NCBI GenBank assembly: GCA_947303055.1
Contig: CAMYXV010000005.1
Location: 1-49,022 of the forward strand
Reading direction: 5' to 3'
Source of the DNA: an uncultured Bacteroidales bacterium
Lineage (GTDB): Bacteria; Bacteroidota; Bacteroidia; Bacteroidales; F082
Length of the DNA stretch: 49,022 nt
Shown: piece by piece, positions 1 through 49,022 of the stretch
Numbering within the stretch: position 1 is the stretch's first letter
How the letters are laid out: every line of letters starts with the position of its first letter
Notes under the pieces: model-generated
What the model was told of the DNA's origin: nothing
Seen by the model: only the letters and a program-made list of their open reading frames with translations
Database searches by the model: none
Made by a program: the position numbers and the translations under genes

Positions 1-203
1 GGATAGCTCAGGTTCTTAGCGGTCTCATTGCGCTTTTTCTTGTAGTTGGTAATGCCATAGATGGCGAATGCGACGACCAACAGGGCAATGAGAATGATCC
101 ACAAGGTCTTCTGGTTGTTTTCAATCCAAAGTTCGGTTTTGCTTAAGGCTTCTTCAACATTTTCCAGCCTTTCATCTCCTTGTTTTGTGTTTTGTTTTGC
201 CAT
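1..203 (-). CDS. TPR-type inner-membrane protein, N-terminal part (partial)
   Basis: The reverse complement reads from an ATG at 203 through the window edge with no stop, so only the first 67 codons are present. The visible part is a short charged N-terminus with a helix (ENVEEALSKTELWIENNQK), one hydrophobic membrane segment (LWIILIALLVVAFAIYGI) and a lysine-rich stretch after it. This start-TM layout is typical of the Bacteroidales tetratricopeptide-repeat protein related to YfgM, in which the TPR region follows the membrane anchor; that part lies outside the window. The ORF track shows only a plus-strand shadow here. A TAnnTTTG promoter sits 21 bp upstream of the start. Confidence 0.7.
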   Translation of the reverse strand, partial: MAKQNTKQGDERLENVEEALSKTELWIENNQKTLWIILIALLVVAFAIYGITNYKKKRNETAKNLSY

Positions 204-223
204 ATCTTTTCAAAATTTGCGTG

Positions 224-231
224 CAAAAGTA
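224..231 (-). promoter_or_regulatory. Bacteroidetes -7 promoter box (TACTTTTG) for the TPR protein
   Basis: The minus strand reads TACTTTTG followed by the ATG at 203. It is divergent from the trmH promoter at 283-290. Confidence 0.6.
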
Positions 232-282
232 CGCTTTTTCGGCATACCTTCGACCAAAATCGTGTAATTTTTTCTTTTTTCG

Positions 283-290
283 TATTTTTG
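283..290 (+). promoter_or_regulatory. Bacteroidetes -7 promoter box (TATTTTTG) for trmH
   Basis: TATTTTTG matches the TAnnTTTG consensus and lies 26 bp before the ATG at 317. A transcript starting just after it cannot include the upstream Met codons of the longer ORF beginning at 185, which fixes the start. Confidence 0.6.
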
Positions 291-316
291 CACTCCTTTA
301 TAATGAATTAGACCTG

Positions 317-1072
317 ATGAAGAAATCCATAGTGTATGATGGAAGGGAACTGCATGGTGTTGAATTGCAGCAAAATGCAGCTCGTGATGCGGCCATGCTT
401 GAGTTCTTGACGCAGTTCATTACTGATGAGCGTCGGCAACATTTTGAGGAGATTCTTGATTTCCGGACAAGGCACATTACCGTCGTTTTGGAGGATATTT
501 TCCAACCCCACAATGCCAGTGCGGTGTTGCGCAGCTGCGAGTTGCGTGGCATTCAAGACATCCATATTGTGGAGAATACCAACCACTATGACGTGAATCC
601 TGATGTGGTGTTAGGCAGTACGAAATGGCTCAACATGTATTATTATGAGGAAGGTGAGTTTAACACGCCTGCTGCCTACCAGCGACTGCATGATAAGGGT
701 TACAAGATTGTGGCCACTTGTCCGCATCGCGACGATTTCACCCCCGATACACTACCTTTGGACCAGCCCATAGCCTTGGTCTTCGGTACGGAGAAACTGG
801 GTCTTTCTGACTATGCCGTTGAACATGCCGACATGCATGCCCGCATCCCGATGTACGGCTTCACAGAGAGTTATAACATCAGTGTCTCAGCAGCCTTGTT
901 GCTTTATTCTCTGACCAACCGCCTTCATGCTTCTTCTGACATTGATTGGCACCTTTCGGAAGAGGAACGCAATGCGCTGCGCCTTGAGTGGACACGTCGC
1001 TCGCTGAGTCGCATCCGCCAGTACGATAGGAAGTTTGCCGAGCTTCATCCCGAGTTTTATACGAAGTCCTAG
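317..1072 (+). CDS. trmH: TrmH-family tRNA/rRNA 2'-O-methyltransferase (SPOUT), probably tRNA Gm18 methyltransferase
   Basis: The 251-aa protein carries the three SpoU/TrmH motifs: motif 1 NASAVLRSCE (about residues 66-75, with the invariant Arg), motif 2 ALVFGTEKLGLS (153-164) and motif 3 IPMYGFTESYNISVSAA (177-193). These form the trefoil-knot SAM site of SPOUT methyltransferases, which methylate the ribose 2'-OH of RNA. The entry VLEDIFQPHNASAV and the lack of a long N-terminal RNA-binding domain resemble TrmH (tRNA G18) more than RlmB. The track ORF starts at 185, but a promoter box at 283-290 and the usual MKK start place the start at 317. The exact target nucleotide is inferred from family resemblance. 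Confidence 0.85.
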   Translation: MKKSIVYDGRELHGVELQQNAARDAAMLEFLTQFITDERRQHFEEILDFRTRHITVVLEDIFQPHNASAVLRSCELRGIQDIHIVENTNHYDVNPDVVLGSTKWLNMYYYEEGEFNTPAAYQRLHDKGYKIVATCPHRDDFTPDTLPLDQPIALVFGTEKLGLSDYAVEHADMHARIPMYGFTESYNISVSAALLLYSLTNRLHASSDIDWHLSEEERNALRLEWTRRSLSRIRQYDRKFAELHPEFYTKS

Positions 1073-1098
1073 GCGAATGATGCTATATTTTTGCAGTT

Positions 1099-1131
1099 TT
1101 TGTATCCGAACAGCAAAATTTTGTACTTTTG
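1099..1131 (+). promoter_or_regulatory. -33/-7 promoter for the lipoprotein-MauE operon
   Basis: TTTG at 1099-1102 and TACTTTTG at 1124-1131 are 21 bp apart, close to the Bacteroides -33/-7 spacing. A second -7 match, TATTTTTG, lies at 1086-1093. The ATG follows at 1151, so the longer ORF from 1091 is not the translated one. Confidence 0.6.
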
Positions 1132-1150
1132 CCGTGCAAAATTTTTAAAG

Positions 1151-1438
1151 ATGAAAAAGATTCTGATCGTTATACTTGCCTTGTCGGTCGTGGTTTTGTC
1201 TTCGTGCAAAAAGACGCGCTATTGCAGGTGCACCACCATCCAAAACGAGGAAGTTGTGAACTTGGGCGAGGAGTATTACACTATTGAGGACGGCTCCTCC
1301 TGCTCTGACAAGTCCAAGGAAATTGTGGGATGGGGACAAGTCATTTGTACCGAAGTGTCAGAATATGAAGTGACAGGCCAGAACCCCAGCTGGTGGGAGA
1401 ATCTTTTCAATAACAATAACAACAACCATAAACCTTAA
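1151..1438 (+). CDS. Small Cys-containing lipoprotein of unknown function
   Basis: The 95-aa protein starts MKKILIVILALSVVVLSSC, a lipoprotein signal with lipobox LSSC (Cys19). The mature part begins KKTRYCRC and has two further cysteines (GSSC, VIC), so disulfides are likely in the envelope. It ends in a run of asparagines. I recognise no family. It is the first gene of a two-gene unit: the next start is 5 bp after its stop, and that gene encodes a membrane thiol-redox protein. A thiol-redox partnership is therefore plausible, as inference only. Confidence 0.65.
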   Translation: MKKILIVILALSVVVLSSCKKTRYCRCTTIQNEEVVNLGEEYYTIEDGSSCSDKSKEIVGWGQVICTEVSEYEVTGQNPSWWENLFNNNNNNHKP

Positions 1439-1443
1439 TTCTT

Positions 1444-2355
1444 TTGCCTCAATTTGTCGGAAAATCGGTCTTGAAGGTGCTGCTTGGGCTTGTGTTTATC
1501 ATCTCTGCGGTCCTGAAGCTTCTTGAAATTGATCATTTCGAGCTTTATATCTATAGTTTCCATTTTTTCAGCCTCAATTTCTCGTTTTTGGTGGCACGTG
1601 CTGTCATCATAAGTGAATTGGTTTTGGGCATCGGATTAATAGCTAACTATCTTCATAAGTTCATGTGGTGGGGAAGTGTGGCTATGCTCCTAGGTTACTC
1701 TATGGTGCTATTAGTAGCAATCGCCTATGGACGTACCGACAGTTGCCATTGTTTTGGAGATTTCTTGCAACTAAACGCCAAGCAAAGCCTGATCAAGAAT
1801 GCTGTGCTGTTAGTGCTTTTCTTCTTTATTTACAATATGGAAGAATGGGAAACACCGTTCAGATGGCTGCTTCTAAGCCTATCTATAATAGTTTCAACGA
1901 GTGGAGTGTTTTTGATTTCGCCGCCAGACAATTATTCAGATTATTCTTCTGAGCATCACCTTCAAGTGGAGCTTTTCAATGAAATGCTTGATGAACCTCC
2001 TTTGGACAAGTTAAATTTGCGCGAAGGTAAACAGATAGTTTGTTTCTTCTCCTCAGGTTGTGAATACTGTCAGTTGGCGGCACGAAAGATTTCCTTGATG
2101 CAACGGTTTAATAGATTTCACGCAGGCCGAATCACATACGTTTTTATGGGAAGTAGAGAAGGTATCGCGAAGTTTTATAAGGAGTCAGAATCGGATCGCT
2201 ATAGAACTTTGCTGTTTAAGGATATGTCAAGCCTTATGAAGGTCGTTAATGGTGATTTCCCTGTTGTAGTCCTGTTGCAGGACGGAGAAGTAGTTCGCGA
2301 ATATGGTTTCCGCAACATGGACGAGGATGAAATAAAGGAGTTTATGGCCTCCTAA
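1444..2355 (+). CDS. MauE/DoxX-like membrane protein fused to a thioredoxin-like domain
   Basis: The 303-aa protein has an N-terminal four-helix membrane region (about residues 8-155) containing CHCFGDF (Cys101/Cys103), the conserved cysteine motif of MauE/DoxX-type redox membrane proteins. A C-terminal soluble region (about 190-300) has FFSSGCEYC (Cys206-Cys209), a CxxC active site on a thioredoxin-like fold. The likely role is passing electrons between membrane and envelope thiols; the family resembles the Bacteroides BT_3928-type proteins. The start codon is TTG at 1444, since an in-frame stop lies just upstream at 1429 and no ATG is available. It is coupled to the lipoprotein upstream and overlaps the convergent C69 gene by 14 bp at the 3' end. 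Confidence 0.75.
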   Translation: MPQFVGKSVLKVLLGLVFIISAVLKLLEIDHFELYIYSFHFFSLNFSFLVARAVIISELVLGIGLIANYLHKFMWWGSVAMLLGYSMVLLVAIAYGRTDSCHCFGDFLQLNAKQSLIKNAVLLVLFFFIYNMEEWETPFRWLLLSLSIIVSTSGVFLISPPDNYSDYSSEHHLQVELFNEMLDEPPLDKLNLREGKQIVCFFSSGCEYCQLAARKISLMQRFNRFHAGRITYVFMGSREGIAKFYKESESDRYRTLLFKDMSSLMKVVNGDFPVVVLLQDGEVVREYGFRNMDEDEIKEFMAS

Positions 2356-4063
2356 ACCTTTCCCCAGTCTCCTCAATTACTGCTTTTTTCCAGGAATCAG
2401 GATAACCAGGCTGCTTGGGCCTGACAGGATAGCCATAGCCATTGCGCTTGAATTCTCCGTTTTCTTCTTGCTTTACATTGCTATCCAAGTACTTCACCAA
2501 TAGGTAGTTATCCAATTCTTTCCAAGTGGCTACGGTGTTGTGTCCGGCTTGGTTGGAGAAGTCGGTGAGGTAGGCAATGGCCTGCTTGGGGTCTTGAGCA
2601 TAGAGGCTCAAGGCTTGGTTGTCGGCATAGTTGACCTGCTCTTGATAGCCGCTCTCCAACTCATTTTGTACGGCTTGGATGTCGTCAATGACCCTATTGT
2701 AATATAGGTATTTGAAATGTGCCAAACGGTTAAAGACCCAGAAAGCGGCGTTGTCGCTGTAGGTCAGCATGTCACCGTTACCCACGCGGTATTCGATGGG
2801 CACCTCGGTGATGGAACAATAGAAGGGCGTGTAAACGGTTGAGTTGGTGTCGTCAACTCCAAACCAAATAATGCCACCGATAGGGTTGGGCAACCAGTTG
2901 CGGCTCTGTGCGATGAAAGAGAAGCCTGTCTGCACCACCTCGATGCTGCGCTCGTTGAGGTAGGGTTTGCCATCATATTCCCAGTAGAGCGGGTTGAAAC
3001 GGAAAGGTGAGCCGAAGGGACCTGCGCCCACGTCTTTGGTTTTGTCTAGGTCGGTGCCTTGGAAATGGTCGCGTTGGAAGGCCATCATGTCGCTGAGGTT
3101 GATCTTGCGGTTGGGTTTGATGTAAAGTGGCATACGATGGGTCAAATCCTTGCCCGTGACATAGTCCCAATACTCGTCCATGCCGTCGCAGACCTTGTTA
3201 AACATGGTCCACACGCGCAGGTCACAAACGCGAGCCGCACTGAAGTCAACGGGAGCGTAGGCAGCCGAGAAGTCGAAGTCTTTGTCCTTTCCGTCGAAGT
3301 AGCCTTTGCGGCGGGCGAAGTCAATGATGTCGTGCTTATAGATGACCTCAACTTGCTCGTTGTAAAGCTTTTTCCAGTCTTTGTCAGTGATGGAGGTCTT
3401 ACCGTTGCGCAGAGGGAAGGTGGTGATTCTCGCAGCATTGGCGTGACCGCTTACATAACCATCGGGGATGCGAATGGCCACCCACACTGCGCCACGGTCT
3501 GCGTTGATGGTGTCGCCAGTTTTGGTCACCTGAGGGGTATAGCCTTTGGGCATGATTTCCATATACCATACCTCGTTGGCATCGCTGATGCTGAATGATT
3601 CTCCGTCTGAGCCATAGCCGTAGGCTTCCACCAAGTCGGCCATGATTTTGATGGCTTCGCGGGCTGAGGTGCTGCGTTCCAAAGCGATGAACATTAGGCT
3701 GCCATAATCAACGATTCCTGTTGGGTCAATGAGTTCCTCGCGGCCGCCAAAGGTGGTCTCACCCAACGCGACTTGGTTTTCGTTGATATAACCCACCACT
3801 TGGTAGGTGTGTGACGGCTGTGACACGCTGCCACGCGGTGCGTTGGTGCCGCGGTCGTAGCACACCCTCATGCTGCCAGCAGGCCAGTCGGTGGCAGGGG
3901 TGAAATAGAGTTCCCCATAGCGGATGTGTGAGTCTGCGCAATAACTGATAAAATTGGAACCATCGACTGATGCGCCTTTGGTAATCAGGAAATTGGTGCA
4001 GGCCTGCGATTGACCGAAAGCGGCAAGCAGGATAAAGAGAAGAAGAGATTTGATGTTTTTCAT
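2342..4063 (-). CDS. Secreted C69-family dipeptidase
   Basis: The 573-aa protein starts with a signal peptide (MKNIKSLLLFILLAAFGQSQA) followed directly by CTNFLITKGASVDG. In family C69 (PepD-type Ntn hydrolases) this Cys becomes the N-terminal nucleophile, here Cys22, so signal cleavage would also mature the enzyme. Other family signatures include FISYCADSH, ALGETTFGG and NEVWYMEIM. The expected role is dipeptide hydrolysis in the periplasm or at the surface. The track ORF starts at 4084, but the -7 box at 4082-4089 overlaps that start, so MKNIK at 4063 is used. It is convergent with the MauE fusion gene, with a 14-bp overlap. Confidence 0.85.
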   Translation of the reverse strand: MKNIKSLLLFILLAAFGQSQACTNFLITKGASVDGSNFISYCADSHIRYGELYFTPATDWPAGSMRVCYDRGTNAPRGSVSQPSHTYQVVGYINENQVALGETTFGGREELIDPTGIVDYGSLMFIALERSTSAREAIKIMADLVEAYGYGSDGESFSISDANEVWYMEIMPKGYTPQVTKTGDTINADRGAVWVAIRIPDGYVSGHANAARITTFPLRNGKTSITDKDWKKLYNEQVEVIYKHDIIDFARRKGYFDGKDKDFDFSAAYAPVDFSAARVCDLRVWTMFNKVCDGMDEYWDYVTGKDLTHRMPLYIKPNRKINLSDMMAFQRDHFQGTDLDKTKDVGAGPFGSPFRFNPLYWEYDGKPYLNERSIEVVQTGFSFIAQSRNWLPNPIGGIIWFGVDDTNSTVYTPFYCSITEVPIEYRVGNGDMLTYSDNAAFWVFNRLAHFKYLYYNRVIDDIQAVQNELESGYQEQVNYADNQALSLYAQDPKQAIAYLTDFSNQAGHNTVATWKELDNYLLVKYLDSNVKQEENGEFKRNGYGYPVRPKQPGYPDSWKKAVIEETGERFRRP

Positions 4064-4081
4064 GGTTAAAATACTTTGGCG

Positions 4082-4089
4082 CAAAGGTA
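4082..4089 (-). promoter_or_regulatory. -7 box (TACCTTTG) for the C69 dipeptidase
   Basis: The minus strand reads TTACCTTTGCGC, 18 bp upstream of the ATG at 4063. It is back to back with the rarA promoter. Confidence 0.6.
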
Positions 4090-4121
4090 ATGAAAAAGTC
4101 GTCTTTTTTCTGTAAAAGTGT

Positions 4122-4129
4122 TATCTTTG
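4122..4129 (+). promoter_or_regulatory. -7 box (TATCTTTG) for rarA
   Basis: TATCTTTG lies 15 bp before the ATG at 4145. It overlaps the upstream part of the longer track ORF, so transcription starts after that ORF's first Met. Confidence 0.65.
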
Positions 4130-4144
4130 CCAAAAATTTCATTG

Positions 4145-5428
4145 ATGCAATCGACCATTCCATTAGCGGAACGCCTACGTCCCACGACCCTTGACGATTA
4201 CATAGGGCAAAAGCACATCATTGGCGAACATGCCGTGTTGCGTCGTGCCATAGAGACGGGGCGTGTGCCTTCCATGATATTTTGGGGGCCGCCTGGTGTG
4301 GGTAAGACCACCTTGGCCTTCATCATCTCCAAGCAGGTCAAGCGGCAGTTCTTCCAACTGAGTGCGGTCAGCAGTGGTGTGAAGGAAGTGCGGGAGGTCA
4401 TCGACCGAGCGCGGATGCTGCCTGAGGCACCTATATTATTTATAGACGAAATCCATCGTTTCAGCAAATCCCAACAGGACTCTTTGTTGGGCGCCGTGGA
4501 ACGTGGTCTTGTCACCTTGATTGGCGCGACGACGGAGAACCCCTCATTTGAGGTTATCTCGCCTTTGCTGTCACGTTGTCAGGTGTATGTGCTCAAGTCG
4601 CTGGAAAAAGAGGATTTGGAAATCCTTTTGGCGAAGGCTGTAAAGGCTTTGGAGTTCGATTTTGGTAAGAAAATCACTGTCAAGGAACCTGAGGCATTGA
4701 TGAAGATTAGTGGCGGTGATGGGCGCAAATTGTTGAACGCCATTGAATTGGTCGTGACTTCGTTGAATGATTTGGACGAAACTGCCGAGGAACTGATTAT
4801 CACTAATGAATTCACCACCGACTGCATTCAGAGCAATTTGGTGAAGTACGACAAGTTGGGCGAAATGCATTACGACATCATTTCGGCCTTCATCAAGTCG
4901 ATGCGCGGTAGCGACCCAAATGCGGCTTTGTATTATCTCGCCCGCATGATTGAGGCAGGGGAGGATCCGCTTTTCATCGCTCGTCGTATGGTGATTTTGT
5001 CTTCAGAGGACATCGGCAATGCCAATCCTAATGCTTTGCTCCTTGCCAATGCCTGCTTTGATGCAGTGAATAAGATTGGCTGGCCCGAAAGCAGGATTAT
5101 CTTGTCGCAGACAGTCACTTATCTGGCCTCGTCACCCAAGAGCAACGCCGCCGTGGCTGCCATAGATGCGGCGCAAGCCTTGGTGCGTCAGACGGGCGAC
5201 TTGCCAGTGCCGTTGCATCTCCGCAATGCTCCGACGAAATTGATGAAAGACCTTGGCTACCATGACGGTTACAAGTATGCCCATGCCTATGAGGGCAATT
5301 TTGTGGAACAAGAATTTCTGCCAACCGAGATTTCTGGCACGGTTTTGTATGAACCTCAAGATAACCCACGTGAGCGTGAATTGCGCAAGAACCTGCGTGA
5401 GAAGTGGAAAGAGAAATATGGGTATTAG
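4145..5428 (+). CDS. rarA: Replication-associated recombination protein A (RarA/MgsA AAA+ ATPase)
   Basis: The 427-aa protein begins MQSTIPLAERLRP and matches RarA along its length. It has Walker A GPPGVGKTT (48-56), Walker B ILFIDEIHRF (97-106), sensor-1 region GATTENPSF (127-135) and an arginine-finger SR at about 143-144. The C-terminal half has the family signatures DPNAALYYLARMIEAGEDP, RRMVILSSEDIG and HLRNAPTKLMKDLGY. RarA acts on stalled replication forks and interacts with SSB and the clamp loader. The length is normal. The gene stands alone; a tract of dispersed repeats follows its stop. Confidence 0.95.
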   Translation: MQSTIPLAERLRPTTLDDYIGQKHIIGEHAVLRRAIETGRVPSMIFWGPPGVGKTTLAFIISKQVKRQFFQLSAVSSGVKEVREVIDRARMLPEAPILFIDEIHRFSKSQQDSLLGAVERGLVTLIGATTENPSFEVISPLLSRCQVYVLKSLEKEDLEILLAKAVKALEFDFGKKITVKEPEALMKISGGDGRKLLNAIELVVTSLNDLDETAEELIITNEFTTDCIQSNLVKYDKLGEMHYDIISAFIKSMRGSDPNAALYYLARMIEAGEDPLFIARRMVILSSEDIGNANPNALLLANACFDAVNKIGWPESRIILSQTVTYLASSPKSNAAVAAIDAAQALVRQTGDLPVPLHLRNAPTKLMKDLGYHDGYKYAHAYEGNFVEQEFLPTEISGTVLYEPQDNPRERELRKNLREKWKEKYGY

Positions 5429-5430
5429 TT

Positions 5431-5461
5431 GAGAGTTTAGTGTTTAGAGTTTAGAGTTGTA
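5431..5461. repeat. GAGTTTAGA-type short tandem repeat
   Basis: The tract ttgagagtttagtgtttaga and onward is built from GAGTTTAGA/GTGTTTAGA units. Its reverse complement recurs at 31285-31350, where AACTCTAAACACTAAACTCT is found. It is intergenic, just after the rarA stop. Confidence 0.75.
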
Positions 5462-5463
5462 GG

Positions 5464-5505
5464 GCTGTCACATGGTTGCTGAGCCTGTCGAAGTACCGTG
5501 GCAGC
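5464..5505. repeat. Dispersed repeat CTGAGCCTGTCGAAG (copy 1, intergenic) inside an imperfect inverted repeat
   Basis: The core CTGAGCCTGTCGAAG lies at 5479-5493. It is flanked by GCTGTCACATGGT on the left and ACCGTGGCAGC on the right, an imperfect inverted repeat. This is the only copy outside the T9SS genes. Confidence 0.75.
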
Positions 5506-5524
5506 TGGAAAACAAGGATGTAAA

Positions 5525-6256
5525 ATGAGTGAAGAGAATCAAGAAAAAAACGTCAGTGTATGGAATAGGGTGCTGGAGACTAGCCTGCGCCTTCCTTTTG
5601 TGAAGGTCAACCGTGAAGAGTTCCTGACCAAGGAGCTGACTAAGTTTTGCACCCCGATGGAGGTGATGACGGCCTTGGACGATAGCCCGTTGAAAGTGCT
5701 GAATAAGAAGGAAATCGACAAGTTGGCCAACCAATGCATCAGTTACCATCTAACCATGGTATGCGGCACTTCTGCTTTGATGGGCTTGCCAGGTGGATGG
5801 TGGATGGCGGGTACCATTCCTACCGACCTTACACAGTTTTACGGACACATCCTTTCGTTGATGCAGAAGCTGATTTATCTCTACGGTTGGCCTTCGCTGA
5901 CCAATGTCAACAACCAGTTGGACGACGAGTCGCTCAATATCATGACCTTGTTTGTTGGTGCGATGATGGGTAATAAACTGGCTGTCGAGGCCTTAAGCAA
6001 GGTCGTTGGTCAGGTTTCGAAAAATGCGGGAATAAAAGTCTCGGAAACCGTGATGGCTCAGTATGCGATAAAGATTGCGCAATGGATTGGCATCAACATG
6101 ACCAAAGAAGGCTTTGCCAAAGGTGTAGGCAAAGTGCTTCCTTTAGTGGGTGCTCCTATCTCAGCAACAATTACTTACTATACTTTCCGTCCCATGGCAC
6201 GTCGTCTCAAAAAGCATCTTGACGAGCTTTACGACATGCGTCACGAGGGATATTAG
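5525..6256 (+). CDS. EcsC-like membrane-associated protein
   Basis: The 243-aa protein has no signal peptide. Its best feature is ALMGLPGGWWMAGTIPTDL (about residues 84-102), which resembles the glycine/proline-rich core of the EcsC family, followed by amphipathic and hydrophobic helices (MTLFVGAMMG, GVGKVLPLVGAPISATITYY). The function of the family is unclear. The start at 5525 (MSEENQEK) is preferred over 5498 because the extra residues are encoded by the dispersed repeat region. It converges with the small gene at 6253 and overlaps it by 4 bp. Confidence 0.55.
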   Translation: MSEENQEKNVSVWNRVLETSLRLPFVKVNREEFLTKELTKFCTPMEVMTALDDSPLKVLNKKEIDKLANQCISYHLTMVCGTSALMGLPGGWWMAGTIPTDLTQFYGHILSLMQKLIYLYGWPSLTNVNNQLDDESLNIMTLFVGAMMGNKLAVEALSKVVGQVSKNAGIKVSETVMAQYAIKIAQWIGINMTKEGFAKGVGKVLPLVGAPISATITYYTFRPMARRLKKHLDELYDMRHEGY

Positions 6257-6492
6257 TGCTTGAACTCGGTATCGAAAATGTCGTGTAGCTGCAGGTCTGG
6301 AGTCTGCAGGATGGCCTTGTAGTTGAGTTTCTTTTCAGTCATCAACCATTCGATATATTCATCGTTAAAGCTCTTGATTCCCGATTGGTTCATCTTGATA
6401 TAGAGCAGGTTGAGCTTAGCTTTTGCTTCAGTCTCGTTGAGGCCGTCATTGGCAATGATTAATCCGGTGAGTTTGTCCATCGCTTTTTCCAT
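6253..6492 (-). CDS. Small hypothetical protein
   Basis: This 79-aa protein (starting MEKAMDKLTG) looks soluble and helical, with no signal peptide, membrane segment or recognised motif. The start is placed at 6492 rather than 6552 because a TATATTTG -7 box lies at 6522-6529, inside the longer ORF. Its 3' end overlaps the convergent EcsC-like gene by 4 bp. No function is suggested. Confidence 0.6.
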   Translation of the reverse strand: MEKAMDKLTGLIIANDGLNETEAKAKLNLLYIKMNQSGIKSFNDEYIEWLMTEKKLNYKAILQTPDLQLHDIFDTEFKH

Positions 6493-6521
6493 AGTATTGG
6501 GTTTTTGTCGTTTTGAGCTTG

Positions 6522-6529
6522 CAAATATA
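6522..6529 (-). promoter_or_regulatory. -7 box (TATATTTG) for the small hypothetical protein
   Basis: The minus strand reads CTTATATTTGCAAGC, 29 bp upstream of the ATG at 6492. Confidence 0.6.
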
Positions 6530-6694
6530 AGCAAGAAAAGCATATTTGTCAAGGCTTGGAAAGAAAAAAGTATTTTTCGGTTTTAAAAGGTCGGGAAATT
6601 GTCCTAAGAGTATAAGAATTTTGGAACAATTTTCCAATGGAAATGAAATCCGCCTTTTTTCTGAAAATAGTCCTTGCGTTTTTGAAAAAAATAG

Positions 6695-6702
6695 TATTTT
6701 TG
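6695..6702 (+). promoter_or_regulatory. -7 box (TATTTTTG) of the candidate small RNA
   Basis: TATTTTTGC matches TAnnTTTG with no protein-coding start sensibly placed downstream on this strand. It heads the structured segment ending in the terminator at 6785-6821. Confidence 0.6.
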
Positions 6703-6707
6703 CAGCG

Positions 6708-6821
6708 GTTCTTATCATAAAGACCTACGGTTGTGAAAGCAGCCGTAAGTAAAAGGTTTCATAAATTTTGGTTTTTGGTTCTTGAAAATCCCGGCTTTTT
6801 ATACCGGGATTTTCTTGTTTT
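6708..6821 (+). ncRNA. Candidate structured small RNA, about 110 nt
   Basis: The 6493-6828 gap contains no convincing ORF. Instead, a TAnnTTTG promoter is followed by a 9-bp stem (TACGGTTGT, 6726-6734, with GCAGCCGTA, 6739-6747) closed by a GAAA tetraloop. A possible outer stem pairs AGACCT with AGGTTT. A strong terminator follows. The only overlapping plus-strand ORF (6546-6752) starts before the promoter and has no plausible protein features. I cannot assign an Rfam family. Start and end are estimated from the promoter and terminator. Confidence 0.5.
6785..6821. terminator. Bidirectional intrinsic terminator
   Basis: A perfect 10-bp stem, AAAATCCCGG (6785-6794) with CCGGGATTTT (6804-6813) and a 9-nt loop, is followed by TCTTGTTTT on the plus strand. 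It can end the candidate sRNA and also the minus-strand unit that stops at 6829. Confidence 0.8.
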
Positions 6822-6828
6822 AGGCGGT

Positions 6829-8160
6829 TCAATCCATCACGACCTTGACGGTGGCACTTCCTGCCTTGACCAAGTATAGTCCAGGTTCCAAGCTGATGCG
6901 GCAGTTGGCCGTTTGGCTTTCCTTGGCCACGCTGCGACCCAACAGGTCATAAACCACAATGTCGGTCAGTGTCGGGCTCTCCACAGTGAGGGTTCCGTTA
7001 GCGGTATACACCTTTAGATCGCTGTTGTTCTCTTCAATGTCCTGCATGTCAGAGTAATACAAGGTGAACTGGGTGTCGGCTGCCGAGGAGACTACCTTCG
7101 CATTGAGCCATCGGTAGGTGATGGGAAGCGTTTCGCCCAAGTCGCTTTTGAAATACTCGGAATTCAAGTTCCAATAAGCCTCGCCGCCCATCATTTCGGC
7201 GGCCTTTTTCTCGGTGTCGAAATGATTGGTGTACTCGTCGCGTACAATCCATTCCGATTCATTGAAAATGCTTGTGGTCTTCGAAACCAATTCGCCATAC
7301 GAGTCATAGTGGAAGTCGGTCTTGCCGTCAAAGGACATGTCGCCACCTCCCCAGCCGGCGGTGTAAGAGGTCTGGCTGCTGATGAGGTCGCCGTCGTATT
7401 CAAACACGGTTTTGCCTCTGAGCATCCAGCCGTTGCCACCCCACATTGTTCTCATGTAAATCAAGCGTTCAGTGCATTGACCGTTTTCATAGCATAATGA
7501 GTCTTTGGAGCTGAGACGCCATTGCCCGTTCCGGATGGTGGAGAAGATTTCACAGGCCAATTGGCCATCCTCGTTATACTCGTATTCATATTTGCTGTTC
7601 TCTTGCCATTCCTCGTTGTTGAAATAAGAAATCATCAATTCGGTGATGTTTTCACCTTCGTAGGTGTAGACCATCTTGGTTTCGTTACTCCAGACCGAGT
7701 CGAAGCGGGAGGTGATGATGGAATCGGTCAAGCCGGTTGCGCCGAAGTAATTCTCCATATTGTAATAAGGAGTCCAATTCTCCTCGTCCCACTTGAAGTG
7801 TAGTTCTCGGGTCGTGTTCCCGTTCTCGTCATAGCTGAATTCGCATTTGTCGGAAGGCATCCAACGGTCGTTTTCCAACAGGGAATAGATTTCAGTGTTC
7901 CAAAGGCCTTCGTTGGTGTAGGTGTATTCGCTCTTCCACTGGGTCCAGTCGAAGTCGTCGCTGCCAACAACGCTGTCCAAACGGGCAGTGAAGTCGCGGG
8001 TGAAATGATGTGCCTTGTTGGGATTTATGCTTTCGGGATGCGCAGCTTCATAGAGGCATTTCTCCAAAGTGTTGCGGAAGAACTTGGGACCGTCTTTTTG
8101 CTGTGCCTTCATGGAAATGACCATGCAGAGGGCGATTATGATGATAATTGATTTTTTCAT
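6829..8160 (-). CDS. T9SS cargo protein with YD-like text repeats
   Basis: The 443-aa protein has a signal peptide (MKKSIIIIIALCMVISMKAQ). Its body (about residues 65-330) is made of roughly 45-residue repeats of the form W..K..Y.Y.E.G, for example YEYEYNEDGQLACE and FEYDGDLISSQ, similar to the repeats of several secreted Bacteroidales proteins. The C-terminus (about 375-443) is a T9SS type A sorting domain: VESPTLTDIVVYDLLGRSVA then LEPGLYLVKAG. It is therefore exported through the outer membrane. The binding partner is unknown. It starts 8 bp after the C10 protease stop and is probably co-transcribed with it. Confidence 0.75.
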   Translation of the reverse strand: MKKSIIIIIALCMVISMKAQQKDGPKFFRNTLEKCLYEAAHPESINPNKAHHFTRDFTARLDSVVGSDDFDWTQWKSEYTYTNEGLWNTEIYSLLENDRWMPSDKCEFSYDENGNTTRELHFKWDEENWTPYYNMENYFGATGLTDSIITSRFDSVWSNETKMVYTYEGENITELMISYFNNEEWQENSKYEYEYNEDGQLACEIFSTIRNGQWRLSSKDSLCYENGQCTERLIYMRTMWGGNGWMLRGKTVFEYDGDLISSQTSYTAGWGGGDMSFDGKTDFHYDSYGELVSKTTSIFNESEWIVRDEYTNHFDTEKKAAEMMGGEAYWNLNSEYFKSDLGETLPITYRWLNAKVVSSAADTQFTLYYSDMQDIEENNSDLKVYTANGTLTVESPTLTDIVVYDLLGRSVAKESQTANCRISLEPGLYLVKAGSATVKVVMD

Positions 8161-8168
8161 GACGCAAA

Positions 8169-10946
8169 TTATTTAAGGATGAGTTTTTGGATGCTGTTGC
8201 CCATGGCCGTTTCAGCTTTGATCAGATAGAGACCTTTTTGCATACCCGAGAGGTCGAGGTTGCAGATGCCATTGCTGGCGATGGACTTTAGCACTTCCTG
8301 TCCGAGCACATTGTAAAGGACCACTCCGTTCAATCCTGGGGCGGTCACTGTAACGGTTTCGTTGGCAGGATTGGGGAATACCTCCATGGTGCCTTCGGTA
8401 ACGCTTTCGATGCCGTAGTTGCCGTAATACACTTTGTTGGAGGGACTTGACTCCACTTCGCCCTGAACACCAGTGACATAGTACATGGCACCACTCGTTT
8501 CGCTTGACAATTCAACTATATAGCTTGTCTCGGTCACATTGGAGGCAATCTGCTCGTCGCCACAATAAATGTTGTAATATTCTGCATCGTAAGCCGGCTG
8601 CCATTCCAGCAGTAATGCGCTGGCTTCGTCGTTGGTGGCTTTAAGGTGCATGGGGACCATTGTCCTGTTGATTTCGAGCTCTCGCCATTCAGGATGGTCA
8701 AACACGGTGGCGAACTCGGATTCGCATTGTCCGTTTTGGTAAATGGCCTTGACTTTATAGTAATAGACCTTTCCAAACGGGATGTTGCTTGGTTCGTTGT
8801 AGTAAGTTGTTGTCAACGATTTGATTAATTTGTATTCTTCGCCAAGCTCTTTCCTGTAGATCCTGTATCCGGAGAGTCCTTCTCCTTCGGCGGCATCCCA
8901 AGAGAACTTGAATCTGCCGTTTTCGAGTTGTTCATAAGTGAAATTCTTCGGAGCCATGCATTCGGCTTCAGCCATGGCACACGCTGATTCGGTGGCGTCC
9001 GACTCGCCCCCTTCGGTGAAGAGCGTGAGGTGGTAACAGTGACCGTCGTAGGCGGCATTCCTGTCAATAAATGTTGTGCCGTCGGAAACCATGCCGTACA
9101 GAAGACCGTCGCGATAGATGTTGTAGCCGTATCCTGGCTGTGCGACACCCGTCCACGAGAGTTTGATGTCTTGACCATCGATTTCGGCTGCGAGGTCAGT
9201 TGGCAGGTTGACGATTTCGCAGGTCTCGCCACAAGCATTGTTGGCGATGAAGAAAGTGCCAACAGGCATGTCGGCCGACGAACCATCATATTTGAAGATG
9301 ACCTTGTCTTCGCTGTCCTTGATGACAAAGCTGAGGTTGACAGGCTCGGCAGGAGCCGACCAAACAAATCTGACACGACCCATGGCCATTTCGATTTCTT
9401 GGGTGGTTTCTTCGCCACGTTCGGGGGCTATTTTTGCAAACATGATACCTGCAGAGTTATACAGCATCAGTTCGCCGCCAGCCCATCCTTCGACTTGGCT
9501 CGTAGTGGTGATGGTCCAAGGGCAGGTGGGCCCGAGGTTGACATCGTTGACAGTGGCTTTCTTGCCATAACTGCCTTTGAAAACGGGGTAAACGGAATAG
9601 TTGACCATGACGGGCGCGCCAACAGGGTCGATATAGGTCATGGCTTGGCCAGGGACAACGTTCTCGAACACCTTGACGATGGTCTCATCACGCATGATGA
9701 CGACTTGGCTGAGGGTATCGATGACGTCTCCGTTAAGGGTAAGGGTAGGGTTGGTCCAATTCAACGTTGCAGTAAAGGCATCGTCGCCATTGGGAACAGC
9801 GGTGAAGTCGCGAATGACTTTAGGCGTGTTGTTGAAGACCTCGGCGGGCACATAGTTGAAGATGGCATCCGCACCGCTGTTGTAGTCGATTTCGTCGACC
9901 ACAAACCAGCCATTGCTGCTACCGCCCCAACCCCAGTTGAAGTGGAAAAGGTCGTTGTCATCATAGCCGTCACACACAAAGGCATGGCCGGCATCTGAGC
10001 TGTTGCCCGAGTAATAGACGGGCCAGCCTTGGTCGAAGGAATCCTTCAGCAGGGCTTGCCATTCTTCCAAAGTGTGGCTGTTGCGGGTGCGCCTGCGGCA
10101 TTTATTGGTATAGCCGAAGTACATCAACACGGCATCGGGCACGTCTTCCGAATAGGCACCGCTTCCCGAGCCTGAATACATCATATCTACCGCTATGCCG
10201 CAGTGGTACATGAAATAGGCGACGGCATCGATTTGCTCTTGAGGGGAGGAAAGCGTGATGGTGAGAGGCATGTTGTCCCAATCGTAGGTCGTTTCACCGA
10301 AATTGGCCGAGAGGGTTTCGCCTTGATAGAAATAGGAGTGGCTTCCTGACCCTTGGAGAGGATGGTTCCAATACTTCATCACCTGTGACATGGCGGTAGC
10401 CACGCAACCAGCATAGGCTCTTCCACCGGAACCACCAGTGGCCGGAGGGCAGAACCAGTTGTAGGGCTCGCTTTGATTCCAACGGGTCTCTACTAAGAAG
10501 CTGGCTTTTTTGCCACGGTTGCGGGAGGGCAGTTGCCCACTTTCCTTGAGCATTTCCCATTCCACGGCAACTTCAGCACTTTGGACAGTTTTACGCGCTT
10601 GACTGCGTCCTTCAGCGATGGAATTAAGGTAATAGGCCACCTCAGGTGACATGTTTTCGGTTTCAAAAATGCCTTCGTCGGAGTAACCCACGATGGGGCG
10701 ATAGCAGTCATCGGCTGAGAGGATGACAAATCCTGTGTTACCGAAGTTGAAGACATAGAACGAGGTCTCGCCTCGTGCCGACATGACAGTGTAGACGAGT
10801 TGAAGGTCGGTGAGTTGACAGGCTTGGTTGAGGTTGGCATTCACAAAGGCCAAGCCTAGTTCCTTTGCCCTGTCTGCCCCTATGGGATGTGCATAGATGC
10901 CTATGCTACAGAGCAATACGAAAAAGAGAATAAAAGCTTTTTTCAT
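8169..10946 (-). CDS. C10-family cysteine protease (streptopain/interpain-like), T9SS-secreted
   Basis: The 925-aa preproprotein has a signal peptide (MKKAFILFFVLLCSIGIYA) and an inhibitory propeptide (about 20-150, with FVILSADDCYRPIVGYSDEG). The C10 catalytic domain has Cys181 in AYAGCVATAMSQVMKYW and His321 in DAGHAFVCDGYDDNDLFHFNWGWGG. Two or three fibronectin-III-like domains follow (ending near residue 830), then a sorting domain (MEVFPNPANETVTV to KGLYLIKAE). Family members include Streptococcus SpeB, Prevotella interpain A and P. gingivalis PrtT. The start at 10946 is chosen because a -7 box at 10978-10985 leaves the upstream Met at 10973 at or before the transcript start. A paralogue lies at 42783. 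Confidence 0.9.
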   Translation of the reverse strand: MKKAFILFFVLLCSIGIYAHPIGADRAKELGLAFVNANLNQACQLTDLQLVYTVMSARGETSFYVFNFGNTGFVILSADDCYRPIVGYSDEGIFETENMSPEVAYYLNSIAEGRSQARKTVQSAEVAVEWEMLKESGQLPSRNRGKKASFLVETRWNQSEPYNWFCPPATGGSGGRAYAGCVATAMSQVMKYWNHPLQGSGSHSYFYQGETLSANFGETTYDWDNMPLTITLSSPQEQIDAVAYFMYHCGIAVDMMYSGSGSGAYSEDVPDAVLMYFGYTNKCRRRTRNSHTLEEWQALLKDSFDQGWPVYYSGNSSDAGHAFVCDGYDDNDLFHFNWGWGGSSNGWFVVDEIDYNSGADAIFNYVPAEVFNNTPKVIRDFTAVPNGDDAFTATLNWTNPTLTLNGDVIDTLSQVVIMRDETIVKVFENVVPGQAMTYIDPVGAPVMVNYSVYPVFKGSYGKKATVNDVNLGPTCPWTITTTSQVEGWAGGELMLYNSAGIMFAKIAPERGEETTQEIEMAMGRVRFVWSAPAEPVNLSFVIKDSEDKVIFKYDGSSADMPVGTFFIANNACGETCEIVNLPTDLAAEIDGQDIKLSWTGVAQPGYGYNIYRDGLLYGMVSDGTTFIDRNAAYDGHCYHLTLFTEGGESDATESACAMAEAECMAPKNFTYEQLENGRFKFSWDAAEGEGLSGYRIYRKELGEEYKLIKSLTTTYYNEPSNIPFGKVYYYKVKAIYQNGQCESEFATVFDHPEWRELEINRTMVPMHLKATNDEASALLLEWQPAYDAEYYNIYCGDEQIASNVTETSYIVELSSETSGAMYYVTGVQGEVESSPSNKVYYGNYGIESVTEGTMEVFPNPANETVTVTAPGLNGVVLYNVLGQEVLKSIASNGICNLDLSGMQKGLYLIKAETAMGNSIQKLILK

Positions 10947-10977
10947 AGTGTGATAATTTATGGTTGATTTCATGCGC

Positions 10978-10985
10978 CAAATGTA
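10978..10985 (-). promoter_or_regulatory. -7 box (TACATTTG) of the C10 protease operon
   Basis: The minus strand reads CCTACATTTGGCGCATG. Upstream, TGTCCAAAT in plus-strand reading (11022-11030) resembles the TGTCCATAT of the LRR operon promoter, one base closer to the -7 box. Confidence 0.55.
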
Positions 10986-11140
10986 GGAAAAAAAGAGAAA
11001 TGTGCGCATATATAAATAAGTTGTCCAAATAATCTAAGGGATGAAGGGACTAATGTGGGGCGCGAAATGTTGGAAGGTTTTTGGATATTGGTTGACCCAT
11101 GATAGGGATGTTTGGTGCAAATTTGGGGCAAAATGAAAAA

Positions 11141-11178
11141 CCCCTAACTGATTCTCAATCAATTAGAGGTTTATTTTG
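11141..11178. terminator. Orphan bidirectional terminator-like hairpin upstream of the integrase
   Basis: CCCCTAACTGATT pairs with AATCAATTAGAGG (two mismatches, CTC loop). T-rich flanks follow on both strands (TTTATTTT on plus, TTTTTCATTTT on minus). It sits between two divergent promoters, with no gene ending here. In the 10947-11360 gap I also see AT-rich sequence, an 8-bp inverted repeat and the integrase promoter. Confidence 0.55.
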
Positions 11179-11253
11179 TAGCCCATAGCGGAATCATAAA
11201 TCTTATTTCGCTGAAATAATTCTATCATTTAATATTATTGATATTCAATTATA

Positions 11254-11279
11254 TATCCGATAAATTCTTAAATCGGATA
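11254..11279. repeat. Inverted repeat TATCCGAT-N10-ATCGGATA
   Basis: Perfect 8-bp arms at 11254-11261 and 11272-11279 lie in the AT-rich stretch upstream of the integrase. They could be a protein-binding site for the recombinase or a regulator, or part of an att region. No second copy was found in the window. Confidence 0.55.
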
Positions 11280-11307
11280 ATAAGATTATTATGCTATATT
11301 GCATTTC

Positions 11308-11338
11308 TTTCGGGCATTTTTACTATTTTTGCCCGAAA
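11308..11338. promoter_or_regulatory. Integrase promoter within a palindromic operator
   Basis: The -7 box TATTTTTG (11324-11331) lies between the arms of a perfect inverted repeat, TTTCGGGCA (11308-11316) and TGCCCGAAA (11330-11338). A dimeric repressor bound here would cover the -7 box and start site. The start codon is 22 bp beyond the right arm. Confidence 0.6.
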
Positions 11339-11360
11339 CTAACACACACACATTTTCATT

Positions 11361-12854
11361 ATGGAACGCATTACAATTCTGACCATCGGGACTTTCAAAG
11401 ATGATGAAAACGATGGCAAAACAAAAAAGTCCACTAAGCACACAAAGAAAACGAGTGGCAATGTAAGATTAAGATTCAGATTCTATGACAGCAAGAAAGC
11501 CGATTTCTCTTATAGGAGTGAAATTGTAGCCGACTTGAAGGATTTGGCAAAGTTCAACAATGATGGTACACTGAAAGCGGGAACGAAGATTTACGACCCT
11601 GTTTTGGTTAAACAGATTGCCAATGAAATTGACGCGATGAAAAGAGCCTATTCAGCAATGAAACAAGGCGGTTACGACATGACAAGCAAAGTGTTTAACG
11701 AAATGGTGTTTAGGGAGCTTCACCCCGAACAATCCGAGCCAAGCAAAACCGTCACTTTGTCGGAACGCCTCAATGCATTCATTGAGGATTCATATAAACA
11801 AGGCGTTTGGGGTGAAAGCCGATACTCACTTTATAAACTTGTCGCCAAAGAGGTAGAACGATTCTTGACCGTGAAAGGTAGAACCGCCATGACTCCCTCG
11901 GACTTCACCCCAAATGACGTAATGGAATACCGCCAATTCATCGTTGATGAATACAAGTATGTGAAGAAATGGCCAAAGTTATACGCAAACGAACCCTCAA
12001 GACACATTCCAAACGAACCAAGAAACCAAAACACGGCTGCAACCCGCGTGAAGCAATTAAAGGCGTTTTTCAGTGCTTTGGAAGATGCTGACGAAATTGC
12101 AAAGTCGCCATTCCGCAAGTTGGGCAAAGACCGTGTAAAGATGGCAACAAAAGAACGCTACGACGAACCAGTTTTTCTCCATTTCGAGGAGTTCATGACC
12201 GTGATGAATACCGATGTTCCCGAAAGCCATAGGGAAACAAAGGACGCTTTTTTGCTCCAATGCGCTTTTGGTTGCCGTGTGGCCGACTTTCAGAAACTAA
12301 CGATGGCCAATGTCGGCGTGGATAAAAACGGCATTCCATACATACATTATTTGCCGAATAAGACGAAAAAAGAGCAGCGCGACAATTCCGAAATCGAAAC
12401 CCCGATAATTCGTTACGCTTTGGATATTGTGAAAAAATACAAGTTCAATTTCCACATTCTCCATTATGTGAGCGGGGAATGGGGGTACAATGCCAAAATC
12501 AGACAATTGTTGCAGAAGTGCAGGATTGATAGGAAATGCAATGTCTACAACGAAGAAATAGAAGATAACGAGTATAAACCTTTATATGAGTTGGCCAGTA
12601 GTAAACTTTGCAGGAAAACCCATGTTGATATTATGAATAAGGCGCAAGTCAATCTCTATGCGGCTGGACTTCATCGAATTGGGTCTGATGCCGTGAATAG
12701 GTACACCAGACTTGAATTGTCCGACAAATTCAAATTGATGTGTTTCGCCTTTGGGCAACCTGAATACAAAGTGGATAAATCGTTGAATGTAATTGATGGA
12801 AGCATTATGAGAAAAATGAAGCCATCAACCAAGCCGATACCCGTTTTTGGGTGA
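11361..12854 (+). CDS. Tyrosine recombinase / phage-type integrase
   Basis: The 497-aa protein has an N-terminal arm domain, a helical SAM-like core-binding domain (about 130-250, TLSERLNAFIEDSYKQ) and a C-terminal catalytic domain. The catalytic residues I can place are Arg306 (CAFGCRVADFQKL), Arg418 (SSKLCRKTH), His438 (GLHRIGSD) and Tyr448 (AVNRYTRLE). The usual HxxR box reads KLCR, so Lys replaces the first His. It is the only plus-strand gene in the array. Its base composition is visibly more AT-rich than its neighbours, which suggests acquisition. No tRNA or duplicated att site is visible, so element borders cannot be placed. The substrate is unknown. Confidence 0.8.
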   Translation: MERITILTIGTFKDDENDGKTKKSTKHTKKTSGNVRLRFRFYDSKKADFSYRSEIVADLKDLAKFNNDGTLKAGTKIYDPVLVKQIANEIDAMKRAYSAMKQGGYDMTSKVFNEMVFRELHPEQSEPSKTVTLSERLNAFIEDSYKQGVWGESRYSLYKLVAKEVERFLTVKGRTAMTPSDFTPNDVMEYRQFIVDEYKYVKKWPKLYANEPSRHIPNEPRNQNTAATRVKQLKAFFSALEDADEIAKSPFRKLGKDRVKMATKERYDEPVFLHFEEFMTVMNTDVPESHRETKDAFLLQCAFGCRVADFQKLTMANVGVDKNGIPYIHYLPNKTKKEQRDNSEIETPIIRYALDIVKKYKFNFHILHYVSGEWGYNAKIRQLLQKCRIDRKCNVYNEEIEDNEYKPLYELASSKLCRKTHVDIMNKAQVNLYAAGLHRIGSDAVNRYTRLELSDKFKLMCFAFGQPEYKVDKSLNVIDGSIMRKMKPSTKPIPVFG

Positions 12855-12993
12855 TTAAGGTCTCTCCGTTTGAAGGCGCAGAAGATACCGAGATAGGGGA
12901 GAAGATGAAGGATGAAATCCACGTGTTTATCCATTACAGTAGCATTGTGCGATCTCGAGTTTTCTCCAAGAATACCTCAATCTTTTTTCCTGA

Positions 12994-13791
12994 TCATTGT
13001 TGAATTGCCGACTCTAAAGGTCTTGCTCGGTATTGTCCGTTGGCATCGGTATCAATGATGATCTTTATCCAGCCGAGACGTTCTCTGTTATCGTCTTTGC
13101 ATTTGATTCCTAGATAAAAAGCTTCGTCTAACGGCATATTAAAGCAATCCGTTGGGGCAATCGAAAACGATTCATAGACGGTGGCCTCTGTTACCTCTGG
13201 ATTGAGATAATAAGGGAACTCCATGCTGGATTCATATAGTTGCATCGACGATGAGGCATCGTAAGTGAAGTTGGAGGCAAGCTCATCATCCTTTCCATGT
13301 TGGACAAGAGTTACTGTTTCAAACGTTTCATAAAGGGGGTCTGCCTCCTCGATTTTGCTGCAAGTCCTTTTGTAATCAATGTAAATCAGAGGAATGCTGT
13401 CCGTTTGATAAACGGTAGAGTCGGCATGTTGGAAGACTTCGTTATCTATCACCTTTGTGTGGAATGACAACGTCAACACGGGAGAACCAATGAAAATGTT
13501 GTAATAGTTTCTTGCCAACCCTGTAGGATAGGACGACAATTCAGAAAATAGTTCAAACTTGAAACGAGGATCTTTCATGACAAAATCACCGATATACCAC
13601 GACTTGTCGTAATCATCAGTATGATAATACTCCCACTCAATGCTGTCGTATGTCACGACATCCATACCTTCATAATTACCGAAGGTGATTTGATTAGTGG
13701 TAGGTTCTTCACCTGGTTTCGGGTCTTTCTCGCACGACGGCATAACGCAAACCACCGCCAGCGCCAATGCGAATAATAAGGTCTTTTTCAT
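12994..13791 (-). CDS. Putative surface/periplasmic lipoprotein, unknown function
   Basis: The 265-aa protein starts with a lipoprotein signal (MKKTLLFALALAVVCVMPSC, Cys20) followed by a charged linker (EKDPKPGEEPTT). The rest looks like a beta-rich soluble domain with no recognised motif. No sorting domain is present, so it is lipid-anchored rather than T9SS-exported. It starts 31 bp after the stop of the BNR-propeller gene and has no promoter of its own that I can see, so co-transcription is likely. Confidence 0.7.
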   Translation of the reverse strand: MKKTLLFALALAVVCVMPSCEKDPKPGEEPTTNQITFGNYEGMDVVTYDSIEWEYYHTDDYDKSWYIGDFVMKDPRFKFELFSELSSYPTGLARNYYNIFIGSPVLTLSFHTKVIDNEVFQHADSTVYQTDSIPLIYIDYKRTCSKIEEADPLYETFETVTLVQHGKDDELASNFTYDASSSMQLYESSMEFPYYLNPEVTEATVYESFSIAPTDCFNMPLDEAFYLGIKCKDDNRERLGWIKIIIDTDANGQYRARPLESAIQQ

Positions 13792-13822
13792 TGCTATTTG
13801 TTTTAATTGGTTTATCGTTTTC

Positions 13823-15598
13823 TTATTTCTTCACCGCCACTCGCGCCACATGCTTTTTCCCTTCCGTATCGGTAATCCGCAGCAAATAAACCCCTTCTGC
13901 CAGCCCAGCCACACTGATTTCATTCGCATCGCGCACGGTCTTCACCACCTGCCCAAGCCCATTATAAACCTGCACTTCGGCGGGATCAATGCCTTCAATA
14001 ACAACCCTGTCCTTGGCTGGAGTGGGATAAACCTTAATAGGGCTTTCCATGTTTTCGCTTACTGCATCCGGAATAAAAGTACAAGAATACTCACCGTAAT
14101 GGTAAAGCATAGTAGTATTACCCTCCTCATAATAGCATCTGATATAGCAAAACTCTCCGCTATCATTGCCACCGCCATAACAAGTCAGCTCATCAGGGAA
14201 CAAGCCTTTATCATATCCAATTCCGTCGATAATCCATCCCTCAAAAATCGGATCTGTACCCCCATCGCTTTCATAAGCGGTCACATGTTGCCTTCGGTAT
14301 GATATATCAAAATATGAATCGCCAACAATATATCCAACACTGTCAACCGTAACAAGATACGTACATTCAGCAACATCACAATACCACGAATCACCCGCTT
14401 CGGCGTTGAAGTCATACAACACCGTGAATTCATCCTTCGTTTGATTGTACCAATAAACGATATTGTTTTCCTGATAAACGTATTGATCGTCGTTGACCAC
14501 ACTACAGGTGTGTCCATGCACTTCCTCAACGCCTGTCACTGAATACCTTACGTAATAGAAAGGAGGTTCCGTAATCGGTCCATTGGATAACACATGGAAA
14601 TACCACTCTGCTCCTTGGGGTGCAAATTGCCTGCTTTGGTTTACGATTTCATCAGCTCGTAAAGTGCTCCTATAATATAGCGGAATCCATTCATAGCTTT
14701 GAAAGTAATACCAGCCCATAGTATATAAACGTTGGTCGTTGCACATGTACAGCTCTTCCCTTTGTGGCCCGCTGGCCCATGAATATATGTATTCACCGAC
14801 CGGAATGAAATGCTCGCCATGATCGGTCGAATACAACAATATGTTGTGTGCCTGACCGAGACGCTGTATTGTGAAAACAACATCGTCATCTGAGACCGCA
14901 ATGGTGTATCTCCCTGTAAAGTAAACACCATTATGATAGATGAAATTATGGTAATTTGTTTCTGCTACAATGATGTTGCCTTCATTATCCAATTCCATCT
15001 GTCTCATATATTCGGATTCAGCCTTCAGTTCCCACTGCGTCATGTCATACGTCGTGGCACTGTAAATTCCAGTAGTATTGCCAACATAAACGTTTCCGGC
15101 TCTGTCGGCAAGCAAACCTATGCAGGTCTGGTCATCATCAAGGAACGGTAGCGTCGTCTCGTTCCAAGTCTCACCGCCGTCGAGTGTCCACGCCAAAATA
15201 TTGTTGCTGCATAAAAACAGGCTGTCGTTTGAGACCGAATACATCCTGTCGACATAGTTCCGAGCGATTCCGTTCGGTTGCACATTCCATGTGTCACCGT
15301 TGTCGTCGGAATACCATATCTTATTGGTATGGTCATTGAAGACGAAGATTCGCCCTTGCTTGTTGATCAGAAACTCTGAAGTTTCCACATTGCTCTGGTC
15401 ATAAATAGGTTCCATAGTCTCGCCAAAGTCTCGCGAACGGTACAGTGTTTCATCATAATAGGCGCCACTGTAAAACCTGTCGTCATTGGCTGCCACACCT
15501 ATTAACCCATAGGGATTCAACAAATCAGTCCAGATGTTTTGCGCCTCCAGAACTCCAAGCCATCCGAGGCAAAGCAAAAAGATAAACAGCTTTTTCAT
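13823..15598 (-). CDS. T9SS cargo: BNR-type beta-propeller plus 'S' module and CTD-1
   Basis: The 591-aa protein has a signal peptide (MKKLFIFLLCLGWLGVLEA). Residues about 25-290 contain BNR/sortilin-like repeats with the Asp-box pattern (YSDDNGDTWN, WTLDGGETWNE, YSTDHGEHFI), expected to form a propeller. About 330-500 is a module I call S (YDFNAEAGDSWY, then WIIDGIGYDKGLF and CYIRCYYEEG) that recurs in four neighbouring genes. The end is CTD-1 (KVYPTPAKDRVVIEG to HVARVAVKK). NP of the usual YPNPA motif is TP here. A -7 box lies at 15621-15628. The ligand is unknown. Confidence 0.8.
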   Translation of the reverse strand: MKKLFIFLLCLGWLGVLEAQNIWTDLLNPYGLIGVAANDDRFYSGAYYDETLYRSRDFGETMEPIYDQSNVETSEFLINKQGRIFVFNDHTNKIWYSDDNGDTWNVQPNGIARNYVDRMYSVSNDSLFLCSNNILAWTLDGGETWNETTLPFLDDDQTCIGLLADRAGNVYVGNTTGIYSATTYDMTQWELKAESEYMRQMELDNEGNIIVAETNYHNFIYHNGVYFTGRYTIAVSDDDVVFTIQRLGQAHNILLYSTDHGEHFIPVGEYIYSWASGPQREELYMCNDQRLYTMGWYYFQSYEWIPLYYRSTLRADEIVNQSRQFAPQGAEWYFHVLSNGPITEPPFYYVRYSVTGVEEVHGHTCSVVNDDQYVYQENNIVYWYNQTKDEFTVLYDFNAEAGDSWYCDVAECTYLVTVDSVGYIVGDSYFDISYRRQHVTAYESDGGTDPIFEGWIIDGIGYDKGLFPDELTCYGGGNDSGEFCYIRCYYEEGNTTMLYHYGEYSCTFIPDAVSENMESPIKVYPTPAKDRVVIEGIDPAEVQVYNGLGQVVKTVRDANEISVAGLAEGVYLLRITDTEGKKHVARVAVKK

Positions 15599-15620
15599 AG
15601 TTCTATGGTTTTATTTCCAG

Positions 15621-15628
15621 CAAAAGTA
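15621..15628 (-). promoter_or_regulatory. -7 box (TACTTTTG) for the BNR-propeller/lipoprotein unit
   Basis: The minus strand reads CAGTACTTTTGCTGG, 22 bp upstream of the ATG at 15598 and close to the stop of the preceding gene at 15636. Confidence 0.55.
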
Positions 15629-15635
15629 CTGATTA

Positions 15636-17207
15636 TTAATAAATGTCAAGCTCCTTAATCCACTTCCCCGTTTCCGCAAGGGTCGTTGAGCCTGTCGAAA
15701 CGCCCGCATACACCTTCCAAACATAAACTCCCGCACCCCAGTCCGTTGCATCAATCTCTGTCACATTCTCCGTGAGGGCTTGGCTGTGGATGAGTCTTCC
15801 GTTGATGTCGTACACTTCCACGATGGCGTTCTGCAAGGCTGTTCGGATATTAAGCGTGTTGCCGCCTGGGTTGGGATAAGCCGTAGCTACCGCAAATCCA
15901 TGCGAATGGGCTTCCTCTACATTCCAGAAATCCTCAGGCGTGATTCTAAATATACAATAGTCCACATAGCCAGTCGTTTTGGAACGATTGGAGCAAACGA
16001 TACAACCGCCATCCGGACAAACGGCAATATCCAACGGACCGAGATAATATCCATCTGGCTTGAAATAGATTTCACTCAATTTATTCAAATCCTCATCCAT
16101 ATAGCCTACATATAAATTGTAAAAATCCATATCCTTAACTCCATCATTTCGTCTTTCCTCTATCTCATTTTTAAATGAAGGGCGGACATCCATCCAACCG
16201 AGCATGTAAATTTCGCCATTGGCACCGAAGCACATGCCGAACCCCTCATCGTTGCCTTCGGGATTGACCACGCCCCAATTCCAATGAATAAGATTAAAGT
16301 CTTCATCAAACGAAGCCATAATGACATCCGAATTGCCCTTTTCCCCATCAGGTGTTTCGCTGCTAATCGAATAGGTTCGTCCATTATTGGAATTGAGACT
16401 TATTTCCGTTGGGGCTTCTGAAATACTGTATAACCACCTTGAAGCAGGAGGATAATATATCATGCCTGCTTGTTCAACAATTGAAACGGTATTCAAATCT
16501 TCATCCAAAATATGACAATCAAAAGAATATCCTTCACCAGGGTTTCCCAAAATGATACGACAACCTAAAGAATCGGGAGAAGAGAATAAGAAATTGGTCA
16601 ATGTAACACGCAAGTCAGGGAAAATCCTTTCCTTCACAACATTACCTTGGTCATTAAACTTCACAATATGCATGGATTCCATTTGGTTAATCATCCACAA
16701 ACTGTCAACAGGATATGACAATATCAGGCCACCGTCATTTGAAAACACAGAATAAATCTGATTCCTGTAATATGTCGTAATCGAAGGATGGTCGAAGTCG
16801 AGGCCTTCCCAATTATAGCCTGTATAAGTCAGCGACAAATCATTGGTATTAACGTCCATCACGCAGAGCAAGGGCAACGTGTCGTTATCATCCGCACGGA
16901 ACGACACATAACGAAACTTCCCATTCATAAAATTACCCTGACCCCAGTATTCCAACCGATTATTGGGCAAGCCAATGGAATCTAGGATTTCGCCAACGTA
17001 GGTCATTTTCATAAGAACGCGATTTCCGGTATCAGTCCCACCAAAAGCCAGAAATGCATTCTCCTCAATGCTTTTCACCACTTTAATCCAAACATCCTCC
17101 GAAGTGTATATCGTTGCAAGTTCTTCAGGGTACTCCTGCGCCTGCATCGTCGCCCCTCCCGCCATCAGTAGGAATGCAAGCAAAAGGTAAAGTCTTGTTG
17201 TTTTCAT
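15636..17207 (-). CDS. T9SS cargo of propeller family P1 with CTD-2
   Basis: The 523-aa protein has the shared signal-peptide module (MKTTRLYLLLAFLLMAGGATMQAQ). The body belongs to a family of three in this window (also 23397 and 29652), recognised by VLMKMTYVGE, CHILDEDLNTVSIVE and VGYMDEDLNKLSEIY; the alternating short strands suggest a beta-propeller. It ends in CTD-2 (AYPNPGGNTLNIRT to GKWIKE) followed by an unusual extra LDIY. The dispersed repeat inserts STGST residues just before the end. Its ATG overlaps the stop of the upstream gene (ATGA at 17204-17207), so translation is likely coupled. Confidence 0.75.
   Translation of the reverse strand: MKTTRLYLLLAFLLMAGGATMQAQEYPEELATIYTSEDVWIKVVKSIEENAFLAFGGTDTGNRVLMKMTYVGEILDSIGLPNNRLEYWGQGNFMNGKFRYVSFRADDNDTLPLLCVMDVNTNDLSLTYTGYNWEGLDFDHPSITTYYRNQIYSVFSNDGGLILSYPVDSLWMINQMESMHIVKFNDQGNVVKERIFPDLRVTLTNFLFSSPDSLGCRIILGNPGEGYSFDCHILDEDLNTVSIVEQAGMIYYPPASRWLYSISEAPTEISLNSNNGRTYSISSETPDGEKGNSDVIMASFDEDFNLIHWNWGVVNPEGNDEGFGMCFGANGEIYMLGWMDVRPSFKNEIEERRNDGVKDMDFYNLYVGYMDEDLNKLSEIYFKPDGYYLGPLDIAVCPDGGCIVCSNRSKTTGYVDYCIFRITPEDFWNVEEAHSHGFAVATAYPNPGGNTLNIRTALQNAIVEVYDINGRLIHSQALTENVTEIDATDWGAGVYVWKVYAGVSTGSTTLAETGKWIKELDIY
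15686..15700. repeat. Dispersed repeat TTGAGCCTGTCGAAA (copy 2, inside CTD-2)
   Basis: It is read on the coding strand as part of AGVSTGSTTLAE, between the last strands of the sorting domain. Confidence 0.8.
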
Positions 17208-19384
17208 TGTATCGTTATCTTATTCGTGAAAACTTTCCCTTCCGCATCCACAATGCGCAGCAAATAAACCCCTTCCGCCAAACCAGCCACACTGATTTCA
17301 TTCGCATCGCGCACGGTCTTCACCAACTGCCCGAGGGCGTTGTAGACCTGCACTTCGGCGGGATCAATGCCTTCAATAACAACCCTGTCCCTTGCAGGAT
17401 TGGGAAAAACCACCAAAGTCCCTGCGGTTCCTGAGCCTGTCGAAGGAGTCGAAGGGCCGTCTTCCTTGATGCCATCCCAACACTCACCGTCAGTCCATAC
17501 GAGGTTGTCATCCTCGAAATAGCATTGCAAATAAGAAAAGAAACTACCTGTCAGACCAGGATCAAAGCGATGGGACACGCCCGCCAGGCTGCCAACGCCC
17601 TCAATCCATGTTTCATTTTCGTCCCCTCCCCAGCCATTATTGAAAACAAACTTTTTGCGTAATGTACCATCCTCCATCTCCACCTCCTCAATGGCAACCA
17701 CTTGTATAAAACAAGGCTCATCGTAACCCACATCGAAACTGTCACCAACTTGCAGGTTGAAATCGTAGTACAACTTTTCTTCATTAAAATGCTGAAGTCC
17801 AGAGTCCCACCATCTGACATATACTTTTTTGTCCTCTTCTCGGAAGGCACCCTCCAAGCCCGTAGAATAATGGCCACTGCCTTCCAGCGTATAGTTCATC
17901 TTCCTGAACATCACACCATCCAACTCAATGTTGTCGCCCAACCAACATATCAGATAATCGGATTCACCCCAAATGAAATCACGCCTTGTATCCCATTGCT
18001 TCTCGCCTGTTTTTGGAATCAAAGGATAATACATTGTAATATCTTCAAAGAGTTGCGTCGTCCACACATATTCAGGCTGGACACCACTCCGTCCGGTAAC
18101 GGCCACTCTTCCGTCGTCGAACACGTAGACCGAGGAAATGGCATCGTCGCGGTCGTCCCTGTCGTGGCGATAACAGCCCGTCATTTCGCCCGTTGCGGCA
18201 TCCAATTTGAGCACGATGTAATCATAACCGTGTCCCGCTCCCAATCTTTGGCTTTGGCCACCCACATAGACATGCCCGTTTCTGACGAAAAGCGCATTAC
18301 CGATGTCGGCGTTGTTGCCGCCAAACGCATAGCGGTTTTCCCAAAGCAGCTGTCCGTCGGGACTGTATTTCAGCGTGAGAATGTCGTTGTTGGTGTGGTT
18401 GGGCATTCCGTAATTCGAACCGAAGTGTCTGCCTGTTACATAGATGTTGCCTTCCTCATCTTGCACCATCGCCCTGATTTCGTCGCCCGACACATTACTG
18501 GGCAAATTGGTGCCATAATCATGCGCCCACACCAAGTTTCCTTCCGAATCGATTTTGGAAACTTTATAAGCCATTGTTGCCGTGACCAATAGCTGATGGT
18601 CAAGGGTCGACTGGACGTTCGAGAATCCCCTTGTATCGCATGCGGTGCCCTCAAAAATCAGGTTGTTGTCGAGATCCAGTTTGGTCAAATGCCTGTTTGC
18701 TCCAAACAAAAGCAGCGTTTCGTCCATGGCGAAAACATCATAAAGGAAGGGATTGGCACCGTTGGCATCAAAGTCTCTCTGCCACAACAGATTGCCATCA
18801 GCATCGTAGCAATACAACTGCGGGATGGTAACAGTGACAATGTAGTCATCGCCAGGTGCGGGATAATCGTATTCCCTGTAGGAGGCCAAAACCAAACGGC
18901 CATCGGAGGCCAAAACCAGATGCTGGGCCATAAATGACGTGTCGGCCTCATTTTGGATGGTTTCTTCCCAAACCAAGTCGCCATCCGAAGTGAATTTCTG
19001 GAGGACAACTCTCGATTTGTAGAACTCAAGTCGCTCATTACAAAGGATATAGACGTTATCAGAGCCATCCATCTGATAGTCAACAATCGTCTTTTCGTAA
19101 GATGAATGGGTGCCAATTGATTTTGTTGAAACAACGGTTCCGTATATGTCATAGGTGACCATCTCCAACTGGGTTTCACCGTTGTTGAGCGTCACCCCCG
19201 TCACCTCGACGTAGTCTTTCACGTCCTCAATGCCGCGGACGACAGGGGTTCTGGAATTGTAGTTGACATTCCCAACTTGATAATCCTTTGACCAAAGCAA
19301 ATCACATTGCGCATTCGCCTCACCCGCCACTGCCAGCAGTAGGAGGAAAAGGGCTTTTGCCATCGTTTTGCTTGTTTTGTTCAT
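17204..19384 (-). CDS. T9SS cargo: SBBP-type beta-propeller plus 'S' module and CTD-1
   Basis: The 726-aa protein has a signal peptide ending GEANAQ; Met1 at 19384 and Met8 are both possible starts. Residues about 40-430 carry propeller repeats of the SBBP type (GNIYVTGRHFGS, DILTLKYSPDGQLLWE, DYIVLKLDAATGEM). About 450-640 is the S module (YYDFNLQVGDSF, WIEGVGSLAG, YLQCYFEDD). A low-complexity linker with an STGSGT stretch encoded by the dispersed repeat precedes CTD-1 (VVFPNPARDRVVIEG). It is the middle gene of a three-gene unit, 18 bp after the LRR gene and overlapping the next by four bases. Confidence 0.8.
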   Translation of the reverse strand: MNKTSKTMAKALFLLLLAVAGEANAQCDLLWSKDYQVGNVNYNSRTPVVRGIEDVKDYVEVTGVTLNNGETQLEMVTYDIYGTVVSTKSIGTHSSYEKTIVDYQMDGSDNVYILCNERLEFYKSRVVLQKFTSDGDLVWEETIQNEADTSFMAQHLVLASDGRLVLASYREYDYPAPGDDYIVTVTIPQLYCYDADGNLLWQRDFDANGANPFLYDVFAMDETLLLFGANRHLTKLDLDNNLIFEGTACDTRGFSNVQSTLDHQLLVTATMAYKVSKIDSEGNLVWAHDYGTNLPSNVSGDEIRAMVQDEEGNIYVTGRHFGSNYGMPNHTNNDILTLKYSPDGQLLWENRYAFGGNNADIGNALFVRNGHVYVGGQSQRLGAGHGYDYIVLKLDAATGEMTGCYRHDRDDRDDAISSVYVFDDGRVAVTGRSGVQPEYVWTTQLFEDITMYYPLIPKTGEKQWDTRRDFIWGESDYLICWLGDNIELDGVMFRKMNYTLEGSGHYSTGLEGAFREEDKKVYVRWWDSGLQHFNEEKLYYDFNLQVGDSFDVGYDEPCFIQVVAIEEVEMEDGTLRKKFVFNNGWGGDENETWIEGVGSLAGVSHRFDPGLTGSFFSYLQCYFEDDNLVWTDGECWDGIKEDGPSTPSTGSGTAGTLVVFPNPARDRVVIEGIDPAEVQVYNALGQLVKTVRDANEISVAGLAEGVYLLRIVDAEGKVFTNKITIQ
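17431..17445. repeat. Dispersed repeat CTGAGCCTGTCGAAG (copy 3, linker before CTD-1)
   Basis: It encodes the STGSGT linker of the SBBP protein. GTCGAAGGGC follows, a partial duplication of the repeat end. Confidence 0.8.
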
Positions 19385-19402
19385 GCTATTGTTGTTTTTG
19401 GA

Positions 19403-20578
19403 TTATTTCTTTACCCATCTTCCCATGGCTTTCTCTTTCTTTTCGGAAACCATGCGCCATACATACACACCTGATGGCCAAAGTGTTGCATCGATAGAGG
19501 TCGTGTTTCCTGTAGTCATTTGGCTGTACATCAATCGGCCCGACAAGTCGTAGATTTCAACTTGGGAGTTGGGCGAATGGGGTGGGATATTGAGCGTACT
19601 GAAGCCCGGGTTGGGATAGACCGCTACGTTGTTTTCTTGTTCTGAAAGGCCGACGCCTTCCATTTCCAAGAAATTCGTGAAATCGGACCAATTAGGGGCT
19701 TCTCGGTAGGCTTCGAGTGTCCCAACAGGAATGTAAACAGGAATGCCATGGTTCACATACTGAAAAGTCTCGTCACAGATAAAAGGCGGTGTGCTCGCAT
19801 TGACTGTCATCTGTTTTAGATTACGCAGATTACGGAATGCCAAGTCCTCTATGGAAATCATGGTCGACGGCAATTCCAGTTCTGTCGGCTTGGTCAAGAA
19901 ATCGAACGCCATCCAATCAATATAGCTGACCCCCTCGGGAATCTCGATAGCAGTGATGTTGAATAGTTCGAAAAACGGGTCGCCATACACATAAACCATG
20001 TTGGGCGATAGACGGAGTGTGCCATCGAAAGCGCAATGGCTGAACCCACAGCTGGCGATGTCGAGCACCGACTCGGGGATGATGAGGTCGCCGCGCATGT
20101 TGTCGCATTCGTCGAAGGTGTGCTCCTCAATGAAGGTGAGCGACTCCGACAGTGTCAGACTCGTGAACTTCCTGCAACCATAGAAAGCCCATTCGCCGAT
20201 GTAATCGACGGAATTCGGGATGACCAACGGTCCTGTGAACCAACAGTCCCAAAAGGCGCGAGCGCCAATGTATCGCACGGTGTTGGGAATGACCAAAGGC
20301 CCTGAGTAGCTCATACTCGAGCAGCCTTCCCAGAAAGCCCTTTCGCCGATACCGATGACAGTGTAATCGGTGAAATTGATGTTCACTGTTTCGGGAATAG
20401 TGACGCCGCCCGAATAAGGGCCGAGGCATGTTTCGATCATCACCTCGGGTGGGTTGGTGGAAGCGATGGTATAAGCCAGGGTCTGACCTGTCGGGCAGAC
20501 TGAGCAGAAATCGTAGGCCGAAGCCGAAATGCCCGTCATCAGCAGGGCAAGCAAAGTGTAAAGTCTAATGTTTTTCAT
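19403..20578 (-). CDS. BspA-like leucine-rich-repeat T9SS protein
   Basis: The 391-aa protein starts with a signal peptide (MKNIRLYTLLALLMTGISASA). Residues about 60-290 are LRR_5/BspA-type repeats, visible as VIPNTVRYIGARAFWDC, VIPNSVDYIGEWAFYGC and LPSTMISIEDLAFRNL. This repeat class forms surface adhesins in Bacteroidales and Treponema. The C-terminus is CTD-2 (AVYPNPGFSTLNIPP) ending in a divergent GRWVKK instead of GKWIKE. It is the first gene after the promoter at 20621, which shares an upstream element with the promoters at 41130 and 47023. Confidence 0.85.
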   Translation of the reverse strand: MKNIRLYTLLALLMTGISASAYDFCSVCPTGQTLAYTIASTNPPEVMIETCLGPYSGGVTIPETVNINFTDYTVIGIGERAFWEGCSSMSYSGPLVIPNTVRYIGARAFWDCWFTGPLVIPNSVDYIGEWAFYGCRKFTSLTLSESLTFIEEHTFDECDNMRGDLIIPESVLDIASCGFSHCAFDGTLRLSPNMVYVYGDPFFELFNITAIEIPEGVSYIDWMAFDFLTKPTELELPSTMISIEDLAFRNLRNLKQMTVNASTPPFICDETFQYVNHGIPVYIPVGTLEAYREAPNWSDFTNFLEMEGVGLSEQENNVAVYPNPGFSTLNIPPHSPNSQVEIYDLSGRLMYSQMTTGNTTSIDATLWPSGVYVWRMVSEKKEKAMGRWVKK

Positions 20579-20620
20579 CGTATTGTGTTTTTAATAGTAA
20601 TACATTGGTTTTCTTTTCTG

Positions 20621-20690
20621 CAAAACTATAACAAAAAACCAAGAAAAAAACAACCGCTCACCCAATGTCCATATTATTTTGAATTGAGAA
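20621..20690 (-). promoter_or_regulatory. LRR operon promoter with conserved upstream element (regulon member C)
   Basis: The plus-strand reading from the -7 box is CAAAACTATA (0-9), an A-tract, CAACCGCT at offset 30 (the -33 TTG) and GTCCATATT at offset 46-54. The same elements at the same offsets occur at 47023 and, with small changes, at 41130. Confidence 0.65.
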
Positions 20691-20794
20691 AAACGTATAT
20701 TATTTAAATTCAATTATTTACAATTTTACTTATACAGTATTTGTCCCTATCTTTTTTGACAAAACGCATCCCGTTTGCATTCCTCAAAGGTATT

Positions 20795-22306
20795 TTATTC
20801 CTTAATCCATTTCCCAGTTTCCGCTTCCTTGCCGTTTGAAACCACCTTCCAAACATAAGCCCCAACACTCCAATTCGTCGTATTGATGGCGGTGACATTC
20901 TCCGTAATATCCTGCCTATGCACCAGCCTCCCATTCATATCATACACCTCCACCCAAGCATCCTTCAACCCCGTGCGGATATTCAGCACATCCTTTCCAG
21001 GATTAGGATAGGCGTTAGTTCTTGAAAAAACTACATTTTCAATAACTCCCCAAACCTCTCCAAATTCAGGGACTGGAATGTAATAGCCTTCAATCCATTC
21101 CCGATACAGTTTAGGCTCTTCTTGTGCATTAACCCATGCGTTTAGTGCCTCAACCAATCTGTCAGTTTGCGTTTCGCCAATCACGACTGGCTCCGATAAC
21201 AATCCATCGCCCATATAGATATAGGGGACGAATTCCGTGCAATTGATCGTCTCGCCCAAATTAGTGCCAAACAACCCATTCCATCCTTGTTGTCCACTGA
21301 CATCGGCAAAGCAGTTTTCAACAACACTGCCCTCCGAGTTATATGCCACAATACAACCTTTATTATAATGACCAGTCAAATAGTCCAGCAATTCCGAATA
21401 GCAATTCCTTACAATGGCTTTCTTCCCGTTGGAAACAGTTTCGTTAAAACACACGATACCACCCATGTTTTCATCGCTGTATGACCCCATCAGGCTTCCA
21501 TAGAAGTAGCAGTTCTCTACAATAGCATCAGCATAGTCGCCCTCGCTAATGTTACGCAAAACGATGCCGCCAACATCTATTCCACCTGCTTGGGAATATT
21601 TGTCCATCTCGTATGCACAATTGCGCACCGTGGAATTGCGGTTGAGACCGACGAAAGCAGCCATATATACTCCTGCAGGATGTGCGTTCCCCACCAATTC
21701 TGATACTTTTAAGCGACAATTGCAGTTTTCCACCAAAGATAGTGAGTCAGAAACAGCGGCAACAAGTGCGTCATAATAAAGCTCGTATGTTCCTGTATTC
21801 ATGTCAAATGGATGCATATAAGCATAAAAACCAGAATTGAGCGACAGGTTTTTCACCGTGCCATGATACAAATAGCCGAACAAAGCCATGTCCATTCGCA
21901 TTTCCTCTCCCAAAGTATTAAGTATAAACAGCCCATCAATACTATGATCTTGACCATCGAAGGTGCCCATAAAACGGTGTTCACGGTTTCCTATGGGAAC
22001 AAGGTTCATCAAGCCGTATGTTTCTTCAAGGTTAAGGTCAGCCATAAGTTTTACGGTGCGTCCGTCAAAGCTGTCTGGCTCACAGCCGTTCAGCCCATTC
22101 ACTACACATGAAAGCCAAGCCAGGCCTTCTGGCGTGGAAATTTCCACATTGCCTTCGACGTCAACAACATAGCCTTCAGGCTGTTCGGTAACGATATCAG
22201 CCCAATAACCGTATTCAAGCGTCCTATCGTTTTCCTGCGCTTGCATCGTCACCCCTCCCGCTATCAGCAGGAGCGCAAGCAGGACGAATAATCTATTGTT
22301 TTTCAT
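20795..22306 (-). CDS. T9SS cargo with GLUG-like beta-helix repeats and CTD-2
   Basis: The 503-aa protein has the shared signal module (MKNNRLFVLLALLLIAGGVTMQAQ). Residues about 45-390 show PIGNREHRFMGTFDGQDHS followed by repeated strands with NCxF/NCY turns (VENCYFYGSL, VRNCYSEL, VENCFADVSG), typical of GLUG-containing right-handed beta-helix surface proteins. It ends in CTD-2 (AYPNPGKDVLNIRT to GKWIKE) without the dispersed repeat. It follows the frameshifted gene by 53 bp. The gap downstream (20579-20794) holds AT-rich sequence and the promoter of the LRR operon. Confidence 0.75.
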   Translation of the reverse strand: MKNNRLFVLLALLLIAGGVTMQAQENDRTLEYGYWADIVTEQPEGYVVDVEGNVEISTPEGLAWLSCVVNGLNGCEPDSFDGRTVKLMADLNLEETYGLMNLVPIGNREHRFMGTFDGQDHSIDGLFILNTLGEEMRMDMALFGYLYHGTVKNLSLNSGFYAYMHPFDMNTGTYELYYDALVAAVSDSLSLVENCNCRLKVSELVGNAHPAGVYMAAFVGLNRNSTVRNCAYEMDKYSQAGGIDVGGIVLRNISEGDYADAIVENCYFYGSLMGSYSDENMGGIVCFNETVSNGKKAIVRNCYSELLDYLTGHYNKGCIVAYNSEGSVVENCFADVSGQQGWNGLFGTNLGETINCTEFVPYIYMGDGLLSEPVVIGETQTDRLVEALNAWVNAQEEPKLYREWIEGYYIPVPEFGEVWGVIENVVFSRTNAYPNPGKDVLNIRTGLKDAWVEVYDMNGRLVHRQDITENVTAINTTNWSVGAYVWKVVSNGKEAETGKWIKE

Positions 22307-22359
22307 TGTATGATGTTTTTATTGATTGCATTTTGTTGAGTTTCCCCTTCGGGGAATCC

Positions 22360-23324
22360 CTATCCCTTCACCACCACTCGCACCATATGTTTTATCCCTT
22401 CCGCGTCCGCAATCCTCACCAAATAAACCCCTTCCGCCAAACCAGCCACAGGGATTTCATTCGTATCGCGGACAGTTTTCACCAACTGGCCAAGAGCGTT
22501 GTAAACCTTCACTTCGAATACTTCAATGCCTTCAATAACAACCCTGCTCTTTGCTGGATTGGGATATATCGAAATCGTTTGCGTATTGTTTTCTTCTGGA
22601 AGGTTTTGATATTGAGGATTGATGTAATCGCAATTGTTCCAGTAATAACTGACATGACCTATTTCCGTATCTGAGTAGCACCTCAAATAACCTCCTTCAT
22701 TAGCATCGAATGTCCAATGATCTTCTGGAAACAAATAAACGCCTATAGGTCCAATTCGTTCAATGACTCTAATCGTATAAGGCTGTTGTCCATACATATA
22801 ATCCCCATATCCCCAATTAGAATCTTCTGCGTCAATAATATCAATGTATCTCAATTCTGTGCCATTGATGGTGACAGTTCCTTTTCCTTGTAGAATCATA
22901 AAACCAGCCGTATCGCCAATTATGTAATCTTGTTCAACGGGAACAGTCCAGAAGTCGCCAACATTGGCACCAAAATCAAACCATTTCATAAAGGATTGGT
23001 TCCGATATAGATATACGACATCTCCCAAGCACATTACAAACTCTGAAGGCTTATGGTGTTCATAAACACCTTCTTCTCCGTGAAGGAAAGGATCATCAAT
23101 ATAAACCACTTGTTTTTTTCAAGTTCCACGCAATTGAATCCATCTATGATAGTGTCTTTTGTTGCCTTGATGTTGACATAACCTTCTTCAAACATCCCAT
23201 AATAATTATAATGCCACTCTGCTCCCAAAGGCGCAAAAACAATGTCGCTTTTCTGGGCTGTCATCCCTCCAGCCATCACCAGTAGCGCAAGCAGGGTGTA
23301 AATTCTTGTTGCTTTCATATTCAT
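22360..23324 (-). pseudogene. T9SS cargo 'S' module protein with CTD-1, frameshifted in a 7-A tract
   Basis: Two track ORFs (23034-23324 and 22360-23109) are halves of one gene. The first gives the shared signal module (MKATRIYTLLALLVMAGG) and GAEWHYNYYG. The second continues with the S module (FGANVGDFW, IERIGPIGVYLFP, GGYLRCYSD) and CTD-1 (IYPNPAKSRVVIEG to MVRVVVKG). On the coding strand the reading is lost in CTTGAAAAAAACAAG: seven A's are present and eight would restore ELEKKQVVYIDD. This may be a sequencing error, a pseudogene or a phase-variable tract. The intact product would be about 320 aa, like 28716 and 36610. Confidence 0.8.
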
Positions 23325-23420
23325 ATTAGTCTTATTTGTCCTATAAGTCTCACTTCGTTAGCACGATAGTACGCATAACGTTAGCACGAAAAAAAGTCAC
23401 TCCTTAATCCATTTCCCACT
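23285..23420. repeat. 136-bp perfect direct repeat, copy 1
   Basis: This block is identical to 29540-29675. It covers the signal-peptide start of the frameshifted gene, the spacer with the TTAGCACG repeats, and the last codons of the upstream CTD-2 gene. Confidence 0.9.
23356..23388. repeat. TTAGCACG/GTACG short repeat array
   Basis: Units CGTTAGCACG, ATAGTACG, CATAACG and TTAGCACG lie between two T9SS genes. The same class recurs at six other intergenic places. Confidence 0.75.
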
Positions 23421-24923
23421 TTCCGCTTCGGTCACTGAGCCTGTCGATGTGCCGACAAACACCTTCCAAACATAAGTCCCATTAGTCCAATTCGTCGCAT
23501 TGATGGCCGTATCATTCTCCGTAATCTCTTGCCTATAAATCATCCTCCCATTCATATCATACACCTCCACCCGCGCATCCTTCAATCCCGTCCTGATATT
23601 CAGCACATCCTTCCCTGGATTAGGATATACAACCGCCACGACGAAACCAGCGTTATGGGCTTCTTCAATCCCGACAAGAGTCTCTTTTGATATTTTTATC
23701 AGGCAATTCCCTGTTTCAAGAGTTACTTCATCGCTTTTGTGGCAACTGATGAGGCATCCGCCTTCAGGACAAGCCGCCATCGACTTCACCATATAAGCAT
23801 AATCATCCACATGGTAGATTTCGCCCAATTTGTTCAGGTTTTCGTCCAAATAAGCAATGTATAAATTACGGTTCAGAAACTCGTTAGCCATAACATTATC
23901 CATCTGGCCAACCATATACACATTGTTATCATTGTCAAAACCAATCGATTGAAGTATTCCAGCGCCGTCGTGGCTTTGTGTGGTAAGACCCCAAGTGTAG
24001 TTCGTTTGGCGGAAGTTTTCGGCATCAAAAACGCTCATCATGATGTCCTCGACAATAGCTGGATTGCCGCCGTATGCTGGGTAGTTGATGGTGTTATTGG
24101 AATATGTCTTGCCATTGGCAGGGTTCGTTTTGAGATAGGCAAAACGGCAGCATTGGTAAGGCCACGACATTTCTTCCACGTTTTCCTTGACGGCGATGGT
24201 ATTCAAGTCGGCATCCAAGGTGTGGCAATCCAATTTAGGAGAACCGTTGTTCCGAAGAATGATGCGGCATCCCAACGAATCGGGAGCCGGAAGCGTATGA
24301 TGGCGGTCTTGTCCGCGAAAGCCTTCCATCAGCCGCTGACCAACAAGGTGTCCTTCGGCATCGAATTTCAAGAACTGCATGGCTTCAGTGCCGTTGATGT
24401 GGTATTGGCTGTGAGGTGGATAAGTGATAATAACGTTGCCGTCTTTGTTTACGACCACGCCAGTATTATAAGGATAGAAAGTTCTGTCACTGTCATAGTA
24501 ATCGTCGGTTTCCCAATCCAATTGAATGATGGAGAACGAAAGGTCATCGTTCAAATCCACCCGATAGAAGGTGGCGATGTCGGCTACTCTTTTTGCGTAA
24601 AATAGCACTAAATTACCATTGGAAAGGCGTTGCAAAGGGCTAATCCATACAACCTCTATGTTGTATTCTTCTCCTGAAAACAGTTGCTGAGAAGCCAACT
24701 CTTCGCCTTCGTCGGTCATCTTGACAAATTGGATTTCCGCGACATTCCAGTTGAGGTCAACCACGGTCTTTTTGGCAACAAAAGTATGTACGTCCTCAAA
24801 AACCATACTGGAGACCCATGAGTCGGGAGAATAGAGGATTTCATTGAGTTCTTGCGCTTGCATATTCAAACCTCCCACAATCATCAGGAGCGCAAGCAAA
24901 ATGTAAATTCTCGTTGTTTTCAT
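23397..24923 (-). CDS. T9SS cargo of propeller family P1 with CTD-2
   Basis: The 508-aa protein starts MKTTRIYILLALLMIVGGLNMQAQ, the shared signal module. The body is family P1 (paralogues at 15636 and 29652): DCHTLDADLNTIAVKENV, YIAYLDENLNKLGEIYHV and CPEGGCLISC. CTD-2 follows (VYPNPGKDVLNIRTGL to GKWIKE), carrying the dispersed-repeat insert GTSTGSVTEAE just before the end. A T9SS-exported surface protein is expected; the ligand is unknown. Downstream it runs into the 136-bp repeat shared with the next gene. Confidence 0.75.
   Translation of the reverse strand: MKTTRIYILLALLMIVGGLNMQAQELNEILYSPDSWVSSMVFEDVHTFVAKKTVVDLNWNVAEIQFVKMTDEGEELASQQLFSGEEYNIEVVWISPLQRLSNGNLVLFYAKRVADIATFYRVDLNDDLSFSIIQLDWETDDYYDSDRTFYPYNTGVVVNKDGNVIITYPPHSQYHINGTEAMQFLKFDAEGHLVGQRLMEGFRGQDRHHTLPAPDSLGCRIILRNNGSPKLDCHTLDADLNTIAVKENVEEMSWPYQCCRFAYLKTNPANGKTYSNNTINYPAYGGNPAIVEDIMMSVFDAENFRQTNYTWGLTTQSHDGAGILQSIGFDNDNNVYMVGQMDNVMANEFLNRNLYIAYLDENLNKLGEIYHVDDYAYMVKSMAACPEGGCLISCHKSDEVTLETGNCLIKISKETLVGIEEAHNAGFVVAVVYPNPGKDVLNIRTGLKDARVEVYDMNGRMIYRQEITENDTAINATNWTNGTYVWKVFVGTSTGSVTEAESGKWIKE
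23435..23449. repeat. Dispersed repeat CTGAGCCTGTCGATG (copy 4, inside CTD-2)
   Basis: It encodes the GTSTGSVTEAE segment. There is one base change from the core (GATG for GAAG). Confidence 0.8.
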
Positions 24924-24958
24924 TATTCTATTGGTTTTATTAGTCTTATCAGTCCTTT

Positions 24959-24997
24959 CCCCCTCTGAGAGGGGGTGCCGCTTCGCGGCGGGGGAGT
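24959..24997. repeat. Double-hairpin REP-like repeat, copy 1
   Basis: CCCCCTCTGAGAGGGGG and GCCGCTTCGCGGC are two adjacent perfect hairpins, followed by GGGGAGTC and then by TTAGAACG/TAAGCACG units. A diverged copy lies at 48843-48885. Confidence 0.8.
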
Positions 24998-25002
24998 CAA
25001 TT

Positions 25003-25034
25003 CGTTAGAACGTAAGCACGATAGTACAAATAAC
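25003..25034. repeat. TTAGCACG-type repeat array
   Basis: CGTTAGAACGTAAGCACG then ATAGTAC and TAAC, between 24923 and the 59-aa remnant. Confidence 0.65.
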
Positions 25035-25050
25035 AAAAAAAAATCACTCC

Positions 25051-25230
25051 TTAATCCACTTCCCACGTGGTCTCACATAGCGGGATAGAGAACCTTGTAT
25101 ATTCTCCTGTTGCCTCCATTTCGATATCGTTTACGGAGAAATGCAAGGTGTCTGTTGTTTGTGCTTTTACCATGCAACCTGTAATGACCAATAACAGTGT
25201 TGCAATAAAGGTTCTAAAAAAGTTTTTCAT
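25051..25230 (-). pseudogene. 59-aa remnant of a secreted protein ending in a CTD-2 tail scar
   Basis: This ORF is too short for the track. It starts MKNFFRTFIATLLLVITGC, an export signal with a possible lipobox and a KAQ cleavage site. About 35 residues of an unknown mature protein follow (TDTLHFSVNDIEMEATGEY). It then stops inside the DNA GGGAAGTGGATTAAGGAGTGA, which in another frame is the exact GKWIKE-stop end of CTD-2 genes. The simplest reading is a deletion that joined the 5' part of one gene to the last bases of a CTD-2 gene. It starts 12 bp after the YCF48-like gene. Confidence 0.65.
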
Positions 25231-25242
25231 AGTAATATGGTT

Positions 25243-26595
25243 TTATTGTTTTACAATTCTTTTCACAAAACGAAGTCTGCCATTCTTTACGCCCAAGAAG
25301 TATATTCCTGATGGCAAGTTTGTTATATCCACCATGGTACTGTTGCCACGAAAGTCTTTTTGTATGACGACTTGTCCTGAGATGGTAGACAACTCAATAC
25401 TGAACAAGTCAGAATCTCCAGCATTAAAGTCTGTTGCCAAAAAGACAAATATTGTCTCCGCTGAAGGATTGGGGTATACTTTTATTGGGTTATCTGTTTC
25501 CTCCAAGCCATTAATCACATCGGCAAATCCGGACTTGTAAACATATCCATTGCTCGCCGCGATATAATACACGGTATCCGCACAACTCACCGCATTCAGG
25601 TAGTTCTGACAATTAATGCCGTCGGATACCGAAGTCCAAGTCTCGCCGTTGTCCTGTGTGAGCAGTGCAAAGCTTTGGATATCGGATTGTCCTTTTACCG
25701 TAGTCTGGCTGTAAACCAAACAACCAACGTTTTCCGAAGAAAAAGCCGTGAACTCACCAAGCCCCCAAGGATCCGGGAATCCCGCTTCTAATTCCACGGG
25801 TATGAGCAAAGAATAGCTCCCCATCCCGTCTGTTGTTTCGAATACGCCATAGTATTCGTCAGGAGTCGTGTCGAAATAGCCGTAAAGCCTGATGTGGTCC
25901 TTGTCCACAAAATGGACGGCAGACAACATGCTTCCGCATTCCGTGAACTCGATGGTCTCCCAAGTTTTTCCATAATCCTGGGTCTTGAATACCGTTAGAC
26001 TTGATGAAAAGAGCCAAATCCAATCCGAATACCCAACCAAATACCCAACATTATCCTCGAAATACAGGTCGAATTTGTAGAAATCTTCCATAGTGTCCTG
26101 CAAGTCAAGTGCTTTTTCGAAGCTTTCTCCACAGTTGATGCTTTTCCACAAATTATTATAACTGTCTGTAACATAAATGGTATCAGCATCTACCAAAAAC
26201 AAATTGGGCTGGCTTAAATAGCTATAACCGTAATGGAAACCCATCTCGGGATTGGTTTCCACATTAATCCAGCTTTCACCGCCATCGGTGGTTTTCAGAA
26301 GGGTTTCATCACCACAGGCAAAGCCAATGCTTTCATCGGCAAACTTCAGCAAAAAGAGGCTTGCTCCAGTGTTGCTGTTTTTCTGTTCCCAAGTTCGGCC
26401 CCCATCCGTCGTTTTGACAATCAATCCGTTTTGGCCGCAAACCAACACGTTGCTCGTGTCGATACAACAGACATCGTAAAGGTCTTCCGTAACTCCCGTG
26501 TGGAGTTCTTGCCATTGTTGCGCCTTCCCAAAACATGCTACTGCTAGTAGTAGAAAGAGAAGGACTTTTCTTTGTGGTGTGTAATTATTCTTCAT
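25243..26595 (-). CDS. T9SS cargo with YCF48/BNR-type beta-propeller
   Basis: The 450-aa protein (from the Met at 26595) has a signal peptide ending ACFGKAQ. Its body has repeated Asp-box/YCF48 signatures: GLIVKTTDGGRTWEQK, ETLLKTTDGGESW, VFKTQDYGKTWET and LLTQDNGETWTSV, expected to form a seven-bladed propeller. The sorting domain (KVYPNPSAETIFVFL to LPSGIYFLGVKNGRLRFVKRIVKQ) is neither CTD-1 nor CTD-2. The track start at 26634 overlaps the -7 box at 26632-26639, so the internal Met is used. The function of the propeller is unknown. Confidence 0.8.
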   Translation of the reverse strand: MKNNYTPQRKVLLFLLLAVACFGKAQQWQELHTGVTEDLYDVCCIDTSNVLVCGQNGLIVKTTDGGRTWEQKNSNTGASLFLLKFADESIGFACGDETLLKTTDGGESWINVETNPEMGFHYGYSYLSQPNLFLVDADTIYVTDSYNNLWKSINCGESFEKALDLQDTMEDFYKFDLYFEDNVGYLVGYSDWIWLFSSSLTVFKTQDYGKTWETIEFTECGSMLSAVHFVDKDHIRLYGYFDTTPDEYYGVFETTDGMGSYSLLIPVELEAGFPDPWGLGEFTAFSSENVGCLVYSQTTVKGQSDIQSFALLTQDNGETWTSVSDGINCQNYLNAVSCADTVYYIAASNGYVYKSGFADVINGLEETDNPIKVYPNPSAETIFVFLATDFNAGDSDLFSIELSTISGQVVIQKDFRGNSTMVDITNLPSGIYFLGVKNGRLRFVKRIVKQ

Positions 26596-26631
26596 ATATT
26601 TATTTAGGTTTTTATTACTTGTTTTAGGCTT

Positions 26632-26639
26632 CAAATATA
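26632..26639 (-). promoter_or_regulatory. -7 box (TATATTTG) for the YCF48-like gene
   Basis: The minus strand reads GCTTATATTTGAAGCC, 36 bp before the ATG at 26595. It lies between that gene and the stop of the preceding one at 26670. Confidence 0.6.
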
Positions 26640-26669
26640 AGCCTTTTTTATTTATGCAATTAGTTCAAT

Positions 26670-28373
26670 TCACTCTTTTATCCATTTCCCACTCTCCGCT
26701 TCGGTCACTGAGCCTGTCGAAGTGCCAGCCACCACCTTCCAAACATAAGTCCCCTCACTCCAATCCGTCGTATTGATGGCAGTGACATTTTCCGTAATCT
26801 CTCGCCCATAAACCATCCTCCCATTCATATCATACACCTCCACCCAAGCATCCTGTAAAGCCGTGCGGATGTTCAGCACATCCTTCCCAGGATTGGGATA
26901 AGCGATAGCCACCTTCAGACCATTGTCGTGTGCCTCATCGATGCCTACAAAAGCCTCGGCGGGGAATTTGGTGACCGTTGTCCACCGTTGCTGTGGATTA
27001 TCGATGTTTTTTGTTTCAGTCGTTAAAAGAACGCCGCCGTCTTTTGTCGTAGTGATACTTTCCGCCCAGCAAAACAAATCGTCGGAACCATTACCGTAAT
27101 ACACCGTGGATATGTTTTCAAAGTTTTCATCAAGCCGTTCTATCACAACCCATGAATCGTTTAACAATGATATTCCACACGCCATAGAATAACAGAACAG
27201 CAATGTGTTGTTATCAGTGGCATCTACAGCTCTACTAAGAGCCACAAAGTCCCAGTCATTGGTTCCTCGTTCAATCTGGCGAATGATAGGCGCGTTGTTT
27301 TGAACACCTTCAATGTCATCATCAAACTCATACAGACGGCAATCCTCATACGATTGGTCATAATTTGAAATTGTTTCCGTTGCAACGTATGTTGTATTAT
27401 GCCCACTTCTTATTATGGCCATATCTTCAAAATAGTTGTCTTCCCATTCATTCCCGTCCGACTGTCTGAAAGCCTTGTATTTCAAAACATTGAATTCCTT
27501 ATCCAAATAGAATATGGTTCCATCGTCATAAGCCCGATTCGCGTCTTTTTTGTCTGAAAAACCAAAATAATAGGGCGGCATGGGATTATAATAGATATAC
27601 CCATAATCCGTTGCCAAAAGTTGTTCACGCCTTAGTTTCTCCTGCCATGGACTGCCTGAAGTTGTCATCTGATAACCGACATTTGCAAGCAATTCGCCAT
27701 CAAAACTCATCCTGAAAAAAAACAAGGAATCATAACCTTGAAGAGGCTGATGGCCAAAACTGACATTCTTGGTGTAAGCACCCACAATGTTGTCCTCGTC
27801 GATAATCGCCGAATGGATGAAAATGTTTCCACTATAATGGCAGCACCACCAGGCCCATCCCTGATAATATCTGGCTTCGTAATTATCAATAGGATAGCTG
27901 TATTCATGGCTTTCCTCAACCTCTAATTGATCGTCAAGTTTATACAGCCCAAGGATGGCATCTTCAGGTGGATTGTCATAGTTCTGATAATAGTTGAAAT
28001 ATGCCGTATCATGATCAGGACTATAGGACATCAATGCAAACACCTCGCCGTCTGAGTTCTCAAACACATACGGGTAATAGGATGCGCCCCAATATCCAGG
28101 CTTGAAAAAGTCATTCTCCGCAAGCACCTCCCCGTCAGGCGACAAGGTAATCATAGCAGGATGGGGTGGGTAGAAATTAGACCCCATTCCGCTTTGGAAA
28201 CAACGAGCGGAACAGACAATAATTCTCCCGTCCGACAATTCGTAGGCACAATACTGATGCGTCATTTCCTCATCTGACATATCATAAGGAATAGACTGTT
28301 CCCACACCTGCCCAAAAGCCTTGGCCCCGAAAATCAGCGCAAGGGCTAACAGAATAAAACTAGTTTTTCTCAT
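26670..28373 (-). CDS. T9SS cargo of family P2 with CTD-2
   Basis: The 567-aa protein has a signal peptide ending GAKAFGQ and belongs to a three-member family here (also 31365 and 37491). Shared landmarks are QYCAYELSDGRIIVC, PPHPAMITLSPDGEVLA, YSPDHDTAYFNYY and AILGLYKLDD, then SWVVIERLDENF. The repeated YxLDxxF strands suggest a propeller. CTD-2 (AYPNPGKDVLNIRT to GKWIKE) carries the dispersed-repeat insert GTSTGSVTEAE. It is closest to 37491 by eye. The substrate is unknown. Confidence 0.75.
   Translation of the reverse strand: MRKTSFILLALALIFGAKAFGQVWEQSIPYDMSDEEMTHQYCAYELSDGRIIVCSARCFQSGMGSNFYPPHPAMITLSPDGEVLAENDFFKPGYWGASYYPYVFENSDGEVFALMSYSPDHDTAYFNYYQNYDNPPEDAILGLYKLDDQLEVEESHEYSYPIDNYEARYYQGWAWWCCHYSGNIFIHSAIIDEDNIVGAYTKNVSFGHQPLQGYDSLFFFRMSFDGELLANVGYQMTTSGSPWQEKLRREQLLATDYGYIYYNPMPPYYFGFSDKKDANRAYDDGTIFYLDKEFNVLKYKAFRQSDGNEWEDNYFEDMAIIRSGHNTTYVATETISNYDQSYEDCRLYEFDDDIEGVQNNAPIIRQIERGTNDWDFVALSRAVDATDNNTLLFCYSMACGISLLNDSWVVIERLDENFENISTVYYGNGSDDLFCWAESITTTKDGGVLLTTETKNIDNPQQRWTTVTKFPAEAFVGIDEAHDNGLKVAIAYPNPGKDVLNIRTALQDAWVEVYDMNGRMVYGREITENVTAINTTDWSEGTYVWKVVAGTSTGSVTEAESGKWIKE
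26708..26722. repeat. Dispersed repeat CTGAGCCTGTCGAAG (copy 5, inside CTD-2)
   Basis: It sits at the same position in the sorting domain as the copy at 23435 and yields the same GTSTGSVTEAE residues. Confidence 0.85.
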
Positions 28374-28399
28374 TGTTGTATGTTTTTTAATTGCATTTA

Positions 28400-28645
28400 C
28401 TAATAATACAATGGCCCATCATCAATAAGCAGCCGCCTTGTCCTCCTCATGGCAAGCCCAACAGAATCCTCCTCCGTAAGCTCCGGCTTCGCTTCCCATC
28501 CATCCCCGTCTTCCTCAACAAAAGGTTGCGCCACCAAGCCACGCCCAACCACTTCACGGCACTCCACTTTCTCATTCCTCTCCTGGCAACCCGCCATCAG
28601 CAGGAGCGCAAGCAGGGTGTAAATTCTTGTTGCTTTCATATTCAT
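28400..28645 (-). CDS. Small lipoprotein with the shared T9SS-cargo signal module
   Basis: The 81-aa product starts MNMKATRIYTLLALLLMAGC. Its first 17 residues and its upstream DNA are identical to the T9SS gene at 28716, but after MAG the sequence switches to CQERNEKVEC, creating a lipobox (LMAGC). The rest is charged and low in hydrophobics, with no sorting domain and no known motif. It is likely a short lipid-anchored protein, or a remnant captured behind a leader copy. The next gene (28373) starts 26 bp after its stop. Confidence 0.6.
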   Translation of the reverse strand: MNMKATRIYTLLALLLMAGCQERNEKVECREVVGRGLVAQPFVEEDGDGWEAKPELTEEDSVGLAMRRTRRLLIDDGPLYY

Positions 28646-28690
28646 ATTAGTCTTATTTGTCCTATAAGTCTCACTTCGTTAGCACGATAG
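28590..28690. repeat. 101-bp direct repeat of leader and signal module, copy 1
   Basis: This is identical to 29524-29624; an 85-bp part (28606-28690) is also shared with the copy starting at 23285. Identity ends exactly after the codons for MAG. Confidence 0.9.
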
Positions 28691-28710
28691 CACGAAAGTA
28701 CGAATAACGA
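28677..28710. repeat. TTAGCACG-type repeat array
   Basis: CGTTAGCACG, ATAGCACG, AAAGTACG and AATAACG lie between the genes at 28645 and 28716. Confidence 0.7.
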
Positions 28711-28715
28711 AAATC

Positions 28716-29579
28716 CTATCTTCTCACAGCCACTTTCGCAAGAAAGTTTCTACCCTCCGCATCCGTAATGCGCAGCAGGTAAACGCCTTGCGGCAAGTCC
28801 GTAACGGGGATTTCATTCGCATGGCGCACAGTTTTCACCACCTGCCCAAAGGCATTATAAACCTGCACCTCAGCGGCTTCAATGCCTTCAATTATAACTT
28901 TCCCTTTGGCTGGATTGGGGTATAGCGAAACGTGCTGAAGGTCTTGCTCTTGAACCGATGTTTCATCAATATAGCAAGTGTTGTATTCCGGGTTCTCAAA
29001 GACCTGCTCACCATCTTTGTATTCGCACAGCAAATTATTCTCGCAATCATAGTAATCCAAATATCCTATTGGATAATTGTTCGGGAAAATACCCTCACGA
29101 AAGGTCAGGACATCATGATAATAATAATCATAGATGGGAGCAAAACGTATCACTTTCCTCCCGTTTTCAAATGACACGCTTTCCACGACAGCCTGATGTG
29201 TCTCCCATTCGTCAGTATATTCGAATGTGTCGCCTACTGTAAGCGTCATGTCACAAAGCAACACTTCTTCCTCGTCAAACACTGGGCAATAGCGATAGAG
29301 TCTTCCCGAGGCGGTTTCTTCGCGCAAATACAACTCAAAATAATCAAAGAATCCTCGGGGAATAGCATGAAGATAATCATGTCCGTTAATGTTGACCGTG
29401 TCGGCAGTATTGATTTCCATATAGCCAGTGGTGACCCAGTCTATACAATATTGGAGCACGTTCAATCGAGTGGAGTCTGCACCAAAATAGGATTCATACT
29501 CTTGTGCCTGCATCGTCACCCCTCCCGCCATCAGCAGGAGCGCAAGCAGGGTGTAAATTCTTGTTGCTTTCATATTCAT
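28716..29579 (-). CDS. T9SS cargo: stand-alone 'S' module with CTD-1
   Basis: The 287-aa protein has the shared signal module (MKATRIYTLLALLLMAGG, then VTMQAQ). The mature part is the S module alone (CDMTLTVGDTFEYTD, REGIFPNNYPIGYLDYYDC, LLCEYKDGE), followed by ENPEYNTCY, which is also in 36610, and CTD-1 (LYPNPAKGKVIIEG to LAKVAVRR). The compact size and conserved Cys pair suggest a disulfide-stabilised secreted domain. I know no function for it. Its 5' flank is the second copy of the 101-bp and 136-bp repeats. Confidence 0.75.
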   Translation of the reverse strand: MNMKATRIYTLLALLLMAGGVTMQAQEYESYFGADSTRLNVLQYCIDWVTTGYMEINTADTVNINGHDYLHAIPRGFFDYFELYLREETASGRLYRYCPVFDEEEVLLCDMTLTVGDTFEYTDEWETHQAVVESVSFENGRKVIRFAPIYDYYYHDVLTFREGIFPNNYPIGYLDYYDCENNLLCEYKDGEQVFENPEYNTCYIDETSVQEQDLQHVSLYPNPAKGKVIIEGIEAAEVQVYNAFGQVVKTVRHANEIPVTDLPQGVYLLRITDAEGRNFLAKVAVRR

Positions 29580-29675
29580 ATTAGTCTTATTTGTCCTATA
29601 AGTCTCACTTCGTTAGCACGATAGTACGCATAACGTTAGCACGAAAAAAAGTCACTCCTTAATCCATTTCCCACT
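29540..29675. repeat. 136-bp perfect direct repeat, copy 2
   Basis: Identical base for base to 23285-23420, including the 7-A run in the spacer, the stop codon and the terminal GKWIKE codons of the upstream gene. Confidence 0.9.
29611..29643. repeat. TTAGCACG-type repeat array
   Basis: Same arrangement as 23356-23388 and part of the 136-bp repeat. Confidence 0.75.
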
Positions 29676-31205
29676 CTCCACTTCCACGCCATTCACTATC
29701 ACCTTCCAAACATAAGTCCCCTCACTCCAATCCGTCGTATTGATGGCCGTGACATTCTCCGTAATCTCTCGCTTATAAACCATCCTCCCATTCATATCAT
29801 ACACCTCCACCCGCGCATCCTTCAATCCCGTCCTGATGTTCAGCACATCCTTCCCAGGGTTGGGATAAGCCACCGCCACGGCGAATCCAGCATCATGGGC
29901 TTCGTCGATGCCATCAAATGCCGATGCAGGCACTTTATAGACAACAGACAAAGGCTCAGTCATACTTGGTTTGTTAATTTGACAACGAATAAGGACATCT
30001 CCATGAGGGCTGACACACATACCACCTGAATAAATGATTTGGGTATTGTCTTCTTTGTAGTAAATCTCATCGAGTTTGTTCAGGTCCTCGTCCAAATGAA
30101 CGATATATAGGCTCTCCGAAAGAAACCCGCTTTTGTCCATGCCGCTCACCATGTAAACCCCACCTTCACTGTCAAAGTCGATGGAAACATCAAATCCATC
30201 GGTGCTGGGCGAGGGTGAAGTAATACCCCATGTGTAGGCCAACTGGTCGAAACTCTCTGCATCAAACATGCCCATAAATACATCTTGGTTGTGTATGATG
30301 ATGGGAGGATAGCCATGGGGATCGTTCGGGTTAGGTATCATCTCTGTCTGCTGGTTGATGCTGTATGTCCTCCCATTGTATGGATTTAATCGGAAGCAGG
30401 CATCTTGTCCGCATAGGAAAGGATAGGAGATTCGGTCTATATTCTCTACAACGGCAACGGTATTAAGGTCTGCATCCAAAGTATGGCAGTCGTATGTCAG
30501 AGGACTTGCCGGATGTGTCATAATGATGCGCATTCCTAACGAATCAGGTGTTGGAAGGAAGATAGGCCCATCATAGCTAGTACGGGGAACATGCTCCAAG
30601 ACACGCTCCCTAATTACCACACCCTTATCGCTGAACTTCAGAATTTTAATACCCATATATCCCCCAGTGAAAAGGCTATCCAAAGGATAGGCAAAGAAAA
30701 AGCTTCCGTCCTTGTTCACAATCCAATGCTCATAAATCTCACGATTCTTAAGTGCATCGACACTCTCCCAATCGTAATCATCATAAGACAGAGACAAGTC
30801 TTCTGAAATGGTCACTTTTTGCAAACGCGTTGTGTCGCCAAAGAACTTGAACAAGAAAAGACCAAGAGAGCCATTGCGGAAACGCTCGATTTGGCTCATT
30901 TTGGTATCATGCCAATTGTCTGGAGAGTGCATATTCGAAGAACTAAGGTAAGTCGTGCTAATAACATTTCCTTCATCGTCCACCAAGGAAAGATAGTAGT
31001 CGTATGTATGATCTTTTGCCGTATCAGCCCTAACCCCAGTTCCGATGATAAACTCATTCGAACTGACAAATCTCATCTGCCCATCGAAAAACACTCCTGG
31101 TAATTCTTCCGCAGACACGATAGCTTGAATTCCTTGTGCTTGCATCGTCACCCCTCCCGCCATCAGCAGGAGCGCAAGCAAAATGTAAAATCTCGTTGTT
31201 TTCAT
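29652..31205 (-). CDS. T9SS cargo of propeller family P1 with CTD-2
   Basis: The 517-aa protein starts at MKTTRFYILLALLLMAGG; the 24 extra residues in the track ORF are encoded by the repeat-rich spacer. The body matches P1 (DCHTLDADLNTVAVVENI, YIVHLDEDLNKLDEIYY, CVSPHGDVLIRCQ). CTD-2 ends KVIVNGVEVESGKWIKE, the short form without the dispersed-repeat insert. Export by T9SS is expected; the role is unknown. Its 3' end lies in the 136-bp repeat. Confidence 0.75.
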   Translation of the reverse strand: MKTTRFYILLALLLMAGGVTMQAQGIQAIVSAEELPGVFFDGQMRFVSSNEFIIGTGVRADTAKDHTYDYYLSLVDDEGNVISTTYLSSSNMHSPDNWHDTKMSQIERFRNGSLGLFLFKFFGDTTRLQKVTISEDLSLSYDDYDWESVDALKNREIYEHWIVNKDGSFFFAYPLDSLFTGGYMGIKILKFSDKGVVIRERVLEHVPRTSYDGPIFLPTPDSLGMRIIMTHPASPLTYDCHTLDADLNTVAVVENIDRISYPFLCGQDACFRLNPYNGRTYSINQQTEMIPNPNDPHGYPPIIIHNQDVFMGMFDAESFDQLAYTWGITSPSPSTDGFDVSIDFDSEGGVYMVSGMDKSGFLSESLYIVHLDEDLNKLDEIYYKEDNTQIIYSGGMCVSPHGDVLIRCQINKPSMTEPLSVVYKVPASAFDGIDEAHDAGFAVAVAYPNPGKDVLNIRTGLKDARVEVYDMNGRMVYKREITENVTAINTTDWSEGTYVWKVIVNGVEVESGKWIKE

Positions 31206-31250
31206 TATTCTATTGGTTTTATTAGTCGTATCAGTCCTATAAGTCCCCTT

Positions 31251-31283
31251 CGTAAGCACGTAAGCACGTAAGTACACATAACG
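31251..31283. repeat. TTAGCACG-type repeat array
   Basis: CGTAAGCACG, TAAGCACG and TAAGTAC, then CATAACG, upstream of the P1 gene at 31205. Confidence 0.7.
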
Positions 31284-31284
31284 A

Positions 31285-31350
31285 TCAACTCAAAACTATA
31301 AACTCTCAACTTTCCACAACTCTCAACTCTAAACACTAAACTCTAAACTA
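31285..31350. repeat. CTCTAAAC-type short tandem repeat
   Basis: The tract is built from AACTCTCAAC, AACTCTAAAC and ACTAAACTCTAAAC units. It is the reverse complement of the repeat class at 5431-5461. Confidence 0.75.
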
Positions 31351-31364
31351 ACCCAGCCCCGGGA

Positions 31365-33005
31365 TTATTCCTTAATCCACTTCCCACATTCCGCTTCCCT
31401 GCCATCAGCCATCACCTTCCAAACATAAGCCCCCGAAGACCAGTTTCCGGCATTTATCGAAGTGATGTTATCAGTGATTTCTTGATTGTGAACAAGCCTC
31501 CCATTCATATCATACACCTCCACCCAAGCATCCCGCAACCCCGTTCTGATATTCAGCACATCCTTCCCTGGATTGGGATAAGCGATGGCCACCTTCAGGC
31601 CGCTGGCGTGGGCCTCCTCTATGCCTACAAAAGCCTCGGCGGGGAATTTGAGGATGGAACAGCCGAATTTGTTGCCATCCAAACCTGTGATTCCAGTTAC
31701 AAATATCAGCCCACCGTCACGGGTGGCGGCGACGGTCTGTGAAGTGTTGCATATCCTGTCGCGCTGCCCGTAGAAAAGGGTCGAGATGGTGTCAAACTCG
31801 GGAGTCAGCCGCTCTATCACTACCCATGAATCCCTATTGTAATAAGAACCTTCGTCCAAGGCGTATGCGAAATAGAAGGTGTTGTCGTCAAGCAAGCTGA
31901 CGCCTGAGAAAACGGTCGGGAAATCGTAAGTATGGCCTGTCGTCTTTCTTTCCAAATAACGGACGATGGGCGCGTTTCCCCCGGAGCCATTGATGTCGTC
32001 GTTGTACTCATACAGGACACAGCAATACTCGTCCTGCATCTCGACGACCGAACTTGTCAGATAGGTTCGCCCTTGGCGGTTACGCACGGCATTGAAATTC
32101 TGGAAAGTGATGTTGCCGGCAAACGGATGCACTTGCGACGGATGTCGGAAACACCGGCTGCGCACCAAATTGAAATCATGGTCCAGATAGGCAAGATTGT
32201 ATTCTCCGGCGATGACATCGTAAATAAGGCCGTAGTGCAGATACAGGCTGTCCGCTTTGACGATATGCTGGCGTTGGTAAACCAAATCGGGGATGACACC
32301 GCAACGGACATTCCCGCAGTAACTCTTTCTTTGCAGCAGATTACCCTCGAAATCCATCCTGAAGAACACCGTGGAGTCGTAGCCGCGAGACTCGTCCCCG
32401 ACATAACTGACTGCCTTGTAATACGCGCCTACGATGCTGCCGTCATCATCAACAAAACAACTGTAGATTTGTGCTTGTCCACAGTTATAGGGATAAAAAT
32501 GGTTGTCCTCGCTTCTCCATTCAAAGGTGTCAATCGGGATTTCAAACTCATGGCTCTCGGCAATGGAGAGGTCGTCGTTGAGTTTATACAAGCCAAGGAT
32601 ACAGTGGTCGGTAACGGGCTCAAAGTTCGTGAAATAGTTGAACGAGCAGGTGTCGTGGTCGGGACTGTATGCCATCAACGCATACACTTCGCTTGACTCA
32701 TTTTCAAGTACATACGGGGAATAGGCGAAGTAACCGTCCTTATAATAATGCACGAAGGCCAATTCTGTCCCGTCGGCATCCAGCGCCAACAAGACGGGAT
32801 GAGGCGACACACGGGTTCCGCAAGAATTCTCGTCACGGAATGCGCCCGTTGCGATGATTCTTCCGTCCATTAGTTCATGGGCTTCAATGAAGCCGGAATA
32901 AGTACGCTCAGGTGTGCTGTAATTCCATTCCCATTCCTGCCCGAAAGCTTCGCTTCCGAAAACCATCAGCACCGCAAGCAGGGTGTAAAGTCTTGTTGTT
33001 TTCAT
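31365..33005 (-). CDS. T9SS cargo of family P2 with CTD-2 and a mosaic signal peptide
   Basis: The 546-aa protein is the most divergent P2 member (SPDHDTCSFNYF, CILGLYKLNDDLSIAESHE, SWVVIERLTPEFD). Its signal peptide starts like the shared module (MKTTRLYTLLAVLM) but ends like the other P2 genes (VFGSEAFGQEWEW), as if the first codons were replaced. CTD-2 ends KVMADGREAECGKWIKE with no dispersed repeat. It follows the outer-membrane receptor gene by 32 bp, so the two may share a transcript. The ligand is unknown. Confidence 0.75.
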   Translation of the reverse strand: MKTTRLYTLLAVLMVFGSEAFGQEWEWNYSTPERTYSGFIEAHELMDGRIIATGAFRDENSCGTRVSPHPVLLALDADGTELAFVHYYKDGYFAYSPYVLENESSEVYALMAYSPDHDTCSFNYFTNFEPVTDHCILGLYKLNDDLSIAESHEFEIPIDTFEWRSEDNHFYPYNCGQAQIYSCFVDDDGSIVGAYYKAVSYVGDESRGYDSTVFFRMDFEGNLLQRKSYCGNVRCGVIPDLVYQRQHIVKADSLYLHYGLIYDVIAGEYNLAYLDHDFNLVRSRCFRHPSQVHPFAGNITFQNFNAVRNRQGRTYLTSSVVEMQDEYCCVLYEYNDDINGSGGNAPIVRYLERKTTGHTYDFPTVFSGVSLLDDNTFYFAYALDEGSYYNRDSWVVIERLTPEFDTISTLFYGQRDRICNTSQTVAATRDGGLIFVTGITGLDGNKFGCSILKFPAEAFVGIEEAHASGLKVAIAYPNPGKDVLNIRTGLRDAWVEVYDMNGRLVHNQEITDNITSINAGNWSSGAYVWKVMADGREAECGKWIKE

Positions 33006-33037
33006 CGTATTATTCTTTTATCTAAACATTATTATTC

Positions 33038-35338
33038 TTACAAACGTTCTCTCTCCTCCTCACTAACCGATCTCGAATTAAGTCTCACCTTCGATTGGCC
33101 GAACTTATAGGTGACATTCAACATGATATTTCTATTGTCGCCATCATAGAAGACTAGCGAATTGCCGCGCAAAATATTCTGCTGCCAATAAAGTGTGGTG
33201 TTGAAGAAGTCGTTGGCACTCAACCGAATGGTCAGGTTGTTGTCCAAAAAACTCTTTTCCAAACTGGCCGACAGGCTCCACTGCTCCTTAACCGTAACAC
33301 CGTTCGATGGATAAGGTGTCATGTAATAGAAATCCAAGTTGAACTTGATGTCATAAGGCAAAGTCAGCATGTTACTGACATTAAACATGGCAAAGTTCCT
33401 GTTGTTCTGCTTCAGGATGCCGTCCTCCATCTTCTCATAATAGTTCCTGCCAAAATAGACGGAACTGTAAAGATACCACCACTTGGTGACATTCCCGTTC
33501 CATGCGATGGAGCCGTAGAAGTTCTGCGAGTGGTCGCCGTTTCTGTAGCGCACTTCTCCAATATCAAGATTATCAATGCTTTGGTAATGCTCCCAATAAA
33601 TCGGATTAATGAGGTAATTGTAGCCGAAGCGCACCGAGAGCGAGATGGGGAAACTGAAGAATACCTGCGCCGCATGAATGTGGGTGTTAATCAAGTTAGG
33701 GTTGCCCATCGTATTGACCAAGGAATCAATGTACATGCTGGGGTTCAGGGCATCCAACGAAGGACGCACGATGCGCTTCGAATAGGACGCACCCATCGCG
33801 TAGCCTTCGGCGGGCTTGTATTGCACGGTGGCATTCGGGAAAAGCCCGGGATTCGTGTATTTCACTTGGGGCTCGCCGTTCAAGAAGTTCTTGCGGTCCA
33901 CATACTCAAAACGCAGTCCAGCCGTGGCCGACCACTTGTCAGAGAAGTTGTGCGCAACGCTGGCGTAGGCGGCAGCGTTCGACTCGTCGGAATGGTAGTG
34001 CTGCAAGAGGTTGTTGCTTCCGTTCAGGTCAACGTGGTTGTCGGTCTGAATCAAGGAGTATTTCACGCCCGCCGTGAAGGTGGTCTTGCCGTTTCGGAGC
34101 GGCAGGGTGTAGTCGGCCTTGCCCACATAAATGCCTGTGTTGCCATAGCCTCTGTTCGAGTTCAGGATGCCTTGGCTTTCGCTTCCGTCAACAATGTTGC
34201 GGAAAGTGTCCAAGTCGTCATAGCGGTTGTAGGTGTAGTCCAAAGTCACGTTGAGGTTCTGGCCGAGGCTGTCGAGGTCGTAGTTGAAAAACAGCGTGTT
34301 GTTGGTTCGCAGCCCCTTGTCATGGGTATTGGTCACGGTCTTGAAATCCGTGTGGCCAAGCCCCTCGAAATGGGTCTTTTGCTCGCGCAGGCTCGTCCCG
34401 TTGCTCAAGTTGTTGTTGCTCTGCAAGCCGATGGTCATTTTCGGGGTCAGGGCGTATTCCAGCATCAGTTTCGCGTTGTGGCCTTGGTTTTCCGAGAGGT
34501 TGTAGGCGCGGTGCTCAATCATCGAGTAGCCCATCACGTCCTCGTTGTTGAGGGTATGCGTGTTGCGTCCGTTGAAGCCGTAATAGAAGTTGGCCGAAAA
34601 CTTGTTTTTCGACAGGGTGACATCGGCAAAGGCACGCTCGCTCCAACGCCGTGCCTTGGTCAGCGTGCCACCGATGCGCACCGAAAAATCATCGTTGCGC
34701 CGTATGGTGACGATTTTCACGATGGCGGTGGCGTCGGCCTCGTATTGTGAAGAAGGATTGTGGATAATTTCGATGGACTTGATGTTTTGCGGGTTCAGGT
34801 TATAGACCTCCTCCATCGAATACACGCGCCGGTTGTTGATGTAAACGATGGGCGACCCTTGCCCTATAACGGAGAGGTTGTTCTGTCCATCTACCAACAG
34901 ACCTGGTGTTTTGCGCAGCATGTCGATGCCGTCCGCGCTCGATGAGAGCAGGGTGCTTTCCACCCCGACCACCGTCCTATCGGGCAAGTTGGTGATTTCA
35001 GGCCGCTTGGCGGCAATGGTCACCTCTTGCAATTGCGAGGCCGCAACCCCCATTTTCAACGTTCCCAGATTGCCTTTGGGCTGGCTGACGAACTTCGTTT
35101 CATAGCCCACGAAACTGATTTTCAGCAGGTCGCAAACCATTTCAAGGGTAAAGCGGCCATCGTTATCGGTAGTCACACCACCGAGGAAAGTGCTGTCGGG
35201 CAGTTGTATCGCCACAACCGTTGCGTAAGGAATAGGCACATCAGTTTCGTCCACTACGCGGCCACTGATGTTTTGAGCCTTCGCGCCAAGCAATGCAAAG
35301 TAAACAAATATTGCCGTCAAAATTGTTTTTTTAGTCAT
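33038..35338 (-). CDS. Outer-membrane beta-barrel (TonB-dependent receptor-like) protein
   Basis: The 766-aa protein has a signal peptide (MTKKTILTAIFVYFALLGAKA), then a carboxypeptidase-regulatory-like domain (about 23-105, ISGRVVDETDVPIPYATVV, TDNDGRFTL). A plug-like region follows (about 130-210, LRKTPGLLVDGQNNLSV, GSPIVYINNRRVY, IEIIHNPSSQYEADA). A long barrel of alternating strands ends NVTYKFGQSKVR. This is the Bacteroidetes 'outer membrane beta-barrel family' (OMP_b-brl_3 type), distinct from SusC. No TonB box is evident. The substrate is unknown. It lies 112 bp after the GIN-domain gene. Confidence 0.85.
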   Translation of the reverse strand: MTKKTILTAIFVYFALLGAKAQNISGRVVDETDVPIPYATVVAIQLPDSTFLGGVTTDNDGRFTLEMVCDLLKISFVGYETKFVSQPKGNLGTLKMGVAASQLQEVTIAAKRPEITNLPDRTVVGVESTLLSSSADGIDMLRKTPGLLVDGQNNLSVIGQGSPIVYINNRRVYSMEEVYNLNPQNIKSIEIIHNPSSQYEADATAIVKIVTIRRNDDFSVRIGGTLTKARRWSERAFADVTLSKNKFSANFYYGFNGRNTHTLNNEDVMGYSMIEHRAYNLSENQGHNAKLMLEYALTPKMTIGLQSNNNLSNGTSLREQKTHFEGLGHTDFKTVTNTHDKGLRTNNTLFFNYDLDSLGQNLNVTLDYTYNRYDDLDTFRNIVDGSESQGILNSNRGYGNTGIYVGKADYTLPLRNGKTTFTAGVKYSLIQTDNHVDLNGSNNLLQHYHSDESNAAAYASVAHNFSDKWSATAGLRFEYVDRKNFLNGEPQVKYTNPGLFPNATVQYKPAEGYAMGASYSKRIVRPSLDALNPSMYIDSLVNTMGNPNLINTHIHAAQVFFSFPISLSVRFGYNYLINPIYWEHYQSIDNLDIGEVRYRNGDHSQNFYGSIAWNGNVTKWWYLYSSVYFGRNYYEKMEDGILKQNNRNFAMFNVSNMLTLPYDIKFNLDFYYMTPYPSNGVTVKEQWSLSASLEKSFLDNNLTIRLSANDFFNTTLYWQQNILRGNSLVFYDGDNRNIMLNVTYKFGQSKVRLNSRSVSEEERERL

Positions 35339-35450
35339 AGTACTATTATTTTGATGATTTACAATTGAATATTTTGAAGATTCTTACCGCTTTTAAAGCC
35401 CAAAGAACCTCACCGGCTTCTCAAAAACCACAAATTTGATTTCCAACTTA

Positions 35451-36374
35451 TTACGGTTTTTCATGGCAACACTTTTTGTTGGTTTTCTCATTTTCCGAAT
35501 CAATCCGACTGATTTTTCCAAGCATGCAGGTGCCTTTCACCTTGACACCACCATAGTAATAGATATGGCCCCATCCTGAAATGTTGTAATCCATCGATTC
35601 CAACTCGCAGCGGGTTTCCACCGAACCCGTGCCAGCCACAGAAATGTCCGCGCTTTTCACCGTACCAGCCTTGATGACGATGTCACCCGAACCGGCCACA
35701 CTCAAATTCGCATGGTCGACATGGAGATTCTTGCACACCAACTTACCCACGCCTGCGACACTCAAATCCACACGGTCAGAATGGAGATCCTCGCATACTA
35801 ACTTTCCTGCTCCAGCAAGGCTCATCTTAAAGTCTTGGATAGTAGCGGTTTCATCGAAAAACACGCCATACGCACCCGCCGTGCTGATTTCTAATTTATG
35901 AGCCTCAAACGGCGTGACGAAACTGAAGTCGCCGCCTCCCACAAGACTGATTTCCTCCAACGTCGGGGCGGTGATTTCGATGAGAAACTTCGTCGGCTTC
36001 AAGTCGGATTGCTGAAGCGTCTTGACCATCTCGACCCTCAAACAATCGCCTTTCTGATAGATGTCGAGACACTCGAATAGGTTCTCATCGAGGGTCACGC
36101 GGCAGGAACACTTGTCCGCCACCGCGTAGGTCACCGAAGCCGGCAGCGCGATGCTGATTTCGTCGAACGTCGCCATATCAAAGTCTCGCGTGACGACGTT
36201 ACCGTTACCTTCAGCGAATATTCCCTGCGAGTACACAGTGATGGTTTTGTTGCCGTTCCCGTCAATAATGGTATCCGTCTTGTACACATTGTTTGTCTGC
36301 GCCACTGCGCCCAACACCACCATGCCAACGAGCAGTGCCGTCAAAAATGATTTCTTCATCATTTTGGGTTTCAT
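35451..36374 (-). CDS. GIN-domain (DUF2807) secreted/surface protein
   Basis: The protein (about 307 aa from the Met at 36374; 36392 and 36359 are alternatives) has a signal peptide ending VLGAVAQ. The GIN/DUF2807 head-like domain begins FDEISIALPASVTYAV and continues as a right-handed helix of near-identical rungs: LSLAGAGKLVCEDL-type turns (SVAGVGKLVCKNL, SVAGSGDIVIKAG, SVAGTGSVETRC). Such proteins are annotated as putative auto-transporter adhesin heads. It ends in a Lys/Cys-rich tail (NKKCCHEKP) rather than a sorting domain. It pairs with the barrel gene downstream. Confidence 0.8.
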   Translation of the reverse strand: MKPKMMKKSFLTALLVGMVVLGAVAQTNNVYKTDTIIDGNGNKTITVYSQGIFAEGNGNVVTRDFDMATFDEISIALPASVTYAVADKCSCRVTLDENLFECLDIYQKGDCLRVEMVKTLQQSDLKPTKFLIEITAPTLEEISLVGGGDFSFVTPFEAHKLEISTAGAYGVFFDETATIQDFKMSLAGAGKLVCEDLHSDRVDLSVAGVGKLVCKNLHVDHANLSVAGSGDIVIKAGTVKSADISVAGTGSVETRCELESMDYNISGWGHIYYYGGVKVKGTCMLGKISRIDSENEKTNKKCCHEKP

Positions 36375-36513
36375 TGTTTTGTTGTGTATCATAATACTAT
36401 ATTTTAATGTTCATTCTTGCGCTCGCAATCCTCATACCGTTATTATAAGCACCTAAATATCAACAATCTGTAAATAACAATCATTTTCAAGTTGTCAAAT
36501 TCTTTTACACCTT

Positions 36514-36530
36514 TGTAAAGTTTCTTTACA
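36514..36530. terminator. Small perfect hairpin TGTAAAG-TTT-CTTTACA
   Basis: The 7-bp stem lies downstream of the 36610 gene and upstream of the GIN gene. No U-run follows on the minus strand, so it may be an operator or a weak terminator. Confidence 0.3.
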
Positions 36531-36565
36531 GTCTCATCTGTCTTATCTGTCCTATTAGTCCCACT

Positions 36566-36598
36566 TCGTAAGCACGTAAGTACGCATAACGTTAGCAC
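36566..36598. repeat. TTAGCACG-type repeat array
   Basis: CGTAAGCACG, TAAGTACG, CATAACG and TTAGCAC are preceded by GTCTTATCTGTCCTATTAGTC units like those in the 136-bp repeat. Confidence 0.7.
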
Positions 36599-36609
36599 TA
36601 AAAAAACCA

Positions 36610-37470
36610 CTACCTCACCATCACCTTCTCCATAAAGATTCTTCCTTCTCCATCTCTAATCCGCACCAAATAAACCCCTTGCGGCAAGTCCGCCACAGGG
36701 ATTTCATTCGTGCCTTGAATGGTTTTCACCAACTGCCCAAAAGCATTGAACACTTGCACTTCTGCAGCTTCAAGGCCTTCTATCGTCACCTTTTCCTTTG
36801 CCGGATTGGGATATAGGGTTATTTCAGAATCTTTGTTTCCCTCAACGGCATCATAGGGATAAGTGCATGTGTTGTATTCAGGGTTCTGCCAAACAAGTTC
36901 TCCGTATTGATGGAAGCATAGTAGGCAGTGCCACCCGTCATAAACGCCATAGTATCCACTCCATAGCAATCCAAAATCGCTGCCGAGACCCTCAACCCAT
37001 GTTTCCTTGGCGCGAGGCCTTCCCAAATTATCATATTCCAAGCCAAACCAAAACTTTCTCCTTTCAATACCTCCAATCTGTTCTGTGCTAATGGAATCAA
37101 GGACAAAAGAAGCTCCCGGCTCACCAAAACACAAAGTGTCGCCAACGCTGGCAGTGAAGTCATAAAGTAATGTTTCCACAGAAGTATTCAAATGGCGTTT
37201 CCATACCTTTCCGTCCTCTTCCCTAAGTACTGTGAACAGATGAGGGTCACCATTATTCAAGATGCCCATGATTTTCATATATCGGACATTTCCAATGATT
37301 GTGTCTCCCGAGCACCAATTGACATAGTTTGAATAACCAAACAACGTAGTAGAAAGGGTATGCCATTCGTTTCCTTTCTGGGCAATAGGTAAATACTCTT
37401 GTGCTTGCATCGTCACCTCTCCCGCCATTAGCAGGAGCGCAAGCAGGGTGTAAAATCTTGTTGCTTTCAT
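36610..37470 (-). CDS. T9SS cargo: stand-alone 'S' module with CTD-1
   Basis: The 286-aa protein starts at MKATRFYTLLALLLMAGE, as the 15 extra track residues are encoded by spacer DNA. The mature part is the S module (LLYDFTASVGDTLCFG, ERRKFWFGLEYD, WVEGLGSDFGLL, LLCFHQYGELVWQNPEYNTC) and CTD-1 (LYPNPAKEKVTIEG to FMEKVMVR). It is closest by eye to the corresponding part of the SBBP protein at 17204. It follows the P2 gene at 37491 by 20 bp and is probably the last gene of the operon begun at 41103. Confidence 0.75.
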   Translation of the reverse strand: MKATRFYTLLALLLMAGEVTMQAQEYLPIAQKGNEWHTLSTTLFGYSNYVNWCSGDTIIGNVRYMKIMGILNNGDPHLFTVLREEDGKVWKRHLNTSVETLLYDFTASVGDTLCFGEPGASFVLDSISTEQIGGIERRKFWFGLEYDNLGRPRAKETWVEGLGSDFGLLWSGYYGVYDGWHCLLCFHQYGELVWQNPEYNTCTYPYDAVEGNKDSEITLYPNPAKEKVTIEGLEAAEVQVFNAFGQLVKTIQGTNEIPVADLPQGVYLVRIRDGEGRIFMEKVMVR

Positions 37471-37490
37471 TGTACTATTGTTTTGATTTG

Positions 37491-39197
37491 TTATTCCTTT
37501 ATCCATTTCCCGCATTCCGCTTCTTTGCTATTGGCCATCACTTTCCAAACATACACTCCCTTAGCCCAATCCTCAGCACCAATTGCCGTCACATTCTCCG
37601 TAATGGCTTGGCTGTGGATGAGTCTTCCGTTGATGTCGTACACTTCCACGATGGCGTTCTGCAAGGCGGTGCGGATGTTGAGCACATCTTTCCCCGGATT
37701 GGGATAGGCAATCGCCACCTTCAGACCATTGTCGTGGGCTTCCTCAATGCCTACAAAAGACTCGGCGGGAAATTTTACGACAGTTGTTCTCGTCAAATTG
37801 GGATTGTTAGTTTTATGTGATTCATAAGTCAACAACACTCCTCCATCTATCGTGGTGTTTATGCTTTCTGCCATACACCAAAGTTCGTCAAAACCATTAC
37901 TGATAAATACAGTGGAAATCGTGTCAAAGTTTTCATCCAACCGTTCAATCACAATCCATGAATCGCCATTGAAATTTTCGCCAAGATTCAATGTGTAGCA
38001 ATACAATATCGAATGGTCATCTAGGGCAGCTACAGACTTGCTGATGCCAACGCAATCAAATTCTTCTGTTTTCCTTTCCATTTGGTGAACAATAGACAAG
38101 TACTCTTGAGTTGCATCTAAATCATCATCGAACTCAAACAAACGGCAATCTTCCGCAGATTGTGTGTAATGCACATTGGCCTGTGTTGCCATATATGTTG
38201 TGTTGTGACCGCTTCTCAAGACAGCCATATTGTCACATTGATTTTGAGTTGAATTGCCGTCTGGTTGTTGAAATTTTCTAATTCTCAAAATGTTGAAATC
38301 ATTATCCAAATAGAAAACGGTTCCTGTTTCACCAGCCTTGTTTGGTTCATTATCATTGTCTAATAAAGATGCAGTGACAAAAAACGAAGGTGCCATCGGA
38401 TTATAGTAGATGTAACCATAATCCGTTTTAACGATATGCTCACGCCTCAACATCTCTTGCCAGGCATAAAGCCCATGGTTAACCATCGATATACCAACAT
38501 TAGCCAACAGGTCTCCCCCCAGACTCATCTTAAAGAAAAACAAGGAGTCATTGCCCTGAACAGGACTCGTGGAGTTCACATTTTTCGTGTAAGCACCAAC
38601 GATGCAATCCCCATCAAGAATGGCTGAGTGAATGAAAATGTTACCGCTTGCCGCACATGGATTATATCTCCAATAGCCGCTGCTCATGTCCTCAACAGTA
38701 TCAATCGGGAAAACGTATTCATAGCTTTGTTCAATTTCCAAATCGTCATTGAGTTTATAAAGCCCAAGGATGGCATCTATAGGCGGATTGTCGTAGTTTT
38801 TGAAATAGTTGAAATAGCTGTAACAATGGTCAGGGCTGTATGATGTCAGCATATAAATCTCTCCATTGTCTTTTTCAAACACATACGGAAACCAGGAGGC
38901 TCCCCAATAACCTTGCTTGAAATAGTTGTTTTGCGCCAACACCTCACCTTCAGACGATAAGGCTATCAAAGCAGGATGTGGTGGGTAAATATAGCCAGTT
39001 TGCGAACCGCTTTGAAAACATTGGGCAGCACAAACCATAACGCGTCCATCCGACATTTCGTATGCGCAATACTGGTGTGTCGCCTCTGCATCTGATAAAT
39101 TATACTCGATGGAGTATTCCCACTCCTGCCCAAAGGCCTTTCCCCCGAAAACCAGCGCGAGGGCAAAAACGATTGAAATTCTGTGTTTTGTGTTCAT
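37491..39197 (-). CDS. T9SS cargo of family P2 with CTD-2
   Basis: The 568-aa protein has a signal peptide ending GGKAFGQ and is very similar to the gene at 26670 (HQYCAYEMSDGRVMVC, PPHPALIALSSEGEVLA, YSPDHCYSYFNYF, AILGLYKLNDD, SWIVIERLDENF). CTD-2 has the variant middle LQNAIVEVYDINGRLIHSQ, which is nearly identical to the one in 15636 rather than to 26670, so body and tail have different closest relatives. The end is KVMANSKEAECGKWIKE. It starts 4 bp after the stop of the IgGFc-binding-like gene. Confidence 0.75.
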   Translation of the reverse strand: MNTKHRISIVFALALVFGGKAFGQEWEYSIEYNLSDAEATHQYCAYEMSDGRVMVCAAQCFQSGSQTGYIYPPHPALIALSSEGEVLAQNNYFKQGYWGASWFPYVFEKDNGEIYMLTSYSPDHCYSYFNYFKNYDNPPIDAILGLYKLNDDLEIEQSYEYVFPIDTVEDMSSGYWRYNPCAASGNIFIHSAILDGDCIVGAYTKNVNSTSPVQGNDSLFFFKMSLGGDLLANVGISMVNHGLYAWQEMLRREHIVKTDYGYIYYNPMAPSFFVTASLLDNDNEPNKAGETGTVFYLDNDFNILRIRKFQQPDGNSTQNQCDNMAVLRSGHNTTYMATQANVHYTQSAEDCRLFEFDDDLDATQEYLSIVHQMERKTEEFDCVGISKSVAALDDHSILYCYTLNLGENFNGDSWIVIERLDENFDTISTVFISNGFDELWCMAESINTTIDGGVLLTYESHKTNNPNLTRTTVVKFPAESFVGIEEAHDNGLKVAIAYPNPGKDVLNIRTALQNAIVEVYDINGRLIHSQAITENVTAIGAEDWAKGVYVWKVMANSKEAECGKWIKE

Positions 39198-39201
39198 GGT
39201 A

Positions 39202-41103
39202 TTATTGTTTTATCCATTTTCCAGATTCAGCTAAGGTCCTTGAGCCCTGAGGTCCCTGAGCCTGTCGAAGGGTCGAAGGGCCGCCCGTGTAAACCTTCCA
39301 AACATAACTTCCCGAAGCCCAATTCTCAGCATTTATTGAAGTTAAAGTATCGGTAATTTCTTGACTGTGAATTAGTTTTCCATTCAAATCATACACCTCG
39401 ACATGAGCATTTGGCAGAGCCGTGCGGATGTTGAGTGTGTTGCCGCCTGGATTGGGATAGGCGATGGCCACTTTCAGCCCTTCATCATTCATTTCTTCAA
39501 CATCATCCGGCTGGATATGAATAATGGTACTCACCCGGCCTGCCAAAACATGCTGCCCCTGATGGCCAAGCCGATAGATGTCGCACGACAAAGGAAAGTC
39601 CCCTTCAGTAGAATAACTATGTTGCGTCGAAACGTCTGTCTCAACCGCCGAGCTGCCGTCACCGAAATCCCAATGGGCTTCGCTGAGGCTGTAATTAGTC
39701 AGCAGTTTCAAGGTCAGCGTTTCGTCTATGGCGGCCTCAAACCCTTCGGGATGCTCCAATTCCGAAACATTGTTCACCGTCAATTCCGAAGTCAAGGCCA
39801 TCGACGCGGGCAAGAAGGCATAGCCTTCATATACGCCAAAGCCGTACACATGCGACAAAAAGCCTCCTTCGCTGTTCGACAGGCGATGCACTCCGTTCGT
39901 GAGCTGAATCCTGGCGAAAGAATACGCGGTGTTGCCTGGCACCAAATCGAATTCCGTCGCAATCTCGATGCTGTCCAACATCATGCCCGAAACATGGCTG
40001 GTCTCGCAAACGACGTTGGTATAGTGCTGGTGTGAATAATAGGTGTGGAAAGTGCAGAAAGTCGTATGCTCAATCTGCTGCTCCACGGGTGGGATGAGGA
40101 CCATGGCCGGGTCGCCCACCGACCACGGGTCGCCGCAGCCCCAGAAATACAAGCCGACCATAGCTGGTTCCGAAGTCTCGAGATACATGGCTGGTTCGTC
40201 TGCTGTGATGACAATGTCGTAGGGTTGGTTCGGGTTGATGGTGCCTATCAAGGTACCGTCTCTCCAGATTTTGCAATGCTCTTTCAACGTCGTGATGCGG
40301 ATCCAATCGGCGGAGCGCTCCAGGGTTTGCGTCACCACGAAACGCCGTCCCAATGCGGTCACAGGCATCAGTTGCTCTACGGCATGGTCAAGGTAACTGA
40401 CGGAAATGTCGGGAACAGAAGTGTCGCGGTTTCCAGCAAAGACGGCCACCTTTTGTTTCTTGTTGCGCACCGACACGCGGCTTCCCGTGAAATTCTGGTA
40501 ATTGACGGATTGCAACTGGTAGCATTGTCCGGTCTGCAAAGTCACCGAAAAAGGCTCGTTGGCATGATGTCCGTGCTTGGTGTCGCAACTGAGCAGAAAG
40601 TCAACCATGGTGTTGTTCTCCACTGCGATGACCGTAAGCACCGCCCGTTCCCCTTCCTGGTCGCCCGTGGATTTGAAAGTCTGCACTAGATAGTCGCTCC
40701 CCAACGATGAAAGGGGCAAGGCGCAAGAAACGTCAATAGAGCCTCTCCTGTAGTCGGCGACAAACACCGATACGGAATCTGTGGTCTCCACATGAAGCGC
40801 GGTTTCAAGGACGCAATCCGAGCTGTCCTGTGCGTAAGCCTGTTCAATCGGGATGTTGATGACGGTAGCTTGCCCTTCCGTAACCTCAAACGCCTCCGTC
40901 CAGCTCGTGTATGGGTTGGTCACCGTTCCCGAGCAAGCCCTGTCGCCTGTGATTTTGATGAAAGGTTCCACCGTCGACTGTGAATGCTCATCATCGCCAA
41001 TCGGCAGGATGGTTACCCAGAAATCCGTGCCCACCGTGCTTTGGGCAAAAAGCTGCGTTGCTCCCAACAAAAGAAGCAGCATAAGTTGTACTTTTGCTCT
41101 CAT
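39202..41103 (-). CDS. IgGFc-binding-like/PKD T9SS surface protein
   Basis: The 633-aa protein has a signal peptide (ending TQLFAQ) followed by STVGTDFWVT, the entry of the IgGFc_binding-type N-terminal domain. That domain runs to about residue 430 and includes GGFLSHVYGFGVYEGYAF near its end. A PKD domain (about 470-535, AHWDFGDGSSA, QHSYSTEGDF) is next, then CTD-2 (AYPNPGGNTLNIRT). The dispersed repeat gives GPSTLRQAQGPQGSRTLAE before GKWIKQ. Such proteins are thought to be adhesins; immunoglobulin binding is only a family name here. It is the first gene after the conserved promoter at 41130, next to regulator A. Confidence 0.8.
   Translation of the reverse strand: MRAKVQLMLLLLLGATQLFAQSTVGTDFWVTILPIGDDEHSQSTVEPFIKITGDRACSGTVTNPYTSWTEAFEVTEGQATVINIPIEQAYAQDSSDCVLETALHVETTDSVSVFVADYRRGSIDVSCALPLSSLGSDYLVQTFKSTGDQEGERAVLTVIAVENNTMVDFLLSCDTKHGHHANEPFSVTLQTGQCYQLQSVNYQNFTGSRVSVRNKKQKVAVFAGNRDTSVPDISVSYLDHAVEQLMPVTALGRRFVVTQTLERSADWIRITTLKEHCKIWRDGTLIGTINPNQPYDIVITADEPAMYLETSEPAMVGLYFWGCGDPWSVGDPAMVLIPPVEQQIEHTTFCTFHTYYSHQHYTNVVCETSHVSGMMLDSIEIATEFDLVPGNTAYSFARIQLTNGVHRLSNSEGGFLSHVYGFGVYEGYAFLPASMALTSELTVNNVSELEHPEGFEAAIDETLTLKLLTNYSLSEAHWDFGDGSSAVETDVSTQHSYSTEGDFPLSCDIYRLGHQGQHVLAGRVSTIIHIQPDDVEEMNDEGLKVAIAYPNPGGNTLNIRTALPNAHVEVYDLNGKLIHSQEITDTLTSINAENWASGSYVWKVYTGGPSTLRQAQGPQGSRTLAESGKWIKQ
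39256..39270. repeat. Dispersed repeat CTGAGCCTGTCGAAG (copy 6, inside CTD-2)
   Basis: It is the longest form: the core is flanked by TTGAGCCCTGAGGTCC and GGTCGAAGGGC. It encodes PSTLRQAQGPQG. Confidence 0.85.
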
Positions 41104-41129
41104 GGTTTTGTACCTTAATCAATAAGGCA

Positions 41130-41220
41130 CAAAACTATAGCAAAAAATTGCCAAAAAAGTCAATTCCAACTGTCAGTACAGATTTTTCTTGAAAACAAGT
41201 ATTGGTAATCAGTGGATTAC
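41130..41220 (-). promoter_or_regulatory. IgGFc-like operon promoter with conserved upstream element (regulon member A)
   Basis: The plus-strand reading is CAAAACTATA (-7), A-tracts, CAA at offset 31 and GTACAGATT at offset 46-54, then TTTTTCTTGAAA and TAATC-N4-GATTA. The layout matches 47023-47113 over the same 91-bp length. Confidence 0.7.
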
Positions 41221-41262
41221 GAAATTTTTATCCATAAAAAAGTTAGGGCATATCCATAAGAT

Positions 41263-42759
41263 TTAACTCAAAAATGGCCCAATCAAGCCTTCAATGGCTT
41301 CGTTTTGGGTCTTTTTCTTGATGTTGGAGCGGTATTTCGCCACAGTGTTCTCGCGCAGGTCGAGGATGTCTGCCATCTCCTTCACGCGGAAGCCAAAGAA
41401 AGAAAAAACACAGATGTCGAGTTCAGTTTCGTTCAAGTCGGGATAGGTGGCTTTCAGTTGGGCCAAAGCTTCGGGATAAGCCCCATTGAACACTTCGATG
41501 ATGCGCTTGCCTGTGTTGTTGAGGCGGTCGTTATAAATGGCCACCGCTTTCAGGCGCAGCGTTTCCATTTCCTTGGCCTCCAACGTGCCGCGCGCCTCTT
41601 GCAAGTCGCGGCTGATAACTTCGTGCTGCTCAGCCATTTTTTTCTTGTAACGACGATGGTAAACGAAAAAAGCCACAAACACCATCAAAACCAACAATCC
41701 AATGACCATTGATATCCAAAGCCGAGCAGCCCTATTATTCGATGCTGCTTTGTCCCTCAGATATTCATTCAGCATCGGCATGGCTTCGCCATTATGGTTC
41801 GCCCTCAAAACCTGTTTTTCTTGATAAGTCTTCACAAGGTTGTAATAAGGCATCGCCTTCAAGGTGTCGCCCATTTCCTCATAGCAATCGGCCAGGCCAA
41901 AGGCTGCCTGTGCCTTAAAGTGTTCGTCGTTCGTCTCATAAGCTTTTTCAAGATAGGCCACTGCCAAATCATACTCTTGCCTTAGATAATAGATAAAAGC
42001 CATCTCGACACAATTCCGATAATAAAGAATGAAAGTGGTATCAATCAATTCACGGGCTTTCGCAAAATGCAAAAGTGCGGAGTCGTATTGATGGCTATGA
42101 CGCAGACTGTTGGCCAATGCATTTTCCAGCATGGCCGTTTCGTAAGGGAAATGTCGGGCATCAGTTATGGCAAGTCCACCATCACAATAATAATAGGCGG
42201 AATCGCCTTCACCAGCCTTGCCGAAACGCTCATACAACAGGCTAATATTGGCCATAGATCTGAGCATCCATGATGTGTCGCCTACGGCGGAGGCATAGTC
42301 CAAGCCCAGTCGGCCAAGTTGGGTGCTGCTTTGTTCATCTGAAAAAATGTGAGCGATACGCGATGTAATGAAATGTATTTTGCTGTAGAGACGGCCAACA
42401 GGCGCTTGCGAAGCCTCGAAATGCGCATCCAACAGGTTCAAGGCTTGCAGCAGTTGCGTTGTTGCTTGCTCCATTTTGTCTTGTCCATAAAGCAAACTCC
42501 CCAAAAGATAATGGCAACGTGCCTGCATCCAAAGATGGCGACAAGTACTATCCTCATCGTAAAATGCCAGGGCTGGCATCAGGATGGTATCCGATACAAG
42601 GATACCTTTGGCATCGCAAATGATGGTTTCCACCGAATCAAGAAGCGTAGTGTATCCCTCATCTTGGCTATTGATGGGAGATAAAAAGTCGCAGTCCCGC
42701 TTGGTGCAGGCTATCAATACGACGAGAATCAAGAGTCCTATGGACAAATTCCGTTTCAT
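41263..42759 (-). CDS. Membrane-anchored TPR-HTH transcriptional regulator (regulator A)
   Basis: The 498-aa protein starts MKRNLSIGLLILVVLIAC, a signal with lipobox LIAC (Cys18). A TPR-like helical region (about 70-320), one membrane helix (about 347-367, WISMVIGLLVLMVFVAFFV), a coiled coil (about 374-410) and a LuxR-type HTH at the end (NETELDICVFSFFGFRVKE to ENTVAKYRSNIKKK) follow. The predicted topology is a periplasmic sensor and a cytoplasmic DNA-binding domain. The -7 box lies only 5 nt before the ATG. Regulator B (47136) has the same plan. It is directly upstream of the IgGFc-like operon, its likely target. Confidence 0.8.
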   Translation of the reverse strand: MKRNLSIGLLILVVLIACTKRDCDFLSPINSQDEGYTTLLDSVETIICDAKGILVSDTILMPALAFYDEDSTCRHLWMQARCHYLLGSLLYGQDKMEQATTQLLQALNLLDAHFEASQAPVGRLYSKIHFITSRIAHIFSDEQSSTQLGRLGLDYASAVGDTSWMLRSMANISLLYERFGKAGEGDSAYYYCDGGLAITDARHFPYETAMLENALANSLRHSHQYDSALLHFAKARELIDTTFILYYRNCVEMAFIYYLRQEYDLAVAYLEKAYETNDEHFKAQAAFGLADCYEEMGDTLKAMPYYNLVKTYQEKQVLRANHNGEAMPMLNEYLRDKAASNNRAARLWISMVIGLLVLMVFVAFFVYHRRYKKKMAEQHEVISRDLQEARGTLEAKEMETLRLKAVAIYNDRLNNTGKRIIEVFNGAYPEALAQLKATYPDLNETELDICVFSFFGFRVKEMADILDLRENTVAKYRSNIKKKTQNEAIEGLIGPFLS

Positions 42760-42764
42760 CGCCG

Positions 42765-42772
42765 CAAAGATA
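42765..42772 (-). promoter_or_regulatory. -7 box (TATCTTTG) of regulator A, 5 nt from the start codon
   Basis: The minus strand reads TATCTTTGCGGCGATG. The transcript would start at or next to the ATG, so a leaderless mRNA is likely. The box lies 10 bp past the stop of the C10 protease gene. Confidence 0.65.
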
Positions 42773-42782
42773 GACAAAATCT

Positions 42783-45335
42783 TTATTTCATCACCGTCAC
42801 TCGCAACGTATAATTTTTCCCTTCCGCATCCACAATCCTGAACAGATACAAACCATCCACCAAGCTTTCCACAGAGATGCGATCGGCATTCTCTGCGCTT
42901 CTCACCAACTGACCTAAGGTGTTATACACCTGTATCACAGCAGCTTCAACGCCTTCAATCGTCACCCTGTCCCTTGCGGGATTGGGATAGACCGTCACCT
43001 CGCTTGCACTCGCTTCATCCAGGCCGTCCACCGACCAATACACCCTCACGAAATACTCAAACTCGTTGTACTTCGAGCGTGCTGGTGCCGAGTAGCAGTC
43101 GATGGCTTGGTAGTAGGCCACCACCTTATACAGATAGAAAGTCTCGTCCTCCAGAGTGGTGTTATCTGTATAAGAAGTGGCACTGGCACTGAGCGTCTTG
43201 ATTTTCTGCCAGTTCATGTCGGCTTCCTTGGTGCGGTAGATGTAATACCCTGAGAGGCCGTCATGCGGCTGCGGCGTTACCCAAGTCAGTTTCACCTTGT
43301 TGTTGTTGGTCATCTCAAACCAAAGGTTGGAGGCAGGCTGGCAATCGTCGCCCACGGTGGCACAAGCCTCATTGGTCGGGTCGCTTTCGCCGCCTTCACA
43401 GAAGGCCGTCACAAAATAGCAATTGCCGCCATAGCTTGGCTCTTCGTCTATAAACCCTGTTTCCTGTCCCAATATCGTGGCCAACATAGTTCCGTCTCGA
43501 TACACATTGTATTTCTCTGCTTCGGCTGAATCGAACCAATCCAACACGATATGGTCGCCTTCTGCAAAGGCATACAAGTCGATAGGCATTCCACAATCCA
43601 TGCCGTTGCCGCAACTATTGTTGGTCTGAAGGAAAACGCCTTCCTCGATGCCGTCCAAAGGACCGGAATAGGAATAGACAATCTGTTGCTCAGCGTCCTT
43701 GATGACGAAACTCACATCGCTGACGGTGCTGCTTCCTTTGGCCCAGGCGAACGAGACGTGGCCTAAAGGCACCGCGACGGTCAGCGTCTCGCTGCTGGAA
43801 TGGGCCGTTACCGATTCCATCAATTGCATCGCGTTGTTGATTACCTGTATGGAAGCCCCTTGCCAGCCGTTGAAGAAGGTAGTGCCTGCCACAATGGTCC
43901 AGTTGCAGGAAGGCCCGAAGCGTACTCCGCTTTCAGTGGCAATCCTGCCATGGTGGCCGTCGTTCACCGCATACACTTGATAATCGTGCAGACCGTAAAA
44001 CGGTACCTCGTCGGTGATTTCCATAGCCGCTCCAGGAGTAACATTGTCTTGGGTGTAAACCACCCTGCCATCACGTTTGACGACTATCTGGTCGATATGC
44101 GTCAAGTTGCTGTTGTTTAAGGCCTTCGTGGGGTTGTCCCAATGCACGGTGCAGATATAGGAGTCATCGGAAAGCGGTTGCACACTCAGATTGGTGGGTT
44201 CTTTAGGCGTGGCGTTGTAGACTCCGAGCGGTAGGGCATCTGCTATCATCTTTTGTGCCAAATTCCATGTCTGGTTATAGGTTTGCAGATTGTCGATGCT
44301 AAACCAGCCGTCAAGGGCACCGCCCCAGCTCCAGTTGATGTGAAACAGGCCGTTGTCGTCGTAGCCGTCGCAGATAAAAGAATGCCCCATGCTTCCGCCA
44401 TCAGTACCGGCATACAAGATGGGAATGCCCATGTCCAAGGCATCGCGCATCATACCCACCCATTCGTCGTAGGGGTAATCGTCCCGTAGCAGGTTGTGCG
44501 AAGTGCCGTAGCCGAAATAGGCAGTCATCGCTGAAGGGATGCTCTGGTGCAAGGCACCGCTGGCCGAGGGTCCGTAGTTCATATCAACGCTTACCCCGCA
44601 ATGGAATATCAGGGTGCCCACATAAGGTTCGTTCTCGTGCAACGACTCTGGCATCTCGTCCCAATGATAGATAGTTTCACCGAAATTGGCGTTGAGAGTG
44701 CCATAGAGGTAGCTGTTGTATGAATGCGAGCCGGTGCCTTGCTGGGGATAGTTCCAATACTTCATCACCTGTGCCATCGAGGTGGCTACGCAACCTGCAT
44801 AAGCTTGGCCACAAGGCCCGTTCACGTCTTTTGGACAGCATGAGTTGTAGTAGCAGTCTTGGTCCCAATGCGTGGCAATCAAAGGTTGGACGACTACCGT
44901 TTTCGAGCTCTGTGTTTTGCCGCAGCGTTCAAGGTTTTCCCATTCCTGGGCGATCACAAAGTCGGCTTTTTTGAGGTTTTCTTCCGCAAAGTCAACGGAT
45001 TGGCCGTAACCGTCGAGGAAGTACCTCAAGCCATCAGGGATGTTTTCCGTGTCAAAAGCTCCCGTTTCGGAATAGCCGAGAATGGGGCTGGTAAGGTCAC
45101 AGGCAGAGATGATGACGAAGCCGTCAGGGATGCCGTTGAAGACATGATACGAAGGGAAGCCCTTCTCGGTGAGCGTTGTGCCGACCCATTCCAACTGGGT
45201 GCTCTCGGCAAAGTTGGCCTCGACGAATTTCATACCCAAAGCCTTAGCGCGTTGTGCATCCACGGTTCCTGCAAAGGCAGAAGCCGATGCCAGCAGCAGA
45301 ACTGCCAATAAGTTGTAGAATCTGAAGTTTTTCAT
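42783..45335 (-). CDS. C10-family cysteine protease (streptopain/interpain-like), T9SS-secreted, second copy
   Basis: The 850-aa preproprotein has a signal peptide (ending ASASAFAG) and a propeptide (about 24-140, GFVIISACDLTSPILGYSE). The C10 domain has Cys182 in AYAGCVATSMAQVMKYW and His318 in SMGHSFICDGYDDNGLFHINWSWGG, and fibronectin-III-like domains follow. The tail is CTD-1-like (VYPNPARDRVTIEG to NYTLRVTVMK), unlike the tail of the paralogue at 8169. The enzyme would be activated by propeptide removal outside the cell. It lies 20 bp after the beta-helix gene and is probably co-transcribed with it from 47023. Confidence 0.9.
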   Translation of the reverse strand: MKNFRFYNLLAVLLLASASAFAGTVDAQRAKALGMKFVEANFAESTQLEWVGTTLTEKGFPSYHVFNGIPDGFVIISACDLTSPILGYSETGAFDTENIPDGLRYFLDGYGQSVDFAEENLKKADFVIAQEWENLERCGKTQSSKTVVVQPLIATHWDQDCYYNSCCPKDVNGPCGQAYAGCVATSMAQVMKYWNYPQQGTGSHSYNSYLYGTLNANFGETIYHWDEMPESLHENEPYVGTLIFHCGVSVDMNYGPSASGALHQSIPSAMTAYFGYGTSHNLLRDDYPYDEWVGMMRDALDMGIPILYAGTDGGSMGHSFICDGYDDNGLFHINWSWGGALDGWFSIDNLQTYNQTWNLAQKMIADALPLGVYNATPKEPTNLSVQPLSDDSYICTVHWDNPTKALNNSNLTHIDQIVVKRDGRVVYTQDNVTPGAAMEITDEVPFYGLHDYQVYAVNDGHHGRIATESGVRFGPSCNWTIVAGTTFFNGWQGASIQVINNAMQLMESVTAHSSSETLTVAVPLGHVSFAWAKGSSTVSDVSFVIKDAEQQIVYSYSGPLDGIEEGVFLQTNNSCGNGMDCGMPIDLYAFAEGDHIVLDWFDSAEAEKYNVYRDGTMLATILGQETGFIDEEPSYGGNCYFVTAFCEGGESDPTNEACATVGDDCQPASNLWFEMTNNNKVKLTWVTPQPHDGLSGYYIYRTKEADMNWQKIKTLSASATSYTDNTTLEDETFYLYKVVAYYQAIDCYSAPARSKYNEFEYFVRVYWSVDGLDEASASEVTVYPNPARDRVTIEGVEAAVIQVYNTLGQLVRSAENADRISVESLVDGLYLFRIVDAEGKNYTLRVTVMK

Positions 45336-45355
45336 TGTATTCTGTTTTAATAGGT

Positions 45356-46981
45356 TTATTCTTTAATCCACTTTCCTGATTCTGTTAAGGTCCCTGAGCT
45401 TGTTGAAGGTCCTACCATCCTCCAAAAATACATTCCAGAGGGCCAATCTTCGGTAGCAATGCTTATCGAATAGCCCTCAATCTGCTGCTCAATCATTTTC
45501 CTGCCATTCAGGTCATAAACCGCCACAACAGCATCCTCCCAATCGGTCAAGACATGCAGCACATCCCTGCCAGGATTGGGATAAACGGTATTCGAGGCGA
45601 TTTGTTCCTCCACTGCGTCCCAATCGGGAGCCTCGATGGCGCCAAGGTCGATGCGACCGTTAATGACACGCGGATTGCCTGAAAAGTCAGTGTCGGGATA
45701 GTATTGGCTCATATTAGTGGCACCCTCATTGAGGCAGGGCGAGGTCTCGGTGAGCGACCAGTGGAAAGGCACGGTTGAATGGTCATACTCGGAACCGATG
45801 CCTAAAGTAGGATGGAGGAATTGCGGGTCTTCGCAAATTGTACCTTCGTACCCATCTGGACAACTAACACAATTGTTGAAAATGGTGGGGTCGGGATGGG
45901 AAGGGTCCATGCGCTCAAAGTGGATCTGGGGTAGGGTTTGTGGATAAAAATCGTATCGGTCGTTGCCATAGACGATGTTGTTGTAGATTTTCTGCTGCCC
46001 GTTAGTCCAGATGCCAGAGCCATTGTCGTTCATGAAACCCTCACTTTGGTTGTTTACGATCGTGTTGTTATAATAATGGGAATAGTTAGGGGCCGTAGTA
46101 CCCAGCACGGGCGAATAGCCTTCGTTGTTGACGATAATATTGTCGTGGAAACGCCCCACGCCTTCCCAGCCGAGATACGCCGTACTGCCGTGGTTGCCGT
46201 GGATGTAGTTGTTATAGACCTGAGGCCCTGAAGCCGACAGCGACAATTCACCGACATGCATGTCCAAGGCCGTGCCATACGTGCCAGTGTTGTTGTAAAA
46301 CTCGCAATTCCTCACCGTGAAATGCCGCAAGCCGCCCATCGAAATGCTTGCACCCCACCATGCATAATTGTCGTGGAAAATGCAATGCTCTACAAGAATT
46401 GTCCCGGGATTGAGCACATATATACCGCCGCCACCACTACCACTTGGCGAACTGGTGTTGTGTTCATTACGATTCTGCGAGAAACGGCAATGGTCGAAAT
46501 GACAGTATTTCTTGTTTCTCACCTCAACGCCAGCACCAAACCTCTCCCCCTCGGGTGCGCCCGAGATAATCTTTCCGAACTTCACCTCGCAATACTCCAT
46601 GACCACACTGTCTTGGGCGCTGCTCTGGTCGGAAAGCAAGTGGATGCCGTGCCAGCCCGTTTCCATTGTAGGATTGTAGAAATCGGTAGTGTCGCGGGCG
46701 GTGAAGACGACTGGATACTTGTCCGCACCCAAAGCATAAAACGAGCCATTGTGTACGGTGATGCGGTAATAGCCCTCCGCAATCACCCAAGTCCCGCGTT
46801 CAATGGTAAGGCAAGCTGAGCCGCCTTCATCTGGCTCGATGACGACATCACCTATGAGTCTTACCGTGTCGGCATCCCAAAGCACTTGGCCGTGGTATTC
46901 TCCCGACACCTCGATGGTCTGTGCTGCAAGCGGAGCCGTCAGCAAGGCCATCCAAAATGCAAAAACCAAACTTTTCTTCAT
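45356..46981 (-). CDS. Right-handed beta-helix T9SS protein with choice-of-anchor-Q-like region
   Basis: The 541-aa protein starts at MKKSLVFAFWMALLTAPLAAQ (46981); the track start at 47074 precedes the promoter. Residues about 90-370 are parallel beta-helix coils (VEHCIFHDNYAWWGASIS, VRNCEFYNNTGTYG, YNNIVYGNDRYDF). ETSPCLNEGATN to NGRIDLGAIEA resembles the choice-of-anchor Q end common in secreted beta-helix proteins, often polysaccharide-active or binding. CTD-2 (VYPNPGRDVLHVLT) follows, with a degenerate dispersed repeat giving GPSTSSGTLTES before GKWIKE. It is the first gene behind the conserved promoter at 47023. Confidence 0.8.
   Translation of the reverse strand: MKKSLVFAFWMALLTAPLAAQTIEVSGEYHGQVLWDADTVRLIGDVVIEPDEGGSACLTIERGTWVIAEGYYRITVHNGSFYALGADKYPVVFTARDTTDFYNPTMETGWHGIHLLSDQSSAQDSVVMEYCEVKFGKIISGAPEGERFGAGVEVRNKKYCHFDHCRFSQNRNEHNTSSPSGSGGGGIYVLNPGTILVEHCIFHDNYAWWGASISMGGLRHFTVRNCEFYNNTGTYGTALDMHVGELSLSASGPQVYNNYIHGNHGSTAYLGWEGVGRFHDNIIVNNEGYSPVLGTTAPNYSHYYNNTIVNNQSEGFMNDNGSGIWTNGQQKIYNNIVYGNDRYDFYPQTLPQIHFERMDPSHPDPTIFNNCVSCPDGYEGTICEDPQFLHPTLGIGSEYDHSTVPFHWSLTETSPCLNEGATNMSQYYPDTDFSGNPRVINGRIDLGAIEAPDWDAVEEQIASNTVYPNPGRDVLHVLTDWEDAVVAVYDLNGRKMIEQQIEGYSISIATEDWPSGMYFWRMVGPSTSSGTLTESGKWIKE
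45394..45408. repeat. Degenerate dispersed repeat CTGAGCTTGTTGAAG (copy 7, inside CTD-2)
   Basis: Two substitutions from the core. It encodes GPSTSSGT at the same place in the sorting domain as the other copies. Confidence 0.7.
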
Positions 46982-47022
46982 GGCATAAAATGTTTTTGAT
47001 GGTACTTTTTTGTTCGTGCCTC

Positions 47023-47113
47023 CAAAATTATATAAAAAATTACGGGAAAAATCAACGGCTATGGCCAAGTACATATTTTTTCTTGAAACCCATCTTGATA
47101 ATCAACGAGTTAC
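47023..47113 (-). promoter_or_regulatory. Beta-helix/C10 operon promoter with conserved upstream element (regulon member B)
   Basis: The plus-strand reading is CAAAATTATA (-7), A-tracts, CAACGGCT at offset 30 and GTACATATT at offset 46-54, then TTTTCTTGAAA and TTGATAATCAA, an 11-bp palindrome. A second AGTACATATTTTTCTT starts at 47122, 54 bp further upstream. Confidence 0.7.
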
Positions 47114-47135
47114 AATAAAAAAGTACATATTTTTC

Positions 47136-48800
47136 TTACTCCAAAGCCGTGGAATTAGGGTCAAAATCACCCTTGTTTTTAAGGTAGGAACGGTATTTTG
47201 CCACCGTGTTTTCGCTCAGGCCGAGCAGGTCGGCCTCTTCCTTGATGCGGAAACCGAGAAACGTCAAAACGACAAGGTTGCGCTCCGTCTTGCTGAGGTC
47301 GGGGTAGGCCGACTTCATCTTCTCGATGCCTTTGGGATAAGCCGATTCAAACGCCTCCATGATGCGCTGCAGCCGATCTTTCTGTCCAGACTGGTAGATG
47401 GCATTGGCCTGTTGCTGCAGCATCTCCTTCTGCTGTGCCGTGAGTTGCTCCAATTCGGTATGTAGTAGGCTTTGTGCCTCGCGAAGGCGTGAAGCTTCGG
47501 CTTCCTTGCGTCGTCTGTAGAAATAGACGAATAGTGCCAAGAGGGCCAACACGACCAACAGCAGAGTCAACAGCACATACAGCCTCGTGCTTTTCCGTTG
47601 ATGCGCCTCTTCCTGCTGTTGCAGCTCCTCTTGCTTGTCGAACTCCTCCTGTACCATCACCATATCCTTCATGTTGGCTTCGGGATGCTCCATAGTCAGC
47701 AGACGTTCGGAATACTCGATGGCGTTCTTTTCGTCGCCCAATGCCTTGTATGACTCGTAGAGATACCGATACAATTCATAGTTCTCAAAAAACCTGTCAA
47801 TGGACTGGCCCACAGCGATGGATTGCTCGCCATAATAGATACAGGAGTCGTATTGCTGCATGTGGAAATATGTGTCAGAGAGCGTTTCGAGCAAGGACTG
47901 CTGATGATAGCCATACGCATAGTCCGCTGTGTCGGTCAAGCCTTCCAGTCCGGCTTTGGCTTCCTCGACGGCATGGCTGAGCAGTTGCTGCCGTTCCTCC
48001 TCGGTCTCATAATGGTTTTGGTCGACACAATAGTTGTAATAAAAAGCAAGGTTGTCGTGGAATACGGCACATTCGTTGGCGTAGCCGAGAGCTTCGGCAG
48101 ATTGCAGGCCTTTTTGGAAATAGGCCAGACAGCTGTCGTATTCATTGGTGCCAAGATAGGCGTAGCCAAGCATGTAGGCCGAGCTCAGGCGGTTGTAATG
48201 GTCGCCCGTCTTGGCGAAATACGCATCTGCCTGCGTCAAAGGGGGAATGGCATCAGCGATGTAGACCGAGGCTCCGTAAATCATGCCGAGTTCGAGATAG
48301 ATGAAATACTTGCTTTTCTCGATGACCTCTTGCTCATTGGTGGGCGTTGGGGAGAATGCCACTAAGCGTTTATCCACATGGCGGCAACTTTCGATGCTGC
48401 TGCGGGCTTTCAGCATGGCATCCAGGGCAATCTGCTTAGGCTGTTGCTGATTCGTTGTCTTGTTTCCCATGAGCCAATAGGTCCAGGCCTCATGGTATTT
48501 GTCCCTGCCGCCGACAAACTGCGCTTCAGCCACTTGCAGCAGCGAGTCGAACTCTACATCATATCTTTTATCGTTACCGATGAGCAGGGCCTTCAGCAGA
48601 CAGTAATGCGCCCGTTCCTTCTCCGAAAGTGCCTCCACATTCAGCGTGTCGAGGATCCGCATCGCGCTGTCCGGGTTCTGTTGGTAGAAGCACTCCACGC
48701 GATAGAGCATGTCCTCCTCCTGCGGAGGCACCTCATGCTTGGCACAAGCAGCCATCATCCCAACCAAAATCAGAAGCCCTATGTAAAAAATCCGTTTCAC
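47136..48800 (-). CDS. Membrane-anchored TPR-HTH transcriptional regulator (regulator B)
   Basis: The 554-aa protein uses a GTG start (48800): MKRIFYIGLLILVGMMAAC, with a lipobox (Cys19). TPR-like repeats span about 55-370 (YAYLGTNEYDSCLAYFQKG, LYESYKALGDEKNAIEYSE). They are followed by a membrane helix (about 407-428), a long coiled coil (about 430-470) and a LuxR-type HTH (SKTERNLVVLTFLGFRIKE to ENTVAKYRSYLKNK, about 503-542). It has the same architecture as regulator A. The promoter box is 4 nt from the GTG. It lies directly upstream of the beta-helix/C10 protease operon, the probable target. Confidence 0.8.
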   Translation of the reverse strand: MKRIFYIGLLILVGMMAACAKHEVPPQEEDMLYRVECFYQQNPDSAMRILDTLNVEALSEKERAHYCLLKALLIGNDKRYDVEFDSLLQVAEAQFVGGRDKYHEAWTYWLMGNKTTNQQQPKQIALDAMLKARSSIESCRHVDKRLVAFSPTPTNEQEVIEKSKYFIYLELGMIYGASVYIADAIPPLTQADAYFAKTGDHYNRLSSAYMLGYAYLGTNEYDSCLAYFQKGLQSAEALGYANECAVFHDNLAFYYNYCVDQNHYETEEERQQLLSHAVEEAKAGLEGLTDTADYAYGYHQQSLLETLSDTYFHMQQYDSCIYYGEQSIAVGQSIDRFFENYELYRYLYESYKALGDEKNAIEYSERLLTMEHPEANMKDMVMVQEEFDKQEELQQQEEAHQRKSTRLYVLLTLLLVVLALLALFVYFYRRRKEAEASRLREAQSLLHTELEQLTAQQKEMLQQQANAIYQSGQKDRLQRIMEAFESAYPKGIEKMKSAYPDLSKTERNLVVLTFLGFRIKEEADLLGLSENTVAKYRSYLKNKGDFDPNSTALE

Positions 48801-48804
48801 GCCA

Positions 48805-48812
48805 CAAAATTA
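48805..48812 (-). promoter_or_regulatory. -7 box (TAATTTTG) of regulator B, 4 nt from the start codon
   Basis: The minus strand reads TAATTTTGTGGCGTG, where GTG is the start. As for regulator A, a leaderless transcript is likely. Confidence 0.6.
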
Positions 48813-48842
48813 CTCAAAATCCATCAAATTCAATCAAAAAAT

Positions 48843-48885
48843 TCCCCCCTTTCAAAAAGGGGTGCCACACAGCGGCAGGGGAGTC
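48843..48885. repeat. Double-hairpin REP-like repeat, copy 2 (diverged)
   Basis: CCCCCCTTTCAAAAAGGGG then GTGCC...GGCAGGGGAGTC. Same layout as 24959-24997 and again followed by TTAGCACG units. Confidence 0.7.
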
Positions 48886-48888
48886 TAT

Positions 48889-48921
48889 CGTTAGCACGTT
48901 AGCACGTAAGCACGCATAACG
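48889..48921. repeat. TTAGCACG-type repeat array
   Basis: CGTTAGCACG, TTAGCACG, TAAGCACG and CATAACG: the most regular 8-bp array in the window. Confidence 0.8.
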
Positions 48922-48936
48922 AAACCCCTATCCCCA

Positions 48937-49022
48937 CTATAATCGCCTCTTAACCTCCTCATACAATTCATTATAATCAAAAAGGTGATAATTGCCCACG
49001 GCAACCTGTCCATACAGCCATT
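48937..49022 (-). CDS. C-terminal end of an unidentified protein (partial)
   Basis: The minus strand reads from the window edge WLYGQVAVGNYHLFDYNEL and then EEVKRRL-stop, with TAG at 48937-48939. The composition looks protein-like, and the other frames are closed or unconvincing. Too little is present to name a family. Confidence 0.5.
   Translation of the reverse strand, partial: WLYGQVAVGNYHLFDYNELYEEVKRRL

Follow-up and report, generated by a model that had tools for sequence, protein, structure and literature searches.

Positions 6695-6821 on the plus strand of the window (the whole stretch of DNA that was analysed, 49,022 nucleotides from an uncultured Bacteroidales bacterium) almost certainly contain a real small-RNA gene. 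Its own promoter, its own terminator, its conserved structure and the lack of a conserved ORF support a conserved, independently terminated gene, which by its sequence is of the general kind of trans-acting, intrinsically terminated sRNAs. The strongest feature of the sRNA is an invariant 27-nt core. This core, the spread of the family across the order, and an ancestral place beside rprXY and usually pgi were missed in the preliminary description of this DNA. As far as the evidence shows, the gene represents a real sRNA family that is unreported in Rfam 15 and in the literature surveyed, with a function that is proposed by inference only.

Homologues were found in 30 of 35 same-genus genomes in a search of 60 related genomes, and alignment divides them into two clades, A and B. 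The genus is, by inference, Candidatus Limimorpha. The gene lies in a gap of about 336 nt, which extends from the likely start of a 99-aa ORF (ATG near 6492, minus strand) to the stop of a 443-aa ORF (6829, minus strand) and includes no ORF of note. This agrees with the preliminary description, in which a gene-free gap of over 300 bp, a −7 promoter and a transcript of about 110 nt were reported. The features of the locus are as follows.

6695-6702, plus strand: Bacteroidota −7 promoter element TATTTTTG (TAnnTTTG), recognised by sequence
6707-6720, plus strand: 5' segment GGTTCTTATCATAA, nearly invariant in the clade A alignment; it may be a second contact site or form a 5' hairpin (GGTT/GACC)
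6708-6821, plus strand: predicted sRNA transcript of about 114 nt, placed from the promoter and terminator
6726-6747, plus strand: GAAA-capped hairpin of 9 bp, with varying sequence and conserved pairing (double compensatory changes)
6755-6781, plus strand: invariant unpaired core GGTTTCATAAATTTTGGTTTTTGGTTC, proposed extended seed, defined by identity across the genus homologues
6784-6821, plus strand: intrinsic terminator, with a stem at 6784-6814 and a T-rich tail, from the fold and from pairing retained across changes

The TAnnTTTG element is present at the equivalent place in nearly all of the 112 homologous loci, a count that is somewhat biased by picking the best match per locus. Judged by its sequence, the promoter is of the sigma-ABfr type. 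The predicted transcript start was set about 6 nt after the −7 box, and the end was placed in the T-rich tail. The window has no tRNA match and no Rfam 15 match above the gathering cut-off; the best sub-threshold scores (PsrR1, 22.6 bits; rnk_pseudo, 22.5) are far below the cut-offs. Fourteen homologous loci also gave no Rfam sRNA family, and the earlier statement that no family could be recognised stands.

The fold has an energy of −35.1 kcal/mol compared with a shuffle mean of −23.3 (z −3.55), and it beats 200 of 200 dinucleotide shuffles. The hairpin stem is formed by TACGGTTGT-GAAA-GCAGCCGTA, and the terminator arms are GAAAATCCCGG and CCGGGATTTTC. In clade A, the hairpin has double compensatory changes at 8 of 8 alignment pairs. 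Hairpin and terminator together hold 56 double-change cells versus 15.5 in shuffles, and 95% of their cells are paired versus 41-57% when the partners are slid. Pairing in the terminator stem survives sequence changes, with 99.2% of cells paired. Clade B has a different, longer 5' stem that likewise covaries. The GAAA-capped stem and the strong terminator proposed in the preliminary description were thus confirmed, together with the covariation among relatives that was to be looked for. Its possible outer AGACCT/AGGTTT stem was not supported by covariation: pairing is found in 87%, but covariation does not exceed that of shuffles, because the invariant core includes the 3' arm. An alternative 5' hairpin, GGTT/GACC, competes with it, is equally good (96% paired) and shows no covariation in pair counts.

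The core GGTTTCATAAATTTTGGTTTTTGGTTC sits between the hairpin and the terminator, is GU-rich and mostly unpaired, and is identical in 30 of 30 genus homologues from both clades. The hairpin and terminator sequences change between homologues where the core stays identical, and mean column identity in clade A is 71%, against full invariance over these 27 nt. The inner 24-mer of the core gave 106 stretches among GTDB genome contigs. Among the matches listed, 105 of the 106 consist of promoter, 5' domain, core and terminator, as judged by eye. The sole exception, in Flavobacterium croceum, has no sRNA unit at the 24-mer site, where the exact complement forms the start codon of a gene together with its ribosome-binding region.

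Diverged copies occur in further Bacteroidales families, in which TTTTGGTTTTTGGTT is invariant and lies directly before the terminator. About 295 genomes of the order were searched for them, both with a model and for exact copies of the 15-mer. Because terminators from different clades cannot be aligned, the first sequence-only model (R1) contained no base pairs, and it was employed solely to locate cores. One same-genus genome that is 99% complete (G236) gave neither an exact 15-mer nor an R1 match, which suggests that the sRNA was lost or has strongly diverged there. Spread across the phylum was rejected: in a set of 396 genomes, the 15-mer is about as frequent outside the order as its reversed control, and the loci listed are without the promoter-core-terminator arrangement. 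Within the order, the family occurs in more than 100 gut and environmental genomes, many uncultured lineages of rumen, gut and groundwater carry it, and the sRNA is essentially single copy.

RprXY is a stress-sensing, global two-component regulator, and pgi is a central gene of glycolysis. An RprXY-type two-component gene lies upstream of the sRNA and divergent to it in 73 of 101 classified loci. Clustering of the flanking genes showed that in about 65 loci the sRNA is followed, about 100 nt further on, by pgi in the same orientation. The response regulator matches NCBIfam RprY with 325 bits, just under the cut-off of 370. HisKA and HATPase_c domains were identified in the upstream kinase, and the downstream isomerase scores 641 bits, above its cut-off. 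In clade B, the nearest upstream gene is the response regulator itself. These arrangements show where the gene lay ancestrally: next to rprXY, transcribed away from it, and in most cases ahead of pgi. RprXY is a protein signalling system and the ancestral neighbour of the sRNA gene, not itself an sRNA, and no sRNA adjoining RprXY was found in the literature surveyed. In 30 genomes of the order, 17 rprX upstream regions carry at least 11 of 15 core letters directly before a terminator, as seen by eye; such partial 11/15 matches are individually weak evidence. Twenty loci chosen by RprY in other families, Bacteroidaceae-like families included, gave a core-terminator unit in one locus only (L414) and no Rfam sRNA.

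TTAAC direct repeats with 10-bp spacing lie between rprXY and the sRNA promoter (L340-L369, L044-L139). Such pairs occur at 0.51 per locus versus 0.001 in shuffles. They are read as candidate RprY binding sites because RprY belongs to the OmpR-type family. In 28 of the 101 loci, including the type found in the window, the sRNA is relocated and adjoins unannotated proteins of 99 aa and about 250 aa; these 28 loci have no TTAAC pair at 10-bp spacing. Sequence comparison places the window's copy in this relocated sub-lineage, without rprXY neighbours and without TTAAC repeats. The two proteins next to the relocated sRNA in 28 genomes, of about 250 aa and 99 aa, are encoded in the window at 5498-6256 and 6253-6552, respectively. 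Pfam matched neither protein in the window, and Pfam and NCBIfam searches were also negative for both in a relative (L035).

A start codon is present in AACCAAAAACCAAAATTTATGAAACC, the reverse complement of the core, and the core complement GAACCAAAAACCAAAATTTATGAAACC resembles an A-rich Bacteroidota translation initiation region (RBS and ATG). In Bacteroides thetaiotaomicron, the long single-stranded seeds of the FopS sRNAs pair with start-codon regions (PMC11697453), and the extended unpaired seed of Bacteroides GibS (BTnc035) was shown experimentally to bind start regions (PMC7366714). A translation block by an extended seed is proposed because the core complement resembles an initiation region and GibS and FopS use long seeds. 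The RNA would be a stand-alone, trans-acting Bacteroidales sRNA whose core pairs with A-rich translation initiation regions, and this pairing would block ribosome binding and thereby prevent translation initiation, a mode demonstrated experimentally for GibS and FopS in Bacteroides. RprY may control the ancestral copy via the TTAAC repeats. The GibS/FopS-like, trans-acting mode of action is judged to have a somewhat better than even chance of being correct.

With FopS, the sRNA shares an intrinsic terminator, a canonical sigma-ABfr promoter and a long unpaired conserved seed (PMC11697453). FopS R1' contains TTTTTCATAGTATTAGATTTAAGGTTAAC, and the complement of its seed spans the start codon, as here (PMC11697453). 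However, the FopS seed is located at the 5' end, FopS is multicopy (14) and it has no 5' hairpin, whereas the core of the sRNA in the window adjoins the terminator. The core and the printed R1' differ in sequence when compared by eye, so that only the anti-start-codon logic is common to both (PMC11697453). The R1/R1' seed sequence that marks FopS and GibS at the 5' end is absent here. GibS also has an extended unpaired conserved seed, but it is 145 nt long, has a 5' seed of another sequence and lies at a locus of para-aminobenzoate and glycogen genes. BTnc049 (RF04179) has a similar order of elements, namely an outer stem, a GUGA-loop hairpin, a U/G-rich single strand and a terminator; homology to it was not supported, with 17.9 bits versus a gathering cut-off of 81.9 (E 0.48).

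Several near matches of the core complement in genus genomes are real gene starts, including those of thioredoxin-like and ComM-like proteins, named by reading their translations. At L144 (G020:C20:111607), the gene of a short HTH-like protein, so named from its translation rather than from a family search, has a 5' UTR perfectly complementary to 20 nt of the core, and the same genome (G020) also has the sRNA. Across 992 genes scanned in 1.17 Mb of a relative (G033), complementarity to the core did not exceed that of 12 dinucleotide-shuffled cores. In the window's own genome (58% complete), the 21-mer complement matched the sRNA gene alone and no near-perfect target complement was present, and no target conserved between genomes was found. 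The downstream T9SS mRNAs suggested as targets in the preliminary description were not supported: their start regions pair poorly (−9.9, −8.2 and −6.0 kcal/mol versus a window mean of −10.9), and the convergent orientation of the neighbouring gene also counts against them. Recurrent stop-codon matches in six clade-B genomes, at first taken for targets, were rejected as same-sense coincidences because part of a protein (KILVFGSNCSG...) seems to be encoded on the other strand.

For an RNA that base-pairs with several targets, an invariant core of 27 nt is long, and such a core might just as well mark where a protein binds. The GU-rich core of this RNA, itself real, may instead serve as the site of an RNA-binding protein, such as an RRM-1 protein like RbpB, which it would titrate, with pairing secondary or absent. 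The same genome encodes an RRM_1 protein (G000:C2:19238-19447, 69 bits), the core is U/G-rich and invariant at every position, and the target signal is not above shuffles. However, the core complement looks like a start region, and RbpB of Bacteroides binds seed-bearing, base-pairing sRNAs (PMC11697453); therefore, protein binding would not exclude pairing. This titration role is considered rather improbable.

In about 65 loci, pgi follows at a distance of about 100 nt on the same strand, which would also suit a leader or attenuator acting in cis on the next gene (ancestrally pgi) instead of a free sRNA. The window and the other relocated copies have different or oppositely pointing downstream genes with the core unchanged, and a separate TATATTTG promoter, located beyond the sRNA terminator, precedes several pgi genes, which makes a leader unlikely. 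It is even less probable, and indeed very unlikely, that the locus codes for a small peptide on one strand or the other. The core complement is a good-looking start region, and the window has a 14-codon minus-strand frame; but no frame is conserved on either strand, the core is invariant even at wobble positions, the hairpin indels break frames, and the promoter and T-rich terminator are both on the plus strand. The seed-pairing sRNA remains the preferred reading.

In many copies outside Limimorpha, the core complement recurs within the 5' domain and is termed the antiseed, such as ACCAAAAATTTATG in L061. In L342, the antiseed is CCGAAATTTTATG and the core is changed to CATAAGGTTTTGG, with pairing kept at 13 of 13 positions. 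In L196, the antiseed is ATTTCATG and the core has CATGAA. An intramolecular complement of the core was seen in L061, L115, L196, L197, L340 and L342, some of which show compensatory changes. Antiseed pairing has a mean z of −1.2 over shuffled 5' domains, reaching −4.5 in L340, and some other copies lack it. Clade B does not have it, and in clade A it is weak or inconsistent. The sequences of these copies suggest that the ancestral sRNA masked its own seed, which the window's copy would not do. Together with these data, it can tentatively be hypothesized that an order-wide sRNA, ancestrally in the RprXY stress regulon, has a nearly frozen anti-start-codon seed that is masked by the antiseed in many families, the window's genus excepted, with hairpin opening as the on-switch; this wider scheme is possible but doubtful.

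To our knowledge, few trans-acting sRNAs are known in Bacteroidota, and most of these are confined to Bacteroides and related bacteria. A family with a frozen core that is linked to rprXY and pgi provides a concrete handle on post-transcriptional control in uncultured lineages. It also offers a clear system in which to ask what keeps a seed constant across such distances.

Follow-up and report, generated by a model that had tools for sequence, protein, structure and literature searches.

To our knowledge, the triggers of individual T9SS cargo genes are largely unknown. On the minus strand of the window analyzed here, a 49,022-nt stretch of DNA from an uncultured rumen gut Bacteroidales bacterium, two regulator genes (A and B) are each followed by genes for T9SS cargo. 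ORF and Pfam analyses confirmed the gene order claimed in the sequence-only reading, i.e., regulator B, element B, a beta-helix/CTD protein and a C10 peptidase/CTD protein, then regulator A, element A, an IgGFc-like/CTD protein and two further CTD proteins (Table 1). The lipobox-TPR-TM-coiled coil-HTH architecture was likewise upheld for both regulators, each of which precedes a T9SS-CTD gene. The Por_Secre_tail domain (TIGR04183) was found in all five cargo genes at 38-50 bits (cut-off, 23).

Table 1. Regulators, cargo genes and candidate operator parts of modules B and A, in window coordinates.
Feature	Coordinates	Strand	Description	Basis
Regulator B	47136..48800	-	lipobox MAAC, periplasmic TPR, TM 407-425, coiled coil, HTH	ORF, Pfam, hydropathy, alignment, AlphaFold
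Element B, distal half-site	47121..47134	-	AAAAATATGTACTT; directly 3' of B stop codon	direct repeat, spacing 54
Element B, central palindrome	47095..47105	-	TTGATTATCAA; kept ~30 bp from distal site in family	sequence
Element B, proximal half-site	47065..47080	-	AAAAATATGTACTTGG	direct repeat, site table
Putative -7 box, beta-helix gene	47023..47030	-	TAATTTTG; 50 bp from proximal half-site start	sequence, family-conserved spacing
Module B cargo	45356..46981	-	right-handed beta-helix protein, T9SS type A CTD	Pfam, TIGR04183
Module B second cargo	42783..45335	-	C10 peptidase, Spi domain, T9SS CTD	Pfam, TIGR04183
Regulator A	41263..42759	-	lipobox LIAC, TPR, TM, coiled coil, HTH	ORF, Pfam, hydropathy, alignment
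Element A, distal part	41227..41259	-	two TTATGGATA copies, 22 bp apart; A-class half-site type	alignment with A-class elements
Element A, central part	41202..41212	-	CTGATTACCAA; counterpart of element B palindrome	sequence, alignment
Element A, proximal half-site	41175..41187	-	AAAAATCTGTACT; B type, not A type	
Putative -7 box, IgGFc-like gene	41130..41137	-	TAGTTTTG; 50 bp from proximal half-site start	sequence, family-conserved spacing
Module A cargo	39202..41103	-	IgGFc-binding-like protein, T9SS CTD	Pfam, TIGR04183
Module A, two further genes	36610..39197 (37491-39197, 36610-37515)	-	T9SS CTD	Pfam, TIGR04183

For regulator A, a start at the ATG at 42759 (MKRNLSIGLLILVVLIAC) is preferable to the TTG at 42777, and regulator B starts with the GTG at 48800. 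TPR_12 was matched by both proteins (A, 3.4e-11; B, 1.7e-5) and hydropathy placed a single internal TM in each (A, 354-372, numbered from the TTG start; B, 407-425), with 83 of 122 related regulators obeying the same topology rule. GerE matches lay under the Pfam gathering score of 23.5 bits (A, 20.8 bits, 3e-4; B, 15.8 bits, 0.011). However, the HTH is clear in both from alignment, with recognition helices LRENTVAKYRSNI in A and LSENTVAKYRSYL in B, and we class it as LuxR-like, neither protein being a canonical LuxR/GerE member. An AlphaFold model of B (mean pLDDT, 84.4) also contained the HTH (504-543), together with TPR helices (27-368) and a single long TM/coiled-coil helix (374-450). A and B share 32% identity across the C-terminal 243 aa (E 5e-26), and Pfam matched no kinase or receiver domain in either. 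Thus, each combines in one protein a predicted periplasmic sensor, a single TM and a predicted cytoplasmic, C-terminal HTH. PDB sequence and fold searches returned generic TPR proteins only; the solved folds nearest to the B model are the peptide-binding TPR proteins LGN and Rap, and this likeness is generic.

Between regulator and cargo lies a candidate operator of two half-sites in direct orientation, the first of which adjoins the regulator's stop codon. With the preferable ATG at 46981 taken as the start of the beta-helix gene, element B is intergenic, and its direct repeat was better than 60/60 dinucleotide shuffles. The short repeat of element A is not significant by itself, being equalled by 5/60 shuffles; element A can be aligned end to end with elements of other A-class regulators. 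The bacterium's own assembly has just three copies of AAAAATMTGTACT: two lie in element B and the third in the proximal half-site of element A. A rigid joint pattern covering both elements gave no matches because the gaps differ between them. Across the family, half-site spacing is quantised at 54-57 bp (5 helical turns) or 64-67 bp (6 turns), whereas repeat spacing in control regions, 57/155 of which had a repeat above score, is scattered. Conserved TTGATTWTCAA stands between the two half-sites, and the proximal half-site starts 48-50 bp ahead of the -7 box in 73/79 cases, the boxes being putative calls from sequence and conserved spacing. Under the B-type model, ~40/122 regulators had no high-confidence site pair, many of them A-class with a different motif. 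Low-complexity repeats were also considered as an explanation of the operators and were ruled out by the shuffles and the spacing.

The half-sites also vary with the recognition helix. A helix Gln was paired with A in 50/50 half-sites and a helix Lys with G in 104/114. Two K regulators, L184 and L190, have CAATAC sites. The two half-sites of one locus agreed at 3.89 of 5 variable positions, against 2.38 when shuffled (largest, 2.84), and helix and half-site were correlated with a partial Mantel r of 0.43 (0/2000). A first tree had given seven independent K/Q switches, a count tempered by the three of an HTH-only tree. Since there are only these three changes, truly independent evidence for a helix/half-site code is limited. 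On the sensor tree the changes rose to 12; sensors and outputs have therefore been shuffled, and the HTH and its element appear to travel as a block beneath different sensors. From these pairings, K-type regulators should prefer CTGTACTT and Q-type regulators CTATATTT, and the relatives suggest that each pair of switch and tag has its own lock-and-key code. A fuller reading, which could equally prove right or wrong, is that these are lineage-expanded, insulated modules of one regulator, one operator and one cargo, in which two residues of the recognition helix (ENTVx[K/Q]YR) spell the operator (K for G, Q for A, x for the preceding bases) and the HTH-operator block is shuffled under different envelope sensors. 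Module A would then be in mid-switch, having already acquired a B-like proximal half-site and a B-like helix, and B may act on A's cargo too. With dozens of paralogues, each paired with a legible operator and a surface-protein gene next door, uncultured rumen Bacteroidales provide direct regulator-target pairs for testing. The code offers a natural experiment in the avoidance of cross-talk among paralogous regulators and may supply parts for orthogonal promoters in Bacteroidota.

The sequence-only reading had staked itself on a neighborhood bias toward T9SS cargo, and the bias was there. Among 123 related regulators of the genus, a CTD was encoded by the next same-strand gene in 85/109 cases and by the preceding gene in 29/78 (Fisher p 2.6e-8), or 83% downstream and 34% upstream when weighted by cluster; one orthologous regulator group sits ahead of non-CTD genes. 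The T9SS translocon protein SprA was sought with TIGR04189, as Pfam SprA_N matched nothing, controls included; it was present in 7/7 near-complete relatives and was not found in the bacterium's own genome, which is 58% complete.

Considering the operator geometry together with the helix/half-site covariation, the proposed one-protein route from envelope to promoter gains support at the level of sequence. We hold it likely that both regulators are of the SusR-like one-component type, each controlling mainly the adjacent T9SS cargo operon through its two-half-site operator. The periplasmic TPR superhelix would sense a ligand, and the TM helix and coiled coil would relay the signal through the inner membrane. 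A dimer, or a higher oligomer, would then place two cytoplasmic HTHs on the two half-sites, which lie on the same face, 5-6 turns apart, immediately ahead of the promoter of the next gene; the bound regulator would activate, rather than repress, that gene. Because peptides are the usual partners of TPR superhelices, our best, though weak, guess for the ligand is a peptide or part of some molecule that is secreted or comes from the environment. Counting against the reading as a whole are the small number of K/Q changes on the HTH-only tree, the CAATAC sites of two K regulators, the regulators lacking a high-confidence site pair and the incomplete fit of the topology rule (83 of 122).

The same wiring could instead serve feedback on secretion, the sensor reading T9SS or lipoprotein-export status through periplasm-stalled cargo or CTD bound to the TPR, or through an anchor reporting Lol traffic. 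Sensing of T9SS or lipoprotein status by way of the anchor had been suggested in the sequence-only reading, and none of our analyses lent it support. The strong bias toward T9SS cargo and the conserved Cys are consistent with this, as are the generic likeness of the B model to LGN and Rap and the finding that the P. gingivalis CTD protein PorA feeds into PorXY-SigP signaling (PMC7712824). However, the homologous SusR binds maltose (PMC3878776), one regulator group is followed by non-CTD genes, and the shuffling of sensors and outputs is a mild argument against a cargo-dedicated sensor; we regard export sensing as unlikely, if worth keeping in view.

The lipid anchor proposed for these regulators fared well, being likely because of the near-universal Cys in the lipobox. 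In A (LIAC) and B (MAAC) a Cys ends a short signal peptide, as in lipoproteins, and the N-termini of both are probably lipid-anchored. An uncleaved signal anchor or a type I signal peptide, with a Cys that bears no lipid, would fit the atypical residue ahead of the Cys in some members (AHC, IRC, VRC) and the lack of a lipobox among 12 SusR relatives examined. Against it, Cys19 is unchanged across 31 aligned B-type proteins in which the remaining signal region is variable, 103/120 complete related proteins match the strict lipobox regex and most of the others have the Cys with an atypical -1 residue, making such an N-terminus improbable. Six members called 'SPI' were initially taken as non-lipidated; this reading was dropped, since they have the Cys with an atypical -1 residue. 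If proved, such an anchor would be an unusual feature for a transcription factor that spans the membrane.

Direct repeats might also be recombination sites that swap cargo cassettes, instead of or besides being operators, and the HTH and element do seem to move together under different sensors; however, the half-site tracks the recognition helix and keeps a fixed promoter distance in helical steps, and no recombinase gene was noticed beside the elements; we consider this reading highly improbable. That adjacency is a by-product of CTD gene clustering and the repeats are no operators is barely credible: the window is dense in CTD genes, the gene after a CTD gene also has a CTD in 43/63 cases and control regions carry repeats, but the strand-matched downstream/upstream asymmetry rules out a chance neighborhood within a CTD-rich region, and clustering does not account for the quantised spacing, the constant distance to the promoter or the covariation with the helix.

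Among known systems, the best NCBIfam match of B was the BT3442 family (NF053779; E 7e-11, over coiled coil and HTH), although its 41.5 bits fell far short of the cut-off, 940. BT3442, itself a TPR protein, stands at the head of a cluster that encodes lipoproteins and pore-forming proteins (PMC2954219) and is not known to be T9SS cargo. DUF6377 (PF19904), a family without assigned function, matched the TPR end, TM and coiled coil below its gathering score (A, 2.8e-5; B, 1.8e-4); our literature search on DUF6377 and on TPR/LuxR/T9SS combinations found nothing relevant. PorXY-SigP (PMC7712824, PMC11320123) likewise forms a connection between envelope and T9SS gene expression, but it is a two-component system plus ECF sigma for the T9SS machinery, whereas A and B would each be one protein for one cargo operon. 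Bacteroides hybrid two-component systems resemble A and B in being single membrane-spanning proteins with direct-repeat operators, but combine kinase and receiver modules with a DNA-binding domain of the AraC type and space their repeats at 21 bp (PMC3878776), where A and B have a TPR domain and a GerE-like HTH.

The closest comparison is with SusR-like regulators (BT3705, BT3091 and others), known mostly from glycan use (PMC3878776). Profile-profile comparison with true SusR proteins (hhalign; probability 98.3, E 1.8e-14) gave a match of 360 columns that runs from the TPR into the HTH, and by this measure A and B are distant relatives of Bacteroides SusR, one-component regulators apparently rewired to T9SS cargo. 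NF058541 (SusR; cut-off, 480 bits) was not passed (A, 23.2 bits; B not listed) and had no match at E 1e-30 in the bacterium's own genome; A and B are therefore not filed as SusR itself. Both groups have a periplasmic sensor, one TM and a cytoplasmic C-terminal HTH, and a direct-repeat operator with long same-face spacing that adjoins the regulator just upstream of a -7 box. Of the architecture in the sequence-only reading, the lipobox goes beyond SusR-like regulators, which have a plain signal peptide; the rest, and the operator, was already known from them (PMC3878776), a precedent it had missed. In the published SusR-like motifs, the spacing of the direct repeats is 67 or 77 bp (PMC3878776), and our own scan of true SusR loci found repeats 65-67 and 77 bp apart at a similar -7 box distance. 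Although a SusR-like operator has two direct half-sites on one face ~6-7 turns apart, we counted the A/B family as such at 5 or 6 turns. The A/B family has a conserved central palindrome, and while SusR-like targets are glycan-use operons (susC/susD, glycosidases), the genes adjacent to A and B encode T9SS cargo.

Regulators A and B, two SusR-like proteins, share a lipobox Cys, a TPR region, a single internal TM helix, a coiled coil and a C-terminal, LuxR/GerE-like HTH. ORF, domain, TM and HTH evidence upheld this architecture and the module order as the sequence-only reading had given them, while in its gene annotation the start codons of two genes had to be corrected. All five cargo genes carry a T9SS type A sorting domain (CTD) at the C-terminal end, above the curated cut-off. 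The AlphaFold model of regulator B was confident (mean pLDDT 84.4): the TPR helices form a superhelix, a single long helix makes up the TM and coiled-coil part, and the HTH is small and helical. The host genus is a rumen Bacteroidales group that includes bacterium F082, RUG assemblies and Candidatus Limimorpha caballi; the evidence is computational throughout and drawn from metagenome assemblies. Using the 82-residue HTH as query, we found matches in 77 of 99 genomes of the genus, and about a dozen paralogues with the same sensor or architecture occur in the genome itself. Beyond the genus, close relatives, likewise with elements and CTD cargo, came from one further family of the order (G175). 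The set assembled for the family comprised 123 distinct regulators. Modules recur in the genus as tandem arrays of two or three (L149, L153, L166, L167, L098, L087, L142), in which the two regulator classes, A and B, are often combined, as they are in this window.

Positions of regulators, repeats and neighboring features in the window and in loci of relatives (L-numbers)
Feature	Sequence	Position	Strand	Remark
Regulator B	window	47136-48800	-	followed by beta-helix protein, C10 peptidase
Regulator A	window	41263-42759	-	followed by IgGFc-like protein and two further genes
T9SS-CTD gene array	window	13823-33005	-	about a dozen genes, dense
CTGAGCCTGTCGAAG repeat	window	39245-39271, 45383-45409, 17420-17446, 26697-26723		
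Family D10 repeats	window	23347-25046, 28676-31294, 48888-48932		short, intergenic
431-aa non-CTD gene	L085	6292-9354		directly after regulator
431-aa non-CTD gene	L147			directly after regulator
Tandem 10-11 bp repeats	L026	6913-6955, 14929-14970		
Tandem 10-11 bp repeats	L029	1770-1813		
Tandem 10-11 bp repeats	L334	5880-5925		
Tandem 10-11 bp repeats	L335	3957-4010		
GTARACCTYRTGTAGCCC repeats	L031	1695-1745		32 bp apart
GTARACCTYRTGTAGCCC repeats	L034	4194-4243		32 bp apart

The neighborhood bias toward T9SS cargo that the sequence-only reading had named as its check was found: with genes called by simple ORF picking, a CTD occurred in the next same-strand gene in 85 of 109 scorable cases vs. 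29 of 78 for the previous one (Fisher p 2.6e-8), or, after weighting for clusters of similar regulators, in 83% downstream and 34% upstream. Since the loci were picked around regulators, the local CTD background is inflated and the downstream excess conservative. The CTD profile was seeded with YPNP-containing sequences from these same loci; on those window genes that were tested, it and TIGR04183 agree. Eight genomes each held 65 to at least 150 CTD matches, which we estimate, gene number being itself estimated, to be at least roughly 3-5% of genes. Several non-CTD neighbors are short ORFs with a signal peptide of the same kind, so CTDs may in truth be more frequent. The regulators of one orthologous group (L071, L072, L099-L102) stand before non-CTD genes, mostly lipoproteins. 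A near-identical 431-aa non-CTD gene (MYLHEHENWTDFRWSAEKV) directly follows some regulators, and beside it only the first half-site of the operator remains, as if the module had received an insertion. Elsewhere in the window, signal peptides and CTDs of the CTD-gene array repeat in near-cassette fashion (direct-repeat families D1-D6) while the middles diverge, a pattern suggesting that gene ends were homogenised among these genes. The CTGAGCCTGTCGAAG repeat lies in-frame within the CTD of two cargo genes, adding PSTLRQAQGP or PSTSSGT just before the last strand, and one family D10 repeat (TCGTTAGCACGTTAGCACG...CATAACG) is located just upstream of regulator B.

The putative operator begins immediately 3' of the regulator stop codon with a half-site, typically AAAAA-YCT-G/A-TA-CTT, followed after ~30 bp by a central TTGATTWTCAA and, 54-57 or 64-67 bp beyond the first, by a second copy. 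The difference is about one helical turn, and the extra turn of longer operators falls between the central motif and the second half-site. From the start of the second half-site to the putative -7 box (TANNTTTG) the distance was 48-50 bp in 73 of 79 cases. Repeats above the same score occurred in 57 of 155 control intergenic regions, but with scattered spacing; the shuffle-based comparison gave a Mann-Whitney p of 2e-5. Regulators with the same sensor and another HTH are followed by tandem 10-11 bp repeats, not widely spaced (e.g., AAACCCGTAC twice, AATTCCCGCAA twice), mostly before CTD genes. With a further HTH type, GTARACCTYRTGTAGCCC repeats, each containing two GTA..CC units 11 bp apart, lie upstream of a 790-795 aa CTD protein.

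Half-site sequence followed the recognition helix. Among high-confidence cases (82 regulators), the code position held A in 50/50 half-sites of regulators with the ENTVxQYR helix and G in 104/114 of those with ENTVxKYR; two NTVTK regulators (L184, L190) depart from the rule, with CAA. The residue preceding K/Q tracks the preceding bases, N occurring with CTT, E with CCG, R mostly with a GT step, and L and M mostly with TCT, and the combinations NTVNK with CTTG, NTVNQ with CTTA, NTVTK with CCCG and NTVTQ with CCTA were all seen. Helix and site differences remained correlated after control for HTH background (partial Mantel r 0.43, a value reached in 0 of 2000 permutations), and the base switches along with K/Q in independent pairs. 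On the HTH tree the K/Q label switches 3 times, against 7 on the coiled-coil tree and 12 on the sensor tree; this rise suggests that HTH and operator were swapped together as one unit under differing sensors, and it brings the number of truly independent switches closer to 3, which is insufficient for a sign test. A sensor that reads T9SS status has also been considered; that sensors and outputs are shuffled speaks mildly against a sensor dedicated to cargo.

Both sites of element B, the operator of regulator B, are perfect B-type. Element A is atypical: with the site model fitted to B-type sites and A-class sites judged by alignment alone, the distal part is of the TATGGAT type of its class, but the proximal site, AAAAATCTGTACT, is of B type. 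The helix of regulator A, ENTVAKYRSN, is identical to that of many B-class proteins, most A-class relatives having ENTVSKYRT or ENTVAKYRT, and the 13-mer AAAAATMTGTACT has exactly three copies in the 2.18-Mb assembly (58% complete), all within elements A and B. Therefore, either regulator A may be switching specificity or its cargo may also be under B. B may also drive regulator A by read-through, since the latter starts ~23 nt past the C10 gene; the two modules could then form a relay.

The strict lipobox regex matched 103 of 120 complete proteins, and in most of the others the Cys is present but the residue preceding it is atypical. Of 115 parsed N-termini, 108 have a Cys between positions 14 and 28, several misses being wrong start codons, and Cys19 is invariant in 31/31 aligned B-type proteins. 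A lipobox was scored in none of 12 SusR-model proteins; since it is near-universal here, it is probably a derived trait that this branch has conserved, with acylation likely. In 83 of 122 proteins the net charge flanking the TM helix favors a C-terminus in the cytoplasm, modest support for this topology. In the mechanism we propose, the periplasmic TPR domain would detect a ligand, the induced change would pass along the TM helix and then the coiled coil, both half-sites would be occupied by paired HTHs, and the promoter-adjacent one would position the protein for activation.

The inferred operator of SusR-like regulators consists of direct repeats 67 or 77 bp apart on the same face (Ravcheev and colleagues, PMC3878776). 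We found similar repeats beside several true SusR genes; there, 45-49 bp mostly separate the second site and the -7 box. Judged by sequence, regulators A and B are distant homologues of SusR with the same operator logic and would work alike; however, they fall outside the curated SusR model and their targets are not those of SusR. On these grounds we file them as a variant of the SusR-like kind, distinct from SusR itself.
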